Below, piece by piece: positions 1-64,000 of a DNA stretch of 64,000 nt. Position numbers and translations under genes: made by a program. The notes under the pieces are model-generated. The model did no database searches and had not been told where the DNA came from. It saw nothing but the letters and a program-made list of their open reading frames with translations. This stretch comes from Hansschlegelia quercus. Its GTDB lineage: Bacteria > Pseudomonadota > Alphaproteobacteria > Rhizobiales > Methylopilaceae. The first letter of the stretch is position 1. Each line of letters opens with the position of its first letter. The stretch covers positions 744,001 to 808,000 of the forward strand of contig NZ_SIUB01000001.1 in the NCBI RefSeq assembly GCF_004310425.1. The letters run 5' to 3'.

Positions 1-516
1 ATCGACGATGCGGACGGCGACCTCGCCGTTACCACCCTCGCTTGCCGCCTTCGACCGGTCGCCCTGCGGATCGATGATGACGTAGGAAAGATATAGGTCC
101 TGGTCGCGTGCATAGGCGTAATAATCGAGCACTGCGTCGGCCCGGCCGCCTTCATGCCTGCGGTAGACCTCCGCGCTAGCGGCCATGCAGGCGATGGTCG
201 ACGCGACATGGTCGGGGGAGCGCCCCATGAAGCCGTGGTGCAGTTCGGCCCATGCCACGAGCGCTTCGCGTCGCTGGACCAGCTCGCCGTAGGATGTCGG
301 CATCTGCCAGGCGCGGCTCACGCGAGCGCCGGTCGGCGTCTCGAACGTCGAGCGTTCGACATTCTCCGGCCGCGCCTGGAAGTCGTAGAGGTTTGCCACC
401 GAGCGGGCGGCGCCGCGGAATGCGCCGTGTTCGGCAACGTTGGAAATGCGGCCGCCGTTCAAGAAGATGCAGCGCCCGTCGTCGAGGGCTCGGAGATAGT
501 CAGATCCAGATCTCAT
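1..516 (-). CDS. 4-hydroxyphenylacetate 3-hydroxylase family oxygenase, N-terminal part (cut by window edge)
   Basis: The 172 visible residues match the N-terminal domain of the HpaB family, the FADH2-dependent oxygenase component that ortho-hydroxylates 4-hydroxyphenylacetate or related phenols. It opens with SGSDYLRALDDGRCIFLNGG, followed by a conserved LYDFQ and a later YYAYARDQDLYLSYVIIDPQ-like stretch ending at the window edge. The start ATG at 516 is chosen because the family begins a few residues before the YLRALDDGR block. The C-terminal substrate and flavin domain lies outside the window, so the exact substrate cannot be judged. A MarR-family gene is divergent with about 150 bases between, and a perfect palindrome lies in that gap, so phenolic-responsive repression is likely (inference). 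Confidence 0.85.
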   Translation of the reverse strand, partial: MRSGSDYLRALDDGRCIFLNGGRISNVAEHGAFRGAARSVANLYDFQARPENVERSTFETPTGARVSRAWQMPTSYGELVQRREALVAWAELHHGFMGRSPDHVASTIACMAASAEVYRRHEGGRADAVLDYYAYARDQDLYLSYVIIDPQGDRSKAASEGGNGEVAVRIVD

Positions 517-551
517 GATCGCCCCCGCGGCTCACCCACTCACGTTAGCGA

Positions 552-585
552 AATTCACTTTGTGAATTAGCTTTGTCAATAAGCT
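552..585. promoter_or_regulatory. Palindromic operator between hpaB-like gene and MarR gene
   Basis: Bases 552-568 form the perfect inverted repeat AATTCAC-TTT-GTGAATT (7-3-7). A second, shorter inverted repeat AGCTT-N7-AAGCT follows at 569-585. On the minus strand TTGACA at 579-574 is a good -35 element for the oxygenase gene, so a protein bound at 552-568 would sit between -35 and -10 and block it. MarR dimers typically bind such 16-20 bp palindromes. The -10 match is weak, so the promoter placement is tentative. Confidence 0.55.
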
Positions 586-667
586 ATTTTCGCAAGTGAG
601 GTTGCAGCGGGTCGGGTCTCGCGGCTATGCCCCAGGGGTCGCCCTGTGCGGCACTGATGGAGATCTG

Positions 668-1174
668 ATGAGCGCTGCTCCGACGACCGTTAGCCGCTCC
701 GCGCTGCTTATTGGCGGGTCCGACGACGCCTTCAGGTCTCTGGTCGACGACCTAACCCATTTCGCCACACGGCTTCAGCAGATCAGGGAAGCGCTTGCGC
801 GTCAGATGGGCGTGACGACGCCGCAATACGTGATGCTGATGGCGCTTGCCCGCCGAACGCCGGGATCCGCCATAGGGACAAAAGATCTCGCTGCGCGCTT
901 GAGAGTGAGCGTGCCGTTTGTCGTTACAGAAACGAAGAAACTCGAAGCTATGGGTTTTCTGCAGAAGCAACCCATAGCCGCAGACAGGCGCAGGATTGAT
1001 ATCGTTCTGACTAAGCGGGGGCTTCAATCTGTTGAGGCGCTTGGGTCGCGGCAAAGAACCGTTAACGACATCTTATTTTCGGGCGTGGACGAGGCCAAGT
1101 TCAGTCAGCTTCAGAAAATAACGAAGGATCTTCTGGAGGCATGTGAGCCAGCTCTAGAGGCGGCCGAACACTAG
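668..1174 (+). CDS. MarR-family transcriptional regulator
   Basis: This 168-residue protein has the winged-helix layout of MarR regulators: an N-terminal dimerisation helix, VTTPQYVMLMALAR, the recognition region LAARLRVSVPFVVTETKKLE, then the wing with QPIAADRRRIDIVLTKRG. The start ATG at 668 is preferred over an upstream GTG-type extension because GGAG lies at 659-662, five bases upstream. It is divergent from the 4-hydroxyphenylacetate hydroxylase-like gene, and the shared gap contains a perfect palindrome. It probably represses that gene and itself in response to a phenolic ligand. Function is inferred from family and position; family assignment is firm. Confidence 0.88.
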   Translation: MSAAPTTVSRSALLIGGSDDAFRSLVDDLTHFATRLQQIREALARQMGVTTPQYVMLMALARRTPGSAIGTKDLAARLRVSVPFVVTETKKLEAMGFLQKQPIAADRRRIDIVLTKRGLQSVEALGSRQRTVNDILFSGVDEAKFSQLQKITKDLLEACEPALEAAEH

Positions 1175-1676
1175 ACAGCCAAAGTCGTCGATCAGTCCTC
1201 CGCGGGAGATATTTCATGAATGTGCTGGAGCAACCTATCGTTCGCGCTCGTCTCGGCTCCGGCCAGGGCGCGGCGTTTTTGCGTTTCAGATCAAAATACG
1301 TGACCAGCGCTGCAGCGACGGCTGCCGCGATGACCCGACGCTCGGGTGCAAAGCCTGCCGCAGAAAGCGCCGGTGGTCCCACCGTTGCCGCAGGGTCCTT
1401 GCTGGCAAGCGCGCCGCTTTTTCCTCGCTGTCGACCGACGTCGTGGTTTCGCAGTAAATATAGGTAGGCCTCCCCACTTACGAGAGGCCGATCGCGGGAC
1501 TCGGGTCGACGTCAAAGCTTGCTCGCTTAAGCTTTCGCAAGGCCGGAACGTTAGCTCTGCTGTCGCGCGTACCGCGTCTGAGCCTCGACCATGCGGATCA
1601 GACGAGAGACCGTCGACAAATAGACGCGTCTCCTCACTGACCCGCGGCCACCTGTTCCACGGTCGGATTTAGTTTG
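1175..1676. other. Noncoding stretch, no recognisable gene
   Basis: Between the MarR gene and the chemoreceptor gene on the opposite strand I see several short open frames on both strands but none with a ribosome site, family motif or length that would support it. An 83-residue frame from 1216 begins with a reasonable ATG but is low-complexity (Ala/Arg/Ser) and unlike any family I know. It could be a decayed gene. Confidence 0.4.
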
Positions 1677-3152
1677 TCACGCGATGAGGCGTGATGCTTC
1701 ACGAACGTTCCGCGTGGCGGCATTGGCGTTTTGAGCGGCGTCCGCGATCTCCACCATGTTCTGGTTGATCAACGTGACGTTCTCGGATGCCGTGTGCATG
1801 TTGCCCGCCATCTCCTGCGCTACCGCTGACTGTTGCTGCACAGCCGCGGAAATGCTGGACGAAATGCTGCCCAACTGAGTGATCGTGTCAGCAATAGAGC
1901 TGATCGCCTTGACTGCGTTCGACGTCGACGACTGGACGGCGGAGACCTGGGCGCTGATTTCCTGAGTGGCCTTTGCGGTCTGGTTAGCGAGGCTTTTCAC
2001 CTCCGCCGCCACCACTGCGAAACCCTTGCCGGCTTCTCCTGCGCGCGCAGCTTCGATGGTTGCGTTCAAGGCCAGAAGGTTCGTCTGGCCGGCGATGCTG
2101 TTGATCAGATCGATCACAGCTCCGATCCGAGATGCGGCCTCGGAAAGCCCCTCGACAATGTTGGCGGTTTCGCCGGCCTTATGCATCGCCTGTCCAGAAA
2201 TCGCTGAAGCCTCGCTGACCTGCCGGCTGATCTCTCCGACCGAAGCAGCCAACTCTTCTGCGCCCGCCGCGACCGCTTGGACGTTGGACGAGGTGGTGGA
2301 TGAAGCTTGAACCGCGATCGAGGTCTGCTCACTCACCCCTTCGACTGCTCGGCTGATCTGTTCGATGTCGGCGTTGATCGAGCGCTGAGTCTCCTCGCGC
2401 CGAAGGCGCGCCTCAGTCGCTTCGGTCGCGTTCCGCGCCGCCTTGACGACCTTTATGGGCCGTCCGTTCGCGCCCAGTATTGGGTTGTAGGTTGCGCAGA
2501 GCCAAAGCGGCTTTCCGTGCTTGTCCACCCGCTTGAACTCTCCGGAATGGAACTCGCCACGGCGCAGTTTGTCCCAAAACTCGGCGTATTCGCTGGATGC
2601 GGCATATGCGGGCTCGACGAACATCGAATGGTGACGGCCTTTCACCTCGGCTAGGGTGTACCCTGCCGCCGAGAGAAAGTTCGCGTTTGCGTCGAGGATC
2701 GTTCCATCGAGCGCGAACTGGATGACTGCGAGAGACTTGTCGATCGCCGCGATCTGGCCTTCGGCGTCGGCAGTTTGGATCTTCCTCTGGGTGACATCAG
2801 CGGCGATCTTGAAGACGGATTCTACCTTACCGTTCCGCCCGAGCACCGGGTTGTAGGAGGCTCGGATCCAGACCTCGCGGCCGCCCTTGCCGATACGCCG
2901 AAATTCAGCAGCCTGGAACTCTCCGCGAGCAAGAGCCGCCCAGAACGATGCGTAAGCTTCGGAGCTGCGCTCCGCAGGATCGACGAACATACTGTGGTGC
3001 TGACCACGGATTTCCTCGATGCCATAGCCGAGCGCTTTGAGGAAGTTGGCGTTCGCGTCCACGACCAGACCCTGCGGCGTGAACTCGATGATCGCCTGCG
3101 ACTGGTCGATCGCATCCAGTTTGGCTTGGGAGGAACTGTGAAACAGTCGCAT
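1677..3152 (-). CDS. Soluble methyl-accepting chemotaxis protein with two PAS domains
   Basis: About 491 residues. Two tandem PAS domains occupy roughly residues 15-125 and 135-245; each carries the same HHSMFV and EFKRI/VDKxGK motifs followed by YNPILG, a duplication typical of Aer/bdlA-like receptors. The C-terminal third is an MCP signalling domain with the hairpin tip [20 protein letters not shown]. There is no membrane segment, so it acts in the cytoplasm, probably sensing redox state or a small ligand through PAS and passing the signal to CheA/CheW. The ATG at 3152 is preferred to one at 3176 because GAGG lies eight bases upstream of it. No che genes are nearby, so it is an orphan receptor. 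Confidence 0.88.
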
Positions 3153-3561
3153 TTCGGGAACCTCGAAGGGAAACATTAAAGTCTTCGAGAAATCGTTTCT
3201 GCGGCGTTAATTATGGTCCCTTTGCGAGTGAAAGTCGGCACGCTACGGCTCTACCTGAGAAAACGAACAACCGAGCCGGAGGACGTCAGCGGAACCTCGC
3301 GTTGTCAGGCTGCGGTGTTGCTCAGGGAGGCGAGCCGACTTCCGACTGCCTTTAGCTGTCCGCCGAATTCACCTCCCATTCGACTATCAGGCGTGTGCGG
3401 CAGCCTCCGCCATACTAATCTCATTGCCAGGCTCTCGCCGAGCGTCGCGGCGCTACGTTCAACGCGTGCATCGGCCTCGATCGCCAGCTCCGCCCCTACG
3501 CCATCCTCTTGTTCTTGATCCGTTCTCATGGAATCCATTCCCTCAGATGGAGGAGCGAGAC
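3153..3561. other. Noncoding divergent region
   Basis: This gap separates the leftward chemoreceptor from the rightward small genes and should hold both promoters. I see no convincing -35/-10 pair, palindrome or RNA structure. Open frames here on both strands are antisense or extensions of the genes beside them and have no supporting motifs. Confidence 0.4.
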
Positions 3562-3753
3562 ATGGCGGATGCGGCGGGAAACCTGTTCGAGGATGAAACG
3601 GTGGCGGGCGACGAGGCCACCGTCGACGATGTGATTCTGGCGGCTGGCGGCGAACGTCAGGCGATCCAAGCGCTTCTCGTGCAACTGGCCGTGACGGAGC
3701 AAGCGGGGGCGCCCGCAGGCGAGGCTTTAAGTAGCGGCGGCGCGAATGAATGA
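3562..3753 (+). CDS. Small acidic protein of unknown function
   Basis: A 63-residue acidic protein beginning MADAAGNLFEDETVAGDEAT. I do not recognise a family. The gene is supported by a strong AGGAG at 3551-3555 six bases before the ATG and by an eight-base overlap with the next gene, which belongs to a conserved family, so the pair is probably translationally coupled. The middle of the protein, DDVILAAGGERQAIQALL, could form one amphipathic helix of a helical hairpin. The frame can be extended upstream to 3424 but that part lacks any ribosome site and was not used. Confidence 0.6.
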   Translation: MADAAGNLFEDETVAGDEATVDDVILAAGGERQAIQALLVQLAVTEQAGAPAGEALSSGGANE

Positions 3754-4114
3754 GGCGACAAAGCCCATGAGGACGAGTATGTCGGCTGATAGCCATCCGC
3801 GCACGTCGGACGGCCGTTACTTCGTGGTCAACGGTCGCCTTTGGAGGCTGAGTAATCCCAACCTGCCCGCGGCCGCGCGAGCGCGCCTCGTCGCGGAACT
3901 GATGGCGGCCAGGCGAGCCGTACGGGACGCCAACGGCTGCGAAGCCGCGCTGAAAGAGGCGCGCGCGCGAGTAGACATAGCGAAGGTGGCGCTCGGCGAA
4001 CGTGGCCCGGTGTGGTGGACTGACGGCGCTCCAGACGTGAACCGAAAGATGGCGCGCAACACGCCTTATGCCGCATGGTTCGCCAGCCTTCCGGTAGGCG
4101 AGAAGAAGGGGTGA
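3746..4114 (+). CDS. Conserved hypothetical protein
   Basis: A 122-residue protein resembling a family of uncharacterised proteins common in Rhizobiales. Recognisable blocks are DGRYFVVNGRLWRLSNP near residue 28, a helical AARARLVAELMAARRAV stretch, and GERGPVWWTDGAPDVNRKM near the C-terminus. No catalytic motif, signal peptide or membrane segment is visible. It overlaps the preceding small gene by eight bases. A second in-frame ATG at 3782 (MSADSHP) could be the true start because the conserved block begins soon after. Family resemblance is from memory and the function is unknown. Confidence 0.72.
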   Translation: MNEATKPMRTSMSADSHPRTSDGRYFVVNGRLWRLSNPNLPAAARARLVAELMAARRAVRDANGCEAALKEARARVDIAKVALGERGPVWWTDGAPDVNRKMARNTPYAAWFASLPVGEKKG

Positions 4115-4665
4115 CGCTCAAGCTGCCCGCTTATCTCGGGCCGCTTGGTGTCGAGTGCGGCGGCTGCGCCGCCGGGTGATCCTCGGGGCGCGGAGCGTGG
4201 AGGCGAAAATGGCGGCGGCGGAGGCTGCTCGGCGGCTGAAGTGCTCCGCTCGAAAAGCGAGGCGGGTGCGAAGAGCTAGTATGCGGAGAGGTGACGTCGC
4301 CCCCATCCCTGCGAGCTGTCCGGAACTCAGGGACGGGGACGACGTGGGCGGTTTAGAAGGACACGCCCGGCGGACTACGCCATGGCGCATGGTTGGGTTC
4401 CTATCCAGCAAATGACAATGATCGAGATTACGAGCGCTTCATCAGCCCGGAATAAGGCTGATTGTGACGAGGGTGGCGAATCCCAAATTGGGTGACGACG
4501 GAAGCTCCCGACAGGGGAAGACCATAGCGAACCAACCTCGGTGGCGACTGCGCGGCGGTGGCGCCAGCAATGCAAGCAAAAGTGAGTTTTTACGCGGGTG
4601 TTGTTTTAACTAAATGAACCTCATGATCGCTGCATTGGGTCACGGGTTCTCGAGCAGCGACAAGC
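4115..4665. other. Noncoding stretch before the cyclic-di-GMP gene
   Basis: No open frame here has support. The longest, on the plus strand from 4155 (86 codons), is Arg/Ala-rich, has no ribosome site and overlaps a similar frame on the minus strand. The last 100 bases are relatively AT-rich and likely contain the promoter of the downstream GGDEF-EAL gene. I looked for a cyclic-di-GMP riboswitch-like fold and did not see one. Confidence 0.35.
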
Positions 4666-7023
4666 GTGCGATCAATACTGACCTGCATTACTGATGCGCA
4701 CGATCAGCGCCTTTTGCTTCTCGCGGCCATCGTCTGCGCGATTGGCGTTTATGGCTCGTCGTCGATTGCCGCTCACGCGGGGCTCGTGGATGGCCGAGCG
4801 CGCAAGGTATGGGGTGTAGTCGGCATCACGGCCGCGGGCTGCACAGCCTGGGCGACGCATATGATCGGGCTGTTCGCTTTCCAGCCGGGAATGGAGGCTG
4901 GCTTTGATCCGACCCTTATGGCGGTCTCACTGATCGCCGGCACGGTCGGCATCGGCGCCGGCGTGTGGTTAGGTGTCGGAAGACACGATCGCGAGCGTCG
5001 CTTCGTCGCCGGAGTGGTGCTCGGCCTTGGCGTCACCACGCTGCACTATCTCGGCCAGGCCTCGTACGTCGTCACCGGCTACGTCGTCTGGGACGATGTG
5101 CTGGTCGGGGGCTCGATCGTCGTCAGCTTGGCGATGTTCGGGGTCGCTACGGTAGCCTCTGGAGATCGAAGACCGCCCATCCGCAGGCTTGGCGCCCCGC
5201 TGCTTCTCGCCGCCATCGCAGTTCTCCATTTCAGCGGCATGGCCGCCGCCACGTTCGTGTTTGATCCGCGGATCGAACTCGGTCCCGCAATTCTTCCCGC
5301 CCGGTTGGTGGCGCCTGTTGTCGCTGGCGCTTCTGCTGTGCTGTTCGTGCTGGCGGTCCTCGGCTTGCGGTTCGCGCTGGCCGCCCGAGCCGCAGCCCGG
5401 CGCGACCGAGAACGGCTACGGGAGCTCGCGAGCGTGGCGGTGGAGGGGCTGCTTCTATGTGACGGCGAATTAATCGCAACGATAAACCAAAGTCTTGAGG
5501 AGCTCAGCGGTTTGCCATCGGCCGCCCTCTCTGGCCGGCCGATGAGCGTCCTTCTGCCGGGCGTGAACTTGGTCAATCTTCCGGAGCGTCAGGAACTCGA
5601 CGCCGAACTCGTAGCTGCAAACGGGCAACGCGTTCCGGTCCGGGTGCTTCGTCGTGAGGTCCACTTCGGACGAGAGAGGCAAGCGGTCGTCGCCATACGC
5701 GATCAACGCGAGCGACTTAGTGCTGAGCAGAGGATGCGCACGCTCGCCTTCTCGGATGCACTGACCGGATTGCCGAACCGCGCCCGATTTGGCGATCTGC
5801 TGGCCGCGCGAGCGGCGGCCTGTCTGTCAAATGGAGCTCAACTCGCCATACTGCTTATCGACCTCGACCGGTTCAAATTTGTGAACGACACGTTCGGTCA
5901 TGCAGCTGGCGACGCGCTGCTGCGCCAAGTCGCGCAGCGGCTGGAGGCCTCAGCAGGGAGCCGCTCGGTCGTCGCGAGGTTGGGCGGAGATGAGTTCGCT
6001 GTCTTGGCCCCCGATGGAGTGACCGAATTCGATGCCGAGCGGCTCGCGCAAGCGGTAGTGGATTCACTCAGCCGCCCTTTCACGCTTCAAAACAACACGG
6101 TCGAAATCGGCGCGAGCGCTGGGTTGGCGATCGCTCCTAACGATGGAGAGCAGCCTGAAGAGCTTCTGCGGAACGCAGATCTAGCCCTCTATCGAGCCAA
6201 GTTGGACGGTAAGGGGCTGGCCCGCCGCTTCGATCCGGAACTGCAGCGCCAGGCGCGCGAGCGCCAGCAGATGGAGATCGACCTCGCGCAGGCTCTCATC
6301 CGAAACGAGTTCGAAGTTCACTACCAACCGCTAGTCGATCCTCGAACGCTTGAAGTGAAGGCGGCCGAGGCGCTTGTGCGCTGGCGTCACCCCGGGCGCG
6401 GGCTCGTGTCCCCAGTTGACTTCATCACCGTAGCCGAGGAGACCGGTCTGATCTCTGGAATCGGAAGCTGGGTGTTGAGCCGCGCCTGCCAAGACGCCGC
6501 CTCCTGGCCTAGCCATATGCGGATCGCGGTGAACCTGTCGCCTACGCAGTTTCGCGACCCCGCCCTCATCGAAACGATTATGGGCGCACTGTCCGCCTCC
6601 GGCTTGCCTCCGCAGCGGCTTGTTTTGGAGATCACGGAGGGCGTTCTGCTGCTGGACGAAGCGCGGACGCTGACGACGCTCGAGCTTCTCAGAGCGTACG
6701 GCATCGGCCTCGCAATGGACGATTTCGGAACGGGTTACGCCTCTCTCGGATATCTCCGCCGCTTCCCCTTTAGCAAGATCAAGATCGACCGCTCGTTCGT
6801 CCGTGACCTTCCAGCGGATCGCGGGTGCGCCGCGATCTTCCAAGCGATCGTCGCGCTCGCCGGCGCCTTGAACATGTCAATAACGGTCGAGGGGGTCGAG
6901 ACCGTCGAACAGCTGAACTTCGCCGCGGAAGAGGGGTGTGATCTGGTGCAGGGCTACTATCTAAGCCGCCCGTTGCCGCTGGCTGAGTTCCACTTGTTCC
7001 TGAACCGCCGCGAAGCCGCCTGA
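4666..7023 (+). CDS. MHYT-PAS-GGDEF-EAL cyclic-di-GMP signalling protein
   Basis: A 785-residue membrane protein starting at GTG 4666. The first 245 residues hold paired membrane helices of the MHYT sensor type (ATHMIGLFAF, TTLHYLGQASY, LHFSGMAAATF carry the conserved His/Met positions), a domain proposed to bind a diatomic gas or copper. A short PAS domain follows, then a GGDEF domain whose active motif is intact (RLGGDEFAV near residue 443), then an EAL domain with intact AEALVRWRHP near residue 566 and DDFGTGYASLGYL. Both cyclase and phosphodiesterase activities are therefore possible. Architecture matches the YkoW/MHYT-EAL class. It stands alone with long gaps on both sides. Confidence 0.92.
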   Translation: MRSILTCITDAHDQRLLLLAAIVCAIGVYGSSSIAAHAGLVDGRARKVWGVVGITAAGCTAWATHMIGLFAFQPGMEAGFDPTLMAVSLIAGTVGIGAGVWLGVGRHDRERRFVAGVVLGLGVTTLHYLGQASYVVTGYVVWDDVLVGGSIVVSLAMFGVATVASGDRRPPIRRLGAPLLLAAIAVLHFSGMAAATFVFDPRIELGPAILPARLVAPVVAGASAVLFVLAVLGLRFALAARAAARRDRERLRELASVAVEGLLLCDGELIATINQSLEELSGLPSAALSGRPMSVLLPGVNLVNLPERQELDAELVAANGQRVPVRVLRREVHFGRERQAVVAIRDQRERLSAEQRMRTLAFSDALTGLPNRARFGDLLAARAAACLSNGAQLAILLIDLDRFKFVNDTFGHAAGDALLRQVAQRLEASAGSRSVVARLGGDEFAVLAPDGVTEFDAERLAQAVVDSLSRPFTLQNNTVEIGASAGLAIAPNDGEQPEELLRNADLALYRAKLDGKGLARRFDPELQRQARERQQMEIDLAQALIRNEFEVHYQPLVDPRTLEVKAAEALVRWRHPGRGLVSPVDFITVAEETGLISGIGSWVLSRACQDAASWPSHMRIAVNLSPTQFRDPALIETIMGALSASGLPPQRLVLEITEGVLLLDEARTLTTLELLRAYGIGLAMDDFGTGYASLGYLRRFPFSKIKIDRSFVRDLPADRGCAAIFQAIVALAGALNMSITVEGVETVEQLNFAAEEGCDLVQGYYLSRPLPLAEFHLFLNRREAA

Positions 7024-7119
7024 GCTTTCCGCGGTGCGGTAAGGCCGGTTCGTCATCGTCCCTCGCACCACGTCGGCCGATTGATGAAGTCGTTCGGCGC
7101 TATGATCTGCGTGAGCCGT

Positions 7120-7302
7120 TCATTCGCCGCCTCGGAACTGCTTGAGCGCGCACCTCGCCTTCCCGAGCGCCGGCGCATCGATCGGGCCGGCGTCGGACCG
7201 GAGGCCAATGCTGTCCCCATCCACGTCCAGGGTGTCGCCGTCGATCACGCAAATGGCTGAAGACGATGCCGGAGAGGCCAGAAGTAAGAGCGCGAGGAGA
7301 GT
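7120..7302 (-). pseudogene. Remnant of a small secreted staphylococcal-nuclease-like protein
   Basis: Reading leftward from 7302 the frame gives a hydrophobic leader (LLALLLLASPASSSA), then CVIDGDTLDVDGDSI and a KARC segment before a TGA at 7120-7122. The VDGDT-x-D pattern followed by a Cys-containing segment is that of SNase-like proteins with an export signal. No ATG, GTG or TTG exists between the upstream stop and the leader, and the usual RLxGIDAPE active-site segment is altered to a GPIDAP form, so it looks broken and truncated. Identification rests on a short motif and is tentative. Confidence 0.4.
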
Positions 7303-7659
7303 CTAGCCTCCGCAAAATATCCAAACCGGACGGTACCAACTTCTCCTTAGGGTCAATCGTCTCGGCGATCGCTACGCATAATATCTAACAAGCTGAGGCT
7401 CTACATCGCGTCGTCCACCGTGTGGTGAGGAACATCGCAACCGTGATCGAACGTCATCGCGACCTGATCGATCCGATCCTCAGGGGCGACGTCTCGGGCG
7501 CGGAGATCGTGGCCTACCTCCGAAAAAAGGACTTGGCGCGAGGCGAGAATGGCAGAGAGCTTCGTACCCCGCTTTTTAATCGACATGCCGACTTGTGTGA
7601 TCGGCCTCAGCGCGTCCAGTCCGTAAAGTCCTGAGGGCAGTGATCATCAGCGGTGTGCG
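7303..7659. other. Noncoding, possible degraded regulator fragment
   Basis: A plus-strand frame at 7422-7634 reads IERHRDLIDPILRGDVSGAE, which resembles the last helices of FCD-type GntR regulators (EHRAILxAIxxGD). It has no HTH domain or ribosome site, and an in-frame stop separates it from a possible preceding helix, so at most it is a remnant. Nothing else is visible. The stop of the leftward amidohydrolase gene follows at 7660. Confidence 0.25.
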
Positions 7660-9039
7660 TCACATCCAGTTTGAAGCAGAGCTCTTGATCGATGCGCGTT
7701 CAACGAGCGACGCGGCCGCGGTTTGGGCGCTACGGCGGGTCGCGCCTTCGTCGACGGTCTCTATCCGGCCGTCGCGCATGACGATCCTGCCGTCGATAAG
7801 AACATGCGTCGTCTCGTGGCCAAGGGCCGAATAGACGATCGCCGATATCGGATCGTGGATCGGCGACATGAACGCGCTTCGCGGGTCGACGAGCGCGAGA
7901 TCCGCCTTCTTGCCCAACTCGATCGAGCCGATCTCGTTATCGAGGCCGACCGCGCGGGCGCCGTCGATCGTGGCCATCTCGAGCGCCTTGAGCGCGGTCA
8001 TGATCTCGGCGTCGCCGCTGAAGCCCTTCTGGATCAGCGCTGCGAACTTCATGGCCTGAAAAAGATTGTGGTTGTTGCTGCTCGCCGGGCCGTCGCTCGC
8101 AAGCCCGACAGTAAGACCCGCCGCCAGCATCTCCGGGATCGGCGGGACGCCCGAGGCGAGATACATGTTGCTGCACGGGTTGTGCGACACCTTCACATCG
8201 TGCCGGCGCAGGATGCCGATGTCCTTCGAACTGCAGTGGACGCAGTGAACCGCGAGCACGTCGGGGCCCATGAAACCGACGTCGCTCAGCACCTCCGTGT
8301 CGGTTCGCCCGTAGACGGACCGCGCGTGTTCGATCTCGAACGGCGTCTCCGAAACGTGGATCGTCACGAGAACGCCGAACTCGTCGGCAAGCGCCCGCGT
8401 TTTCTTCAGGCTGTCCTCGTCGAGCGTCCAGATCATGCAGGGCGCCAGCCCGACCTGGACCCGGCCGCCCGGCTGATTGTTGGCGATGATCAGCGATCGC
8501 GCGTCGGCCAACGCGGCTTCAGCCGTTTCGATCAGCTCTTTCGGCGCGCCATATTGCTCACCGCCCGAAAGGAAGCCGCGGCAGACGAAGCCTCGCATCC
8601 CGGTCGCCAAGTAGGCGTCGAACACGGCCTGCGTTAGCCCGGGTCGGGGATGGGCGTACATGAAGTCGACAAGCGTGGTGACGCCTGAGCGGATCGATTC
8701 CACACAGCCATGCAGCGCGGCGATGTGGGCGTCGTCCGGGGTCAGTTCGACCGCAGCCGGACCTGTCATGCAAGTGAACCACTTCTTCAGCGCCATGTCG
8801 TCGCCCGGGCCCTTCAGCAGGGTCTGGAACAAGTGCGTGTGCGTGTTGATCATCCCGGGGATCAAGATCTGACCCGCGGCGTCGATGATCTCCCATTGCG
8901 GCTCCGCCCGGGAGCTTAGTTCGTCGCCGGCGCCGATCTCCAGGATGCGGTCGCCTTCAATCAACACGCTGCCGCGCTCAATGATTTGACGGCCAGGGTT
9001 CATCGTGATGACGCAGGCGTCCTTGATCAGGATGCTCAT
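7660..9039 (-). CDS. Amidohydrolase of the TrzA/AtzA aminohydrolase family
   Basis: A 459-residue metal-dependent hydrolase. The metal site is complete: NTHTHLFQTL (HxH near residue 65), TIHVSETP, VHCVHCSS and SDGPASSNNHNLFQA. This is the family of cytosine, guanine, 8-oxoguanine and triazine deaminases or dechlorinases, cytosolic TIM-barrel enzymes. Its ATG overlaps the stop of the molybdenum hydroxylase large subunit (TCAT at 9036-9039), so it is the last gene of a four-gene operon, probably acting on the same heterocyclic compound. A purine-type oxidation followed by deamination is a natural pairing, but the substrate cannot be read from sequence. Confidence 0.88.
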   Translation of the reverse strand: MSILIKDACVITMNPGRQIIERGSVLIEGDRILEIGAGDELSSRAEPQWEIIDAAGQILIPGMINTHTHLFQTLLKGPGDDMALKKWFTCMTGPAAVELTPDDAHIAALHGCVESIRSGVTTLVDFMYAHPRPGLTQAVFDAYLATGMRGFVCRGFLSGGEQYGAPKELIETAEAALADARSLIIANNQPGGRVQVGLAPCMIWTLDEDSLKKTRALADEFGVLVTIHVSETPFEIEHARSVYGRTDTEVLSDVGFMGPDVLAVHCVHCSSKDIGILRRHDVKVSHNPCSNMYLASGVPPIPEMLAAGLTVGLASDGPASSNNHNLFQAMKFAALIQKGFSGDAEIMTALKALEMATIDGARAVGLDNEIGSIELGKKADLALVDPRSAFMSPIHDPISAIVYSALGHETTHVLIDGRIVMRDGRIETVDEGATRRSAQTAAASLVERASIKSSASNWM

Positions 9040-11372
9040 GCGACTTTGGCTGTCTCAGCGGCCCTGATCAGCCGGCGAATGGCGGGCGGCGTGAACGGGC
9101 CGTCGCTCGCGACCGTCACCCCAAGCGGCGCGAGCGCGTCAGCCACCGCCCCTGCGACCGCCGCGACAGAGCCGGTCGTGCCGCCCTCCCCCGCTCCCTT
9201 CATGCCGAACGGGTTGAGGGGCGACGGCGATTCCATGCTGCCGAGCGCCACGTCCTGCGGCATGTCGGCCGCCGTCGGCATGAGGTAGTCGGCGAAGCTC
9301 TTGGTCGCGAGACGGCCTTTCTCGTCGTAGCGCAGCTCTTCGAACAGCGTGCCGCCAAGCCCCTGGGCGAGGCCGCCGAGGACTTGGCCCTCGATGATCA
9401 TTGGGTTGATGACCGTGCCGCAATCGTGGACGACGGCGTAGCCGACGATCTCGAGTTCTCCCGTCTCGGGATCGATCTCGATCGAGCAGACATGCGTCGC
9501 GTTCGCGAAGGCGATGCCCGGAACCTGATGGTGCGCCTTCTCATCCAGGTTGAAGGAGGAGATCCCGCTCGGCATCGCGTTCCAGGCGGTCGAGCGTCCC
9601 GCGATCGCGGCGAGCGGCATGCTGGCGCCTGTCGCTGTGCGAGCCTCGCCCTCCGCCCACACCAGGTCGCCGGGCTTCGCCTGGAGCATTTCGGCGGCGA
9701 CGACGAGGGCCTTTTCCTTGACCTTTCGGGCGGCGAGCCGCGCCGCGGCGCCTGCGATCGCGCCCCCGCGGCTCGCGAAGGTGCCGACGCCGTCCGGCAC
9801 GACGTCGGTGTCGCCGTGATGGACGATGATGCTCGCGATGTCGATCTCGAGCTCGTCGGCCACGAGCTGCGCGATCGCGGTCGCCGTTCCCTGCCCGTGC
9901 GGCGAGGCGCCGGTCAGGACCGTGACCTTGCCGCTCCCGTCAACACGGACATGGCCGGTCTCATAAGGACCGATCGCCGTCTCCTCGACGAAGCAGGAGA
10001 TGCCGACGCCGTGCAGCTTCCCGCGGCTCCGGGCGTCCGCCTCGCGTTCGGCCCGGCTCGTCCATCCCGCGAGCTCGAGCGCCCGATCGAGGCAGCCCGG
10101 ATAGTCGCCGCTGTCGTAGATCACGGCCCCTGCGAGCACGATCGCGGTGCCGCGGTCGCTCGGCATGTCCGCCGGAGTGAGCATGTTTCTCCGCCGAAGC
10201 TCCACCCGGTCGATTCCCATCTCGCGCGCGATGCGGTCCATGGTCAGCTCCATGCACAGCACCGCCTGGGGATGGCCGGCGCCGCGATAGACCGCAAGCG
10301 GGGTCTTGTTGGTGACGACCGAATGGGATTCCGCTCGGTAGTTCGGGACGCGGTAGGGCCCGCGCAGCATCGCGGAGGAAATCGAGGCCGGGGTCACCGA
10401 CAGCGTCGCCGCCGCCGCCCCGTTGTCGGTGACGGAGCGCAGCGTGACCGCGGTGACGACGCCCTCCGCGTCGACCGCCGCGCGCAGGTGATGGACCTGC
10501 TCGCGGGCGTGGGTGGTCGCGACGAAGTGCTCCTCGCGGCTCTCGATCCACTTGACCGGGCGGCCGAGCTTGCGCGCGGCTACGACGGCGAGGACCTCCT
10601 CCGGATAAAACTCGCATTTCACGCCGAAACCGCCGCCGACGTCGGGCGCGATAACCCGGATATCACCCTCGGACAGGCCGAGGACCCCGGCGAGGAACCC
10701 ACGGAGCAGATGCGGGAACTGCGTCGAGCTCGTCAGCGTGATCCGGCGGCCCGCGCCCGTCGGATCGGCGAGCACGCCGCGGGTCTCCATCGGAGCGGCA
10801 AGGTAGCGATGGACGCGGTATGTCGCGTCGACGACGTGGTGGGCCTCGGCGAACGCCGCATCGACGTCGCCGACGGACTGGCGCGCCGTGTGGATGATGT
10901 TGCCGCCGAGCTCAGGGTACAGCACGACGGGGGCGGAGCTCCCGGAGGCCTCCTCGGCGTCGAGCGAGAAGGGCATCTCCGTCAGATCAAGCGAGACCAG
11001 CGCGGCGGCCTCCTTGGCGATCCATGGATCGTCGGCGACGACGATCGTCACCGGCTCGCCAGCGAAGCGGACGCGGCCGACGGCGAGCATGCGCTGCAGG
11101 GCGGCGTTGCCGGGGCCGGCGAGATCGATCGACGGCAGCTTGCCGTACGACAGCACGTCCTCCCCCGTCAGGGCGAGCCGCACGCCTGGAAACGCCAGCG
11201 CTTCGGAGACGTCGACGTTGTTGATCGCCGCGTGCGCCATCGGCGACCGGACGACCTCCATATGGAGCATGCGCGGCGCCTCGAGATCGGCGACGAACTG
11301 AGCCTGCCCGAGCAGCAGGCGGGCGTCCTCCATGCGGGGAACTGGGGCGCCGACAAGTCGACCAGCAGCCAT
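9036..11372 (-). CDS. Molybdenum hydroxylase large subunit (xanthine dehydrogenase/CoxL family)
   Basis: 778 residues, the usual length for separate large subunits that bind the molybdenum cofactor. It opens with LVGAPVPRMEDARLLLGQAQ, contains the cofactor-binding PDVGGGFGVKCEFYPEE, an active-site loop VYRGAGHPQA, SPHGQGTATAIAQLVADELE and the terminal MKGAGEGGTTGS bearing the catalytic Glu. The VYRGAG loop resembles form II (AYRGAGR) rather than the AYxCSFR loop of true CO dehydrogenase, so a heterocycle or aldehyde substrate is more likely than CO. ATG 11372 is two bases beyond the small-subunit stop. Much longer upstream extensions of this frame run through the other subunits and are not coding. 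Confidence 0.92.
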   Translation of the reverse strand: MAAGRLVGAPVPRMEDARLLLGQAQFVADLEAPRMLHMEVVRSPMAHAAINNVDVSEALAFPGVRLALTGEDVLSYGKLPSIDLAGPGNAALQRMLAVGRVRFAGEPVTIVVADDPWIAKEAAALVSLDLTEMPFSLDAEEASGSSAPVVLYPELGGNIIHTARQSVGDVDAAFAEAHHVVDATYRVHRYLAAPMETRGVLADPTGAGRRITLTSSTQFPHLLRGFLAGVLGLSEGDIRVIAPDVGGGFGVKCEFYPEEVLAVVAARKLGRPVKWIESREEHFVATTHAREQVHHLRAAVDAEGVVTAVTLRSVTDNGAAAATLSVTPASISSAMLRGPYRVPNYRAESHSVVTNKTPLAVYRGAGHPQAVLCMELTMDRIAREMGIDRVELRRRNMLTPADMPSDRGTAIVLAGAVIYDSGDYPGCLDRALELAGWTSRAEREADARSRGKLHGVGISCFVEETAIGPYETGHVRVDGSGKVTVLTGASPHGQGTATAIAQLVADELEIDIASIIVHHGDTDVVPDGVGTFASRGGAIAGAAARLAARKVKEKALVVAAEMLQAKPGDLVWAEGEARTATGASMPLAAIAGRSTAWNAMPSGISSFNLDEKAHHQVPGIAFANATHVCSIEIDPETGELEIVGYAVVHDCGTVINPMIIEGQVLGGLAQGLGGTLFEELRYDEKGRLATKSFADYLMPTAADMPQDVALGSMESPSPLNPFGMKGAGEGGTTGSVAAVAGAVADALAPLGVTVASDGPFTPPAIRRLIRAAETAKVA

Positions 11373-11374
11373 CG

Positions 11375-11854
11375 TCAGGCCTCCGCCGTTTCCGCCGCGG
11401 AGCGGAGCGCCTCTTTGATGTTGCGGTAGCCCGTGCAGCGGCAGAGGTGCCCTTGCAACATCGAGTCGATCTGTTCGCCGCTCGGTTTCGCCGATCGCCT
11501 GAACAGGGCGACCGCCGACATGATGAAGCCCGGTGTGCAGAAGCCGCACTGAAGCGCGTGGCTCTTGTTGAACGCGGCCTGGACGGGATGGAGAGCCTCC
11601 GGCGTGCCGACGCTCTCGATGGTTTCGACCTCCGAGCCGTCGGCCTGCACCGCAAGGGTGAGGCATGATCGCACGGGCTCGCCGTCGAGCAGCACCGTGC
11701 AACTGCCGCAGGCGCCGGTGCCGCAGCCCACGTGGGTGCCGGTGAGGCGAAGCGTATCCCGAAGCAGTTCGGACAGGAGGAGGCGGGGCCGCACCGCATG
11801 GTCGGAGCGCTCGCCGTTGACGGTCAGCGTCATCTGAAAGGCGGACGACGTCAT
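11375..11854 (-). CDS. Molybdenum hydroxylase small [2Fe-2S] subunit
   Basis: 159 residues with both iron-sulfur clusters of the xanthine dehydrogenase/CoxS family. The plant-type ferredoxin cluster has CGTGACGSCTVLLDG preceded by GTHVGCG, and the all-helical C-terminal cluster has CGFCTPGFIMSA and CRCTGYRNI. It passes electrons between the molybdenum centre of the large subunit and FAD of the medium subunit. Its ATG overlaps the medium subunit stop by four bases (11851-11854), and the large subunit starts two bases after its stop, so the three subunits are translationally coupled. Confidence 0.94.
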   Translation of the reverse strand: MTSSAFQMTLTVNGERSDHAVRPRLLLSELLRDTLRLTGTHVGCGTGACGSCTVLLDGEPVRSCLTLAVQADGSEVETIESVGTPEALHPVQAAFNKSHALQCGFCTPGFIMSAVALFRRSAKPSGEQIDSMLQGHLCRCTGYRNIKEALRSAAETAEA

Positions 11855-12705
11855 GCGGCGCTCCCTTCAATCTTGGCGACGGCCCGCGCGACCGTGCGCC
11901 GAATGAGTACAGGCAGAACGTCGCGGGCGTAATCCGCAGCTGGACCGTCAGAGCTGTCCGGAAGGGCGACGTCCGCCTTGAGCGTCGTGGAGACGGCGGA
12001 GACCGAGCCGAAGAGTGCGGCTTCAAAGGCCGAACAGCGCAAAGGTCGGTTCGCAAGGCCGCCTGCCACGATCCTCGCCGCGACGATGTCGGTCCCGTCG
12101 AGCCGCAGATCGACGGCGACGCAACAGAGCGGCGGCGCGCCCGCACGTGACGATATCTCTCCGAAGGCGGACACCGAGGCGTTCGGCGACGCGGTAGGGA
12201 TGCGAAGCGCGGTGACGAGCTCGCCCGGCGCAAGCGCCGTCTCATGCGCGCCGAGGAAGAAGTCTTCCGCGGCGAGCGTCCGTTCTCCGTCGAGGCTGGT
12301 CAGCGCCAGCGTCGCGCCGAGCGCGACGACGGCGGAAGGGAGCTCGCTGTTCGGGCTGGCGCGGACCAGATTGCCGACAAGGGTTCCGCGGTTGCGGACC
12401 GCAGCCGACCCGACGGACAGGATGGCCTCCGAAAGCAGCGGGGCCGCCTCGGAGACCTTAGAGCACATGGCGGCGGTAAGCGTGACGGCGGCTCCGATCG
12501 TGAGCAGCCCGTCGGCGACGTCGATCCTCTTCAGATCCGGGAGACGGCCGATATCCACGACCAGCCCTGCCGAAACGCTCCGGTCGGCCAGCATCGGCAG
12601 CAGGCTTTGACCCCCGGCGAGCGCGACCGCGCCGGGTTTTGCGAGAAGGCCGAGCGCTTCATCAACGGAGGCTGGCCGGGCATAGTCAAAATCGAGCGGA
12701 ATCAT
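11851..12705 (-). CDS. Molybdenum hydroxylase medium FAD-binding subunit
   Basis: 284 residues of the CoxM type. It begins with FDYARPASVDEALGLL, has the FAD-binding ALAGGQSLLPMLADR near residue 30, VGSAAVRNRGTLVGNL near residue 95, and a typical C-terminal CoxM domain. It accepts electrons from the iron-sulfur subunit and passes them to an acceptor. It is the first gene of the operon medium-small-large-amidohydrolase. A TetR gene is divergent 74 bases away with a nine-base inverted repeat between, suggesting direct repression and substrate induction. Confidence 0.92.
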   Translation of the reverse strand: MIPLDFDYARPASVDEALGLLAKPGAVALAGGQSLLPMLADRSVSAGLVVDIGRLPDLKRIDVADGLLTIGAAVTLTAAMCSKVSEAAPLLSEAILSVGSAAVRNRGTLVGNLVRASPNSELPSAVVALGATLALTSLDGERTLAAEDFFLGAHETALAPGELVTALRIPTASPNASVSAFGEISSRAGAPPLCCVAVDLRLDGTDIVAARIVAGGLANRPLRCSAFEAALFGSVSAVSTTLKADVALPDSSDGPAADYARDVLPVLIRRTVARAVAKIEGSAA

Positions 12706-12716
12706 CTGCTCCTCGA

Positions 12717-12742
12717 CGATCCTGATTTGATCGTCAGGATCG
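12717..12742. promoter_or_regulatory. Inverted repeat operator between TetR gene and molybdenum hydroxylase operon
   Basis: The repeat CGATCCTGA (12717-12725), eight bases, then TCAGGATCG (12734-12742) has perfect nine-base arms. It lies in the 74-base gap between two divergent genes, 12 bases from the start of the medium subunit. TetR dimers bind palindromes of this size, so this is the likely operator. Position so close to the start codon suggests it overlaps the transcript leader or the -10. Confidence 0.6.
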
Positions 12743-12779
12743 ATGCAACGCGTGTGCCACTTAACGATCGGACATCCGC

Positions 12780-13427
12780 ATGGCGACGAGGACGGCGGCG
12801 GCGACGGCGGCGAAGGCGAGGATCCGGGACGCCGCGCAGGGACGAATCCTGGATGCGGCCGCGGAGGTGTTCTCCGAGCGCGGCCCGGCTGCGGCGACGG
12901 TCGCCGAGATCGCTGCTCGCGCCGACATGCCCACTGCGACGGTGCACTATTACTTCGGAAGCAAGACGGCGCTCTACGACGCCGTGCTGTCGCAGGTTCT
13001 CGACCTCTGGCTATCGGAGATCGACCGCATCGACACTCAGGGGCCGCCCGAGGAAGCCCTCTCCGCTTACATTAGAGCCAAAATGCGCGTTTCCTTCGCA
13101 CATCCAGCGGCCTCGCGGATCGTCGCGGGCGAGATCCTCCGGGGCGGCGCGAAGATCGAGTCCTTCGTCCGTGACGAATTGCTCCCGCACCTGCAGGCGA
13201 AGCTCGATCTCGTCGAACACTGGCGCCGCTCGAACCGAGTTCGTCCAGTGGATCCCCGTACGTTGTTCTTCCTGATCTGGGCGTCGACGGAGTTTTACGC
13301 GACCTACGCTTCGGAGGTCGTCGCGGTCCGAGGCGTTGAGCGCCTCACCGAAGCGGAATTCGAGACTGCGTCGGACGCGATCGCCGACATCATCCTCCGA
13401 GGCGCGCTGCCGCGCGCGCGAGACTGA
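12780..13427 (+). CDS. TetR-family transcriptional regulator
   Basis: 215 residues with an N-terminal TetR HTH: GRILDAAAEVFSERG, TVAEIAARADMPTATVHYYF and GSKTALYDAVL around residues 20-70. The C-terminal all-helical ligand domain resembles RutR-like regulators (RFFLIWASTEFYA-type segment seen here as LFFLIWASTEFYATYA). RutR-type proteins respond to uracil or thymine, which would fit a heterocycle-oxidising operon, but this likeness is only suggestive. It is divergent from the molybdenum hydroxylase operon and shares the inverted repeat at 12717-12742. Confidence 0.88.
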   Translation: MATRTAAATAAKARIRDAAQGRILDAAAEVFSERGPAAATVAEIAARADMPTATVHYYFGSKTALYDAVLSQVLDLWLSEIDRIDTQGPPEEALSAYIRAKMRVSFAHPAASRIVAGEILRGGAKIESFVRDELLPHLQAKLDLVEHWRRSNRVRPVDPRTLFFLIWASTEFYATYASEVVAVRGVERLTEAEFETASDAIADIILRGALPRARD

Positions 13428-13444
13428 GAAGACGTTCCGGCGCC

Positions 13445-14488
13445 TCAGGAGAGCCAGATCTCCAGCGTCCCAGGGCGGGGCGGGGCGGCGTAGCCTCTGA
13501 AGTCCTGCGCCGCCGGCGGCGGCCCGCCGGGGGGAGACGCGTCGCGCACCGCGCGCTCGACCGTCCCCAAGGCGGCTCGGTCGGCGTCGTAGAAATAACG
13601 CACGGCGTCTCGGCGAACTGCGTGCGGCACGCTGCGGATATCCGCCACGGCCACGCCGTCACGGGCGAGCTCCGCGGCGATGGCGCGAGCACGGGCGAGC
13701 GTTCCAGCCGCGCCGATCGGCACGTGGATGAAGACGCGCACTCTGCCAGTCGATGGCGCTTCGGCAGACGCGCGAGGAGCCGGCGCAGCGCCGCGGGCCG
13801 GTGCGCTCGGCGGCGGCGCGGCTATGCTACCGGTCCGGCTCGGAAGCTCGTCCGACGGCAGATCTTCCGCAACTGTGTCCCTTGGAGAGACCTCCTCCTG
13901 CGGGCGCGCAACCTGCGCGGGGCGACGGGGGGCGCTCCTGCTCTCCGGCGCCCCCAGCTCTTCCTTCGACGCTCGGCCGGACGCCGCGTCGTCGGGCGCT
14001 TCGAGCGCGACGGATCTGTCGTCGATCTTGCGCTGGAGATCGGCGAGCACCTTCTGGCGGCTCTCGATCTCGATGTTGAGGGCGGTGAGCCGATCGCCCC
14101 GCTGTGCGTCCGCGGCGCCGTCTGCAGTTGCGGGTGCATTCGCCGGCGAGCCCTCCCCCGGTCCGCCGAACATGCGGACCCCAGCAAATCCCAGGGCAGC
14201 GAAAGCCGCGCACAGGACAACGAGCGTCACGGCGCTCGGCCGCCGGCGCTCCTCGACATCCGCCGCCGCGGGCGCGCTCGCGATCAGCCGAGGCGCCCTT
14301 GTGCTGAAGCGCGGCTCAATCTCCTGCGGGGCGGCAGCCTTCGGCTCCGTCCGCGGCTCGGCCGTTGGCATATCCCCCTTTTCTGTCGAGCCCTGGACCG
14401 AGTCAGCCCAGTCCAGCGACGTCATGGACTTGAGATGCGCGTCGGCGTCGAAGGCCCACGCATCCTGCTCGGGGTGACGGATCATCAT
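13445..14488 (-). CDS. Single-pass membrane protein with coiled coil and LytR_C-like domain
   Basis: 347 residues. A cytoplasmic, Pro/Ala-rich N-terminus of about 85 residues is followed by one membrane helix (VTLVVLCAAFAALGFAGV), a short coiled coil (ALNIEIESRQKVLADLQRKI), a disordered Pro/Ala/Ser region and a C-terminal domain near residues 245-315 starting VRVFIHVPIGAAGTLARARA. That domain has the pattern of LytR_C domains found in envelope proteins, exposed to the periplasm. Function is unknown; a cell-envelope role is plausible. It is convergent with the TetR gene (18 bases between stops). Confidence 0.72.
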   Translation of the reverse strand: MMIRHPEQDAWAFDADAHLKSMTSLDWADSVQGSTEKGDMPTAEPRTEPKAAAPQEIEPRFSTRAPRLIASAPAAADVEERRRPSAVTLVVLCAAFAALGFAGVRMFGGPGEGSPANAPATADGAADAQRGDRLTALNIEIESRQKVLADLQRKIDDRSVALEAPDDAASGRASKEELGAPESRSAPRRPAQVARPQEEVSPRDTVAEDLPSDELPSRTGSIAAPPPSAPARGAAPAPRASAEAPSTGRVRVFIHVPIGAAGTLARARAIAAELARDGVAVADIRSVPHAVRRDAVRYFYDADRAALGTVERAVRDASPPGGPPPAAQDFRGYAAPPRPGTLEIWLS

Positions 14489-14973
14489 CGTCCATGGTTC
14501 GCTGGGCGCTTACCGAGTCTGAACGCATGCGGGCTCCGCAAGTTCAGGCTCGCATGAAGAGAAGTTAGCGCACGTGCCTCTCCCTCTAACCCACAACTCT
14601 CCAGGCGCATCGCTGCCGGACTTCCCTCTTTTTCAGAGCTTCTGCATTGGCAATAGAGAGACAGTTTAGCGCGCTGGCTGGCAGGACTGGCTTCAGCAGT
14701 GGCGCAATCGCAACGACTGGATACTACGGCATCCAACCACGAGGGCCGGTCACGCTGGAAAACCATGAGGATGTGAGCTTGATCAGCGATTTCAGTACCT
14801 GGATTGTATCCAATATGGGTTAAGCCCGGCCGCTGGATGGCACTGATCCGGCTGTTCGCGCCATTTGCGGACATAGCGTCGCCATCGGGAAGCAGACGTC
14901 GATGAACGATACAAAGCAGCTTCTGTTGGCGCCTGGAAACCGCCGCCATATAGCGGGATTGGCCCTAGCGACG
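14489..14973. other. Noncoding stretch
   Basis: Between the leftward LytR_C-like protein gene and the end of the leftward solute-binding gene. A 154-codon minus-strand frame (14485-14949) covers it but overlaps the start of the next gene, lacks family motifs and has atypical codon use, so I do not call it. Bases 14802-14815 contain the partly palindromic GGATTGTATCCAAT. Nothing else stands out. Confidence 0.35.
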
Positions 14974-16188
14974 CTAGACCGGCGTCATCCAGGGGGGCAG
15001 GACGAAGCGGTCGGTGTTGAACGGCTCGGGCGCGATCAGCGCCAGCTGCTTCAGGTCGGGCCTTATCTGGAAAAACAGATGGGGCAATCCGAGCGAGGGA
15101 TCCTGCGTCACTACCGGGTAGGGCGTTGCGGCCTGCCACGTCTCATCGAAGCGGATCGTCCCCGAGACCCCGCGGTAGATGACGGTCTTGAGCGCCTTAG
15201 CGACCCGGCGGTTCTGCTCGAACCCTCCCGGGCCGGCCGAACCGCCCGCGTAGGAGGCCGCCAGCGCGTAGTGGTGGAGCGCCGTATAGGACTGGCACCC
15301 GATCTGCGGGGTCGAGCCCTCACCGAAACGCGCGATGTAGCGAGAGGCGAAGCTTCGGCCGATCTCGTCGCGCAGCAGGCCGATCACGGTGCTGACGAGC
15401 ACCCCGACGCCCTTGCGCTGGGCGATGTCGGAGAACGACTGGTGCATGGCGCCGTATTGCAAATAGACGAGGCTATTGGTCGGCTGTTCCATGAACTGGA
15501 TCTGGAAGCTCGCCAGATCGCCCGAGTAGAAATGCGTATTCGCGATGACCGCAGGTTCGCTCGCCCTGACGGCTTCGAGAGCCGCGCGCCATTCCGTCGT
15601 CGGCGTCTGCACGATCTCGGGCCCGAAGCATACTTTCCAGCCGAAGCTCGCGGCCGAGGACGCCATCGCCTGCGCTATGACGATGCTGTACGGGTTCGAT
15701 CCGGAGACGATCGCGATGCGGTTGGACGGCGGCTTCCACTGTCCCGAGTCGCGAAGCCAGGAGATGAACTTCAGGAATCCCGGCCCGTACCAGTAGTCCG
15801 CGGGATCCGTCATGAAGCAGCCGAAGTAGCGCTCCGGATCCGACATCACGGTATCGTGGTGCTGAAGGAGTGTGTTGGCGTGGATGTAAAGGATTCCGGC
15901 GTCGGCGATCGGTTCGTATTCCGAGTTCTGCGGACCGATATTGTAGCCGTTGACAATGGCGTGGACGTCGCGCCTTTCGATCAGCAGTCGGGCCGCGGCG
16001 ACGACTTCTTCCGCGCTCTGCCGGCCAGTGTCGGCGAAGAACGGCTTGATTGGCCGGCCCAGTAATCCGCCATTGGCGTTGATCTCCTCGGACGCGAGGA
16101 TGACGCCCTTGCGGAACTCCGCCCCGTCGGCCGCCGACGGGCCCGTCAGCGGGATCATGCTGCCGATCGGGATTGGGGAGCTCATCAT
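14974..16188 (-). CDS. Amide/urea-type solute-binding protein without signal peptide, likely intracellular sensor
   Basis: 404 residues of the type I solute-binding fold used by urea and short-chain amide importers and by the AmiC regulator. It begins directly with the first beta strand (PIPIGSMIPLTGPSAADG), contains GVILASEEINANGGLLGRP and RDVHAIVNGYNIGPQN, and has no export signal or lipobox, so it should stay in the cytoplasm. Its gene is third in a leftward operon after a response regulator and a soluble hybrid kinase, and next to an importer operon with its own exported binding protein. By analogy with AmiC (known) it probably binds the imported amide and modulates the kinase (inference). 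Confidence 0.82.
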   Translation of the reverse strand: MMSSPIPIGSMIPLTGPSAADGAEFRKGVILASEEINANGGLLGRPIKPFFADTGRQSAEEVVAAARLLIERRDVHAIVNGYNIGPQNSEYEPIADAGILYIHANTLLQHHDTVMSDPERYFGCFMTDPADYWYGPGFLKFISWLRDSGQWKPPSNRIAIVSGSNPYSIVIAQAMASSAASFGWKVCFGPEIVQTPTTEWRAALEAVRASEPAVIANTHFYSGDLASFQIQFMEQPTNSLVYLQYGAMHQSFSDIAQRKGVGVLVSTVIGLLRDEIGRSFASRYIARFGEGSTPQIGCQSYTALHHYALAASYAGGSAGPGGFEQNRRVAKALKTVIYRGVSGTIRFDETWQAATPYPVVTQDPSLGLPHLFFQIRPDLKQLALIAPEPFNTDRFVLPPWMTPV

Positions 16189-16214
16189 GGCGTCGATCTC
16201 TCGAAGGATTAGGC

Positions 16215-17750
16215 TTAGCCGCGGCTCTGCTCGAACAGGAGATGGTGCATCATCACCCGCAGCCGGGGCGGGCTGACCGGCTTCACCAGCAGCGGCACGC
16301 CGGCCGACCTGACGCGCTCCAGCACCTTCGGTTCGGCGTCGGCCGTGATGATGCAGGCGGGAATTTCGGCGCCGATGACGCGGCGCACGCTCTCGATGAC
16401 GTCGATGCCGGTGGTGGTGCGGATGCTGTAATCAGCGAGGATCAGGCGGGGGCGAAATCCGGCCTCCAAGAACCGCATCGCCTCGTCGGCGCTCGCGGCG
16501 GAGCGTTGATCGACGCCCCAGCGGTCGAGCAGTTGACCCATCGAGCTTCGCAGAACGTCGTCGTCTTCGACGAAGAGGATCGGCGCGCCGACGAATTCGC
16601 CCGCGACCGCCTCGTTGACCTCCGTCTCGACGACCTGGCTGTGCCAGACGTTGCCGAGCGGCACATAGACCGAAAACCGCGAGCCGACCTTCGGCTTGGA
16701 ACTCAGCTCGACGCGATGGTGGAGCAGGCTGGCGAGGCGGCTGACGATGCTGAGGCCGAGCCCGAGGCCCGACTTCTCAAGGCGCCGGTCGTCGGCGGCG
16801 CGGTAGAACTCGTCGAAAATCCGAGCCTGGTCGTCCGGCGCGACGCCGCGGCCGGTGTCCACGACGTCGATGCGCAGCATGTCGCCCCGTCGCCGGCAGC
16901 CAATGACGACGCCCCCGAGGTCGGTGTAGCGGATCGCGTTGGCGACTAGGTTGTTGAGGATCCGCTCGAGCAGAAGGCGGTCGCTTGTAATGGTCGCGCG
17001 CGTGCCGACGATGCGGAAGCGCAGTCCTTTTTCCTTCGCCTGGTGGCGGAGCTGGATGTCCATGCGCTCGAACAGATGGGACAGCTGGAAGGTCGACACG
17101 CGCGGCTTGATGCGGCCGGCGTCGAGCTGCCCGATCTGCAGCAAGGCGCCGAGCAGGTCCTCCATCACCGATGTCGTGACGTCCATGCCGTGCAGGAGCT
17201 CGTCGCGTGTCTCCGCGTCGGTCTCGGCCCGGCAATTGAACAGCATGATCTTGAGCGCGGCGAGCGGCTGCCTCAGATCGTGGTTCGCGGCGCGAAGGAA
17301 CCGTGACTTCGCCTCGTCCGTCGCTTCCGCCTTGTCGCGGGCGGCGCGCAGCTCCGCCTCCCGGCGCTCGCCCGCCGTGACGTCCGAAAGCGTCAGCGAG
17401 GCGCCGCCGTCGTCGGTCGGCGCCATTACGCTTCGGACGACGCGGCCGTCCGCCGTTGCGTAGGTCTCGTCGCATACCTCGCCGAACCGGTCGATCTTGG
17501 CGGCGGCCCATCCTTCGGGCGAGCCCGGCAACCGCCATTCGTGCGAGGCGACGACGCGTTCGACGAAATCGGCGTAGGGCGTATCGGCGGGCAGATCGAA
17601 ATCGAACGACCTGCGAAACGCCCGGTTGGCGAAAAGCAGGGTCGCGTCGGGCCGCCAGATCGCGACGCCGTCGCTGAGCGAGTCGAAGCCGGAGAAGATC
17701 GTTCGGATGAGCTCGGCGTCGCCGTTCTCAGCCACGTCCCGCGCCGCCAT
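16215..17750 (-). CDS. Soluble hybrid histidine kinase (PAS-HisKA-HATPase-REC)
   Basis: 511 residues with no membrane helix. A PAS domain spans about 15-125, the phospho-acceptor His is at 157 in AANHDLRQPLAAL, and the ATP-binding domain follows with NNLVANAIRY, DTGRGVAPDDQARIFDEFYR and LGLGLSIVSRLA. A C-terminal receiver domain from about 385 has VEDDDVLRSS, the phospho-acceptor Asp in LILADYSIRT and Lys in PLLVKPVSPP. It overlaps the response regulator gene by 23 bases. Lacking a membrane sensor, it must respond to a cytoplasmic cue, either by its own PAS domain or by the signal-less binding protein encoded next to it. Confidence 0.9.
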   Translation of the reverse strand: MAARDVAENGDAELIRTIFSGFDSLSDGVAIWRPDATLLFANRAFRRSFDFDLPADTPYADFVERVVASHEWRLPGSPEGWAAAKIDRFGEVCDETYATADGRVVRSVMAPTDDGGASLTLSDVTAGERREAELRAARDKAEATDEAKSRFLRAANHDLRQPLAALKIMLFNCRAETDAETRDELLHGMDVTTSVMEDLLGALLQIGQLDAGRIKPRVSTFQLSHLFERMDIQLRHQAKEKGLRFRIVGTRATITSDRLLLERILNNLVANAIRYTDLGGVVIGCRRRGDMLRIDVVDTGRGVAPDDQARIFDEFYRAADDRRLEKSGLGLGLSIVSRLASLLHHRVELSSKPKVGSRFSVYVPLGNVWHSQVVETEVNEAVAGEFVGAPILFVEDDDVLRSSMGQLLDRWGVDQRSAASADEAMRFLEAGFRPRLILADYSIRTTTGIDVIESVRRVIGAEIPACIITADAEPKVLERVRSAGVPLLVKPVSPPRLRVMMHHLLFEQSRG

Positions 17751-18378
17751 AGGCGTTGAGCGCGTAGTGCACCACCGCGGACCGGTCGCCGAGATTCCGC
17801 TTCTTCATCACGTTGCGGATGTGGACGCGCACGGTCTGCTCGCTCACGGCGTGTTCCGTGGCGATGCGCTTGACGGACCGCCCTTGGCCGAGAGCCTTCA
17901 GCACCTCGATCTCCCGCGCCGTCAGCTCGAGGCCGTCGCGCGGCGGCAGCGCGGCTTTGGCCCCCCCATCCGCCATCGCAGAGCGCTCGATGATCTTTCG
18001 GGGGAACGACACCTCGCCGGCGAGCACCCGTTCGAGCGCGCGCTCTACTTCCGGCGCGCCCGCCGATTTCGGGATGTAGCCGATCACGCCCTGCTCGAGC
18101 GACCGCAGGATGTGCTCGACGTCCTCGTGGACCGAAACGATCACCACAGGAACGGTCGGAAACGCCTTCCGCAGGCGGCGAAGCCCCGCGAAGGAGTCGA
18201 AGCCCGGCATCACGAGGTCGATCAGCATCAGATCGACGTCGGGGTGAAGCGCTAGCGTGCGCGCCGCCTCGCCGAAGCTTTCGGCTTCGTGGATATCGAT
18301 CGACTGCTCCAGGCGCCGCATCACCTGCTTGAGCGATTCCCGGACCATCCAGTGATCGTCGGCGATGACGATCTTCAT
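17728..18378 (-). CDS. NarL/FixJ-type response regulator
   Basis: 216 residues from ATG 18378, where the receiver domain starts as MKIVIADDHWMVRESLKQVM with GAAGG seven bases upstream. A frame extension to 18489 adds 37 low-complexity residues and lacks a ribosome site. The receiver phospho-acceptor is Asp54 (LMLIDLVMPG). The C-terminal LuxR-type HTH reads LTAREIEVLKALGQGRSVKR and SEQTVRVHIRNVMKKRNLGD. It is the first gene of the sensing operon and divergent from the amide importer/dimethylformamidase operon, which it probably activates. Known DMF operons are also controlled by a LuxR-family protein (DmfR in Paracoccus), which supports the role but is not proof. Confidence 0.9.
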   Translation of the reverse strand: MKIVIADDHWMVRESLKQVMRRLEQSIDIHEAESFGEAARTLALHPDVDLMLIDLVMPGFDSFAGLRRLRKAFPTVPVVIVSVHEDVEHILRSLEQGVIGYIPKSAGAPEVERALERVLAGEVSFPRKIIERSAMADGGAKAALPPRDGLELTAREIEVLKALGQGRSVKRIATEHAVSEQTVRVHIRNVMKKRNLGDRSAVVHYALNAYGGAGRG

Positions 18379-18698
18379 CCGCGGGCCTTCGGCGTCGCGA
18401 CCGCTTTCGCTCGGCGAGGGACGGCGACGGCCCCCTTCAACGTTCGAAGGTTCGCTCTCAACGGCGTCGACCGAATCCATCACAACCATACGAATGATCT
18501 ACGCGAAACGCGTGGCTCGATCAATCGACCTCGACCGCTCCACAGGCGGCGGGCCGCGCCACTGGAGCCAATGCGCAGAGCGTTTCTTCTGGGAACAAAA
18601 GTCATTGACGAAGAAAAATCGCCGTGCATGATCATATCGAAACGTCTAGACGCCGCGATAGAGCGCGACGTCGGGCTCGATAGCGCCGGGGGATCGAT
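18379..18698. promoter_or_regulatory. Divergent promoter region between sensing and dimethylformamidase operons
   Basis: This 320-base gap between start codons should carry promoters of both operons. On the plus strand TTGACG (18605-18610), sixteen bases, then CATGAT (18627-18632) is a fair sigma-70 pair about 70 bases before the importer gene. The 18580-18655 stretch is the most AT-rich of the gap. I could not identify a clear NarL-type heptamer pair. Confidence 0.4.
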
Positions 18699-19985
18699 AT
18701 GGCCGTTTTGACGCGTCGTTCAGTTGTAAAGGCGACCGTCGCAGGAGGCGCGGCCGCCGCGCTTTCGGCGCCGTTCGTGTCCCGCGGCTGGGCCGCCGAA
18801 CCGATCGTGCTCGGCGTTCCGACCTCGCAAACCGCGGCCGCAGGCGTCGCCGACGATCTCGACCATCTCAACGGCACCACGCTCGCCATGGAGGAGATCA
18901 ACGCGGCCGGCGGAATCAACGGGCGACCGCTCAAGCTTTTCGTCACCGACGTCGACAAGCTCTCGCCGGAAAGCTGCCAGCAGGCGATCGCGGCCTGCAT
19001 CGACGCCAAGGTCCACGCGATTTCGAACGCCTTCCTGTTCGTGCCGATCCCCGCGATGGACGTCTCGGCGCGCTACAAGTGCCCCTACCTCCAGGGTAAC
19101 ACGCAGCGCGCCGCGACCGAGGCGTTCAAGAAGGACCCGGCCAAATACAGCCATGTCTTCCAGACCGACCCGTCGGAAGTGCATTACGGATACACCTATC
19201 CGCTGTGGCTGAAGGCGATGGAGAAGACGGGGACCTGGAAGCCCAAGAACCGAAAGGTCCACATCGTCCAGGAGCAGGTCGCCTACTGCCAGACGATTTC
19301 GCGCGCCGCTCAGGCGGCCATCAAGAAGAGCGACTTCGAAGTGGCCAAGGTGACCGACATCCAGTTCCCGGTTCAGGATTGGGGCCCGGTGATCCAGGAG
19401 CTCAAGGAAGTCGACGCCGGCGCGATCATGATCGACCACTGGGTCGCGGCCGAGTACGCGGCGTTCTGCAAGCAATTCCAGGCCGACCCCGTCCCGGACT
19501 CTCTAGTCTATCTCCAATACGGCCCGTCGCAGCCCGAATTCCTGACGCTCGCGGGCGAGGCCGCCAACGGCTTCTGCTGGTCGACGGTGCTCGGCGTCTA
19601 CGCCGACGAGAAGGGCAACGCCTTCCGCGCCAAATACAAGGAGCGGTTCCCCGGGATCATGGGGCTCGTCTACACCGGCAACGGCTACGACATCGCCTAC
19701 TATCTGAAGGCCGCCTGGGAGGCGACGCGCGACCCCTCGAACTTCAAGGCGGTGTGCGACTGGATCCGGACGAACCCCTATCGGGGCGTGTGCGGCTACA
19801 TGAGCATGAACAACGAGCTCCAGGAGTCGGCGCACTTCCCCGACAACGGCTTCGCGATCTCGGCGACGGAGCTCGAGAAGGGCATGAGCCAGCTCTACGT
19901 CCAGGTCCAAGACGTCGAGCACAAGATCATCTACCCGTACGAGATTAAGGAATCCGCCCTTAAGCCGGCGCCCTGGTGGAGCTGA
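18699..19985 (+). CDS. Exported amide/urea-type ABC solute-binding protein
   Basis: 428 residues with a Tat-like leader: TRRSVVKATVAGGAAAALSA followed by a cleavage region around GWAAEPI. The mature part is a type I solute-binding protein of the urea/short-chain amide (FmdD/UrtA-like) group, with AMEEINAAGGINGRPLKLFV and SLVYLQYGPSQPEFLTLAGE. It captures the substrate in the periplasm for the importer encoded by the next four genes, and dimethylformamidase at the end of the same run suggests N,N-dimethylformamide or a related amide (inference). It is a paralogue of the signal-less protein at 14974-16188, sharing the LVYLQYG motif. Its stop overlaps the ATPase ATG (TGATG). Confidence 0.9.
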   Translation: MAVLTRRSVVKATVAGGAAAALSAPFVSRGWAAEPIVLGVPTSQTAAAGVADDLDHLNGTTLAMEEINAAGGINGRPLKLFVTDVDKLSPESCQQAIAACIDAKVHAISNAFLFVPIPAMDVSARYKCPYLQGNTQRAATEAFKKDPAKYSHVFQTDPSEVHYGYTYPLWLKAMEKTGTWKPKNRKVHIVQEQVAYCQTISRAAQAAIKKSDFEVAKVTDIQFPVQDWGPVIQELKEVDAGAIMIDHWVAAEYAAFCKQFQADPVPDSLVYLQYGPSQPEFLTLAGEAANGFCWSTVLGVYADEKGNAFRAKYKERFPGIMGLVYTGNGYDIAYYLKAAWEATRDPSNFKAVCDWIRTNPYRGVCGYMSMNNELQESAHFPDNGFAISATELEKGMSQLYVQVQDVEHKIIYPYEIKESALKPAPWWS

Positions 19986-20743
19986 TGGTGGCAACCGCGG
20001 CGGCGCGTTCCGACGCTCCGCTGTTCGCCTGCGAGGATATCCGGCTCGATCTTGGAGGCCGGTCGATCCTGCACGGCATCAGTCTATCGGTGCGCCCCGG
20101 GGAAGTGCTCGGGATCATCGGCCCGAACGGCGCGGGCAAGACCAGCCTGTTCGAGGTGCTTTCCGGCCGGATCAAGCCGAAGAGCGGCCGGGTCACGTTC
20201 AAGGGCGAGGACGTCACGCGCCTGCCGCTCCACGCCCGCGCGCGGATGGGCGTCGGGCGCACCTACCAGACGCCCGTGGTCCCCGACGAACTGACGGTCG
20301 GCCAGACGTTCAAGGCCGCCCGACAGGCCTACCGCCCATACCTCACGCGGTTCGACGCCGAATACGGCGCCGAGCTCGTCCACCTCCATGTCGACCACGA
20401 CGAGCCGAGCGCGCGGCTCGAGACCATGAACCGGCGCAAGCTGCTGCTCGCCTGCCTCCTCATGCGCCGCCCCGCGATCCTGCTGATGGACGAGCCCGCG
20501 GCCGGCCTCATCAACTCGGAGGTCGACGAGATCGACCACCTCATCCGGATGCTGTCGAAGGAGATGAACGTCGCGATCATCATCGTCGAGCATCGCATCG
20601 AGCTGCTGGAGACGATCGCGGACGGCGTGATGGTGATGGACGCCGGCGAGGTCATCGCCAGCGGCTCCCTCAAGGACATCCTCGAAGACCCCAAGGTCCA
20701 CGAGGCCTATTTCGAAAGCTATGACGAGGAGGCGCGGGCGTGA
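19985..20743 (+). CDS. ABC transporter ATP-binding protein (LivG/UrtD type)
   Basis: 252 residues from ATG 19985, which overlaps the preceding stop by one base; a GTG at 19976 is an alternative. Walker A is IIGPNGAGKTSLFEVLSG and Walker B ILLMDEPAAGLI. The signature region is altered: instead of LSGGQ, the residues before Walker B read MNRRKLLLACLLMRRP, an unusual replacement that deserves note because the Q-loop, Walker motifs and H-loop (IIIVEHRIELL) are intact. The partner ATPase has a normal SGGE signature, so one competent composite site may be enough. It powers the amide importer together with the next gene. Confidence 0.88.
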   Translation: MVATAAARSDAPLFACEDIRLDLGGRSILHGISLSVRPGEVLGIIGPNGAGKTSLFEVLSGRIKPKSGRVTFKGEDVTRLPLHARARMGVGRTYQTPVVPDELTVGQTFKAARQAYRPYLTRFDAEYGAELVHLHVDHDEPSARLETMNRRKLLLACLLMRRPAILLMDEPAAGLINSEVDEIDHLIRMLSKEMNVAIIIVEHRIELLETIADGVMVMDAGEVIASGSLKDILEDPKVHEAYFESYDEEARA

Positions 20744-21510
20744 GTGCGATCGTCGCTTTGTCGCCGCCACCCGCTCTTGCGCCCGCGCCGGGCAAGCGGG
20801 CGGTCCTGACCGTGAAGGGACTGTCGGCCGGCTACGGGCCGATGCGCGTCATCCACGACCTCGACCTGATCGTGAGCTCCGGCGAACGCCTCGGCCTCGT
20901 CGGGCTGAACGGCCACGGCAAGTCGACCCTGTTCTATGCTATCGCGGGCCTGACCGGCTGGCAGCGCGGCTCGATCCTGCTCAACGGCGTCGAGGTCGGC
21001 CGGACGCGAAGCCAGGGGCCGGGCCGCTACACCCACACCGTGGTGCGGCAGGGGCTCGCCTTGATTCCGCAGGGCGACGAGATCTTCCACGGCCTGACGG
21101 TCGAGGAGCACCTCGATTCCGGCGCCTTCACCCCAAGAGCCTGGAAGGAGCGCAAGGCGCGCAAGGAGCGCATCTACGCGATCTTCCCGCCGCTCGTGAA
21201 GCTGATGAAGACGCCGGTCGGACGGCTTTCCGGAGGCGAGCGCCGCATGGTCTCGATCGGCCGCGGGCTGATGGCGGACGCGTCGCTGTTCCTTGTGGAC
21301 GAGCCCACGCTCGGTCTCGCGCCCAAGATCGGCAAGAGCGTCCTCGACGCGCTGATGAGCGTCGAACTGGAAGACAGCGCCATGGTGATCGCGGAGCAGA
21401 ACGTGGCGCTGCTCGAAGGCCGGGTCGACCGCGTCATCGGCATGCATGCCGGCAAGCTCAAGGGCGAAGCCTCGGCGGCGCTCGGTTTCCAGACGCGTCG
21501 GGAGCTCTGA
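20740..21510 (+). CDS. ABC transporter ATP-binding protein (LivF/UrtE type)
   Basis: 256 residues. Walker A reads LVGLNGHGKSTLFYAIAG, the signature is GRLSGGERRMVSIGRGLM, Walker B is SLFLVDEPTLGLAPKIG and the H-loop is MVIAEQNVALLE. It starts at GTG 20740, overlapping the previous stop by four bases (GTGA), so production is coupled. It is the second ATPase of the branched-chain/urea-type importer. Compared with LivF it has about 20 extra N-terminal residues rich in Ala and Pro. Confidence 0.92.
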   Translation: MSAIVALSPPPALAPAPGKRAVLTVKGLSAGYGPMRVIHDLDLIVSSGERLGLVGLNGHGKSTLFYAIAGLTGWQRGSILLNGVEVGRTRSQGPGRYTHTVVRQGLALIPQGDEIFHGLTVEEHLDSGAFTPRAWKERKARKERIYAIFPPLVKLMKTPVGRLSGGERRMVSIGRGLMADASLFLVDEPTLGLAPKIGKSVLDALMSVELEDSAMVIAEQNVALLEGRVDRVIGMHAGKLKGEASAALGFQTRREL

Positions 21511-21512
21511 CG

Positions 21513-22394
21513 ATGGATATCGGCTTCATCGTCAGCAACGCTGTGGTGCTCGCCTGCATCTACGGAACGCTGGCGATCGGGCTTTCGATCACCTGGTCGA
21601 GCGTGGGCCTGATCAACCTCGCCTATGGCTTCATCTTCGCGCTGTCGGGCTACGGCGCGTGGCTCGCCTCACAATATGTCACGGCCAATGGGATCGTGGT
21701 GCTCGGCGCAGGAGTGCTGACGGGCGCGCTCGGCGGGATGCTGGTCTGCGCTCTCGCCTTCATCCCGATCCACGACAAGCCGAACTTCACGGTCCGTGGG
21801 CTGATCGCGACGCTCGCGATCAGCCTGGTCGGCACCCAGGCGCTGCTCTGGTTCTTCGGCCCGCGCGCCAAAAACCTTCCGGAGATCTTCGGCTTCTGGA
21901 AGGTCCATCTCGGCGGGATCATCCTGACGTCGGACAAGATCGGCAACGTCGTGACGTCGATCGCGGTCGTCACCGCAGTGCTGCTCTGGATGCGGTCGAG
22001 CCGGCGCGGGCTGGAGATCCGCGCCATGATGATGAACCCGCACGCCGCCTCGATCGTCGGCATCGGCGTGCGCAAGACCGGCTTCTACGTCATGGCGATC
22101 ACGGGCGGCCTCGCGGGACTCGCGGCCGTGCTGCTCTCGCAGACTTATTACATCTCGCCGTTCGGCGGCCTCACGCCGATGATCAAGGGCGTCAGCATCG
22201 CGCTCTGCGGCGGGCTCGGCAGCGTCCGCGGCGCTGTGATCGCCGCGATCGTGCTCGGCCTGAACGAGGCGCTGACCAGCCGTCTGCTCGGCGGCCAATA
22301 CGTCCTCATCACGCAGTTCGTGCTGATCATCGTCATCCTGCTGATCAGGCCGCGCGGCATCGCGGGCATGCTCGACCGCGCCCGGGAGGCCTGA
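21513..22394 (+). CDS. ABC transporter permease (LivH/UrtB type)
   Basis: 293 residues with about eight membrane helices, starting at ATG 21513, two bases after the previous stop. Landmarks are GLSITWSSVGLINLAYGFIF near the N-terminus, AMMMNPHAASIVGIGVRKTG before the conserved EAA-like loop, and GGLGSVRGAVIAAIVLGLNE near the C-terminus. It forms half of the transmembrane channel of the amide importer. Three bases separate its stop from the next permease. Confidence 0.92.
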   Translation: MDIGFIVSNAVVLACIYGTLAIGLSITWSSVGLINLAYGFIFALSGYGAWLASQYVTANGIVVLGAGVLTGALGGMLVCALAFIPIHDKPNFTVRGLIATLAISLVGTQALLWFFGPRAKNLPEIFGFWKVHLGGIILTSDKIGNVVTSIAVVTAVLLWMRSSRRGLEIRAMMMNPHAASIVGIGVRKTGFYVMAITGGLAGLAAVLLSQTYYISPFGGLTPMIKGVSIALCGGLGSVRGAVIAAIVLGLNEALTSRLLGGQYVLITQFVLIIVILLIRPRGIAGMLDRAREA

Positions 22395-22397
22395 GCG

Positions 22398-24035
22398 ATG
22401 GCCGGCGCGTGGCGCAATCCGCTCTATCTCTGGGACGTCGAGGGCGCCGAAGAGGAGATCCCGGCGACCCCGTACGCCAGTCCCCAGCGCGTCTGGGACG
22501 AGGCCCGCGAGTCGAAGACCCCCATGCTGCCGGTCGGCCGGCTGCGCTACTACTACAAGTGGCCGGGCCACGGCGGCGCGCTCTGGTCGCGCCTGCGTTA
22601 CTGGCCGACGCGCCGGCGCGTGCTGAACATCCGCGGCGAATACAACCCGAAGACGCTGCGGCGCGAGAAGACTATTGTCGACAAGCGCCCGATCTGGTGG
22701 GCGCTCGGGTTGCTGGCCTTTATGCTGGCGCCGCTGATCATGCCGGGCGGCTATCAGAACACGCTGCTCGCAGCCGGCGCGACCTTCTCGATCTACGCCG
22801 CGATCAACCTGTGCTGGATGCTGATCATCGGCACCGCCGGGATCTATTCGCTCGCGAGCTATGCGGTCGTTGGAGCGGCGGCCTTCGGGGTCTCGTGGAT
22901 GTCCATCCACCTCGGACTTCCCTGGTGGGCGCTGCCATTTGTCGGCGCCGGGCTCGGGCTCGTCTTCGGCGTGATCATCGCGATCCCGGCAATCCGCTTG
23001 GACGGGTTCTATTATGCCCTGCTCACCATCGGCCTGAACGAGCTCTGCCGGGTCTATACTCTGCAGTCTAAGCAGTTCGGCTCGTCGACAGGCGGCCTCT
23101 ACGGGGCGGACTCCTACGTGCCCGACAGCTGGGACCCGTTCGACCAGCAGCTTTTGTCCTATTACGCTTGCTTCGGCCTGCTGCTCCTTGCGCTCGCGCT
23201 CTACCGCATCATCGACGGGCGCAGGCTCGGGCGCATCCTGAAGATGGCGCCGGAGAAGCGCGAGGCTTTCGCCGAGGCGACCGGCGTCGACTACCGCCGC
23301 GCCCGCGTATGGGTGTTCGTGGTCTCGTCGGTCGGGCTCGGCTTCATCGGCGGTTTCTACGCCTCGCATTACCGCGGCGTGTCGTTCTCGATCTTCGGTT
23401 TCGACACCGTGCTGCTTGGCCTCGCCATGCTCGTCATTGGCGGCATCGGGCGAGCCGAAGGGGCGGTTGTAGGCACCGCGATCGTCATCTTCCTCGACAA
23501 GGTAATGATCTCGACGGGGCCGCTGCGGCTCGTGCTCATCGGCCTGATCATGCTCGCCGTGGTGCTGCTGCTGAAGGGCGGGCTGTTTGGCATTAAGGCC
23601 CAGTTCCGCGCCTGGCGCGACAAGAAGAAGAGCGAACGCCGTTCCATCCGTTCGGAGAAAGGGGGCGAGATGCTGCCCGAGGAAGCCGCCGAGACCAAGG
23701 ACAAGGACGTCCTCTATTGGCGTCGCTACGACAAGATGCAGCGCGATTTCCTCAAGACGCTGGTCTCCGAGGAGGTCATCGAGGAGCATCGCAAACAGCC
23801 GCTTGGGCAGCACAGCGAGCCGCTCGAGCGTCTGCTGTTGTATTTCCGCCGCCAGCCGCTGGGCGACAAATACGCCATCACGGTCGTCCAGCCGTTTAAG
23901 GCTTACCGCATTGTCGCGATGTCGGGCCAGCGAGGCGTCGCCCCGCGCATCGTCGAAGACAAGATCTACGCCTCGCAGAACGAGGCCTATCACGGCGTAT
24001 TCCTGCGCCGGGTCCAAGACCTCCTCGAATCCTGA
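22398..24035 (+). CDS. LivM/UrtC-type permease in frame with N,N-dimethylformamidase alpha subunit
   Basis: 545 codons without interruption. Residues 1-95 are a hydrophilic extension with an RxYYYKWPGHG segment; 100-400 form the LivM-type membrane domain (INLCWMLIIGTAGIYSLASY, IPAIRLDGFYYALLTIGLNE, MLVIGGIGRAEGAVVGTAIV). After a Lys/Arg-rich link, residues 425-545 match dimethylformamidase small subunits (DmfA1): EEHRKQPLGQHSEPLERLLL, YFRRQPLGDKYAI, AYRIVAMSGQRGV and YHGVFLRRVQDLLES. Known DmfA1 is a separate protein of about 130 residues. An in-frame ATG at 23670 preceded by GGAGAAAGGGGG could allow separate synthesis, so either a fusion or an internal start is possible. The large subunit follows. 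Confidence 0.87.
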   Translation: MAGAWRNPLYLWDVEGAEEEIPATPYASPQRVWDEARESKTPMLPVGRLRYYYKWPGHGGALWSRLRYWPTRRRVLNIRGEYNPKTLRREKTIVDKRPIWWALGLLAFMLAPLIMPGGYQNTLLAAGATFSIYAAINLCWMLIIGTAGIYSLASYAVVGAAAFGVSWMSIHLGLPWWALPFVGAGLGLVFGVIIAIPAIRLDGFYYALLTIGLNELCRVYTLQSKQFGSSTGGLYGADSYVPDSWDPFDQQLLSYYACFGLLLLALALYRIIDGRRLGRILKMAPEKREAFAEATGVDYRRARVWVFVVSSVGLGFIGGFYASHYRGVSFSIFGFDTVLLGLAMLVIGGIGRAEGAVVGTAIVIFLDKVMISTGPLRLVLIGLIMLAVVLLLKGGLFGIKAQFRAWRDKKKSERRSIRSEKGGEMLPEEAAETKDKDVLYWRRYDKMQRDFLKTLVSEEVIEEHRKQPLGQHSEPLERLLLYFRRQPLGDKYAITVVQPFKAYRIVAMSGQRGVAPRIVEDKIYASQNEAYHGVFLRRVQDLLES

Positions 24036-24041
24036 ACAGCG

Positions 24042-24065
24042 GGCCGCGCGACGCAAAGCGCGGCC
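24042..24065 (+). other. Hairpin between dimethylformamidase alpha and beta coding regions
   Basis: The intergenic RNA would fold with eight-base GC arms, GGCCGCGC at 24042-24049 and GCGCGGCC at 24058-24065, around an eight-base loop. It lies between the alpha stop at 24035 and the beta start at 24083. No T-run follows, so it is more likely a processing or stability element that sets the ratio of transporter to enzyme than a terminator. Confidence 0.5.
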
Positions 24066-24082
24066 TTCGCCGGAGCGGACGT

Positions 24083-26404
24083 ATGGCTCAGATCAAACTC
24101 TTCGGTTACGCCAGCAAGATCTCGACCAAGCCTGGCGAGACCATCGACATCCACGTTTCAGCCGACGGCGCGACCGAAGCCGAGGCCAAGCTCGTCCGCC
24201 TCATCCATGGCGACGAACATCCGGACGGTCCGGGTTTCATGGAGGAAGAGGTCGCGTGCGAGGCCGACGGCCGGTGGGCCGTGCGAAAGCAGTACACCCA
24301 GGTCGGCTCCTACCTCGAGGTCGCCGACCCCGACGCGAAGCTCGCGCTCGACGGTCCGATCACGCTGTTTGCGTTCACCTATGTCGGGCTGCCGGAAGCG
24401 GGTTTGCGCCAATGCCTCCTCGGGCGTTGGAATAACGACAAGAATTTCGGTTATTGCCTCGGCGTCAACCAGCGCGGGCATTTCGAGTTCTGGGTCGGCC
24501 AGGGGTCGGAAGTAGACTACGTCCAGGCCGAAGCTCCGATCGTCGCGAAGATCTGGTACTTCGTCGCCGCGACCTACGATCCCGCGACGGGCCGCGCGAC
24601 CATCCACCAGGAAAGCGTCGCCAACCGCTACAACAGCCTGCTCGGCCGCGTCTGCCCGATCGACTACCGGTCGCACGTCTCGGAGCGGTTCCGCTTCAAG
24701 CCGAAGCATCTGGCCGACACTCCGTTCCTGCTGGCCGGGTCGCGCGACTTCCATGAGACGCGCGGCCATTTCGTGTCCGAGACGTTCTGCGGGAAGATCG
24801 ACCGTCCGGGCGTCTACAATCGGGCGCTGTCGCGCGACGAGCTCGACGCCATCAGAGGCGGCGCGGCGCCGAAGCCTGACGGTCTCACAGCCTACTGGGA
24901 CACAACCGCCGGATACACGGACCGCGGGATCGGCGACGAAGTGATCGACGTCGGTCCGCACGGGCTGAACGCCCGTGGCCACAACCGTCCAGTCCGCGCC
25001 CAGACCGGGTGGAACTGGAGCGGCCGCAACGACTGCTTCCGCCTCGCGCCGGAAGAGTATGGCGGGGTCGAATTCCATTACGACCAAGTCGTGGACAGCA
25101 ATTGGGACGTGACCCGCAGCGTCAAGCTGCCGGACGATCTGCGCAGCGGCTGCTACGCGATCCGTCTCCGGGCCGGGCCGGGCGTCGGGCTGTCGGAGGA
25201 GTACGTCGTCTTTTTCGTCCGGCCGAAGACGCCCAAGGGCAAGGTCGCGCTGATCTTCCCGACCGCGAGCTACCTCGCTTACGCCAACGAGCATCTCAGC
25301 TTCGACGCCGACATCATCCAGCCGATGACCGGGCAGCCGCCGATCGTCTCGGAGATCGACGTCGAGATGTACAAGAACTGGGAGTTCGGCATGTCGACCT
25401 ATGACAGTTGGGCCGACGGCAACGGCGTCTGTTACTCGTCCTACCGCCGGCCGATCCTCAACATGCGCCCCAAGCACCGCATGTCGAGCATGGGTGTCAC
25501 CTGGGCGTTTCCGGCCGACCTTTCGATCCTCGCCTGGCTTGAGCACAAGGGCTACGACTACGACGTCATGACCGACGAGGACGTCCACATCGACGGTCTC
25601 GACGCGATGAAGCCTTACGCCTGCGTCCTGACCGGCACCCATCCCGAGTATTATTCGGAGCGGATGCTCGACGCGACAGAGGACTACATCGAGGGCGGCG
25701 GGCGCTTCATCTACATGGGCGGCAACGGGCTCTACTGGAACGTCGCGTTCCGGGAGGAGGAACCGTGGGTCATGGAGGTGCGCAAGCTCGACTCCGGCAT
25801 GCGCGCCTGGGCGGCGCGGCCGGGCGAGCACTATCTCGCGACCACGGGCCAGAAGAGCGGCCTGTGGAAGAATCTGGGCCGGCCGCCGCAGAAGACCGTC
25901 GGCGTGGGCTTCATCGGCGAAGGCTTTGAGACGAGCCGCCCCTATCGCCGGATGCCCGACAGCTATCACCGCACGGTGTCGTGGATGATGGAGGGAATCG
26001 AGGGCGAGATCATCGGCGATTTCGGGCTCGCCTACGGCGGCGCGGCCGGTCTCGAGCTCGATCGCTACGACCTGCGCTACGGCACCCCGCCCCACGCGCG
26101 CATCATCGCCTCATCGGGAGGCCACAGCGACAACTACATGCTGTCGATCGAGGAGATCCTATATCCCTACCCCGGGCTGGCGGGCTCACAGGACTATCGG
26201 TTGCGATCCGACCTCGTCTATTTCACCGCGCCGAACGACGGGGCCGTCTTCTCGACCGGCTCGATCGCGTTCGGCCAGGCCCTGCCCTGCGCGAACTTCG
26301 ACAACAACGTCTCGAAGCTCCTCGCCAACCTCGTCGACGCCTTCATCAAACCCGGCCGCCTGCCAGGCTCGCTGTGGGTGAGCGAAGAGAAACAGTGGAA
26401 GTGA
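24083..26404 (+). CDS. dmfA2: N,N-dimethylformamidase beta (large, catalytic) subunit
   Basis: 773 residues, close to the roughly 760 of known DmfA2. The enzyme hydrolyses N,N-dimethylformamide to dimethylamine and formate in the cytoplasm. The N-terminal half has a concanavalin-like domain (ISTKPGETIDIHVSADG; later CGKIDRPGVYNRALSRDELD) and the C-terminal part a glutamine amidotransferase-like domain. The structurally studied Paracoccus enzyme uses a mononuclear iron held by two Tyr and one Glu (recalled as Tyr399, Tyr440, Glu521); here Tyr400 (SYLAYANEH), Tyr440 (STYDSWADG) and Glu522 (THPEYYSER) occupy the matching places. GGAG precedes the ATG. Related amides could be the true substrate. 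Confidence 0.93.
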   Translation: MAQIKLFGYASKISTKPGETIDIHVSADGATEAEAKLVRLIHGDEHPDGPGFMEEEVACEADGRWAVRKQYTQVGSYLEVADPDAKLALDGPITLFAFTYVGLPEAGLRQCLLGRWNNDKNFGYCLGVNQRGHFEFWVGQGSEVDYVQAEAPIVAKIWYFVAATYDPATGRATIHQESVANRYNSLLGRVCPIDYRSHVSERFRFKPKHLADTPFLLAGSRDFHETRGHFVSETFCGKIDRPGVYNRALSRDELDAIRGGAAPKPDGLTAYWDTTAGYTDRGIGDEVIDVGPHGLNARGHNRPVRAQTGWNWSGRNDCFRLAPEEYGGVEFHYDQVVDSNWDVTRSVKLPDDLRSGCYAIRLRAGPGVGLSEEYVVFFVRPKTPKGKVALIFPTASYLAYANEHLSFDADIIQPMTGQPPIVSEIDVEMYKNWEFGMSTYDSWADGNGVCYSSYRRPILNMRPKHRMSSMGVTWAFPADLSILAWLEHKGYDYDVMTDEDVHIDGLDAMKPYACVLTGTHPEYYSERMLDATEDYIEGGGRFIYMGGNGLYWNVAFREEEPWVMEVRKLDSGMRAWAARPGEHYLATTGQKSGLWKNLGRPPQKTVGVGFIGEGFETSRPYRRMPDSYHRTVSWMMEGIEGEIIGDFGLAYGGAAGLELDRYDLRYGTPPHARIIASSGGHSDNYMLSIEEILYPYPGLAGSQDYRLRSDLVYFTAPNDGAVFSTGSIAFGQALPCANFDNNVSKLLANLVDAFIKPGRLPGSLWVSEEKQWK

Positions 26405-26835
26405 CGCGAGTTGAGCGACGGAAAGCCTCGACGCTCCATGGAGAATGCTTGCGGCTGCCCCGTTTAGCCAAAGGCCCGTTACTTTCGTGCGCGACCCCTA
26501 GGCAAATGGAGGGTCGTCGCGAAGCGGGCTCTCTGAAGGTCAGCTAAGGGTCACAACCAGCTGTTGGCTTGTCCGGTGTCATATCCTAGACCCCTTCGCA
26601 CGTGATCGCGGTGCGGGGGAAGTAGACGTACAAGGTTGTGCGACTGACATCTAAGCGTTCTGCTATCTCCGCAGCAGAAATAGTAGGCGTCTCGGCGCGG
26701 AGCATCGCCAGATGGTTCGCTTATCGGCTCGATCGGATCCTCGTGACGCCTGGCCAAGGAGCCATCGCGAAAGTATCCCCAGCGTACCCTGAAGCGGAGC
26801 CGCTGCGAGTAACCAATGCTAAGTGTAAGAAAGTA
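26405..26835. other. Mostly noncoding end of the dimethylformamidase operon
   Basis: Between the dimethylformamidase beta stop and the tRNA-Arg gene. It contains the short recombinase remnant at 26586-26705. Otherwise no supported gene or clear terminator hairpin is visible; base composition is lower in GC than the operon. Plus-strand frames running towards the tRNA read through it and are spurious. Confidence 0.4.
26586..26705 (-). pseudogene. Remnant of serine recombinase/resolvase C-terminal HTH
   Basis: The frame from ATG 26705 encodes 39 residues containing PTISAAEIAERLDVSRTTLY, the helix-turn-helix that ends Tn3-type resolvases and invertases (HTH_7). A stop lies six codons before the ATG, and the catalytic serine domain is absent, so only the tail survives. 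It lies just left of the tRNA-Arg gene that hosts the island, suggesting earlier mobile element activity here. It could instead be a tiny stand-alone HTH protein, but no ribosome site is seen. Confidence 0.55.
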
Positions 26836-26912
<77 letters not shown>

Positions 26913-27103
26913 ATGAGCTGGCGGGGAAACTAGCGGATCGCTCGGGCCGGGGCAATCGGGGTTTCGGGTTCAGCGTCACGCGCGGCGGAGCGATAGGTCG
27001 GAGACGCTGGCGAGTCTCGGGCGCGCCGAGCGGACGTGATGTGGACGGCGCGTGGACGCGCCTGCCTCTTCAAGCGTCGCGTTAAATCGCCTCGATCTCT
27101 CGT

Positions 27104-27646
27104 TTAGCCTGACTTCCCGATGCGATCGAGGCGACAAAAAGTAAGCACACCGTCTCGATCGTCCTCAAGCGCCCTATCGCAAGCGAGTATCACATCGTTC
27201 AAATCACCGTCACGCAGGGCAACGGCGATCATCGGGTGCGCCGCGATCCGTCCCGCTGCGCCACAAATGGCGACGCTCATAGCCGATGACACTCCATGCT
27301 GTTGGAGAAAGTGCCTCTTGGAACCGGGGATCATGCGCCTTGTTGATCCGTTAATCGATCTGAGCGGGTAGCTCAGCGCTTGTCGGGCAATTGCGAGAGT
27401 AATGATCCCGGCAATAGTGTCAGAGTTCATTGCCTTGGTCGCTACCGACGTTGGCCACCTGATGAGGTAATTATCGCTGTCAAAAATCGCCTCCAATACA
27501 GAAAGCAAGTTGGCGGCTCTGTCTTCAGAGCTTGCGATGAGCAATTCCAAAGCGTCGTCAATTGTTTGCTCGATCGAGCTTTGCTGTCCGGTTTCGATAA
27601 GGCGTGTTATTTTTTCGTAGGCTTTTTCCGAAATCTCAATTTTCAT
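27104..27646 (-). CDS. Hypothetical island protein
   Basis: 180 residues from ATG 27646, four bases after the stop of the DUF429-type pseudogene; an upstream ATG in the frame (27661) overlaps that gene. The N-terminus KIEISEKAYEKITRLIETGQ and SSIEQTIDDALELLIAS resembles a short ribbon-helix-helix-like or antitoxin-like beginning, but the rest is unlike any family I know. The C-terminal part contains GRIAAHPMIAVALRDGDLND, predicted helical. No membrane segment. Its position beside the DUF429 gene in an island suggests an accessory or defence role, which is speculation. Confidence 0.55.
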   Translation of the reverse strand: MKIEISEKAYEKITRLIETGQQSSIEQTIDDALELLIASSEDRAANLLSVLEAIFDSDNYLIRWPTSVATKAMNSDTIAGIITLAIARQALSYPLRSINGSTRRMIPGSKRHFLQQHGVSSAMSVAICGAAGRIAAHPMIAVALRDGDLNDVILACDRALEDDRDGVLTFCRLDRIGKSG

Positions 27647-27650
27647 CCGC

Positions 27651-28476
27651 TCAGCCCGCATCGATCGCGACGCCCCGCGCTACCGCCGCCAACCTTAACC
27701 GCGACCGCACCTCTGGGCTCGCAGGCGCGATCATATAGCCGGTCTCGAGGTCGCCGATCATGACCGAGTCCTCGCGTAGTTTCACAAGCCATTGGTAGCC
27801 GACCAGCGCGCAGATCACAGCGTCCAGCCTGTCCTGGTCGGCTTTTCTCGGCCTATCGAGGGATGCAGCCTTCTCGGCCCAGTGGGCCATGCCCGCTAGC
27901 CCCTCGACCAGCGCGAAGCGCTGGACGGCCGCTAAGACGCTCTGCCAGTGCTCAAGCCTAAACGTCTTGCGGCGGTCGGGATTGTATCGCGGTCCGAGCT
28001 TGTAGCCGTAATAGGCCGCCTCGAGCGTCGGCAGCGCCATGGCGGGGAAGACCTCGATCAGGAACAGGCCGGAGGTTGCGGCGCGGGCGCCTTCGGGATC
28101 CTCCGTCGCGCCGAGCGCCTCCTTGAAGCGCCAGATGGGCGCGGCGTCGTCGAATATGCGAATCTTCGAGCGGTTTGCGGGCTGAACGCCGCCGCCGAGC
28201 CATGAGATCAGCGAGCCCGCGACGCGGTCCACCGGCCTGCAACTTAATGCGTTGGGGCACGATGGTCGGCTGATCGAGCGCGACCAGACACCGGACGCTG
28301 TGGCGCTGCTCTTCGCGGATGAACTCGAGCGCATGAGCGAAGGACGCAAGCTGCGGCTCGATGAATTCTGGATGCCCGCCTTTCGTCAGCCGGATCGAAC
28401 AGACGGCGCCGGGCGCTGTGGGCTTGTCGACCCAGGCCGAGTCGAAGCCGATAATGCTCTTCGTCGCTGCCGTCAC
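27651..28476 (-). pseudogene. DUF429-family protein, frameshifted
   Basis: The first frame, from ATG 28476, encodes SIIGFDSAWVDKPTAPGAVC and LVALDQPTIVP; the rest continues in another frame as CRPVDRVAGSLISWLGGGVQ, DDAAPIWRFKEALGATEDPE, LIEVFPAMALPTLEA and DRPRKADQDRLDAVICALVG. Together these form one DUF429 protein of about 270 residues, a predicted RNase H-like fold with Asp residues in the GFDSAW and RKADQDRLDA motifs. The frame changes between 28235 and 28250 by one extra base. Either the gene is inactive or there is a sequence error. DUF429 genes are often found near restriction-modification or other defence genes, as here, divergent from hsdM. Confidence 0.7.
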
Positions 28477-28560
28477 GTGTCGCCTCTCCGCACTACCCGC
28501 CTCGCCTGGTCCCTTCTAGCATCCCGCGCGAACTGCATTAATTGAATCGGGTAGCGCAGC

Positions 28561-30138
28561 ATGCTGACGGGCGAACTCAGGTCCAAGATCGACGCCGTCT
28601 GGAATGCGTTCTGGTCGGGAGGCATCGCCAATCCGCTCGAGGTGATCGAGCAGATCACCTACCTCCTGTTCATCCGCGGGCTCGACGACCAGCAGATCCT
28701 CGCAGAGAACAAGGCGACCCGGCTGAGGCAGCCGATCGAGCGCGTGATCTTCCCTGAAGGCCATGACGACATCGGCAAGGCCGGCGGGCTGCCTTACGAG
28801 GAGATGCGCTGGTCGCGTTTCCGCAACAAGGCGCCGGCGCAGATGTTCGAGATCGTTGCCGACCACGTCTTCCCCTTCATCCGCTCTATGACGGACGCGG
28901 ACACGGCGCACGCCGCCCACATGAAGGGCGCGCGCTTCACGATCCCGACGCCGGGGCTGTTGGCGAAGGTGGTCGACCTTCTCGCCGACATCCCGATGGA
29001 GGACCGCGACACCAAGGGCGACCTCTACGAATACATGCTCTCGAAGATCGCGAGCGCCGGGCAGAACGGTCAGTTCCGCACGCCGCGGCACATCATCGAG
29101 CTGATGGTCGAGATGACGGCTCCAGGGCCGAAGGACGTCATCTGCGACCCAGCCTCGGGCACCTGCGGCTTCCTCGTCGGCGCTGGCGAGTATCTGCGCG
29201 AGAACCACCCCGAAATCTTCCGCGATGAGGCGCTGCGGCAGCACTTCCACGAGGGGATGTTCCACGGCTTCGACTTCGACGGCACGATGCTGCGCATCGG
29301 CTCGATGAACATGCTGCTGCATGGCGTCGAGAAGCCGGACATCCGCTACAAGGACTCTTTGGCCGAGGAACACGGCGGCGACAGCGACCGCTATTCGCTC
29401 GTGCTCGCCAACCCGCCCTTCGCCGGCTCGCTCGACTACGAAACGACGGCCAAGGACCTGCAGAAGATCGTCAAGACGAAGAAGACCGAGCTGCTGTTCC
29501 TCGCGCTGTTCCTGAAGCTGCTGAAGCCCGGGGGGCGCGCGGCGGTCATCGTGCCGGACGGCGTGCTGTTCGGCTCCTCCACGGCGCACAAGGCGATCCG
29601 AAAGATGCTGGTGGAGGACCACCGGCTCGACGGGATCGTGAAGCTGCCGTCGGGCGTGTTTCGCCCTTACGCAGGAGTCTCGACCGCGATCCTGCTGTTC
29701 ACCAAGACGGACTCGGGCGGCACGGATTTCGTGTGGTTCTACGACTTGCGCGCCGACTGCTTTTCGCTCGACGACAAGCGCACGCCGCTGCTGCCAGCAG
29801 AGAAGCAGGGCGTGAACCCCGGCTACGAGGATGGGCGCAAGACCTTCGTCAGCCTGACGCTAAGCGAGGAGGAGCAGGCGAAGAACAACCTGCCCGACGC
29901 CGCCGCGCGCTGGGCGGAGCGGACGGGCGCTGAGCGCGAGCGCGCCCGCACCGAGCAGAGCTTTTGCGTGCCGAAGGCCGAGATCGCCGCCGCGGACTAC
30001 GACCTCTCGCTCAACCGCTACAAGGAGGTGGTGCACGCGGCCTCAGAGCACCGCCCGCCGAAGGAAATCATCGCGGAGCTGAAGGCGCTGGAGGCGGAGA
30101 TATCGGCAGGGCTGGATGAGCTGGAGGCGATGCTGTGA
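28561..30138 (+). CDS. hsdM: Type I restriction-modification methyltransferase subunit HsdM
   Basis: 525 residues. The N-terminal helical HsdM domain (LRSKIDAVWNAFWSGGIANP) is followed by the N6-adenine methyltransferase domain with the cofactor motif DPASGTCGFLVGAGEYL near residue 200 and the catalytic NPPF in LANPPFAGSLDY near residue 280. It methylates adenine in the asymmetric site chosen by HsdS and is needed for both modification and restriction complexes. Its stop overlaps the hsdS start by four bases (GTGA). The DUF429 pseudogene is divergent 84 bases away. The ribosome site is weak. Confidence 0.95.
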   Translation: MLTGELRSKIDAVWNAFWSGGIANPLEVIEQITYLLFIRGLDDQQILAENKATRLRQPIERVIFPEGHDDIGKAGGLPYEEMRWSRFRNKAPAQMFEIVADHVFPFIRSMTDADTAHAAHMKGARFTIPTPGLLAKVVDLLADIPMEDRDTKGDLYEYMLSKIASAGQNGQFRTPRHIIELMVEMTAPGPKDVICDPASGTCGFLVGAGEYLRENHPEIFRDEALRQHFHEGMFHGFDFDGTMLRIGSMNMLLHGVEKPDIRYKDSLAEEHGGDSDRYSLVLANPPFAGSLDYETTAKDLQKIVKTKKTELLFLALFLKLLKPGGRAAVIVPDGVLFGSSTAHKAIRKMLVEDHRLDGIVKLPSGVFRPYAGVSTAILLFTKTDSGGTDFVWFYDLRADCFSLDDKRTPLLPAEKQGVNPGYEDGRKTFVSLTLSEEEQAKNNLPDAAARWAERTGAERERARTEQSFCVPKAEIAAADYDLSLNRYKEVVHAASEHRPPKEIIAELKALEAEISAGLDELEAML

Positions 30139-31325
30139 GTGCGAGAACCGCGCGGCTTGGCGACATCTGCGAAATCAATCCTCGGGCCCCGAAGTCTCTC
30201 CGAGATAATGCGCTTGTCTCGTTTCTTTCAATGTCATCGGTCTCTGAGGATGGCTTTGTTGATGAGGAGCAAGAGCGCGCAGCTGGCGAGGTCAGGAAGG
30301 GCTACTCGTTCTTCGAACGCGGGGACATCTTGGTCGCGAAGATTACGCCTTGCTTCGAGAATGGGAAGGCGACACGGACAAGCTCGCTCAGGCACCCCGT
30401 AGGCTTTGGATCGACCGAATTTCATGTGCTTCGGGCGTCGAACGAAGTGTTGCCAGACTACGTCTTCCATACGGTGTGGAACTCCTCGTTCCGTGAGGTC
30501 GGGGCGAAGAATATGACAGGCAGCGCCGGTCAGAAGCGCGTGCCGACAGACTTCATTCGGCGCCTTGAAATCCCCCTCCCGCCGCTCGATGAGCAGCGGC
30601 GGATCGCGGCGATTCTGGACAAGGCGGACGCACTGCGCCGGAACCGCAAGCGCACGCTGGAGTTGCTCGACGGGCTGACGCAGTCGATCTTTCTGGAGAT
30701 GTTTGGAGACCCGTTCGAACTACAAGATGTTATCTCGCATGGATCCGAAAAACGCGTCCCTCTATCGGAGGTTACATCACGCATAACTTACGGTTTTACG
30801 CAGCCGATGAGCCACCATGACACCGGTATACCGATCTTAACAGCCAAAAACGTTCGAATGGGCTCGCTCGACATCGAAAACGTTCACTTCGCGAGCGAAG
30901 AGGAATTTGAGCAGCTCTCAGCGAAATCTAAGCCCGATCCTGGAGATTTGCTGGTTACCAAGGATGGGACTATCGGAAGAGCTGCCCTGTTCGACAACAG
31001 TATGCCTGTCTGCATAAATCAGTCAATAGCACTGGTTAAACCAAACAGAGCACTCATTAGCCCTGTCTATTTGCTTTATTACATTCTCTCAGGGCCTGTT
31101 CAATTGCGCATCGAAGGCATGAAAAAAGGCAACGCTATGCCTCATCTGCAAATCACTGAATTTGCCCGGTTCCCAATTGCAATGGCACCCATGGATAAGC
31201 AGCAACAATTCGAAAGACGTGTGGCAGCGGCCGCGTCGCAGCGCTCTCGCAATCAACGATCTTTGACAGAACTCGATGCTGCGTTCTCATCCCTCCAGCA
31301 CCGTGCCTTCGCCGGCCAGCTCTAG
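30135..31325 (+). CDS. hsdS: Type I restriction-modification specificity subunit HsdS
   Basis: 396 residues with two target-recognition domains. The first spans about 1-160 (LGDICEINPRAPKSL to RRLEIPLPPLDEQRRIAAIL), then the conserved helix KADALRRNRKRTLELLDGLT; the second spans about 205-365 and ends with FPIAMAPMDKQQQFERRVAA. The two half-domains recognise the two parts of a bipartite DNA target. Codon use in the second domain (30720-31250) is clearly more AT-rich than in hsdM and hsdR, which is typical of domains exchanged by recombination. It starts at GTG 30135 within hsdM. The target sequence cannot be predicted by eye. Confidence 0.93.
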   Translation: MSARTARLGDICEINPRAPKSLRDNALVSFLSMSSVSEDGFVDEEQERAAGEVRKGYSFFERGDILVAKITPCFENGKATRTSSLRHPVGFGSTEFHVLRASNEVLPDYVFHTVWNSSFREVGAKNMTGSAGQKRVPTDFIRRLEIPLPPLDEQRRIAAILDKADALRRNRKRTLELLDGLTQSIFLEMFGDPFELQDVISHGSEKRVPLSEVTSRITYGFTQPMSHHDTGIPILTAKNVRMGSLDIENVHFASEEEFEQLSAKSKPDPGDLLVTKDGTIGRAALFDNSMPVCINQSIALVKPNRALISPVYLLYYILSGPVQLRIEGMKKGNAMPHLQITEFARFPIAMAPMDKQQQFERRVAAAASQRSRNQRSLTELDAAFSSLQHRAFAGQL

Positions 31326-31327
31326 CC

Positions 31328-32161
31328 ATGCCCGACGAGGTGGCTGGCAGCGACTGGACGGATGCGGAAGTCGACCTGATCGTCGCCGACTATTTCGATA
31401 TGCATTGCAGGTGGCTGCGCGGAGATCCGTTCGTGAAAGCGCACCGGCACTTCGCGCTGGAACAACTCACGGGACGGAGCGCGAAGTCCGTCGAACGCAA
31501 GCACCAGAATATTAGCGCCGTGTTGGTGCGCCTCGGCATGCCTTGGATCCAAGGATATGCGCCGACACCGCACTTCCAGCGCACTCTGATCGACGGCGTC
31601 GAGCGCTTTCTCGCCGAACGGCCGGCGCTTTTCGAAAGCCCGGTCGCAGCCGTCGCGCCGACCGGGCTGGCCGAACCGGAAGGTCTGTTCTTCGAGGCGC
31701 CGCCGACGCCGGGCTTCGATCCAACGCCTGCGCCGCTTGAGCGGATCGTGAAAAAATTTGATCCCGCGCTGAGGGACGCGCGCAACCGGGCGCTCGGCCG
31801 GCGGGGCGAGGAACGCATCTTCCTTCACGAGCAGTCGAGCTTGCGCGCCGCCGGCCGGGGCCGATCTCGCGCGCGCCGTGCGTTGGGTGTCCGAGGAAGA
31901 CGGCGACGGCGCCGGCTACGACATCCGGTCCTTCGACCTTGCGGGGCGCGAGCGGCTGATCGAGGTCAAGACGACGGTCGGGCAGAGCACGACTCCGTTC
32001 TTCCTCTCCGAGAGCGAGCGCGCCTTCACCGAGGAACGGCCGGACGCTTTCCGCATCGCGCGGCTCTACGACTTCGCGCGCCAGCCCCGCGCCTTCGAAC
32101 TCGCGCCGCCGCTGGACAAATGCATGATGCTGCGCCCGGCGACGTGCGGGCCGAGTTTTAG
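31328..32161 (+). pseudogene. DUF3883-family protein, frameshifted, between hsdS and hsdR
   Basis: The first frame from ATG 31328 encodes a domain with MHCRWLRGDPFVKAHRHFAL, TGRSAKSVERKHQNISAVL and RRGEERIFLHEQ. After the GGGG run at 31857-31860 the continuing homology moves to another frame: ADLARAVRWVSEEDGDGAGY, DIRSFDLAGRERLIEVKTT and PFFLSESERAFTEERPDAF, which is a DUF3883 domain, a predicted nuclease-like module (Glu-x-Lys in IEVKTT) frequent in defence islands. One extra G explains the shift. An inactive gene or a sequence error is possible. Its place inside the hsd operon suggests an accessory restriction role. Confidence 0.7.
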
Positions 32162-32217
32162 CCATGGCGCGATCTGCAACTTGCGATTTCAGCGAACGCC
32201 GGGCAGCCTGACGCCGC

Positions 32218-35200
32218 ATGTCGAACTTCGCCTTCCTCCTCCCCGAATTTCCCCACGTCCACGAGGCGGCGGCCGAGGCAGAGAAGCAGGCTGCGGCGTC
32301 GCCCACCGCGGCCGCCTTCTTCGCCGGCAAGGCAGTCGAGGTCGCGGTCAAATGGGCGTTCCGCAACGACCCGGGCCTGACGCTGCCCTATCAGGACAAC
32401 ATCGCGGCGCTGCTCGCCGAACCGAGCTTCAAGCGGCTCGCGGGACAAGCGGTCTATGAGAAGGCGCGGCTGATCAACCGGCTGCGCAACCGCGCAGTGC
32501 ATGAGGAGAAGACGGTCTCCGGCGCGGACGCCGCGGGCGCCGTGAAGGAGCTGTTCCACGTCTGCTTCTGGCTCGCGCGCACCTATGCGCGCGGCAAGCG
32601 CCCCGCGGACGGGCTCGCCTTCGACGCCGGGGCGCTGACCCGCAAGGACGACGTCGTCAAACGCGCCTTCGCGCACATCCAGCAGCAGCAGAAGGACCTC
32701 GAGGCGAAAGACGGCGAACTAACCAAGCTGCTCGCGAGCCGGACGGAGCTCGACGATGAGCTGACGCGTCTCCGCGCGGAGGTGGCAGCGGCGAAGAAGG
32801 CCAACGCGGCGGTTCCCGACACACACGACTACAAGGAAGCCGAGACCCGCGATCGCTTCATCGACCTGCTGCTGAAGGAGGCCGGCTGGACGCTGGACAA
32901 GCCGGAGGACGTCGAGTTCGAGGTGGCGGGAATGCCGTCGGCCAGCGGCGTCGGCCGCGTCGACTACGTGCTGTGGGGGTTTGACGGCAGGCCGCTCGGG
33001 CTGGTCGAGGCCAAGGCGACCAAGCACAGCGCGCAGAAGGGCCAGCAACAGGCGAAGCTCTACGCTGACGCGCTGGAGGCGCGCTTCGGCCAGCGGCCGG
33101 TCATTTTCCTTTCCAACGGCTACGAGCACTGGATTTGGGACGATCTGCGCTATCCGCCGCGCGAGATCGGCGGCTTCTACAAGCGCGACGAGCTGGAGCT
33201 CGCGATCCAGCGGCGCACGAGCCGCAAGACGCTCGCTGAGACCAAGCTGAACCTCAAGATCGCCGGCCGCCCCTACCAGCAGCGCGCCATCCGCGCGATG
33301 GCGAAGAGCTTCGAGGAGCATTCCGAGCGCAAGGGCCTGCTCGTCATGGCGACGGGCTCGGGCAAGACCCGCACCGTTATCGCGCTGGTCGACCTCCTGA
33401 TGCGCGCCGGCTGGGTGAAGCGGGTGCTGTTCCTCGCCGACCGGACGGCGCTGGTCAAACAGGCGGTCAACGCCTTCAAAGCGCATCTGCCGGACTCCGC
33501 GCCGGTCAACCTCGTGACCGAGAAGACGACCGAGGGCCGCGTCTTCTTCTCGACCTATCCCACGATGATGAACCTGATCGACGGCAAGGCGCAGGGGCAG
33601 CGCGCCTTCGGACCCGGCCATTTCGACCTCGTGGTGATCGATGAGGCTCACCGCTCCGTCTACCAGCGCTACCGCGCGATATTCGAGTATTTCGACAGCT
33701 TTCTTGTTGGCCTGACCGCGACGCCGCGCGAGGACGTCGACCACGACACCTACGCCCTGTTCGACCTCGAGGACGGCGTGCCGACCGACGCCTACTCGCT
33801 CGACGAGGCGGTGCGCGACGGCCATCTCGTGCCGCCCGAGGCGATCTCTGTCCCGCTCAAGATCATCCGCTCAGGGCTCCGCTACGACGACCTCTCCGAC
33901 GAGGAGAAGGACCAGTGGGACATGCTGGAATGGGGCGAGGACGAGATTCCCGACAGCGTAGAAGCCGCCGAGATCAACAAGCGTCTTTTCAACGAGGACA
34001 CGGTCGACCAGGTCATCGCGCACTTCATGGAGAAGGGCGTGAAGGTCGAGGGCGGCGACCGGCTAGGCAAGACGATCGTGTTCGCCAAGAACCAGGCGCA
34101 CGCCGAATTCATCGAGAAGCGCTTCAACGCCGCTTACCCTGAGCATAAGGGCCATTTCGCGCGCGTTGTGACCTACAAGACAGACTACGCGCAGAGCCTG
34201 ATCGACGACTTCTCGGAGAAGGCGAAGGCGCCGCACATCGCGATCTCTGTGGACATGCTCGACACCGGCATAGACGTGCCCGAGGTGGTGAATCTTGTCT
34301 TCTTCAAGGCGGTGCGATCGAAGACCAAGTTCTGGCAGATGATGGGTCGCGGCACCCGCCTCTGCCCGGATCTGTTCGGCCCGGGCGACGACAAGTCGTT
34401 CTTTCGCGTGTTCGACTACTGCGCAAACCTCGAATTCTTCGGCGCCGACCCGGAGATGAAGGACCCCGGCTCTGCGGCCTCTCTTTCCGAGCGGCTGTTC
34501 GCGGCGCGGCTCGATCTGGTGCGGGCGCTGGATGAGAAACGCGTGAAGGTCGACGGCATGGCCGAGGAGCCGGCGCCCTATGACGCTGGCGAGGGGGCGC
34601 CGCCGACTGAGGAGGAGGTCCGCGCCGACGCGGTCGCACAGCTGCGCGAGACCATCGCCGGTATGAACCTCGACAACTTCGTCGTGCGTCAGCGCCGGCG
34701 GACGGTGGAGAAGTATCTCAGGCTCGACGCGTGGATCTCGATCGACGCCGAGGCTCGCGAGGAGCTCGTCGATCAGGTCGCGCCGTTGCCGACCGCCAAA
34801 CGGCACGGAACGGAAGAGGTGAAGCGTTTCGACCTGCTGATGTTCCATATCGAGCTCGCGCTGCTGAGGGGCTCGAAGCGGTTCGCGGCGCTCAAGACGC
34901 AGTTGCTCGAAATCGGCTCCGCGCTTGAGGAACAGACCGCCATCCCCGGCATCGCCGCGCAGGCCGTGCTAATCGAGGAGATCCAGACCGATGCGTGGTG
35001 GGAGGGCGTAACCGTCCCTCTGCTCGAACTGGCGCGGGTGCGCCTGCGCGACCTGATCCAGCACATCGAAAAACAGAAGCGGAGGATCGTCTACTCCGAT
35101 TTCGCCGACGAGATCGGCGAGGGCGTCGAGCACGACCTGCCGCAGGTCGGCGAGGTCGACTTTCTGCGCTTCAAGGCAAAGGCCCGCGCCTTCCTCAAGA

Positions 35201-35628
35201 AGCACGAGGACCACATCGCCCTGCACAAGCTCCGTCAGGGCAAGCCGTTGACCACGACCGACCTCGGCGAGCTCGAGGCCATGCTGCTCAACGCCGGGAT
35301 CGGAGACGCCGACGCAATCGAGCGGGCGCGTGCGACGAGTTCAGGTTTCGGCGGCTTCGTGCGCTCGCTGGTAGGCCTCGAGCGCCAAGCTGTTCAACAG
35401 GCGTTCGCCGAGTTCATCGCGGACGGCTCGGCCTCTAACGAGCAGATCGAGTTCATCGGCCTTGTGGTCGATCACCTGACCGAGCGCGGCGCTATGGAGC
35501 CGGGGCTACTCTACGAAAGCCCCTTCACCGACGTTGCGCCCCAGGGACCGGACCAGGTGTTTGATAGTCCCCGTATCGACCGGCTGTTCAGGGTGATCGA
35601 GGAGTTGAACCAGAGCGCCGTAGCTTGA
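32218..35628 (+). CDS. hsdR: Type I restriction endonuclease subunit HsdR with N-terminal DUF4145 domain
   Basis: 1136 residues. Residues 1-125 resemble DUF4145 (AFFAGKAVEVAVKWAFRNDP, LINRLRNRAVHEE), followed by a coiled coil (160-200) and the PD-(D/E)xK nuclease domain with VDYVLWGFDGRPLGLVEAKA around residue 245. The superfamily 2 motor has Walker A MATGSGKTRTVIALVDLL, DEAH box VVIDEAHRSVYQRY, and motif VI QMMGRGTRLCPD. A C-terminal helical domain from about 830 binds the methylase complex. It cleaves unmodified DNA after ATP-driven translocation. This DUF4145-containing form differs from the EcoKI type. All catalytic motifs look intact, so the system appears functional. Confidence 0.95.
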   Translation: MSNFAFLLPEFPHVHEAAAEAEKQAAASPTAAAFFAGKAVEVAVKWAFRNDPGLTLPYQDNIAALLAEPSFKRLAGQAVYEKARLINRLRNRAVHEEKTVSGADAAGAVKELFHVCFWLARTYARGKRPADGLAFDAGALTRKDDVVKRAFAHIQQQQKDLEAKDGELTKLLASRTELDDELTRLRAEVAAAKKANAAVPDTHDYKEAETRDRFIDLLLKEAGWTLDKPEDVEFEVAGMPSASGVGRVDYVLWGFDGRPLGLVEAKATKHSAQKGQQQAKLYADALEARFGQRPVIFLSNGYEHWIWDDLRYPPREIGGFYKRDELELAIQRRTSRKTLAETKLNLKIAGRPYQQRAIRAMAKSFEEHSERKGLLVMATGSGKTRTVIALVDLLMRAGWVKRVLFLADRTALVKQAVNAFKAHLPDSAPVNLVTEKTTEGRVFFSTYPTMMNLIDGKAQGQRAFGPGHFDLVVIDEAHRSVYQRYRAIFEYFDSFLVGLTATPREDVDHDTYALFDLEDGVPTDAYSLDEAVRDGHLVPPEAISVPLKIIRSGLRYDDLSDEEKDQWDMLEWGEDEIPDSVEAAEINKRLFNEDTVDQVIAHFMEKGVKVEGGDRLGKTIVFAKNQAHAEFIEKRFNAAYPEHKGHFARVVTYKTDYAQSLIDDFSEKAKAPHIAISVDMLDTGIDVPEVVNLVFFKAVRSKTKFWQMMGRGTRLCPDLFGPGDDKSFFRVFDYCANLEFFGADPEMKDPGSAASLSERLFAARLDLVRALDEKRVKVDGMAEEPAPYDAGEGAPPTEEEVRADAVAQLRETIAGMNLDNFVVRQRRRTVEKYLRLDAWISIDAEAREELVDQVAPLPTAKRHGTEEVKRFDLLMFHIELALLRGSKRFAALKTQLLEIGSALEEQTAIPGIAAQAVLIEEIQTDAWWEGVTVPLLELARVRLRDLIQHIEKQKRRIVYSDFADEIGEGVEHDLPQVGEVDFLRFKAKARAFLKKHEDHIALHKLRQGKPLTTTDLGELEAMLLNAGIGDADAIERARATSSGFGGFVRSLVGLERQAVQQAFAEFIADGSASNEQIEFIGLVVDHLTERGAMEPGLLYESPFTDVAPQGPDQVFDSPRIDRLFRVIEELNQSAVA

Positions 35629-36237
35629 GATCGGTCAGATCCAAGTATGGGGCGGTTTCGCGGCGCGAAGACAGGTCGGTGAGGTTCGGCAAACTATCCT
35701 TGGTCAGCTTGATGTTTTTTCTTATGTCGAAATCGTTCAGTTTCTACCGATACGCTTGTCCAGGCCTCGATCCGCGGTCGACGTTTTTTGACTGCGAATC
35801 TCCGGAAATCGGTCAACTTTCTCCCTACTCTGCAATAACCAAAATACAACCACCGCAACCAATCCAAGGATGGCTCAGGGACGCCGCGACCCCATGCTCG
35901 ACCGCGTTGGTAGATGCGAGAATTTTCTAGGACTTCGGTCTTGGGGGTGCGCGGCCAGCCCCGGCTGGCAGTCGGTAGCGCCCTGTAGATGCATCTACAG
36001 GGCCGAACGCAATCTGACCGATCGCTTGAGATGATACTCAGTTGCGCCGTTGCGATAACCCACGGAACGGATGGTGACCGTCGAGGCGCTCAGAGGCTCG
36101 CTGGCGGCCATCGGGTCGTGCGACCAACATGGGCGGCGCTGGACCTAGGAATGGAGCCAGCGAGGCCCGCTGACTCAGCGGGCGCCTTGTCGGCCGCACT
36201 CGCAAAGCGCTAGAGGCCGCGCTTCTTCCAATTAGCG
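35629..36237. other. Noncoding island stretch with a long palindrome
   Basis: After hsdR this AT-richer stretch holds a GCCAGCC-CC-GGCTGGC hairpin at 35954-35969 and a perfect 24-bp palindrome at 35980-36003 (listed separately). A frame continuing to 35930 is cysteine- and serine-rich with poor codon use and no ribosome site; I do not call it. Confidence 0.4.
35980..36003. repeat. Perfect 24-bp palindrome
   Basis: The half-site GCCCTGTAGATG is followed directly by its exact reverse complement. The core TGTAGATGCATCTACA recurs in degenerate form at 37625-37640 and 38106-38121, which flank the small gene at 37640-38110. It could be an operator for an island-encoded DNA-binding protein or a recombination site. 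Confidence 0.5.
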
Positions 36238-36954
36238 TCATGTTCCAGACGCTGTGGCGCTTCCGGATGCGCCAGGCGCGGTGAAGGGTGTCCAGATCCC
36301 GATCTCCTCGAGCGTCTTCACCTGCCCCAACATTTTGCGCACCGCCTGGCGCTCGCTCTCGGTGCTCGTTCGGTTGTTCATGGCGTCAGCGATAGCTTGC
36401 AGGCTGGTGGGCGCGTTGGTCGCGCGCAGCATCTCGCGGACTCTCCAGGCCGTCGTATAGTCGAGCTCCCGCCCCGCCATTCGACGGAGTCGCCTATCAC
36501 TCGCGGGCGCTGCGGCTACGGCCCTCCGAAGAGCAATCACGCGGCCCTCAGCTTCGGCCTCGATTTGAGCTCGAGCGGCCGGACTGAGCGGCCGGAGCGC
36601 CGGAGCGGGTTTCTTGACGAGGTTGCGGGCGCGCTCGTCGCGCTTTCGCTCCGCTGGCGTTTTGGGCGCTGGGCGTAGGGCTTTCGCCTTGTCCCGCTCG
36701 CGCTTCGTGCGTTCAGCTCGTTTTCGCTGCCATTCACGGCCGATGGCCAATGTCTGCTCGCGGGCTGACGGGGGTGGAGGCGGGCTGCTGATGTCGAACT
36801 CGGCGGCCAAGTTCTTGAACGCCGGGTCGTGCTCCAGATGCCACTTAACCGCATCCTCAAGATCCTGATCAACGAGCTGCTTCTGCTCGTCGGCGTGGGG
36901 TTCGGTAGCGGGATTAGCCGCCGTGGGCCGGGGATGTTCGGAATTTGAGGTCAT
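36238..36954 (-). CDS. Hypothetical charged island protein
   Basis: 238 residues from ATG 36954, preceded by AAGGA five bases upstream; a further upstream extension lacks this. The N-terminal half is disordered and highly charged (REWQRKRAERTKRERDKAKA; a run of six prolines near residue 62). The C-terminal 80 residues form a predicted helical domain: GRELDYTTAWRVREMLRATN and TSLQAIADAMNNRTSTESER, which looks like a winged-helix or HTH. I do not recognise the family. It could be a regulator of the island, but this is only a guess. Confidence 0.5.
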   Translation of the reverse strand: MTSNSEHPRPTAANPATEPHADEQKQLVDQDLEDAVKWHLEHDPAFKNLAAEFDISSPPPPPSAREQTLAIGREWQRKRAERTKRERDKAKALRPAPKTPAERKRDERARNLVKKPAPALRPLSPAARAQIEAEAEGRVIALRRAVAAAPASDRRLRRMAGRELDYTTAWRVREMLRATNAPTSLQAIADAMNNRTSTESERQAVRKMLGQVKTLEEIGIWTPFTAPGASGSATASGT

Positions 36955-37639
36955 GCTCGTCCTTCGAGATGCGCCGCGTATGCGTTGCCGACGATCAGCG
37001 CAAGCGTGACTAATGCTGTGGAGCGAAGGCGCGAGCATGGCGCGGGCAACCTCTGGACAGTTCTGGGCTAGCTCGATTTACCCTCCACAGTGGCGTCACG
37101 AACTCACCAAGAAAGAAAGAAAGAAAGAGAAGAGAAGAAAGAAAGAAAGAAAGTATAAGATTGAGATCCGGGCCGGGATATGGCGGTGCTCACCACCTGC
37201 ATCCAAACACCTCCGGCTCGCGCCTGCGGCGCTTCGCAAGGAAGAGCCTCGCTGCGCTCGGCGCGCGGCTGCGCCGCGCCTCGTCTGGGTATCGTTGGGC
37301 CGGGAATGAGGATGGACTACACACACTCTGTCCCGGCTCGAGGTCGCCTTTCTCCTGCACCCCTGCTTCCGGCTTCTTTCAGCATCTTCTCAAACATCAG
37401 ACCGCGGCTTTGATGAGACGTTCCGGTTCATCAACGGCGCGGGCGTAGGTAGGATGCCTGTTGCTGGCTCAGGGAGCCGTAGGCGGCCTTTGTGGCTCGC
37501 CGGCGCCCCGTGCGCCTTCCAGCGGCGTTGCCCGTCACAGCGCTTCTAAGGCCGCCTAGCGCGGGACGTCGCATTTATACCTCCGGCGCCGTCGAATCGG
37601 ATATGGGGCTGCTTCCGAGATCATTGTAGACGTATCAAC
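36955..37639. other. Noncoding island stretch with purine tract and GC-rich hairpins
   Basis: No supported gene. It contains the AG-only tract at 37109-37153, then 37215-37310 rich in short GC palindromes (for example GCCTCGCTGCGCTCGGCGCG) like REP-type repeats, and the promoter area of the gene at 37640. Several overlapping frames on both strands result from the biased composition. Confidence 0.4.
37109..37153. repeat. Purine-only microsatellite
   Basis: 45 consecutive A or G bases, mainly GAAA units with an internal GAGAAGAGAA interruption. Such tracts are rare in GC-rich alphaproteobacterial DNA, can form triple helices and can slip in replication. It lies outside any supported gene. Confidence 0.8.
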
Positions 37640-38110
37640 GTGGCGAAGCGCGATAGGGCCTACTTCGAACGCCGGCTCAGACGCGACCATCCCACGATCT
37701 ACAGGGATCTGCTCGACGGCAAATATGCCAGCGTTCGCGAAGCCTCGATCGCCGCCGGCCTGCAGAAGGATCGATCCACGCTGCAAGTGATGAAGTCTCA
37801 ATGGGGGAAAGCGACAACTGCGGAGAAGGCCGACTTTCTGAAGTGGGCCCGCGGCGTGACCCGAACGGCGCCTAGCTCCACGGCGCCGATGCCTCTGCTC
37901 GACAAGGACCGGAAGCTTCTGCCGGCCGCTGCGGCGAGGATCGAGCACATACAGACCGTGCTGGGTATGAAGATGGGGAAGCTCATGGCTCTCATGGGTT
38001 TTAAGCCGCTGAACGCGGCTCTTGGTCTCGCCTTGCGGACTGGCAGTCGGGTCAACCTTGATCTCGAGGCGGCTTTGAAGAAGCTGCTGGCCGATAATGC
38101 CCATCTGTAG
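37640..38110 (+). CDS. Conserved hypothetical, probable HTH protein of mobile elements
   Basis: 156 residues from GTG 37640. The N-terminus (AKRDRAYFERRLRRDHPTIY) and the segment SVREASIAAGLQKDRSTLQV look like a helix-turn-helix with a conserved basic start; similar small proteins occur near integrases in Rhizobiales. The C-terminal part (KMGKLMALMGFKPLNAALGL) is helical. No ribosome site precedes the GTG; a degenerate copy of the TGTAGA palindrome covers the bases just upstream, and another covers the stop codon. It may bind those sites and regulate itself or excision (speculation). It is convergent with the integrase remnant. Confidence 0.58.
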   Translation: MAKRDRAYFERRLRRDHPTIYRDLLDGKYASVREASIAAGLQKDRSTLQVMKSQWGKATTAEKADFLKWARGVTRTAPSSTAPMPLLDKDRKLLPAAAARIEHIQTVLGMKMGKLMALMGFKPLNAALGLALRTGSRVNLDLEAALKKLLADNAHL

Positions 38111-38116
38111 ATGTGT

Positions 38117-38720
38117 CTACCCTAGCCGCGACACCAGATCGTCGGCGCGTAGATGCGTATACCTCGCCAGCATCCGAAGCTCCTTGTGTCCGGAAATCGT
38201 AGATACCTCTACGACGTTGAAGCCGCGTTCGAACAGCCGGGTCACTGCCTCATGGCGGAGGTCATGAAAATGCAAATCGGGCACGCTGGCCCGGCCTCGT
38301 AGGTGGTCCCACGCCTGGAACACCGCTGTCTCGGACACCGGAAAAACACCTTCCCCTCGCGGGGATCGTCACTCGACGTCATCGCAGCCACGGCGCGGCT
38401 CGACAGCGGCACGTCCTGAGGCTCGCCGTTCTTGGTGACCGGCACATGGGCGACCCGACGATCGAGGTCGACGTGCTCCCACATCAGGTTCACGATCTCG
38501 CCGCGGCGCATGGCGGTCTCGATTGCGAAGATGATGATGGACCGCATATGCGGATTGCGGCCCTTGTCGGCCGCATCCAGCAGCTTCTGCTCCTCGCCGG
38601 CCCGCAGCCGCCTATTGCGGCCCTTCGGCGCTACAGGCCGACGAACGAGCTTCACCGGGTTCGCATAGATCACGATGTTCCACTCTTTGATCGCGATGTC
38701 GATCGCGCAAGAAGTCAGAA
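38117..38720 (-). pseudogene. Tyrosine recombinase (integrase), frameshifted and truncated
   Basis: Upstream part: DIAIKEWNIVIYANPVKLVR, RRLRAGEEQKLLDAADKGRN and AIETAMRRGEIVNLMWEHVD, which includes the first catalytic Arg. After a run of five T (about 38340) the homology continues in another frame: VPDLHFHDLRHEAVTRLFER (HxxR) and TISGHKELRMLARYTHL (GH and catalytic Tyr). A missing T explains the frame change. The N-terminal SAM-like arm domain, which should lie beyond 38720, is not recognisable in any frame. It lies about 1 kb inside the right attachment repeat, as expected for the island integrase. Confidence 0.8.
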
Positions 38721-39449
<729 letters not shown>

Positions 39450-40520
39450 ATGGCCAATCTTATCGTGACGGGCGGCGCCGGCTTCATCGGGGTCAACTTC
39501 GTCCGCCACTGGCGGGCTGTCGCTCCCGCCGACGAGATCGTCGTGCTCGACACGCTCACCTATGCCGGCAATCCCGCCAGCCTTGATGGGCTCGACGGCG
39601 TAGAGCTCGTGGTCGGCGACATCTGTCACGCCGATCTGGTCTCGGAGCTGATCGAGAGCCGACGGATCGACACGATCGTGCACTTCGCCGCGGAGAGCCA
39701 TGTCGACCGGTCGATCACCGGCCCCGACGCCTTCGTCACCACCAATCTGGTCGGCACCCACAGCCTGTTGAAGGCCGCCAAGGCCGCCTGGCTCGACACG
39801 GGTTCAGGGACGCCCCACCATTTCCACCACGTGTCGACCGACGAGGTCTACGGCTCGCTCGGGCCCGACGATCCGCCCTTTAGCGAAACCTCGCTTTATG
39901 CGCCGAACTCGCCCTACTCCGCCTCCAAGGCGGGGTCCGACCATCTGGTGCGGGCCTATCACCACACCTATGGGCTTCAGACCACGACGTCGAACTGCTC
40001 GAACAATTACGGGCCGTTCCAGCTGCCCGAAAAGCTGATCCCGCTCTGCCTGCTGAACGCGCTGCTGGGCAAGCCGCTGCCGATCTATGGCGACGGGCTC
40101 AACGTGCGCGACTGGCTCCATGTCGAAGATCATTGCCGCGGCGTCGAGCTGATCCTGAAGGGCGGTCGGCCGGGCGAGACCTACAATATCGGCGGCGGGC
40201 AGGAATTGCGGAACATCGAGGTCGTCGACGAGATCTGCCGCAGCGTCGACTTGGCCTTCGCGACTGACCCGACCCTCAGCAAACGATTTCCCGAGGCGCC
40301 GCCAGCGCGGGGTGGAAGCGCCGCGGAGCTCAAGACCTTTGTCGAGGACCGCAAGGGCCACGACCGTCGCTACGCAATCGACTCTCGCAAGATCTCGGCC
40401 GAGCTCGGCTATGCGCCGAAGCGCGACTTCGCGCAGGGCTTCGCCGAGACGCTTCGTTGGTTCCTCGACCGCGAGGATTGGTGGCGGCCGCTGCTCGAGC
40501 GCGCGGCGTTCAAGCGCTGA
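39450..40520 (+). CDS. rmlB: dTDP-glucose 4,6-dehydratase
   Basis: 356 residues, extended short-chain dehydrogenase fold. NAD-binding VTGGAGFIGVNFVRHW opens the protein, LVVGDICHADLV binds the adenine ring side, the substrate loop is HVSTDEVYGSLG, and the catalytic YxxxK is YSASKAGSDHLVRAYHHTYG. It converts dTDP-glucose to dTDP-4-keto-6-deoxyglucose, a precursor of rhamnose for surface polysaccharides. AAGGAG precedes the start. The usual partners rmlA, rmlC and rmlD are not in the window, so the gene may have been separated from them or may act with distant copies. It immediately follows the island. Confidence 0.93.
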   Translation: MANLIVTGGAGFIGVNFVRHWRAVAPADEIVVLDTLTYAGNPASLDGLDGVELVVGDICHADLVSELIESRRIDTIVHFAAESHVDRSITGPDAFVTTNLVGTHSLLKAAKAAWLDTGSGTPHHFHHVSTDEVYGSLGPDDPPFSETSLYAPNSPYSASKAGSDHLVRAYHHTYGLQTTTSNCSNNYGPFQLPEKLIPLCLLNALLGKPLPIYGDGLNVRDWLHVEDHCRGVELILKGGRPGETYNIGGGQELRNIEVVDEICRSVDLAFATDPTLSKRFPEAPPARGGSAAELKTFVEDRKGHDRRYAIDSRKISAELGYAPKRDFAQGFAETLRWFLDREDWWRPLLERAAFKR

Positions 40521-40530
40521 GCCTCACCAA

Positions 40531-40557
40531 GCGATCCCGGCGCTCGAAAACCGGGCG
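40531..40557. terminator. Hairpin between convergent genes
   Basis: GATCCCGG, then a ten-base loop, then CCGGGCGAT forms a stem with one bulge in the 88-base gap between the convergent stops of rmlB and the ABC ATPase gene. There is no T-run, so it is only a candidate bidirectional terminator. Confidence 0.35.
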
Positions 40558-40608
40558 ATAGTCTGGGGTGGATCACGCGCCGCCGATAAGGCGGTCAGCC
40601 GGTGCGCC

Positions 40609-41337
40609 TCAGTGCTGCGCGCCGAGGAACTGCCTGAGCTCAGGCGTTTTCGGCGCGCCGAAGACTTCGGCCGGCGGGCCGATCTCGTGGACGCGGCCCA
40701 TATGCATGAAGACGACGCGCGAGCAGACGTCGCGAGCGAAGCGCATCTCGTGCGTCACCATCAGCAGCGTCATGCCCTCGGCGGCGAGCTCCTTCACCAC
40801 CGCCAGGACCTCCTGCACGAGCTCGGGGTCGAGCGCGGAGGTGACCTCGTCGCAGAGCAGCGCCATCGGCTGCATGGCGAGCGCACGGGCGATCGCGACG
40901 CGCTGCTGCTGGCCGCCAGAGAGCTCGTCGGGATAGGCGTCGAACTTGTGGGCGAGGCCGACGCGCTCCAGCATCTTGCGCGCCATCGCCTCGGCTTCAG
41001 GCTTCGGCGTCTTCTTCACCACCATCTGGCTGAGCATGACGTTCTGCCCGGCCGTCTTGTGCGGGAACAGGTTGAAGCTCTGGAAGATCATGCCGACCTT
41101 CAGGCGCAGCGCCTTGAGGTGGAGCTCATCCGGCGCGAGCTGGGCGCCGGCGACCTGGATCGAGCCGGAGTTGATCGTCTCCAGCCCGTTGATGCAGCGG
41201 AGCAGCGTCGATTTGCCCGAGCCCGACTTGCCGATGATGGCGATGACCTCGCCCGGCTCGACGTTGAGGTCGATGCCCTTCAAGACCTCGTTCGCGCCGA
41301 AGCTCTTGCGCACGTCAGTGATTTCGATGAGCGACAT
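40609..41337 (-). CDS. Polar amino-acid-type ABC transporter ATP-binding protein
   Basis: 242 residues, GlnQ/HisP class. Walker A IIGKSGSGKSTLLRCINGLE, signature DELSGGQQQRVAIARALAMQ, Walker B ALLCDEVTSALDPELVQEVL and H-loop LMVTHEMRFARDV are intact. It overlaps the preceding permease gene by 23 bases and is the last gene of the leftward run that starts at the BMP-type importer. The importer of this class takes up amino acids or other small polar compounds; in this context the cargo may be a ureide or amino acid derivative. Confidence 0.94.
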   Translation of the reverse strand: MSLIEITDVRKSFGANEVLKGIDLNVEPGEVIAIIGKSGSGKSTLLRCINGLETINSGSIQVAGAQLAPDELHLKALRLKVGMIFQSFNLFPHKTAGQNVMLSQMVVKKTPKPEAEAMARKMLERVGLAHKFDAYPDELSGGQQQRVAIARALAMQPMALLCDEVTSALDPELVQEVLAVVKELAAEGMTLLMVTHEMRFARDVCSRVVFMHMGRVHEIGPPAEVFGAPKTPELRQFLGAQH

Positions 41338-41974
41338 TGAGCTTCCTCTCGAGATACTGGCTGGACTTCGACAGCGGGAAGCAGAGGACGAAATAGATCA
41401 GCGCGACATAGCCGTAGACCGTGAACGGCAGAAAGGTGGCGTTGGTGACGATCGTGCCAGCCTTCGACAGCTCGACGAAGCCGATGATCGAGGTCAGCGA
41501 CGTGCCCTTCACCACCTGCACGGAAAAGCCGACGGTCGGCGGTATGGCGATCTTCATCGCCTGCGGCAGGACGACGTAGCGCATCTGCTGCATCCGCCCC
41601 ATGCCGAGGCTGGCGGAGGCCTCCCACTGGCCTTTGGCGATCGACTCCACGCAGCCGCGCCAGATCTCGGCGAGGAAGGCCGCGGTCCACAGGATGAGCG
41701 CGACGCCGGCCGCGAGCCAGGCCGGAACGTTGATCCCGAACAGCGCGAGTCCGAAGAAGGCGAGGAACAGCTGCATCAGCAGCGGCGTGCCCTGGAACAG
41801 CTCGACATAAGCGCCCGCGAACAGCCGCGGCCAGCGCGACCTCGAGATGCGCATGAAGAGCAGGCCGAGCCCGACGATCCCGCCGCCGACAAAGGAGACA
41901 AGCGAGAGCACGACCGTCCAGCGCGCGGCGAGCAGCAGATTGCGGAGAATGTCCCAGTTCGAAAACTCGATCAT
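41315..41974 (-). CDS. Polar amino-acid-type ABC transporter permease (HisM/GlnP class)
   Basis: 219 residues with about five membrane helices. The inner-membrane signature is LAEIWRGCVESIAKGQWEAS and LGMGRMQQMRYVVLPQAMKI, the EAA loop that contacts the ATPase. FQGTPLLMQLFLAFFG is typical of the family. It pairs with the permease at 41985-42656 to form the channel. Ten bases separate the two genes. Confidence 0.93.
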   Translation of the reverse strand: MIEFSNWDILRNLLLAARWTVVLSLVSFVGGGIVGLGLLFMRISRSRWPRLFAGAYVELFQGTPLLMQLFLAFFGLALFGINVPAWLAAGVALILWTAAFLAEIWRGCVESIAKGQWEASASLGMGRMQQMRYVVLPQAMKIAIPPTVGFSVQVVKGTSLTSIIGFVELSKAGTIVTNATFLPFTVYGYVALIYFVLCFPLSKSSQYLERKLNVAHRNH

Positions 41975-41984
41975 CGCGCCGCCC

Positions 41985-42656
41985 TCATCGTCCGCTCCTC
42001 CTGGGGAAGAGGACGAAGCCGACGCCCCTCAGCAGCTGCCGCAGCAGGATCGCCAGCGCGAGATAGATCAGCGTCGCGACGATGTAGCTTTCGAACGCCC
42101 GGAAGGTGCGCGACTGGATGAAGTTCGCGGCGAAGGACAGGTCTTCAGCCGCGATCTGGGAGACCACCGCGGATCCCAGCATCACGATGACGATCTGCGA
42201 CGACAGAGCCGGCCAGATCTTCTGCAGCGCGGGAATGAGCACGACGTAGCGGAAGGTCTCGAACCGCGTCATCCCGAGGCTCCAGCCGGCCTCGAACTGG
42301 CCCTGCCCCGTCGCCTGAATGCCGGCGCGGACGATCTCGCAGCTATAGGCGCCGAGATTGATCACCATGGCGAGCAGCGCCGCCTGGATCTCGCTCATCT
42401 GCACGCCCAGCGACGGCAGGCCGAAGAAGATGAAGAACAGCTGGATCAGGAACGGCGTGTTGCGGATCAGCTCGACATAGGTCGCGACGATCGGCTTGAG
42501 CCATCTCGGCCCGAGGGACCGCGCCCAGGCGCAGGCGACGCCGAGCGAGACGCCGAGCGTCGCGCCGACCAGCGTCAGTTCGGCCGTCACCAGGACGCCC
42601 TTGAGCAGCACGCCCCAATAGTCGGCAAGCCATGAATAGTCGAAGACGTAGCCCAT
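41985..42656 (-). CDS. Polar amino-acid-type ABC transporter permease (HisQ class)
   Basis: 223 residues with membrane helices and the family markers VELIRNTPFLIQLFFIFFGL, YSCEIVRAGIQATGQGQFEA and LGMTRFETFRYVVLIPALQK. It forms a heterodimeric channel with the next gene. The start ATG at 42656 comes 33 bases after the solute-binding protein stop at 42690. Confidence 0.93.
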   Translation of the reverse strand: MGYVFDYSWLADYWGVLLKGVLVTAELTLVGATLGVSLGVACAWARSLGPRWLKPIVATYVELIRNTPFLIQLFFIFFGLPSLGVQMSEIQAALLAMVINLGAYSCEIVRAGIQATGQGQFEAGWSLGMTRFETFRYVVLIPALQKIWPALSSQIVIVMLGSAVVSQIAAEDLSFAANFIQSRTFRAFESYIVATLIYLALAILLRQLLRGVGFVLFPRRSGR

Positions 42657-42689
42657 GGTCCGCGGCCCTCCCCGGTCGTGAAGCCCGGT

Positions 42690-43478
42690 TCAGAGGTCCT
42701 TCGGCAGGTCCGTCTTCAGCCACTTCTGGGCGATGGCGTCGAGCGACCCGTCGGTCTTGGCGGTGGCGATGATGTCGTCGAGCTTCGCCTTAAGGACCGG
42801 CTGATCCTTGCTGAAGCCGATATAGCAGGGCGAATTCTTGATCAGGAACTTGAGCATCGGCTTCTTCGGCGGGTTGCGCGCGATGATCGCCGCCGCCACC
42901 ACGTTGCCGGTCGCGACCACCTGGACCTGGCCTGACAGGAACGCCGAGATCGTGCCGTTATTATCCTCGTAGCGTTTGATGGTCGCGTCGGCGGGCGCGA
43001 CCTTGGTGAGTTCGAGATCCTCCACCGCGCCGCGGGTGACGCCGATGGTCTTGCCGGAAAGGTCCTCCGCCTTCGACACCGCGACATTGTCCGGCGCGAA
43101 CACGCCGTTGAAGAACGGCGCGTAGGCCGTCGAGAAATCGATGACCTTCTCACGGTCCGGATTCTTGCCGAGGCTCGAGATGACGAGGTCGACCTTGCCG
43201 GTCTGGAGATAGGGGATGCGGTTCGCGCTGGTGACGGGCGTCAGTTCCAGCTTCACGCCCAGCTTCTCGGCGATCAGCGTCGCCATATCGATGTCGTAGC
43301 CCTGCGGCGCCATATCGAGCCCGACGCTGCCGAAGGGCGGGAAGTCCTGCGGCACCGCAACTTTGAGCGTCCCGCGCGACATGATGTCGGGGAGCTCTGC
43401 GCGAGCATCGTTCGCGACGCCGCCGCCAGTCAGAGCGAGAACAAAAGCGAGCACGGCCCGGCGAGTGGTGAGGCGCAT
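42690..43478 (-). CDS. Periplasmic solute-binding protein, polar amino acid type
   Basis: 262 residues with a signal peptide (TTRRAVLAFVLALTGGGVAN, cleavage near ARA-ELP). The mature type II binding fold shows GTLKVAVPQDFPPFGSVG, GYDIDMATLIAEKLGVKLEL, GKVDLVISSLGKNPDREKVI and KTIGVTRGAVEDLEL. It feeds the two permeases and ATPase downstream. The 152-base gap upstream (43479-43630) could hold its own promoter, so this importer may be a separate unit within the long leftward run. The ligand is unknown. Confidence 0.92.
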   Translation of the reverse strand: MRLTTRRAVLAFVLALTGGGVANDARAELPDIMSRGTLKVAVPQDFPPFGSVGLDMAPQGYDIDMATLIAEKLGVKLELTPVTSANRIPYLQTGKVDLVISSLGKNPDREKVIDFSTAYAPFFNGVFAPDNVAVSKAEDLSGKTIGVTRGAVEDLELTKVAPADATIKRYEDNNGTISAFLSGQVQVVATGNVVAAAIIARNPPKKPMLKFLIKNSPCYIGFSKDQPVLKAKLDDIIATAKTDGSLDAIAQKWLKTDLPKDL

Positions 43479-43630
43479 GGATCTGGTCTCCCGGCCCGAC
43501 TATCGATCCGGGCGACGGCGACGATCAAGCAATGGGCATACCAGCCGAATAGTGATCAGAAGCGCGCAAGCGCGACTACGCCGAGCGCCTCATTCTTGAG
43601 CTGCCGCATAGAAGATGGACAGCGCCGGTC

Positions 43631-44269
43631 TCAACGTCCCGGCGCGGCCGGGAACACGCCGGACATCACCGAAAAGCCCGGCACGCGCTTCACGCGGTCC
43701 ATCCAGCGGCGGATCGCGGGGTAATCCTGCCGCGAAACGCCGCCCTCCTCCGACAGCGCAACCGCCGGGAAACAGGCGATTTCGGCGATCGTCGGGCGCT
43801 CGGCTGGGCACAGCCAGCCGCGGCCCTGCCGTTCGCCAAACCACAGATGCTCGTCGAGGATGCGGAACAGGCGATGCGCCTCGGCCCTCGCCGCGTCGGC
43901 GTCGACGGCCTCGAAGAAGCCGTCGGCCCGCCGTGCGGCGCCGGCGGAGGCGTCGAGGTCGACCGCGAAGGACAGCCACTGCGCCACCTCCGCCGCAAGC
44001 CGCGGCTCGCGCGGCGACCAATGGTCGGACGTGTCGTAACGACCCGCGAGGTAGATCAGGATCGCGTGCGGCTCGTGCAGCGTGAAGCCGTCGTCCTCCA
44101 GAACGGGGATACGGCCAAGCGGGCTCAGAGTGCGGAACGCGGGCGTCTTGTGCTCGGCGCCCGGATAGTAGTCGACCGGGACGACCCGCCATTTGAGGCC
44201 GAGCAGCCCCAACATCAGCCGGACCTTGTAGCACTCGGCCGAGAGCTCGTAGTCGTGCAGCGCGATCAT
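43631..44269 (-). CDS. Glutathione S-transferase-like protein, candidate NdmE-type subunit
   Basis: 212 residues with the N-terminal thioredoxin-like domain (ALHDYELSAECYKVRLMLGL; cis-Pro in GRIPVLEDDGFTLHEPHAIL) and the C-terminal helical domain (RPTIAEIACFPAVALSEEGG, with the N-capping Thr-x-Ala-Asp-like motif). Ordinary GSTs detoxify electrophiles. Here the gene directly follows a Rieske-reductase fusion and a Rieske-less oxygenase. In caffeine-degrading Pseudomonas, NdmE is a GST-like protein that holds together NdmC (Rieske-less oxygenase) and NdmD (Rieske-reductase); the same three-part set is seen here, so a structural role is likely (inference by analogy). Confidence 0.85.
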   Translation of the reverse strand: MIALHDYELSAECYKVRLMLGLLGLKWRVVPVDYYPGAEHKTPAFRTLSPLGRIPVLEDDGFTLHEPHAILIYLAGRYDTSDHWSPREPRLAAEVAQWLSFAVDLDASAGAARRADGFFEAVDADAARAEAHRLFRILDEHLWFGERQGRGWLCPAERPTIAEIACFPAVALSEEGGVSRQDYPAIRRWMDRVKRVPGFSVMSGVFPAAPGR

Positions 44270-44279
44270 CGGAGCGCCT

Positions 44280-45995
44280 TCAGACGTCGAGCGTGATGCG
44301 CGCCGAGCGCGCGCGGGATACGCAGGTCATGATGCGGCGGCCCTCCCGCTTCTCGGCGTCGCTGAGATAGACGTCCTGATGGTCGGGCTCGCCCTCGAGC
44401 ACCGTCGCCTCGCACGTCCCGCAGGCGCCCTGCTCGCAGGAGGACGGCAGGTCGACGCCGTTGTCGCGCAGCACCTCCAAGATCGTGCGGCCGGCGGGCA
44501 CCGTCAGCGTCAGCGCGGAGCGGGCGAGCGCAATCTCGAAGGACGAGCCGGCGTCGACCGCGCGCTCGTTCTTGAAATACTCGAAATGCACCGCGGCTTC
44601 CGGCCAGCCGGCTTCGGCGGCGACGCGGCGCGCGGTCTCGAGCATCGGCGTTGGGCCGCAGAGATAGACATGCGCCCCGACCGGCCGCTGGCCGAGCAGC
44701 GTCCGCAAGCGCGCTTCGGTCTCGACGGGATCGAGGCCGAGATGCGGGGTGAAGCGCGATTTAAGCGCGCCGAGCCTGTCGGCGAAGGCGATATGCGCCT
44801 CGTCGCGCGCGAAGCAGTGGAAAGCGATGGCTGAGCCGCTGTGATCGAGCGCCTGCGCCATCGCGATGAGCGGCGTGACGCCGACGCCGCCGGCGATGAA
44901 GATCGTGAGGTTCGCGTCGCGGCGCAGCGGAAAGTTGTTGCGCGGCTCCGAGATCGCGAGCAGGTCGCCCTCGCGCACCGTCTCGTGCAGCGTCTGCGAC
45001 CCGCCGCGGGAGGCGGGATCACGCTTAACGCCGATGACGTAGGATCCGGTCTCGCCGGGCGCGTTGACCAGCGAATAGGGCCGGATCAGCCCGTTCGGCA
45101 GGTGAACGTCGATATGCCCGCCGGGCTGGAAGGTGGGCAGGCCCCCGGAAACCGCCGCGAGTTCGAAGCCCGCGACGTCCGCCCCCGCCGCCCATTTGCG
45201 CGATACCGCGACGCTCAGCGAGGCGCGCCGGCCGGCCTTGAGGAGGCCCGGCATCTCGGCGAGTTCGGCGGAGACCGGCGCATAGACCGGCGCGAGCGGT
45301 TCCGGCGCGGGCGCCGCGAGCGCCTCGGCCTCGATCACGTCGCGCAGCGCCTTCAGCCGCTCATTGTGCAGGCGGAGCGTCGCAATGCTGTCCGGCGATC
45401 GGTCGCCCGCCAAGACGCCGCGGATCACGCAGCGGCCGGAATCGACCGGCTGGACGAAGAACGCTGCGCGCGTTCCCTCAGGCGTCGTCAGCGTCACCGA
45501 AAGGCCGTCTCCCTCTTGGCCGCCATCATCGCCATGCCTGCGCAACGCCGCAACCGCCATCGCGGCCGGCGCGTTCGCCGCCATCTCGCGCAGCGTCAGC
45601 AGGTCGCCGCTGTCGAGCTCCGGCCGCGCCGGCGGCCCCCGCTCCTCGCCAAGCGTCGTCCAGATCAACCCGTAGCGCTCAACCACGGGATAGGTGCGGT
45701 TGGTGATGGTCCGCGCCGGCGCGTCGGCGGGATGGGCGGGAATGTAGGTGCAGCCCGCCGTTCGGTTGGCGTAGCGCCAGCCGTGATACTGGCAGACGAG
45801 CTCGCGCCCGTCGTTCAGCCCGATCGAGAGCCTGACGCCGCGGTGCAGGCAGCGGTTCTCCCAGACGTTGACGTGGCCGTCGTCGGCTCGCCAGGCTGCG
45901 AATTCCTGGCCCAGCAGCTGGCCGTGAAACACGTGGCGGAACGGCAGATCGCCGCTTGCGGCGATCGGGCTCCAGATGTCGTTCGTCAGGCTCAT
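44280..45995 (-). CDS. Rieske domain-flavin reductase-ferredoxin fusion, NdmD-like
   Basis: 571 residues, three electron-transfer modules. The N-terminal Rieske domain has complete ligands Cys49-x-His51 (NRCLHRG) and Cys68-x2-His71 (VCQYHGW). After a linker, residues from about 260 form the FMN/NADH reductase: GGHIDVHLPNGLIRPYSLVN, FIAGGVGVTPLIAMAQAL, HVYLCGPTPMLETARR. A plant-type [2Fe-2S] domain ends the protein (CEQGACGTCEATV and a last Cys in MTCVSRA). A Rieske domain at the front of a phthalate dioxygenase-type reductase is unusual; NdmD of the caffeine N-demethylase system has this order. Its ATG overlaps the stop of the Rieske-less oxygenase by four bases. Confidence 0.93.
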   Translation of the reverse strand: MSLTNDIWSPIAASGDLPFRHVFHGQLLGQEFAAWRADDGHVNVWENRCLHRGVRLSIGLNDGRELVCQYHGWRYANRTAGCTYIPAHPADAPARTITNRTYPVVERYGLIWTTLGEERGPPARPELDSGDLLTLREMAANAPAAMAVAALRRHGDDGGQEGDGLSVTLTTPEGTRAAFFVQPVDSGRCVIRGVLAGDRSPDSIATLRLHNERLKALRDVIEAEALAAPAPEPLAPVYAPVSAELAEMPGLLKAGRRASLSVAVSRKWAAGADVAGFELAAVSGGLPTFQPGGHIDVHLPNGLIRPYSLVNAPGETGSYVIGVKRDPASRGGSQTLHETVREGDLLAISEPRNNFPLRRDANLTIFIAGGVGVTPLIAMAQALDHSGSAIAFHCFARDEAHIAFADRLGALKSRFTPHLGLDPVETEARLRTLLGQRPVGAHVYLCGPTPMLETARRVAAEAGWPEAAVHFEYFKNERAVDAGSSFEIALARSALTLTVPAGRTILEVLRDNGVDLPSSCEQGACGTCEATVLEGEPDHQDVYLSDAEKREGRRIMTCVSRARSARITLDV

Positions 45996-46897
45996 GCGGC
46001 GGCGGGGATCACGCCATAGGTCACGCCTTTGGCGGACAGCCAGCGGCGATAGGCGATCGCGGATTTGTCGGCGCGGATCGGCGTTTCCGCGCGGGGGTCG
46101 AGCGGCAGGCGCTTCGGGAACTGGTTCTCGAGGATCGGCTTGTCTTGCCCGAAGACCATCAGCTGGAAACGGCGGATGAAGGTGTCGTCGTTCTGATCGT
46201 CGAGGATCGACAGCATCATGTGCGCCCGGATGCGCTCCTGTCCGACCGGCTGGAGGAAGATCGCGATCACGTCCTGACGGTTCGCGTCAAGCGGGCTCGA
46301 CTTGTAGAGCACCGAGCAGAACGGGTGCGGCACCCGGTAGACGTACTCGACCTCCATGCCGCCCTTGGCGACGGTCGAGGCCATCGGCTGAAAAAAGCGG
46401 CAGCGCGTCGCCAGGACCTCGTCACGCTCGGCCGAGGTCTCGACGTCGTATTCCTTCACTTCCGTATGCGGCTGCTCGCCCAGAATGCCGGTGTGGACAT
46501 ACGGGAAATGGCCCATGTCGAGGAAGTTCTCGATCGCCCGCGGCGCGGACACCGCGACGCCGATCGACGCCGCGGCGACGTTGCGCCGGTCGGGCTCGGC
46601 ATATTCGGGAATGGCGAAAATTTCTTCGGGCGGCGTCCCGAGCGACGTCCAGAGATAGCCGTAAGCGACAAGGCTCGGCAGCGCGTCGGCTGGACGCGTC
46701 GACGGCGCCGCGTCGCCTGCCCGCAGCTCCGGCCGCGCCCGCCAGACGAAGGGCTCGCCGTCCGCCACTTTGGCGAAGTTCACAGGCTCGTCGAGCAGCA
46801 CGGTCGCGGAGACCTTGCCCGGCGGGATCTCGCCGATTGCGGCGATCGGGTGCCACAGGTTCAGCGTCACGGGATCTGGGGACGCAAATCCGCTCAT
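45992..46897 (-). CDS. Rieske-type oxygenase catalytic subunit lacking the Rieske cluster, NdmC-like
   Basis: 301 residues. The catalytic domain carries the mononuclear iron motif NFLDMGHFPYVH (Asn124, Asp127, His130, His135) of Rieske non-heme iron oxygenases. The N-terminal 90 residues keep the outer strands of a Rieske domain (LWHPIAAIGEIPPGKVSATV, VAYGYLWTSLG) but lack all Cys-x-His and Cys-x2-His ligands, which should lie between residues 50 and 80. The missing cluster is supplied in trans by the Rieske-reductase gene that overlaps its 3' end. NdmC, the N7-demethylase of Pseudomonas putida CBB5, shows this same loss. Likely reaction: oxidative N-demethylation of a small heterocycle or ureide. 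Confidence 0.9.
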   Translation of the reverse strand: MSGFASPDPVTLNLWHPIAAIGEIPPGKVSATVLLDEPVNFAKVADGEPFVWRARPELRAGDAAPSTRPADALPSLVAYGYLWTSLGTPPEEIFAIPEYAEPDRRNVAAASIGVAVSAPRAIENFLDMGHFPYVHTGILGEQPHTEVKEYDVETSAERDEVLATRCRFFQPMASTVAKGGMEVEYVYRVPHPFCSVLYKSSPLDANRQDVIAIFLQPVGQERIRAHMMLSILDDQNDDTFIRRFQLMVFGQDKPILENQFPKRLPLDPRAETPIRADKSAIAYRRWLSAKGVTYGVIPAAA

Positions 46898-47008
46898 CGC
46901 GGCGCTCCTCGATTTATCGTTCGAATGCGATCAGGCTCGCACATTCAATGGCTTGCGGGAAGGCCGGAGGTCGCCGGGGGAGGTCTGACACGCCGCCGCG
47001 AGGAGAGA

Positions 47009-47674
47009 TCAACCCGCCATCGCCGCTATCGCCGCGTCCGACTGCGCGACCCAGCCGAAGATGCCGCCCTGCGCCTTGATCATCTTCAGCCCGTATTCGT
47101 GGAAGTCCGGAAAGTAAGACGCGCAGCAATCCGCCAGCACGACGCAGCGATAGCCGCGGTCGTTCGCCTCCCGGACCGTGGTGTTGACGCAGACCTCGGT
47201 CGTCACGCCGCAGACCAGCAGCGTGTCGATCCCGCGGTTCTTCAGCATCAGCTCCAGATCGGTCTGGTAGAACGCCCCCTTCCCCGGCTTGTCGATCACC
47301 GGCTCGCCGGCGAGCGGGCTGAGCTCCGCGATGATGTCGTGCCCGGCCTCGCCGCGGATCAGGATGCGGCCCATGGGTCCCGGCGCACCGATGCGGGCGG
47401 AGGGTTCGCCGCGCTCCACCTTGGCCTTCGGCGCGTCGGCCATGTCGGGCCTGTGACCCTCGCGGGTATGCACGACGAGCATCCCCGCCCCCCGCGCCGC
47501 ATCGAGCGTGGCCTTGCAGGGACCGATGGCGGCCTTCAGCAGGGAGACGTCGTTCCCCAGCGTCTCGCCGAAGCCGCCCGGCTCGATGAAATCGCGCTGC
47601 ATGTCGATGATGAGGAGCGCGGTGCTCGCGAGGTCCACATCGAGCGGCTGCGGTTCGGCCTCGATCGTCGGCAT
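47009..47674 (-). CDS. Isochorismatase-fold cysteine hydrolase, candidate ureide amidase
   Basis: 221 residues. The catalytic triad of the family is present: Asp24 ([10 protein letters not shown]), Lys129 ([10 protein letters not shown]) and Cys162 ([12 protein letters not shown]). It is a paralogue of the BiuH-like protein at 52983-53684, sharing [17 protein letters not shown] and [11 protein letters not shown], but is shorter at the N-terminus and differs around residues 75-100, the region that shapes the pocket. Bacteria that degrade triuret use a BiuH-related enzyme (TrtA) beside biuret and allophanate hydrolases, so this second copy may be a triuret- or substituted-biuret hydrolase. Ureidoacrylate hydrolase (RutB) is a less likely alternative given the neighbours. 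Confidence 0.82.
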
Positions 47675-47683
47675 GTCCTGTCC

Positions 47684-48067
47684 CTACCCCTCGTCGATGA
47701 CGCTGACATGCGCCGAGACCACCCTCCACCCGTCCGGAAAACGCACCCAGGTCTGGCTCTGGCGGCCGATCTTCCCCGGCGCGCCGTCTCGCCGGAACAG
47801 CGTGTTCGCCACCGCCATATCGCGGCCGTAGGCCGTGATCTGCGTGCGCTCCAGCGTGCGGTCGAGGCCCTTCGGCGAACGGCCGCGGCGGAAGGCGCGG
47901 ATCTCGTCCATCCCGTAGAGGTTCTCGGTCGCGCCGTAGCGCAGGGTGCGCGGGTCGTCGTTGAACAGCCCCTCGAGCGTCTCGACATCGTTGCCGGTGA
48001 GCGCCGCCTCGTAGGATCTGAAGGCCGCCGTAACTTCGGCCAGAACTTCGGGATCGTCGATCGTCAT
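47684..48067 (-). CDS. atzH: HpxZ/AtzH-like NTF2-fold protein
   Basis: 127 residues from ATG 48067, which overlaps the amidase stop (TCAT at 48064-48067). It has the DUF3225 pattern: DPEVLAEVTAAFRSYEAALT, DPRTLRYGATENLYGMDEIR and GRQSQTWVRFPDGWRVVSAH. In Pseudomonas sp. ADP the homologue AtzH hydrolyses and decarboxylates 1,3-dicarboxyurea to allophanate; in Klebsiella HpxZ belongs to oxalurate breakdown. The adjacent atzF, atzG and atzE genes favour the former. The exact substrate here is unproven. Confidence 0.83.
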   Translation of the reverse strand: MTIDDPEVLAEVTAAFRSYEAALTGNDVETLEGLFNDDPRTLRYGATENLYGMDEIRAFRRGRSPKGLDRTLERTQITAYGRDMAVANTLFRRDGAPGKIGRQSQTWVRFPDGWRVVSAHVSVIDEG

Positions 48068-49392
48068 GAGGCTGCTCCCATATCCCGAACGAACGCCACG
48101 CCCGCTTTCTCCAGCGCGCGCGCCACGCGGAGCGCAGCGGCCTCCTTCCAGGGCGCGGCGATGATCTGCACGCCGAGCGGCAGGCCGCTGTCCAGGAAGA
48201 TCGGCGCGCAAACGACCGGCAGGCCGATGAACGAGATCGGCTGGGTGAACACGCCGACGTTCGGCCTCAACGGCACGGTCTCGCCGTTCAGCATGAGCGT
48301 GGTCTGGCCGAGCTTCGGCGCGCGGCAGGGCGTCGCCGGGGCCAGCAGCACGTCGACCTCCTCGAACAGCTTCGCGGCGGCTTCCGCGAACCAGCGGCGG
48401 AAGCGGTGGGCGCGGGCGACGAAGGCGGCGGGAATGGTCGCGCCGGCGATCATCCGGTCGCGCACCGCCGGGTCGAAATCCTCCGCACGCGTCCTCAGCC
48501 GGTCGAGATGGAGCGCCGCGCCCTCGCTCGCCGTGATGACGTAGGCGGCCGCCCGCGCCCGCGCGGCCTCGGGCAGTTCCACCACGCGCTCGGCGCCAAG
48601 AAATTCAGCGACGCGCGCCACAGCCTCGAAGCAGTCGGCGTCGCCGCCGTTGGCGAAATAGCCGCCGAGCGTCGCGATGCGAAGGTCCGCAAAACCGTCT
48701 TCGAGCCTTGGCGAGGCCGGCTCGGCCGGGCGTTCGGTCGCATAAGGATCGTCCGAATCCGGCCCCTGCATCGCGTCGTAGGCGGCGGCCAGCAGTCCGA
48801 CCGAGTTCGCGAGCGGCCCGAGATGGTCGAGGCTGTGGACGAAGGGGAACGTCCCTGCCCGGCTCAGGCGCCCGAAGGTCGGCTTCAGCCCAAAAGTCCC
48901 GCAGAGCGCGGAGGGCACGCGGATCGAGCCGTTGGTGTCGGAGGCGAGCGCCAGCGGCACGAGGCCCGCGCCGACCGCCGCGCCGGAGCCGCCCGACGAG
49001 CCGCCAGACATGCGGGTGGCGTCGTGCGGATTGCGCGACGGGCCGTCATGGACGTTTTCGCCGGTGAAGTCGTAGGCGTATTCGCCCATGTTGAGCGCGC
49101 CGACGAGCACCGCGCCGGCGGCCTCCAGCCGGCGGATCAGCGCCGCGTCCCGGCGCGCGGGGGCAAGCTCCCGGTTGATCTTCGAACCCGCGCGGGTGGC
49201 GAGGCCCTCAACGTCGAACAAGTTTTTCACCGCGAAGGGCACGCCCGCGAGCGGCCCGGCGACTCCGGACGCGTCGACCGTCGCCGCCTTGGCGCGCGCC
49301 CGCTCCCCCGTCACATCGGTGAAGGCGCCGAGCGCAGGCTCGGCCTTGCCGATGCGGCCAAGCGCAGCCTCGACGGCCGCCGTCGCGCTCAT
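48064..49392 (-). CDS. atzE: Amidase-signature hydrolase, AtzE/HpxY family
   Basis: 442 residues of the amidase signature family with the Ser-cisSer-Lys triad: Lys in GVPFAVKNLFDVEGLATRAG, serines in RMSGGSSGGSGAAVGAGL and ASDTNGSIRVPSALCGTFGL. AtzE hydrolyses 1-carboxybiuret and needs the small partner AtzG; that partner is encoded immediately upstream with a four-base overlap (49389-49392). The stop overlaps atzH. Glutamyl-tRNA amidotransferase subunit A is a related fold, but absence of gatB/gatC and the atzG/atzH partners exclude it. Confidence 0.87.
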   Translation of the reverse strand: MSATAAVEAALGRIGKAEPALGAFTDVTGERARAKAATVDASGVAGPLAGVPFAVKNLFDVEGLATRAGSKINRELAPARRDAALIRRLEAAGAVLVGALNMGEYAYDFTGENVHDGPSRNPHDATRMSGGSSGGSGAAVGAGLVPLALASDTNGSIRVPSALCGTFGLKPTFGRLSRAGTFPFVHSLDHLGPLANSVGLLAAAYDAMQGPDSDDPYATERPAEPASPRLEDGFADLRIATLGGYFANGGDADCFEAVARVAEFLGAERVVELPEAARARAAAYVITASEGAALHLDRLRTRAEDFDPAVRDRMIAGATIPAAFVARAHRFRRWFAEAAAKLFEEVDVLLAPATPCRAPKLGQTTLMLNGETVPLRPNVGVFTQPISFIGLPVVCAPIFLDSGLPLGVQIIAAPWKEAAALRVARALEKAGVAFVRDMGAAS

Positions 49393-49580
49393 GGCCGGAA
49401 CACCGAGGCGGGGTCGAGTTCGTCGTCGAGCGGGAAGTCCGCGACCAGCCGGCCGGCCTGCAGCGTCGCTTTCAGATGCGCGAGCACGGACGGGCGCCAG
49501 TCCGGCGCCACGCTGAGCCCGAGCGCCGCCGTCGCGGCGTCGAGATGGGCTTCGAGCGTTTCGTCGGACAGCAGGTTCAT
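49389..49580 (-). CDS. atzG: AtzG-like small subunit (DUF4089)
   Basis: 63 residues with the family pattern LEAHLDAATAALGLSVAPDW, then VLAHLKATLQAGRLVADFPL and the C-terminal DELDPASVFRP. AtzG is a vestigial GatC-like protein that wraps AtzE and is needed for its stability. Both ends overlap neighbours by four bases (atzF stop at 49577, atzE start at 49392), so production is tightly coupled at 1:1 with AtzE. Confidence 0.88.
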   Translation of the reverse strand: MNLLSDETLEAHLDAATAALGLSVAPDWRPSVLAHLKATLQAGRLVADFPLDDELDPASVFRP

Positions 49581-51388
49581 GCGGCCTTCGTCGCCCCGAT
49601 GAAGGCGCGCCAGCCGCCGTAGCGCGTGATCTCCTCCGCGCCGACGATTCCTTCCGGCTCGACGAGAAAGCCGAACGGCGTCGTGCCGTCCGCGAGCCTC
49701 AACGTGCCGAAGCCGAGCGGCGACGGAATGGCTGAGACGAACGGGCCGATCGCGGATTTGGGCAGCGCCCAGACCTCGGTCGCGATCGCGGCGCCCTCGC
49801 CTGTCCGCACGCGGAGCAGCCCGGGCCGGGCGACCTTGCCGGGGAGCGAGAAGAGTTTGTAGGAGCGCTCGGTGTCGACCGCGCGCAGGAACCGGCCGCC
49901 GAGCTTCGTCACCTCGCCGTTCAGCGCCATTCCCGAGAGATGCGCGCCGACGACGACCAGCTCCATCTCGTCCGGGCCGGCGGCGGCGGCCCGCGCGGGC
50001 GCGGGCGACGGCGCGCGGCCGGTCGCGCCAACGGGGACTGCCCCGGCGATGTGCAGCGCCTCGCCGATCGCCGCAATCCTGAAGTCATGGCCTGCGGGCG
50101 CGATCAGCGTGACGCCGGCGGGCTTGCCGTCGGCCCGCGGCCGGCCGGGAACGGCAAGCGCGCAGAGGTCGAGCAGGTTGACGAAATTGGTGTAGGTCCC
50201 GAATTCGCTGTTGAGCGCGATCGGCTCCGCCTCGATCGCCGCGACCGTGTGCGGCCGCGGGTAGGTCGGGACCAGCATCGCGTCGGCCGACGCCCAAACG
50301 CCGCCGAGCGCGCGCTTGAGCTCGGCCAGTTTGTAAAGGGCCCCGAACGCGTTCGCGGCATCGAACCGGACGGCGCCCTGGATGATCTTGCGCGTCACGG
50401 GGTGAAGCGCCTCCGGCTTCTCCTCGATGAAGCTGCGGATCGCCTCGTAGCGCTCGGCCACGAACGGGCCGTCATAGAGCAGGCTCGCGACCGCGAAGAA
50501 GGGTTCGAGGTCGATCTCGGTGGTCTGCGCGCCGAGCCCCTTCAGATCGGCGATCGTCGCGTCGAAGGCGGTCTCCGCCGCGGCGTCGCCCGCGAACCGC
50601 CGGCTCGCGGCGTCGGGAATCAGCACGCGGAAGGACGGCGGCAGCGGCGCGATCGAGGGTTTGGCGAAGTCGCGCGAAAACGCGTCTGACGCGCAATAGC
50701 CCGCCATGGCCTGGAACACGGAATAGGCGTCGTCGACCGAATTCGCGAACACCGAGACGCAATCGAGCGTCCGGCAGGCGGGCAGCACACCCTCGGTCGG
50801 AACGGCGCCGACGGTGGGTTTCAGTCCGACGATGTTGTTGAGCCCAGCCGGCACGCGGCCCGAGCCCGCCGTGTCGGTGCCGAGCGAAAACGCGACCAGC
50901 CCGCGCGCGACCGAGACCGCCGAGCCCGAGCTCGACCCGCCCGGCGCGAGTGCCGGATCGACGGCGTTGAGCGGCGCGGGATAGGGCGTGCGGAGGCCGA
51001 CGAGGCCGGTCGCGAACTGGTCGAGATTGGTCTTGCCGACAACGATCGCGCCGGCCGCCTTCAACCGGGAGACTACCTCGGCGTCTCTCTCGGGCTGATA
51101 GGCGAAGTCCGGGCAGGCGGCGGTGGTCGGCAGCCCCGCAACGTCGATGTTGTCCTTCACCGCGAAGGGAACCCCCCAGAGCGCGCGGCCGTCCGTCGAC
51201 GAGCCCAGCGCGCGCGCTTCCGCGATCGCGGCGTCGCGGTCGGCGAGCGCGATGAAGATGCCGGGATCCCCAGCCGCCTCAATGCGGGCGAACGCTTCCT
51301 CGACCACCGCCAACGGCGATAGCCCGGCGGCATAGGCCGATCTCAGCGAGGCCAGATCGAAAGCGAGGTCGGCGAGAGCGGTCGTCAT
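49577..51388 (-). CDS. atzF: Allophanate hydrolase
   Basis: 603 residues: an N-terminal amidase domain and the C-terminal domain found only in allophanate hydrolases. The amidase has Lys78 (GVPFAVKDNIDVAGLPTTAA), serines in LAPGGSSSGSAVSVARGL and TDTAGSGRVPAGLNNIVGLK. The C-terminal domain (about 455-600) shows VVVGAHLSGMALNGEVTKLG, ATEVWALPKSAIGPFVSAIP and FGFLVEPEGIVGAEEITRYG. It cleaves allophanate to ammonia and CO2, the last step after biuret hydrolase. It is not fused to urea carboxylase, so it serves biuret/cyanurate-type rather than urea carboxylase metabolism. Sixty-eight bases separate it from the ABC ATPase upstream. Confidence 0.93.
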   Translation of the reverse strand: MTTALADLAFDLASLRSAYAAGLSPLAVVEEAFARIEAAGDPGIFIALADRDAAIAEARALGSSTDGRALWGVPFAVKDNIDVAGLPTTAACPDFAYQPERDAEVVSRLKAAGAIVVGKTNLDQFATGLVGLRTPYPAPLNAVDPALAPGGSSSGSAVSVARGLVAFSLGTDTAGSGRVPAGLNNIVGLKPTVGAVPTEGVLPACRTLDCVSVFANSVDDAYSVFQAMAGYCASDAFSRDFAKPSIAPLPPSFRVLIPDAASRRFAGDAAAETAFDATIADLKGLGAQTTEIDLEPFFAVASLLYDGPFVAERYEAIRSFIEEKPEALHPVTRKIIQGAVRFDAANAFGALYKLAELKRALGGVWASADAMLVPTYPRPHTVAAIEAEPIALNSEFGTYTNFVNLLDLCALAVPGRPRADGKPAGVTLIAPAGHDFRIAAIGEALHIAGAVPVGATGRAPSPAPARAAAAGPDEMELVVVGAHLSGMALNGEVTKLGGRFLRAVDTERSYKLFSLPGKVARPGLLRVRTGEGAAIATEVWALPKSAIGPFVSAIPSPLGFGTLRLADGTTPFGFLVEPEGIVGAEEITRYGGWRAFIGATKAA

Positions 51389-51456
51389 GTGAGCTTAACC
51401 ACCATTATCTGCAAAATTCGCTCGGACTTAACCGGCCGGAGGCCGGATTTAACCCG

Positions 51457-52986
51457 CTAGTGTTTGCCCGCCATATGCTCGCCGATGACGTGGAGGTCGG
51501 CCTGCGCGATCGGCGTTTCGTAGACGAGCTGACCGTCCGACATCACGAGGATGCGGTCGGAGAGCTCCAGCAGTTCGTCGAGATCCTCCGACATCAGCAG
51601 CACCGCCGCGCCGCCGTTCCGCGCCTTCATGATGCGCGCGCGGATTTCTGCGACCGCCGCGAAATCAAGCCCGAAGCAAGGGTTGGAGACGATCAGCAGG
51701 TCGACCGCGCCGCTCAGCTCCCGCGCCAGCACCGCCCGCTGCACGTTGCCGCCCGAGAGCGACTGGATGGGCGAGGAGAGCGACGCCGTCTTCACCTTGA
51801 ACTGCGCGATCAGAGAGGTCGCGTAGTCGCGGATCGCGCGCGCGCTGATCCAGGAGGCCGGCTTGCCGTCCTTGTCGAGATCGAAGGTCCGGAAGGCGAT
51901 GTTTTCGGCCACCGTCATCTTCGGCGCGCAGGCGTTCCTCAACGGCTCTTCCGGGATGAACCTGACGTTGAGCTTGCGGGACTGCTCCCTGGTCGCCTCG
52001 TAGGACGCGTTCTTCACGCGGATCTCGCCCGCCTCGCGCGCCCGCTGGCCGGCCAGAACCTCTAGAAACTCCTTCTGGCCGTTGCCGGAGACGCCGGCTA
52101 CGCCGACGATCTCGCCGGCCTTGACCTTCAGCCCGTCGATCTCGATCGACTTCAATCCCGAGCGGTCCTTGGCCTTGACCGCGTTCACCTCAAGCACGGA
52201 GACGGCGTCGGCGGGCGTCGGCGCCCGCTGGTCGAGCGCCGCGATCGCTTGGTCACCGATCATCATCGCCGCCATCTTGCGCCGGTCGAGATTGGCCACG
52301 CGGCCGCGGCCGGTCAGCTTGCCCTTGCGCAGCACCGAGACGTCGTCGGCGAACGCCGTGACCTCGTGGAACTTGTGGCTGATCATCAGCACCGTCAGCT
52401 CGCCGCGCCGGGTCATGCCGCGGACGAGGCCCAGCATCTCCTCGGCCTCGCCCGGGGTCAGCACCGAAGTCGGCTCGTCGAGCACGAGGAAGCGGCGGCC
52501 GAGATAGAGCTGCTTGACGATCTCGAGCTTCTGCTTCTCGCCGGCCGCGAGCGCGCTGACGGGCTGCTCGAGCGGGATCTTGAACGGCATCCGCTCCATG
52601 AAGCTCTTGAGGTCGCGGCGCTCCTTGCCCCAGTCGATGACGGCCGGCGCGTTCTCGCGCGAGATCACGAGGTTCTCCTCGCCGGTGAGCGAGGGCACCA
52701 GCGTGAAGTGCTGGTAGACCATGCCGAGGCCGAGCGCGCCCGCGTCCTTCGGGCTCGCGATCACGGCCTCGCGGCCGTTGACGACCATGTCGCCCGATGT
52801 CGGCGTGTAGAAGCCCATCATGCATTTCACGAGCGTCGACTTGCCCGCGCCGTTTTCGCCGAGCAGCGCGTGGAACGAGCCCGCCGGGACCTTCACCGTG
52901 ACGTCGTCGAGCGCGGTGAAGCCACCGAAGCGCATCGTCATGCCGATGGCCTCGACGCCGACGGCCGGAACGGTCTGCGCGTTCAT
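51457..52986 (-). CDS. Nucleoside/nucleobase-type ABC transporter ATPase with two ABC domains
   Basis: 509 residues, tandem ABC cassettes as in NupO/YufO and simple-sugar importers. The first has Walker [21 protein letters not shown], signature [20 protein letters not shown] and Walker [21 protein letters not shown]. The second has a degenerate Walker A ([20 protein letters not shown]) and signature [20 protein letters not shown], the usual state of this family. It starts within the biuH stop (ATGA, 52983-52986). It powers import by the two permeases encoded upstream. Confidence 0.93.
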
Positions 52987-53684
52987 GGCAGCGCCGCCAA
53001 AAGGGCTTCGGACGTCGAGACCGCGCCGAACACGCCGCCCTGCATCTTGATCATCTTGATCGCGGCCTCGTGGTTGCCGCGGTCGGTCGCCGCGCAGCAA
53101 TCCTCCAGCATCACGCATTCGAAGCCGCGGTCGTTCGCTTCGCGCATCGTGGTGTGGACGCAGACGTCGGTGGTGACGCCGGTCAGAACGAGGTTGTCGA
53201 TCCGGCGCTGCTTCAGGATCAGCTCGAGGTCGGTCGCGACGAAGGATCCCTTGCCGGGCTTGTCGATGATCGGCTCGCCCTCGATCGGGTAGAGATCGGG
53301 GATGATGTCCCAGCCGGGCTCGCCGCGCACCAGGATGCGCCCGCAGGGGCCGGGGTCGCCGATGCCAGGGCCGAACTGGCGCGAACGCCAGCGCTTGTTC
53401 TCAGGCAGGTCCGCGAGGTCCGGCCGGTGGCCTTCGCGCGTGTGAAAGACGTGGTAGCCCTTGGCGCGCATCGCCGCGAGCACGCGGCCGATCGGCTCGA
53501 TCGGCGCCCGCGTCAGCGACAGGTCGTAGCCCATCCCGTCGACATAGCCGCCGGGGGCGCAGAAATCCTTCTGCATGTCGATGACGATGAGCGCCGTGTT
53601 CTCCGGCCTGAGGTCGCCATTATAAGGCCACGGATAGGGGTCGGCTTCGATGAAGCGCTGTTCGACGCGGGCGTGGGCGTTCAT
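52983..53684 (-). CDS. biuH: Biuret hydrolase (cysteine hydrolase)
   Basis: 233 residues. Sequence and numbering fit the biuret hydrolase of Rhizobium leguminosarum as I recall it: catalytic Asp36 ([11 protein letters not shown]), Lys142 ([10 protein letters not shown]) and Cys175 ([12 protein letters not shown]), together with [20 protein letters not shown] and [20 protein letters not shown]. It hydrolyses biuret to allophanate and ammonia; allophanate hydrolase is encoded two genes downstream. The gene lies between permease and ATPase genes of the importer, which couples uptake to hydrolysis. The ATG at 53684 is followed 20 residues later by the first conserved block. Confidence 0.92.
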
Positions 53685-53701
53685 CCCTGAGGCGTCCTTC
53701 T

Positions 53702-54625
53702 CTAGCGGGTGATCGACAGCTCGCCGGGCGCGCCGGCGAGCGCACGGCCGGGCGACGAGGCTGCGATCATGACGATGAGGGTCAGCACGTAAGGCGCGGC
53801 GTAGAACAAATAGTAGCCTTGCGTGACGCCGACCGACTGGAGCGCGGGCCCAAGCGCGCCGGCCCCGCCGAACAGCAGCGCCGCGGCGAAGCAGCCCAGT
53901 GGGTTCCAGCGCGCGAAGATCACGAGCGCAACCGCCATCAAGCCCTGGCCGGAGGAGAGACGCTCGTTCCAGCTGCCGGGATAATACAGCGAGAGATAGG
54001 CTCCGCCGATCGCCGCCAGCGCCCCGCCCGCGGCGGTCGCGAACAGCCGCACCGTGTTGGGCGACAGTCCCATGGCGCGGGCGGCGTCGGCGCTGTCGCC
54101 GACCACGCGCACGATCAGCCCGATCTTGGTGTTCTTGAACGCCCACCACAGCGCGAGCGCGAGCGCCGCGCCGACGAGGAACAGGACGTTGACGTTGAGC
54201 GCGGCGCGCACCTGCGGCAGCGACGACCAGTCGCCGAGCGGGATCGCCGGCAGGTTCGGGGCGGAGGGCTGGATGTACGGCTTGCCGAAGAAGAAGGCGA
54301 GGCCCATGCCGAACAGCATCAGCGCGATGCCGACGGCGATGTCGTTGACCTTGGGGAACGAGCAGATCCAGCCATGCAGCAGGCCGAAGCCGGCCCCCGC
54401 GACCATCGCGGCGAGCACCCCGATCCACGGCGAGCCGGTCTCGACCGCGATCGCGTAGGCCGCCATCGCGCCGAACACCAGCGTGCCTTCGAGGCCGAGA
54501 TTGATGCGGCCGGAGCGCTCGGTGATCGTCTCGCCGAGGCTGACGAAGATGAACGGGGTGGAGACCCGGATCGCGCCGCCGAGAATCGCGAGCGGCACGC
54601 CCCAGAGGCCGATGTCGCCTTCCAT
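53702..54625 (-). CDS. Nucleoside-type ABC transporter permease (second subunit)
   Basis: 307 residues from ATG 54625, which overlaps the previous permease stop by one base. Eight or nine membrane helices; family landmarks are [20 protein letters not shown] near residue 30, [20 protein letters not shown], and [20 protein letters not shown]. It matches the NupQ/YufQ class that works with BMP-type binding proteins. Longer readings of this frame into the upstream gene are not coding. Confidence 0.92.
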
Positions 54626-55743
54626 CAGGGCGCCCTCTTCCAACGGTCGGGATCGAAGCACTTGAAGCGGCCGTAGAGCGTCTCGCTCATCAGCACGACG
54701 ATGAACAGCATGCCCTGCAGCACGAGGATGGTCGCGTCGGGCAGGCCCATGCGGCGCTGGATCAGGCCGCCGGCCGCCGCGATCCCGCCGAGCAGGAAGG
54801 CGACGGGGACCACGCCGAGCGGGTTCTGCCGGGCGAGGAAGGCGACCAGAATGCCGGCATAGCCATAGCCCGCAGCGAGCGAAGCGTTGGCCGAGCCCTG
54901 CACGGCCGCCACCTCGAACATGCCCGCGAGGCCCGCGAGCGCGCCGGAAAGGGCGCAGAAGCCGACGATCAGCGGACCGACGGCGAGGCCCTGGATCTGC
55001 GCGGCGCGAACATTGCCGCCGGCGACGCGGGCGGCGAAGCCCCAGCGGGTCTTCTCGATCAGCAGCCAGCACGCCACACAGGCGAGCAGCGCGACAACGA
55101 GGCCCCAATGCACGTCCATGCCGGGGATCGGTCCAACACGCGCAGCCTCGGTCAGCGGATGCGTCGAGGGCTTATTGAGCGATGCCGGATCGCGCAGCGG
55201 ACCTTCGACCAGATGGTTCATGAGCGCGATGGCGATATAGGCCATCAGCAGGCTCGAAATGGTCTCGTTGACCGCTCGGTAGTGCCGTAGCGCGCCGACT
55301 GCGCCGATCCAGAGCCCGCCGGCGACCATGCCGGCCGCGGCCATCGCCGCGAGGACGATTACGGACGGCGCATTACCGAGCCAATGTCCGAAGGCTGCGG
55401 CCGCGACGCCGCCGAGCACGATCGCGCCCTCCCCGCCGATCACCGTCAGGCCGAGCCGCGCCGGAAGGGCGACGCAGAGCGCGGCGAAGATCAGCGGCGT
55501 CGCGCGCAGCAGAGCGTTCTGGATCGAGAACCAGCTGCCGAAGCCGCCACGCCACATCAGTTCTAGGAACGTCGATGGCGACTTGCCGAGCAACAGCAGG
55601 AAGACGCTGAACAGCGCCATGCCGGCGAGCAATGCGCCGAGCGGGATGACGACCCCTTCCGCCCGCCGGGCGAGCCACGCGAGCGCCAGCGGCGCTCGCG
55701 GCGGGGAGAGCACGGCGGATGCCGGCGCTGCGATGTCTGTCAT
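54625..55743 (-). CDS. Nucleoside-type ABC transporter permease (first subunit)
   Basis: 372 residues, NupP/YufP class. Landmarks are [60 protein letters not shown] and [20 protein letters not shown]. It forms the channel with the next permease. It begins 27 bases after the solute-binding protein stop. Confidence 0.92.
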
Positions 55744-55770
55744 GGCCGGCGCCCTCCGGAACCGGGACTC

Positions 55771-56895
55771 TCAGGAGGTCGAGCCGCGCACGCCGTCGAC
55801 GAGGTAGTTCATGCTTTCAAGCTCGATCGCCGTCTCCGGGAACGCCTTTCCGGCCGCCGCGACCTCGTTCCCCTTGTTGTCCTTGAGCGGACCCTTGAAG
55901 ACGGAGAAGCCGCCCTTCTTGATCTCGTCCAGCGTCGCCTCGAACTGCTTGCGGCCGGCGTCCGGCACGCCCGGTCCGAGCGGGCTCATCTTCACGAAGC
56001 CGTCGGCGATGCCGCCGCGGGTGAAGTTCGGCAGCGGCTCGCCGGCGAGCAGATGCTTGGCGTACATCGTGTAGACGGTCGCCCAGTTCCATTCGGCGCC
56101 GGTCAGGTATTTCTCCGGGGCGAGCGGCGCCTGGCTGGCGTGATAGCCGCACACGAAGGCGCCGCGGCCGGCGGCGGTCTGCGTGACGACCTTCGGGCCG
56201 TCGACATGGCAGGTGATGACGTCCGCGCCCTGGTCGATCAGCGCGTTGGTGGCTTCGGCCTCCTTCACCGCGAGCGACCATTCGCCGGTGAAGATCACCT
56301 GGCAGGTGATCGACGGATCGACCGAGCGGGCGCCGAGCAGGAAGGCGTTGACGTTGAGCAGCACCTGCGGGATCGGCTTCGCCGCGACGAAGCCGATCTT
56401 CTTCGACTTGGTGGCGTGGCCGGCTGCGACGCCGTTCAGATACTGCCCGAAGTTGATATAGCCGAAATAGGACCCGGCGTTCATCGGGTGCTTGGCCTTG
56501 TCCCAGAGCCCGCCGCAATGGCGGAACTGGACGTCCGGGAACTTCTTGGCCACCGCGATCACGTGCGGATCGAAATAGCCGAAGGACGTCGGGAAGATCA
56601 GCGAGGCGCCGTCGAGGTTGACCATGGATTCCATGGTCTTCTGGACGTCGACCGATTCCGGGACGTTCTCCTCCTCGACAAGCTGAATGCCTTCGATCCC
56701 CCTCAGCGCGTTGGCGCCTTCGGCGTGGGCCTGATTGTAGCCGAAGTCGTCCTTAGGGCCGACATAAATGAAGCCGACGGTCGCGCCCGCGGCCCGCGCC
56801 GGCCTCGCGGTGAACGGCGCGCCTATGACGCCCAGAGCCGCGCCTGCGACCGAGGACTGCAGCAGCCTGCGGCGGGAGATGGACGCATCGGTCAT
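55771..56895 (-). CDS. BMP-family ABC solute-binding protein, Tat-exported
   Basis: 374 residues from ATG 56895 with GGAAGG eight bases upstream; a 21-residue upstream extension lacks support. A Tat leader (SISRRRLLQSSVAGAALGVI) is followed by the mature fold with GATVGFIYVGPKDDFGYNQA, AAGHATKSKKIGFVAAKPIP and DVITCHVDGPKVVTQTAAGR. BMP-type proteins bind nucleosides, nucleobases or purine-derived compounds. As first gene of the importer-biuret hydrolase operon it probably binds a ureide or methylated purine derivative. A cluster of TGCATGCA palindromes lies 130-180 bases upstream. Confidence 0.9.
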   Translation of the reverse strand: MTDASISRRRLLQSSVAGAALGVIGAPFTARPARAAGATVGFIYVGPKDDFGYNQAHAEGANALRGIEGIQLVEEENVPESVDVQKTMESMVNLDGASLIFPTSFGYFDPHVIAVAKKFPDVQFRHCGGLWDKAKHPMNAGSYFGYINFGQYLNGVAAGHATKSKKIGFVAAKPIPQVLLNVNAFLLGARSVDPSITCQVIFTGEWSLAVKEAEATNALIDQGADVITCHVDGPKVVTQTAAGRGAFVCGYHASQAPLAPEKYLTGAEWNWATVYTMYAKHLLAGEPLPNFTRGGIADGFVKMSPLGPGVPDAGRKQFEATLDEIKKGGFSVFKGPLKDNKGNEVAAAGKAFPETAIELESMNYLVDGVRGSTS

Positions 56896-57024
56896 GGGCG
56901 TGGCCTTCCGGTTCGGGCAGGTCGGCTGGCGGCCGACATGAAGCTGCGGGGCGAGCAAGTCCGTTCAGGGACGCAAGGTTGGCGCCGCGTTGACGGCTAA
57001 CTCGATCTCCCTGACGCCAAAAGG

Positions 57025-57074
57025 ATTGCATGCAATTGCGTCGATTTGCATGCGCAAATGCCGTGCATGCATGC
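57025..57074. promoter_or_regulatory. Cluster of three TGCATGCA-type operators
   Basis: Three palindromes follow each other at 20-base spacing: ATTGCATGCAAT (57025-57036), ATTTGC-ATGC-GCAAAT (57044-57059) and GCATGCATGC (57065-57074). They are 130-180 bases upstream of the BMP-type gene. A similar box (TGCAAA-N8-TTTGCA, preceded by TGCATGCAAA) occurs between the formamidase and GntR genes, so the GntR-family protein encoded nearby is the likely binder. Confidence 0.6.
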
Positions 57075-57200
57075 TCAATATTTGGAGGCGGCGACGGCCT
57101 TCGAGCGGCCGCAGCCAATCGCCGCCAGAGCCTCAGGACTCAGCGGTCGCGCGGGACGGTCCCCAGCACGGCGTATGACGATTTTATCGATAAGTGAGAC

Positions 57201-57223
57201 GGGCGCCGCGCTCGGAGGCGCCC
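57201..57223 (-). terminator. Candidate terminator after the formamidase gene
   Basis: GGGCGCC (57201-57207) and GGCGCCC (57217-57223) form a seven-base perfect stem with a nine-base loop, 37 bases downstream of the formamidase stop on the minus strand. The bases after the stem on that strand are not a clear U-run, so the call is tentative. Confidence 0.4.
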
Positions 57224-57259
57224 GCCTCAGAAGGCGGCGCCTACGAGCGCTGCCGGCGC

Positions 57260-58276
57260 TTATTCGGCGGCTTTGTCGAAGCGCTCGCCGTAGGTCCGTG
57301 TCGGTGCCGGGAAGCCGCACGACGTGCCGTCGGTGACCTTCACCGCATCCTCCCACGGCAGCCGGTACTTTCCGGCCACCATGTCGTGCATGAAGGTGTA
57401 CGGGCAGTCCTGCGCCCCGCCTTTCACCGCCGTGTAGGCGCGGTGGCCGAGCTGATAGATGTTGTTCTCGACGCCCCAGCCGATCCGCGCCTCGCGCACG
57501 AGATCGGGCCGGACCTCGGCCGTGATGATCTCGTCCGGCCGCCCCGTCAGCCCATGCGCGATGACCGAACCGTCGAAGTTCACGATCATGCCCTCGCCCA
57601 TCGAATCGAACGAGCCGTCGGTTCCGCACATGCAGACGTTCGCGGTGATCATCAGGTTCTGGAAAGCGTTCGCCTGATTGGTGAAGCGCCAGCTCTCGCG
57701 GATCGGCGCGGTATACCCGGCCGTCCGCAGCATGATCTCGGCGCCCTTATAGGCGCATTCCCGCGCCATCTCGGGGAACATGCCGTCGTGGCAGATGATG
57801 AGCGCGATCTTGGCGCCCTTCGGCCCCTCGATGACCGGCACGCCGAAGTCGCCGGGCTCCCAGGGCTCGACCGGCACCCAAGGGTGCATCTTGCGGTAGT
57901 TCAGCCGGATCTCGCCCTGATCGTCGATGATCAGCCCGGTGTTGTAGGGCATGCCGCCGGGGTTCAGCTCCATGATGGAGAAGCAGCCCCAGATGCGGTT
58001 GTCGACGCAGGCCTTTTTGAACGCCGCGACCTCCGGCCCGTCGATCCGGCACATGATCTCGGGGTTGATGTCCATCGACAGTCCGTGAAGGGCGTATTCC
58101 GGGAACACGACGAGGTCCATCGTCCCGAGATTGCGCCGGGCCTTGGCGACCATCGCGACGATCTTGTCGGTCTGCGCCTTCAGGTCGGTTGGCGTTACGA
58201 CGCTTGGGAGTTGGAGTTGCACGAGGCCGATGACGACGCCGTTTTCCGACTTGTTCAGTCCGCCCAATCCGTTCAT
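57260..58276 (-). CDS. amiF: Formamidase (nitrilase superfamily)
   Basis: 338 residues, close to the 334 of Helicobacter AmiF. The nitrilase triad is present as Glu60 (VVFPEYALHGL), Lys129 (NYRKMHPW) and Cys162 (LIICHDGMFPEMA). The AmiF-type blocks SMDINPEIMCRIDGPEVAAF and RESWRFTNQANAFQNLMITA distinguish it from aliphatic amidase AmiE only partly, so acetamide or a ureide amide remains possible. It hydrolyses formamide to formate and ammonia. It is divergent from the GntR gene and in the same orientation as the importer-ureide operon, which follows after 364 bases. Confidence 0.88.
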   Translation of the reverse strand: MNGLGGLNKSENGVVIGLVQLQLPSVVTPTDLKAQTDKIVAMVAKARRNLGTMDLVVFPEYALHGLSMDINPEIMCRIDGPEVAAFKKACVDNRIWGCFSIMELNPGGMPYNTGLIIDDQGEIRLNYRKMHPWVPVEPWEPGDFGVPVIEGPKGAKIALIICHDGMFPEMARECAYKGAEIMLRTAGYTAPIRESWRFTNQANAFQNLMITANVCMCGTDGSFDSMGEGMIVNFDGSVIAHGLTGRPDEIITAEVRPDLVREARIGWGVENNIYQLGHRAYTAVKGGAQDCPYTFMHDMVAGKYRLPWEDAVKVTDGTSCGFPAPTRTYGERFDKAAE

Positions 58277-58381
58277 CGCGTATCTCCTCAGAAGGCTTGG
58301 CGCGGGCGATCAACCCTGCGCGTGTTGAAGACGCCCTACGCAAAAACCGCGCCGCGATCAGCCAATAGCGTGCCGAAAGCT

Positions 58382-59116
58382 TTGACGCTCCTGCATGCAA
58401 ATTCTAGGTTTTGCATTCTTGAAGCCGAATCCGAGAGCAGTCCAATCGACTCCGCCGACAGCCGCACCCGGACCGACCGCCTGATCCGGGAGCTTTCGGA
58501 CGCGGTGCTCAACGGCGAATTCGCGCCGGGCGACAAGCTCGACGAGCATTCGCTGGCGGAGCGCTACGGCGTGTCGCGCACGCCCGTTCGCGAAGCGCTG
58601 CGACAGCTCGCGACTTCGGGTCTGGTCGACATGCGCCCCCGGCGCGGGGCCGTCGTCGCCACGCTGACGCCGGTTCGTCTGGCGGAATTGTTCGGCGCGA
58701 TGGCCGAACTCGAGGCGACCTGCTCCAGGCTCTGCGCGCTCTCGATGACGCCGGTCGAACGGCGGCGGCTGGAGGAGTTGCACGCCTCCAGCGAGCCGCT
58801 CGTCGACGCCAATGACGCCGAGGGCTTTTCGGCGGTCAATCTCAGCTTCCATTCCGCGCTCTACGCCGGCGCCCATAACGGCCCGCTCGCGGAGATCACC
58901 TCGGGCCTGCGCTCGCGGCTGCTGCCTTATCGGCGGGCGCAGTTCCGCACGCCAGGCCGCCTACCGCGCTCCTTCGCCGAGCACGGCGTGGTGGTGGCCG
59001 CGATCGTCAGCGCTGACGCAGCGGCGGCCCACGCAGCGATGCTGCGCCATGTCAGTCTCGTCGAGGATTCATTCGAGCGCCTGATCGCGGCGACGCGGAG
59101 CAGTCCGGCCGCCTGA
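58382..59116 (+). CDS. GntR-family regulator, FCD subfamily
   Basis: About 244 residues. The N-terminal winged helix reads RLIRELSDAVLNGEFAPGDK, SLAERYGVSRTPVREALRQL and DMRPRRGAVVATLT. The C-terminal FCD ligand domain has metal-binding-type residues in NLSFHSALYAGAHNGPLAEI and FAEHGVVVAAIVSAD. No ATG exists in frame near the domain start; TTG 58382 or GTG 58370 are the only candidates, and both leave a palindromic box inside the first codons. It is divergent from the formamidase gene and the operator-like boxes suggest that it controls formamidase, itself and the ureide importer operon. Confidence 0.87.
   Translation: MTLLHANSRFCILEAESESSPIDSADSRTRTDRLIRELSDAVLNGEFAPGDKLDEHSLAERYGVSRTPVREALRQLATSGLVDMRPRRGAVVATLTPVRLAELFGAMAELEATCSRLCALSMTPVERRRLEELHASSEPLVDANDAEGFSAVNLSFHSALYAGAHNGPLAEITSGLRSRLLPYRRAQFRTPGRLPRSFAEHGVVVAAIVSADAAAAHAAMLRHVSLVEDSFERLIAATRSSPAA
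58396..58415. promoter_or_regulatory. Operator-like box between formamidase and GntR genes
   Basis: TGCAAA (58396-58401), eight bases, TTTGCA (58410-58415); preceded by an overlapping TGCATGCA. It matches the cluster at 57025-57074. It lies about 120 bases upstream of the formamidase start and within or just before the first codons of the GntR gene, depending on the true start. Confidence 0.55.
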
Positions 59117-59119
59117 CTC

Positions 59120-60280
59120 TCACGCCGCGAGCCTGCGCTCCACGATGCGCGCCAGCAGGCTCGCGCCGATCGGCAGGATCGCATCGTCGAGCACGAAGCC
59201 CGGATTGTGCAGCGGCAGGTCGCCGGAATGGCCAACATAGGCATAAGCGCCTGGCGCCTTGCGCAGCATGTCAGCGAAGTCCTCCGAACCCATCATCGGC
59301 CTCGGCTCGGTCAGCACGCCCTCCTCGTCCACGATCTCACGGGCGGCGTCCGCCAAGGCCGCGGCCTCCGCCTCGTGGTTCACGAGCACCTCGAAGGTCG
59401 GACGGTTCCTCAGGTCGACCGTCACCGCATAAGCAGCCGCGATCCCCTCGCAGACCGCCTTCATGCGCGTGCGCATCAGATCCATCACCTCCGGCTTGAA
59501 GGCGCGCATCGTGCCGGTCAGCGTCGCCTCCTCGGGGATGACGTTGTAGGCGGAGCCGGAATGGATCTGCGTGACCGACAGCACGCCGGCGTCGAGCGGC
59601 GAGACGTTGCGCGCGACGATCGACTGGAGAGCCTGCACGAGCGCAGACGCAGCGACGATCGGGTCGCGCGAGGCATGCGGCATAGCCGCGTGCGCCCCCG
59701 AGCCAGTGATGAAAATATCGAAGAAGTCAGCGGCCGCCATCGCCGGACCCGCAAACGCGAGGATCTGCCCCGGCTCTAAATAAGGCGCGTTGTGCAACCC
59801 ATAGATCTCGTCGACCGGGAACTTCTCGAACAGCCCGTCCGCAATCATCGCGCGCGCTCCGCCAAGACCTTCCTCCGCCGGCTGGAACACGAACACCGCC
59901 GTGCCTTCAAAGTCGCGCTTCTCCGCGAGGTAGCGCGCGGCGCCGAGCAACATGGTGGTGTGCCCGTCATGGCCGCAGCCGTGAAACACGCCGGGATTCT
60001 GCGATCGGAACGGCAGGTTCGTGGTCTCGACGATCGGCAGCGCATCCATGTCGGCGCGCAGGCCGATGCGCCGGCCGGGACCCCGCGCCCCTTCGAGCAC
60101 GCCGACCACACCGGTCTTGCCCAGCCCTCGATGCACCTCGACGCCCCATGTGGCGAGCTTTTCGGCGACGATGCTGGAGGTGCGGACCTCCTCAAAGCCG
60201 ATCTCGGGATGGGCGTGGAGATCGTGGCGGATCGCCCTGAGATCATCCTCGAAGGCGAGAATCTCCGGAAGCGCGGGCAT
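59120..60280 (-). CDS. M20-family amidohydrolase (hippurate hydrolase-like)
   Basis: 386 residues from ATG 60280 with AAAGGAA upstream. Metal-binding and catalytic motifs of the M20D group are present: RHDLHAHPEIGFEE, GLRADMDALPI, HGCGHDGHTTMLLGAARYLA, QPAEEGLGGARAM and MGSEDFADML. These enzymes remove acyl groups from amino acids such as hippurate, N-acetyl- or indoleacetyl-amino acids. It is convergent with the GntR gene with only three bases between stops. Its link to the ureide genes is unclear. Confidence 0.92.
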   Translation of the reverse strand: MPALPEILAFEDDLRAIRHDLHAHPEIGFEEVRTSSIVAEKLATWGVEVHRGLGKTGVVGVLEGARGPGRRIGLRADMDALPIVETTNLPFRSQNPGVFHGCGHDGHTTMLLGAARYLAEKRDFEGTAVFVFQPAEEGLGGARAMIADGLFEKFPVDEIYGLHNAPYLEPGQILAFAGPAMAAADFFDIFITGSGAHAAMPHASRDPIVAASALVQALQSIVARNVSPLDAGVLSVTQIHSGSAYNVIPEEATLTGTMRAFKPEVMDLMRTRMKAVCEGIAAAYAVTVDLRNRPTFEVLVNHEAEAAALADAAREIVDEEGVLTEPRPMMGSEDFADMLRKAPGAYAYVGHSGDLPLHNPGFVLDDAILPIGASLLARIVERRLAA

Positions 60281-60371
60281 CGGCGTTCCTTTCTGACTCG
60301 GTCGCTTCTCAGTGTGGAGCAGGGAGCGACGCTCCGGAACCACCCATGACGGCGCAGCGCCGAAAGCCCGC

Positions 60372-61655
60372 TCAGCCGTCGCTCTTGAGGGCAGGACCTC
60401 GTGTCGAGTCGAGGCCTGAGACGGCCGAAAGCGTTACAGGCGCGCCGCTGCGAGTGCTCTCGTAAAGCGCCTCCATGATTACATGATCCTGCACGCCCTC
60501 CTCGCCCGGCGTGCGAGGCCTGCGGCCTTCGCGAAGGCATTCCGCCATATGGTCGAGCTCCAGCGCGAACTGGTTCTTCTGACCGAGCCTCTTGGTCTCG
60601 ATGCTTTCCGCAGTCCCGTCCCGGCGTGAGAGCTTCAGCTCCTGTCCCTCATAGGCAAAGGCGCGTTCGAGATCGATCGTGCCCTTTTCGAGATGCACCC
60701 TCAGGTCCTTGTTCTCGTGCGCGCCATAGGACGAAGAGCAGTTCGCGATGACGCCCGAGGGGAAGACGAGCGTGAAGGCGATGGTCTCCTCGACTTCTCG
60801 ATAGCGCGGATCGTCCTTCGGGTTGCGGATGCGCGCGAAAACCTCCGTGGGCTCTTCGCCGGTGAGAAAACGCGCGGCGTTCAGGCAGTAGAGCCCGATG
60901 TCGGGCAACGCCCCGCCTCCGGCAAGCTCCTTGCGGAAGCGCCACTGATCGCCGGTTCCCATCACTTGCGTGTTGGTCGCCTCGACGATCTTCACTGCCC
61001 CCATCGCGCCGTCGCGGACCAGCTTCTGCACAGCGCGGTTGTTCGGCTCGTACTGGCAGCGATAGGCGATCATCAACTGCACCTTGGCGTCGGCGCAGGC
61101 CTTCGTCATCGCGCGCGCGTCAACGGAGCTGGTCGCCATCGGCTTCTCGCAGAGCACATGCTTGCCGGCTTTTGCCGCGCGCTCGACGAACTCCCGGTGC
61201 ATGGCGTTGGGGAGGACGATGTAGACCGCCTCGATCTCGGGATTGTCCGCGATCCGGTCGAACGAAGCATAATCGTAGAGCGCCTCAGGCTTGATCCCGT
61301 ACTGCTCGCCGACGACACGGGCCTTGTCCGGGCTGCCCGAAACAAGCGCGACTGGCCGCGCCTTCTTCGCCTCGCCGAACGCAGGGAGAATCTCCTCCAG
61401 CGCGAGCCGACCAAGCCCGACGATCGCAAAGCCGACGCGCTTCGCCGGGGCTTCGGGCGCGGGCGGCGGCGCGGAAGGCTTGTCCGCGTCTCCGCGCCAG
61501 TTCGGAAATTCGACCTTGCCGCTCTTGACCGCACCGGCGTCGACCGGGCTCGGCGGGGTATAGGCGGCGGCCGATCCTGCGATTGTCGCGCCCACCAGTC
61601 CAACTCCTCCGGCTGCGATCACTCCGCGCCTAGAAACGCCCGTTTCGTCGGTCAA
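60372..61655 (-). CDS. Tat-exported Gfo/Idh/MocA oxidoreductase (glucose-fructose oxidoreductase-like)
   Basis: 427 residues if started at TTG 61655, which has a strong AGAAGGAGAG four bases upstream and gives a normal twin-arginine leader (SRRGVIAAGGVGLVGATIAG). An ATG at 61730 would add 25 residues and lacks this ribosome site. The mature protein has the NAD(P)-binding FAIVGLGRLALEEILPAFGE, EKPMATSSVDARAMTKACAD with the catalytic Lys, and GGALPDIGLYCLNAARFLTG. Periplasmic glucose-fructose oxidoreductases make sorbitol and gluconolactone with bound NADP; substrate here is unknown. Confidence 0.88.
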   Translation of the reverse strand: MTDETGVSRRGVIAAGGVGLVGATIAGSAAAYTPPSPVDAGAVKSGKVEFPNWRGDADKPSAPPPAPEAPAKRVGFAIVGLGRLALEEILPAFGEAKKARPVALVSGSPDKARVVGEQYGIKPEALYDYASFDRIADNPEIEAVYIVLPNAMHREFVERAAKAGKHVLCEKPMATSSVDARAMTKACADAKVQLMIAYRCQYEPNNRAVQKLVRDGAMGAVKIVEATNTQVMGTGDQWRFRKELAGGGALPDIGLYCLNAARFLTGEEPTEVFARIRNPKDDPRYREVEETIAFTLVFPSGVIANCSSSYGAHENKDLRVHLEKGTIDLERAFAYEGQELKLSRRDGTAESIETKRLGQKNQFALELDHMAECLREGRRPRTPGEEGVQDHVIMEALYESTRSGAPVTLSAVSGLDSTRGPALKSDG

Positions 61656-61708
61656 CTTGCTCTCCTTCTCGTCGAAGGCAGAACGTCTGGCGTTGGCGAG
61701 GGTTCGGC

Positions 61709-62257
61709 TCAGAAGGTCGGCGGCGTGCAAGCGCTGACAACCTCGCAGGGGTGCGGCCCGACGCAGCGGAAGCGGTGCGGGCGGCGGCTGTCGAAATAAT
61801 AGGCGTCGCCGGGGCCGAGCACCCGACGCTCGTCGTCGACAGTGACTTCGAGACGGCCCGAGAGAACCACCCCGCCCTCCTCGCCTTCGTGGCTGAGCGG
61901 AACGCGGCCGGTGTCGCCGCCGGGCTCGTAGCGCTCTTTCAGAATTTGCAGGCTGCGGCCGAACAGGCTGTCGCCGACCTGTCGGTAGGAGATCGGCCCC
62001 TTGCCGATCTCGACGAGCTCGGAAGCCTCGTAAAACGCCTTCTGCGGCCGTTCCGGCTCCAGCGCGAAGAATTCGGAGAGGCCGATCGGCACGCCGTCGA
62101 GCACACGCTTCAGCGCGCCCACTGAGGGGTTCACGCCATTGGATTCGATAAGGGAAATCGTCGAATTCGGCACGCCGGACCGCTTGGCGAGCTCACGCTG
62201 GGAGAGGCCATGCGCCGTCCGGACGTAACGAAGCCGGGCCCCGAGATCGCCACTCAT
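61709..62257 (-). CDS. XRE-family regulator with cupin domain (PuuR-like)
   Basis: 182 residues from ATG 62257. An HTH_3 domain occupies residues 5-60 (LGARLRYVRTAHGLSQRELA, SGVPNSTISLIESNGVNPSV) and a C-terminal cupin domain residues 105-180 (SHEGEEGGVVLSGRLEVTVD, LGPGDAYYFDSRRPHRFRCV). Such proteins repress amine or amino-acid catabolic genes until a small ligand binds. It is divergent from the transaminase gene, 147 bases away, which it probably controls. A longer frame upstream of this start is antisense to the transaminase gene and not coding. Confidence 0.9.
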   Translation of the reverse strand: MSGDLGARLRYVRTAHGLSQRELAKRSGVPNSTISLIESNGVNPSVGALKRVLDGVPIGLSEFFALEPERPQKAFYEASELVEIGKGPISYRQVGDSLFGRSLQILKERYEPGGDTGRVPLSHEGEEGGVVLSGRLEVTVDDERRVLGPGDAYYFDSRRPHRFRCVGPHPCEVVSACTPPTF

Positions 62258-62404
62258 GCCACTATCCTGTTCGTGATGTTCAGCATTCACTAAATCAGAC
62301 GGCAGGCGACAAGTGTTTACAACGAGTTGCGACGCGGAAGAAAACGGCTTGTTCAACGCTCCACTCAGGCGCCTTGTGATCGCGCCAGCCCGAGGAGCTC
62401 CGAG

Positions 62405-63739
62405 ATGAACGACGCGCCCGCCAACGCCCCCCGTCTCGACGCCTATTGGATGCCGTTCACGGCGAACCGTCAGTTCAAGAAGGCGCCGCGCCTGATGAGC
62501 TCGGCGGAGGGCATGCACTACACCTCCTTCGACGGCCGCAAGATCCTCGACGGGTCGGCGGGCCTGTGGTGCGTCAACGCCGGCCATGGCCGCCGGGAGA
62601 TCGCGAGCGCGGTGGAGCGTCAGCTTTCCACCCTCGACTTCGCGCCCTCCTTCCAGATGGGACACCCGATTGTCTTCGACTTCGCCGAGCGGCTGGCGGC
62701 CATGGCGCCGGGCGGCCCGAACGCCGGCCTCGACCGCATCTTCTTCACCGGCTCCGGTTCTGAATCGGTCGACACCGCGCTCAAGATCGCGCTCGCCTAC
62801 CAGCGAGCGATCGGACAAGGCACGCGCACCCGGCTGATCGGCCGCGAGCGCGGCTATCACGGCGTCGGCTTCGGCGGCGTCTCGGTCGGCGGCATGGTCA
62901 ACAACCGCCGCATGTTCCCGCAGCTTCCCGGCGTCGACCATCTGCGCCACACCCACGATCTCGAGAAGAACGCCTTCGTGAAGGGCGTGCCCGAGCACGG
63001 CGCGGAGCTTGCCGACGACCTCGAGCGCCTGGTCGCGCTGCACGGCGCGGAGACGATCGCGGCCGTGATCGTCGAGCCGGTCGCGGGCTCGACCGGCGTG
63101 CTGATCTCGCCGAAGGGTTATCTTGAGCGTCTCCGCGCGATCTGCGACCGGCACGGCATCCTGCTGATCTTCGACGAGGTCATCTCAGGCTTCGGGCGCT
63201 TGGGGACGCCGTTCGCGACCGACTATTACGGCGTGATCCCGGACATCGTGACGACCGCCAAGGGCCTCACCAACGGCGCGCTGCCGATGGGCGCGGTGTT
63301 CTGCTCGCGCAAGCTGCATGACGGGCTGGTGCAGGGGCCCGAAGGCGCGATCGAGCTGTTCCATGGCTACACCTATTCGGGCCATCCCGCCGCCTGCGCC
63401 GCCGGTCTCGCCACCATGGACATCTACGATCGCGAAGGGCTGCTTACGCGTGGCGCGGAGCTCGCCGGCCACTGGGCGGACGCGATCCACTCCCTGCGCG
63501 ACAAGGGTCCGGTCATCGACATCCGCACCATCGGCCTGATGGCGGGCGTCGAACTTTCGCCCCGCGAGGGAGCCGTCGGGGCACGCGCCTATGACGTCTT
63601 CGTCGACTGCTTCGAGCACGGCCTGCTCTGCCGCTACACCGGCGACACGATCGCGCTTTCGCCGCCGCTGATCGTCGAGCCCGGCCAGATCGACGAGATT
63701 GTCGAAATCCTCGGCGTGGCGATCGCGCGGGCGCACTGA
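62405..63739 (+). CDS. Omega-amino acid:pyruvate aminotransferase (class III)
   Basis: 444 residues. Class III transaminase with DAYWMPFTANRQFKKAPRLM at the N-terminus, the phosphate loop FFTGSGSESVDTALKIALAY, GREGYHG-like RERGYHGVGFGGVSVGGMVN, the PLP Asp in ILLIFDEVISGFGRLGTPFA and the Schiff-base Lys in VTTAKGLTNGALPMGAVFCS. Members with this pattern convert beta-alanine and other omega-amino acids with pyruvate. GAGGAG precedes the ATG. The next gene begins preT, so the likely task is beta-alanine or 3-aminoisobutyrate disposal from pyrimidine breakdown. Confidence 0.92.
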   Translation: MNDAPANAPRLDAYWMPFTANRQFKKAPRLMSSAEGMHYTSFDGRKILDGSAGLWCVNAGHGRREIASAVERQLSTLDFAPSFQMGHPIVFDFAERLAAMAPGGPNAGLDRIFFTGSGSESVDTALKIALAYQRAIGQGTRTRLIGRERGYHGVGFGGVSVGGMVNNRRMFPQLPGVDHLRHTHDLEKNAFVKGVPEHGAELADDLERLVALHGAETIAAVIVEPVAGSTGVLISPKGYLERLRAICDRHGILLIFDEVISGFGRLGTPFATDYYGVIPDIVTTAKGLTNGALPMGAVFCSRKLHDGLVQGPEGAIELFHGYTYSGHPAACAAGLATMDIYDREGLLTRGAELAGHWADAIHSLRDKGPVIDIRTIGLMAGVELSPREGAVGARAYDVFVDCFEHGLLCRYTGDTIALSPPLIVEPGQIDEIVEILGVAIARAH

Positions 63740-63837
63740 ACGGAACGGCTAGCCCGATCTGAGAGGATTCTAGACCGGCTCCAGAAAGCTTGTTACGCCT
63801 TACGCTTGCTGCGATGCAGCGACAGCGGGGAGGCTTG

Positions 63838-64000
63838 ATGGAGCGGGAACCTCGGACGGACGTCGCGCCCGGTCGGCTGAGCCCGGAGGCCTACGCCGCC
63901 GGCTTCTCAGACCTGCATCCAGGCTTCGAGCCGAACGCGGCGCGGGTCGAGGCCGAGCGCTGCCTGTTCTGCTACGACGCGCCCTGCGCCACCGCCTGTC
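63838..64000 (+). CDS. preT: Dihydropyrimidine dehydrogenase subunit PreT, N-terminus (cut by window edge)
   Basis: 54 visible residues. GGGGAGG lies five bases before the ATG. The sequence SDLHPGFEPNAARVEAERCL and CLFCYDAPCATAC is the start of the ferredoxin-like [4Fe-4S] region of PreT and related glutamate synthase small-subunit-like flavoproteins. In PreT it passes electrons from NADH to PreA for reduction of uracil and thymine. With only the first 54 residues the gene could also be a glutamate synthase small-subunit relative, but the omega-transaminase upstream favours PreT. Confidence 0.75.
   Translation, partial: MEREPRTDVAPGRLSPEAYAAGFSDLHPGFEPNAARVEAERCLFCYDAPCATAC

What the first reader, a model, noticed from the sequence alone, without database searches (positions are those of the whole stretch)
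43631..46897. Split Rieske N-demethylase set of NdmC-NdmD-NdmE type in an alphaproteobacterium
Seen: an oxygenase with the mononuclear iron motif (Asn124, Asp127, His130, His135) but no Rieske ligands; a four-base-overlapping gene that puts a complete Rieske domain (Cys49, His51, Cys68, His71) in front of a flavin/NADH/[2Fe-2S] reductase; then a GST-like gene. Known: in caffeine-degrading Pseudomonas putida CBB5, NdmC lacks its Rieske cluster, NdmD supplies it and the GST-like NdmE assembles them to N7-demethylate 7-methylxanthine. Inference: the three genes here form the same kind of complex. Its setting beside biuret/allophanate genes instead of xanthine genes suggests a different N-methylated substrate.
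Basis: partly seen in the sequence, partly recalled or inferred. Interest (0 to 1): 0.88.

Follow-up and report, generated by a model that had tools for sequence, protein, structure and literature searches.

The report
Split Rieske purine N-demethylase-like gene trio

Summary
On the minus strand lie a Rieske-less mononuclear-iron oxygenase (RO, 45992-46897), a Rieske-FMN/NADH-[2Fe-2S] reductase overlapping it by 4 bases (44280-45995) and a GST-like gene (43631-44269). The trio is widespread: 78 of 89 related loci hold all three, and order and strand agree in 75 of 75 testable. It has NdmCDE architecture; homologues in Sinorhizobium and Mesorhizobium were already in print (function unknown). 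Two corrections. First, the RO is not in the NdmC branch: caffeine-cluster NdmC-position proteins group with a second, upstream RO paralogue (split supported 96/96). Second, the biuret setting does not argue for a biuret-like substrate. That operon (TrtA-BiuH-AtzF with its own BMP transporter) exists without the trio in same-genus genomes, two of which have it inside a purine locus; 0 of 89 relatives of the trio have it nearby. Relatives instead carry formaldehyde-detoxification genes (FrmA, 13 of 89) or guanine deaminase (11 of 89), often right behind the GST; 0 of 39 comparison stretches do; 65 of 89 relatives have neither. The window's closest relatives are guanine-deaminase-linked. Best reading: an N-methylpurine demethylase, plausibly for methylguanine or methylxanthine. 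Substrate unproven.

The parts
45992..46897 (-). Rieske-less oxygenase (RO), 301 aa, mononuclear Fe(II) motif N124/D127/H130/H135; catalytic subunit
   Evidence: AlphaFold model pLDDT 85 matches GxtA/SxtT, then NdmA
44280..45995 (-). Rieske [2Fe-2S] + flavin/NADH + plant-type [2Fe-2S] reductase, 571 aa; presumed to supply the missing Rieske cluster
43631..44269 (-). GST-like protein, 212 aa, NdmE position; presumed assembly subunit
47009..47674 (-). TrtA-like triuret hydrolase (context, last gene of the triuret operon in same-genus genomes)
   Evidence: best PDB match 6XIX; all six TrtA-type positions
47684..48064 (-). HpxZ/AtzH-like protein (context)
   Evidence: NF033625 200.7 bits, cut-off 135
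48064..49392 (-). AtzE-family amidohydrolase (context)
   Evidence: NF006631, TIGR02715 over cut-off
49389..49580 (-). AtzG-like small ORF, 63 aa (context)
   Evidence: ORF position between AtzE and AtzF; matched at the same place in same-genus genomes; name recalled
49577..51388 (-). AtzF allophanate hydrolase (context)
   Evidence: TIGR02713 over cut-off
52983..53687 (-). BiuH biuret hydrolase (context)
   Evidence: NF050097 417 bits, cut-off 370; PDB 6AZO
51457..52989 (-). ATPase of the triuret operon's own BMP-type ABC transporter (context)
   Evidence: 82-85% identical counterparts in same-genus triuret operons
53702..56958 (-). permeases and substrate-binding protein of the same BMP-type transporter (context)
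57260..58276 (-). formamidase (context)
   Evidence: NF009803 578 bits, cut-off 406
40609..43478 (-). polar amino-acid type ABC transporter downstream of the GST; no link to the trio seen elsewhere (context)
   Evidence: substrate-binding protein; four-gene unit in G215; the other three names by similarity, by eye

Best explanation
The three genes encode a split Rieske monooxygenase complex that N-demethylates a purine-type base. NADH reduces the flavin and plant-type cluster of the reductase, electrons pass to the reductase's own N-terminal Rieske cluster and from there, in trans, to the mononuclear iron of the Rieske-less oxygenase, presumably through the bridging Asp127 (role recalled from the Rieske oxygenase family); the GST-like protein holds the parts together. 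O2 then hydroxylates an N-methyl group, which leaves as formaldehyde. Most likely substrates are mono-N-methylated purines (N-methylguanine, e.g. 7-methylguanine, or a methylxanthine), whose demethylated product would enter the guanine deaminase / xanthine-dehydrogenase-like pathway that this genome encodes 0.55 Mb away on the same contig. Shown: genes, motifs, co-conservation, branch, gene neighbours in relatives. Inferred: complex formation, electron path, demethylation chemistry, substrate.
For: Architecture and motifs; conserved trio, 75 of 75 same order and strand; RO-reductase and RO-GST distances correlate (r 0.94, 0.84 over 76 sets including the window's). S-(hydroxymethyl)glutathione dehydrogenase FrmA lies near 13 of 89 trios, 58-119 bp behind the GST match in 12 of the 13; S-formylglutathione hydrolase lies near 8 of 89. 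Guanine deaminase (45% identity or more) lies near 11 of 89, 49-103 bp behind the GST match in 6 of the 11. None of 39 comparison stretches (16 arbitrary, 23 around AtzF/TrtA genes) held FrmA, FghA or guaD by the same test. The window RO is sister (100/99) to two Mesorhizobium ROs whose GST is followed by guaD. In the same-genus genome G034 a two-RO trio sits beside guaD, a BMP transporter, OHCU decarboxylase and xanthine-dehydrogenase-like genes. This genome has guanine deaminase, 8-oxoguanine deaminase, OHCU decarboxylase and allantoicase over their cut-offs in one purine locus. Solved relatives of the RO include the caffeine N-demethylase NdmA.
Against: No FrmA, FghA, guaD or GntR cluster member was found in window 38-62 kb; the trio sits behind a triuret operon. 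The RO is only 43-47% identical to NdmC-position proteins and not in their branch. In solved structures the oxygenase's nearest relatives are saxitoxin-pathway enzymes (GxtA/SxtT), ahead of NdmA. 65 of 89 relatives have neither FrmA nor guaD nearby, the Devosia sets among them. FrmA and guaD neighbours come in good part from related rhizobia; the guaD/single-RO versus FrmA/multi-RO contrast (10/11 vs 12/13) rests on only 1 supported independent pair. In guaD-linked sets FrmA is absent from the flanks. The xdhB-family matches in this genome are all under the cut-off. Three Acidimicrobiia loci have the RO without reductase or GST nearby.
Confidence: 0.66

Rival explanations
1. One reading: the complex demethylates an N-methylated biuret, triuret or urea, and the product enters the adjacent TrtA-BiuH-AtzF operon.
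For: The RO starts 111 bp behind trtA on the same strand; a consensus scan found no sigma-70 promoter in 43300-47200 and no terminator-like site between the two genes. In G229 a split-RO cassette of another branch (RO, GST, 8-oxoguanine-deaminase-like gene, BMP transporter) also lies about 7.6 kb from an AtzF-TrtA operon.
Against: 0 of 89 relatives of the trio have AtzF, AtzE, TrtA or BiuH in the fetched flanks. The triuret operon exists without the trio in same-genus G215 and G193, with its own transporter (RO absent there). Of 27 sampled order genomes with both RO and AtzF only the window's and G229 have them within 10 kb of each other; many of the others have them on different contigs, counted as not near (my comparison). 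The RO has its own ribosome-binding site (by eye).
Confidence: 0.09
2. A purine ring hydroxylase rather than a demethylase: a split counterpart of HpxD-type Rieske enzymes, acting on xanthine, guanine or urate.
For: Purine-gene context; HpxD-annotated plasmid proteins match the RO at 26-28%; the nearest solved structures, GxtA and SxtT, are ring hydroxylases (reaction recalled); no xdhB-family match is over its cut-off here.
Against: Formaldehyde-handling genes directly behind the trio in relatives of the same RO branch; xanthine-dehydrogenase-like genes stand beside the trio in G034, so a second hydroxylase seems not needed there.
Confidence: 0.13
3. N-demethylation of another N-methyl heterocycle, e.g. 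an N-methylpyridine such as trigonelline (a legume compound; recalled), feeding nicotinate degradation.
For: A run that reads like a nicotinate-degradation cluster (my reading of the annotation) follows guaD in Mesorhizobium AR02; 5 of 89 loci carry a related small [2Fe-2S] subunit gene and 3 of 89 a large subunit by one of two queries (query loci included).
Against: The monooxygenase and isomerase genes of that run were found in no locus but the query locus itself (1 of 89), and there guaD lies between it and the trio.
Confidence: 0.06

Closest known systems
NdmCDE of Pseudomonas putida CBB5 (7-methylxanthine N7-demethylase) and the caffeine-plasmid cluster of Paraburkholderia caffeinilytica CF1
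   Same: Rieske-less oxygenase + Rieske-fused reductase + GST-like subunit; in CF1 adjacent and in the same order. PMC10380055 (passages) describes NdmC without Rieske cluster, NdmD with it, NdmE structural, a 3:3:3 complex, and complete demethylation genes on a 174 kb CF1 plasmid.
   Different: RO in another branch than the CF1, KF715 and Klebsiella NdmC-position proteins; identities to CF1 43% / 40% / 56%; the RO query found no second match in this genome at E 0.001, so no NdmA/NdmB-like oxygenase by that test.
ndmCDE homologues of Sinorhizobium and Mesorhizobium (function unknown)
   Same: The window's trio belongs here: RO 77% to Mesorhizobium sp. AR02, 70% to S. meliloti; PMC4408171 (passages) reports such clusters from a BLAST search published in 2013.
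   Different: The window's copy sits behind a triuret operon; no GntR, guaD, FrmA or FghA cluster member in window 38-62 kb, and the BMP transporter there belongs to the triuret operon.
SxtT / GxtA (saxitoxin-pathway Rieske oxygenases) and NdmA/NdmB
   Same: Closest solved structures by sequence and fold.
   Different: They carry their own Rieske cluster (recalled); the window RO aligns to SxtT 4-33 and 100-333 only.
Triuret pathway TrtA-BiuH-AtzF with BMP nucleoside-type transporter
   Same: Neighbouring operon; a like set is described in nitrifiers as downstream purine degradation (PMC12625717, passages); TrtA itself in PMC7948467 (outline and passages).
   Different: The passages I saw mention no such trio (PMC7948467 has no occurrence of 'Rieske'); here the operon is only a neighbour.

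Membership tests
NdmCDE-type split Rieske N-demethylase | catalytic subunit without Rieske cluster but with mononuclear iron site | tested here: met
   96 of 98 cluster members lack the Rieske motif, 94 of 98 have the iron motif
NdmCDE-type split Rieske N-demethylase | Rieske domain fused to a flavin/NADH/[2Fe-2S] reductase encoded next to it | tested here: met
   Rieske motif in 68 of 68 relatives
NdmCDE-type split Rieske N-demethylase | adjacent GST-like third subunit, nearer to NdmE-position proteins than to other GSTs | tested here: met
   56/47/44% to three NdmE-position proteins against 31-33% to the other GST matches of this genome and 31% to 3m3m
NdmC (orthologue) | RO falls in the NdmC branch | tested here: not met
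   96/96 split places CF1, KF715 and Klebsiella NdmC-position proteins with the upstream RO paralogue, window RO on the other side (85 of 124 rows; odd and redundant rows left out); CBB5 NdmC itself not in hand; tree unrooted
NdmCDE-type split Rieske N-demethylase | stable complex of the three proteins | not testable with these tools
   only single chains can be modelled; distance correlations 0.84-0.94 are indirect
NdmCDE-type split Rieske N-demethylase | N-demethylation with formaldehyde release | not testable with these tools
   only context: FrmA near 13 of 89, FghA near 8 of 89
NdmCDE (caffeine pathway) | activity on 7-methylxanthine | not testable with these tools
   needs enzyme assay
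TrtA triuret hydrolase (neighbour, 47009-47674) | TrtA-type residues F35, N41, A134, E160, Y187, I205 | tested here: met
   positions from PMC7948467 read off the alignment to 6XIX; 6 of 6

The most novel reading that the evidence does not exclude
The window's RO branch, spread from rhizobia to Devosia, Granulosicoccus and Actinobacteria, is a general salvage enzyme for N-methylguanine from RNA turnover: it demethylates the base to guanine, which the adjacent or resident guanine deaminase takes on. The caffeine enzyme NdmCDE would then be one specialised offshoot of an older, plant- and soil-wide methylpurine-recycling system.
Probability: 0.33. Interest if true: 0.76.

Novelty: new member of a known kind. 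Interest (0 to 1): 0.5.

Why it matters
A capped genome scan already gave 578 matching stretches that encode relatives of this oxygenase, only 4 of 89 inspected loci have an NdmA-like oxygenase nearby, and a 2015 review lists the function of the non-caffeine homologues as unknown. The neighbour evidence gathered here gives a concrete, cheap test: methylguanine and methylxanthine demethylation by the single-RO, guaD-linked sets. If right, it names a step by which soil and plant-associated bacteria recover methylated bases, and places the caffeine enzyme in a larger family.

Tried and rejected
Rejected: the BMP-type transporter at 51-57 kb as part of the trio's system. BMP transporters stand beside 49 of 89 relatives, which first looked like a match, but the window's copy is 82-93% identical to the one inside triuret operons of same-genus genomes and only 34-37% to the one beside the trio in G034. 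Rejected: the polar amino-acid ABC transporter (40609-43478) as partner: the best matches of its substrate-binding protein in the order sample lie on other contigs than RO genes or in genomes without RO, and it stands as a four-gene unit without the trio in G215. Rejected as proof: the Fisher test p = 9e-5 for guaD/single RO versus FrmA/multiple RO, because only 1 supported (4 in all) independent pairs exist. Tested and negative: a general link of triuret operons to purine genes outside the genus - 0 of 24 loci at preset cut-offs (L158 and L166 carry weaker matches), 0 of 16 arbitrary stretches. Class-wide, RO is in 8 of 376 genomes (E 1e-30) and TrtA/BiuH-type hydrolases in 45 of 376 (E 1e-55); both in 3, adjacent only in the window's. 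Loss of the glutathione-binding Ser as a mark of a dead GST was considered (site recalled): position 67 is Ser in 29 of 78, Ala in 44 and Pro in the window, so no family-wide loss. The ternary complex could not be modelled with the tools. The ORF clustering includes antisense artefacts, so neighbour counts are taken from tblastn. Rows dropped: for the tree, 85 of 124 rows were kept (odd rows and near-duplicates left out); for the guaD count a 31% match in L075.
Full report
OBSERVATION. The three ORFs are on the minus strand at 45992-46897, 44280-45995 and 43631-44269. The first encodes a 301-residue oxygenase with N124-x2-D127-x2-H130-x4-H135, only two cysteines and no CxH/CxxH; Pfam gives VanA_C over its cut-off and KshA_C just below, no Rieske domain. 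phmmer aligns it to SxtT residues 4-33 and 100-333, so the stretch that carries the Rieske ligands in SxtT is missing (that the ligands lie there is recalled). The second has a Rieske domain with C49/H51/C68/H71, an NAD-binding reductase module and a plant-type 2Fe-2S domain. The third is GST-like. RO and reductase overlap by four bases. A GAGGAG stretch just upstream of the RO start looks like its own ribosome-binding site (by eye). The AlphaFold model of the RO (33-row alignment of window and fetched-locus proteins, mean pLDDT 85) matches GxtA/SxtT best (query TM about 0.76, rmsd 5-6) and then NdmA and NdmB, over most of the chain, and the reductase's Rieske part aligns to SxtT 12-135. The two proteins therefore overlap on the Rieske domain frame: a gutted domain in the RO and a whole one on the reductase, which fits duplication and decay rather than a clean cut (inference).

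CO-CONSERVATION. The set is therefore tilted towards close relatives. By tblastn 78 of 89 hold RO, reductase and GST (in L037 and L039 the reductase query meets a stand-alone Rieske protein), 4 RO and reductase, 7 RO only; several of the last lie at contig ends, but three Acidimicrobiia loci (L095, L099, L109) seem to lack the partners locally. Where all three pass the length filter, order and strand agree in 75 of 75. Distances correlate across 76 sets: RO-reductase 0.94, RO-GST 0.84, as expected for co-inherited genes. Within sampled genomes the RO occurs in 49 of 297 of the order, 8 of 376 of the class and 2 of 13 of the genus.

WHICH BRANCH. An 85-row tree divides the ROs by a 96/96 supported branch. 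On one side stand the NdmC-position proteins of the CF1 caffeine plasmid, P. putida KF715 and a Klebsiella plasmid, the stand-alone-Rieske type, and the second paralogue (RO-b) of multi-RO operons. On the other side stand the window's RO, sister (100/99) to Mesorhizobium AR02 and M. loti CJ3sym, most other loci, and a small third type from three-RO operons. In the 28 multi-RO loci with a reductase and an RO-b (L035 set aside, its second match being a Rieske-bearing paralogue), the RO next to the reductase is never RO-b (branches). The tree is unrooted, and CBB5 NdmC was not in hand; the review names Klebsiella among the nearest homologues (PMC4408171, passages), which makes the proxies reasonable. 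So the window's RO works like NdmC but is a paralogue by this test.

WHAT THE NEIGHBOURS SAY. FrmA (TIGR02818, over cut-off for the query protein) is near 13 of 89 trios and 58-119 bp behind the GST match in 12 of the 13; FghA is near 8 of 89; guanine deaminase at 45% identity or more is near 11 of 89 and 49-103 bp behind the GST match in 6 of them. None of 39 comparison stretches held any of the three. FrmA and FghA remove formaldehyde (recalled), which N-demethylation by NdmA-type enzymes makes (PMC10380055, passages). A BMP-type transporter is near 49 of 89 and a GntR regulator near 31 of 89. 65 of 89 loci have neither FrmA nor guaD, among them the Devosia sets.

THE BIURET SETTING. Upstream of the RO lies a complete triuret/biuret operon: BiuH (52983), AtzF, an AtzG-like ORF, AtzE, HpxZ/AtzH and a TrtA-like hydrolase at 47009-47674, which has all six TrtA-type positions named in PMC7948467, with its own BMP-type transporter. 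The same operon, 59-93% identical gene by gene, is in three of six same-genus stretches I fetched (G034, G215, G193); in the other three only AtzF of the operon matched well, one of these reaching a contig end. It ends at TrtA without the trio. In G215 and G193 it lies between xanthine permease plus 8-oxoguanine deaminase on one side and formamidase, a xanthine-dehydrogenase-like FAD subunit gene, OHCU decarboxylase, a purine-type BMP transporter and guanine deaminase on the other; in G034 the order is triuret operon, guaD, BMP, OHCU decarboxylase, xanthine-dehydrogenase-like genes, then a two-RO trio (families of the query proteins, where the FAD subunit had no family match, its name resting on its neighbour's sub-cut-off xdhB match). 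In the window's genome the purine part is at C7:222-239 kb and triuret operon plus trio at C7:787-802 kb. So in these genomes triuret genes lie in a purine locus, and in one of them the trio does too. Which arrangement is older cannot be said. Outside the genus the link is weak: 0 of 24 TrtA/AtzF loci at preset cut-offs. No relative of the trio has triuret or biuret genes in its flanks, 0 of 89. Of 27 order genomes that hold both RO and AtzF, two have them within 10 kb, the window's and G229; different contigs count as not near (my comparison of the tables).

MECHANISM AND SUBSTRATE. Shown: motifs, conserved trio, branch, neighbours. Inferred from the characterised NdmCDE (PMC10380055, PMC4408171, passages): NADH to flavin to plant-type cluster to the reductase's Rieske cluster, then in trans to the RO iron; the GST-like protein as assembly factor. 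FrmA/FghA and guaD neighbours make a formaldehyde-releasing demethylation of a methylpurine the best reading; single RO and the guaD-linked sister clade suggest one methyl group on guanine or xanthine. The contrast of single-RO/guaD and multi-RO/FrmA sets (10 of 11 and 12 of 13) is suggestive only, since the tree gives 1 supported independent pair.

NOVELTY. NdmCDE-like clusters in Sinorhizobium and Mesorhizobium are already in print with unknown function. Library searches listed no paper that I recognised, from titles, abstract starts and the passages read, as assigning them a substrate, describing the two-branch split, or linking them to guanine deaminase or the triuret operon; this is a partial library, and the 2013 and 2021 NdmCDE papers themselves were not seen. 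I file the finding as a new member of a known kind, with an open and now testable substrate.

guaD directly behind the GST is 6 of 11, not 7; the class-wide hydrolase count covers BiuH as well as TrtA; the statement on which RO is next to the reductase now rests on a count.

Noticed in passing
L141, L142, L145, L146, L164, L165 (G034, G193, G215): In three same-genus genomes the triuret/biuret operon lies inside or beside a purine-degradation locus (8-oxoguanine deaminase and xanthine permease in two; OHCU decarboxylase, xanthine-dehydrogenase-like gene and guanine deaminase in all three), which would fit triuret arising from uric acid.
   Followed up: partly
L039:9333-11484 and L037:5182-6476: Rhizobium leguminosarum and R. 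tumorigenes encode a stand-alone Rieske protein with the Rieske-less RO and GST and no fused reductase in the fetched stretch: another way of splitting this enzyme.
   Followed up: partly
L053, L058, L061, L064: Ensifer/Rhizobium operons with three Rieske-less oxygenases, a BMP transporter and FrmA; possibly for poly-methylated purines.
   Followed up: partly
L158 (G229:C3:408000-427900): A split-RO cassette of another branch with an 8-oxoguanine-deaminase-like gene and BMP transporter lies about 7.6 kb from an AtzF-TrtA operon.
   Followed up: partly
L031:16951-24903: A run that reads like nicotinate degradation follows the trio and guaD in Mesorhizobium AR02; related small [2Fe-2S] subunit genes near 5 of 89 trios.
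   Followed up: partly
7660-12705: Amidohydrolase plus molybdenum hydroxylase gene cluster, no family over its curated cut-off; could be another heterocycle pathway.
   Followed up: no
38242-38991: ORF whose C-terminal half looks by eye like a tyrosine recombinase fragment, about 5 kb downstream of the trio; not tested.
   Followed up: no
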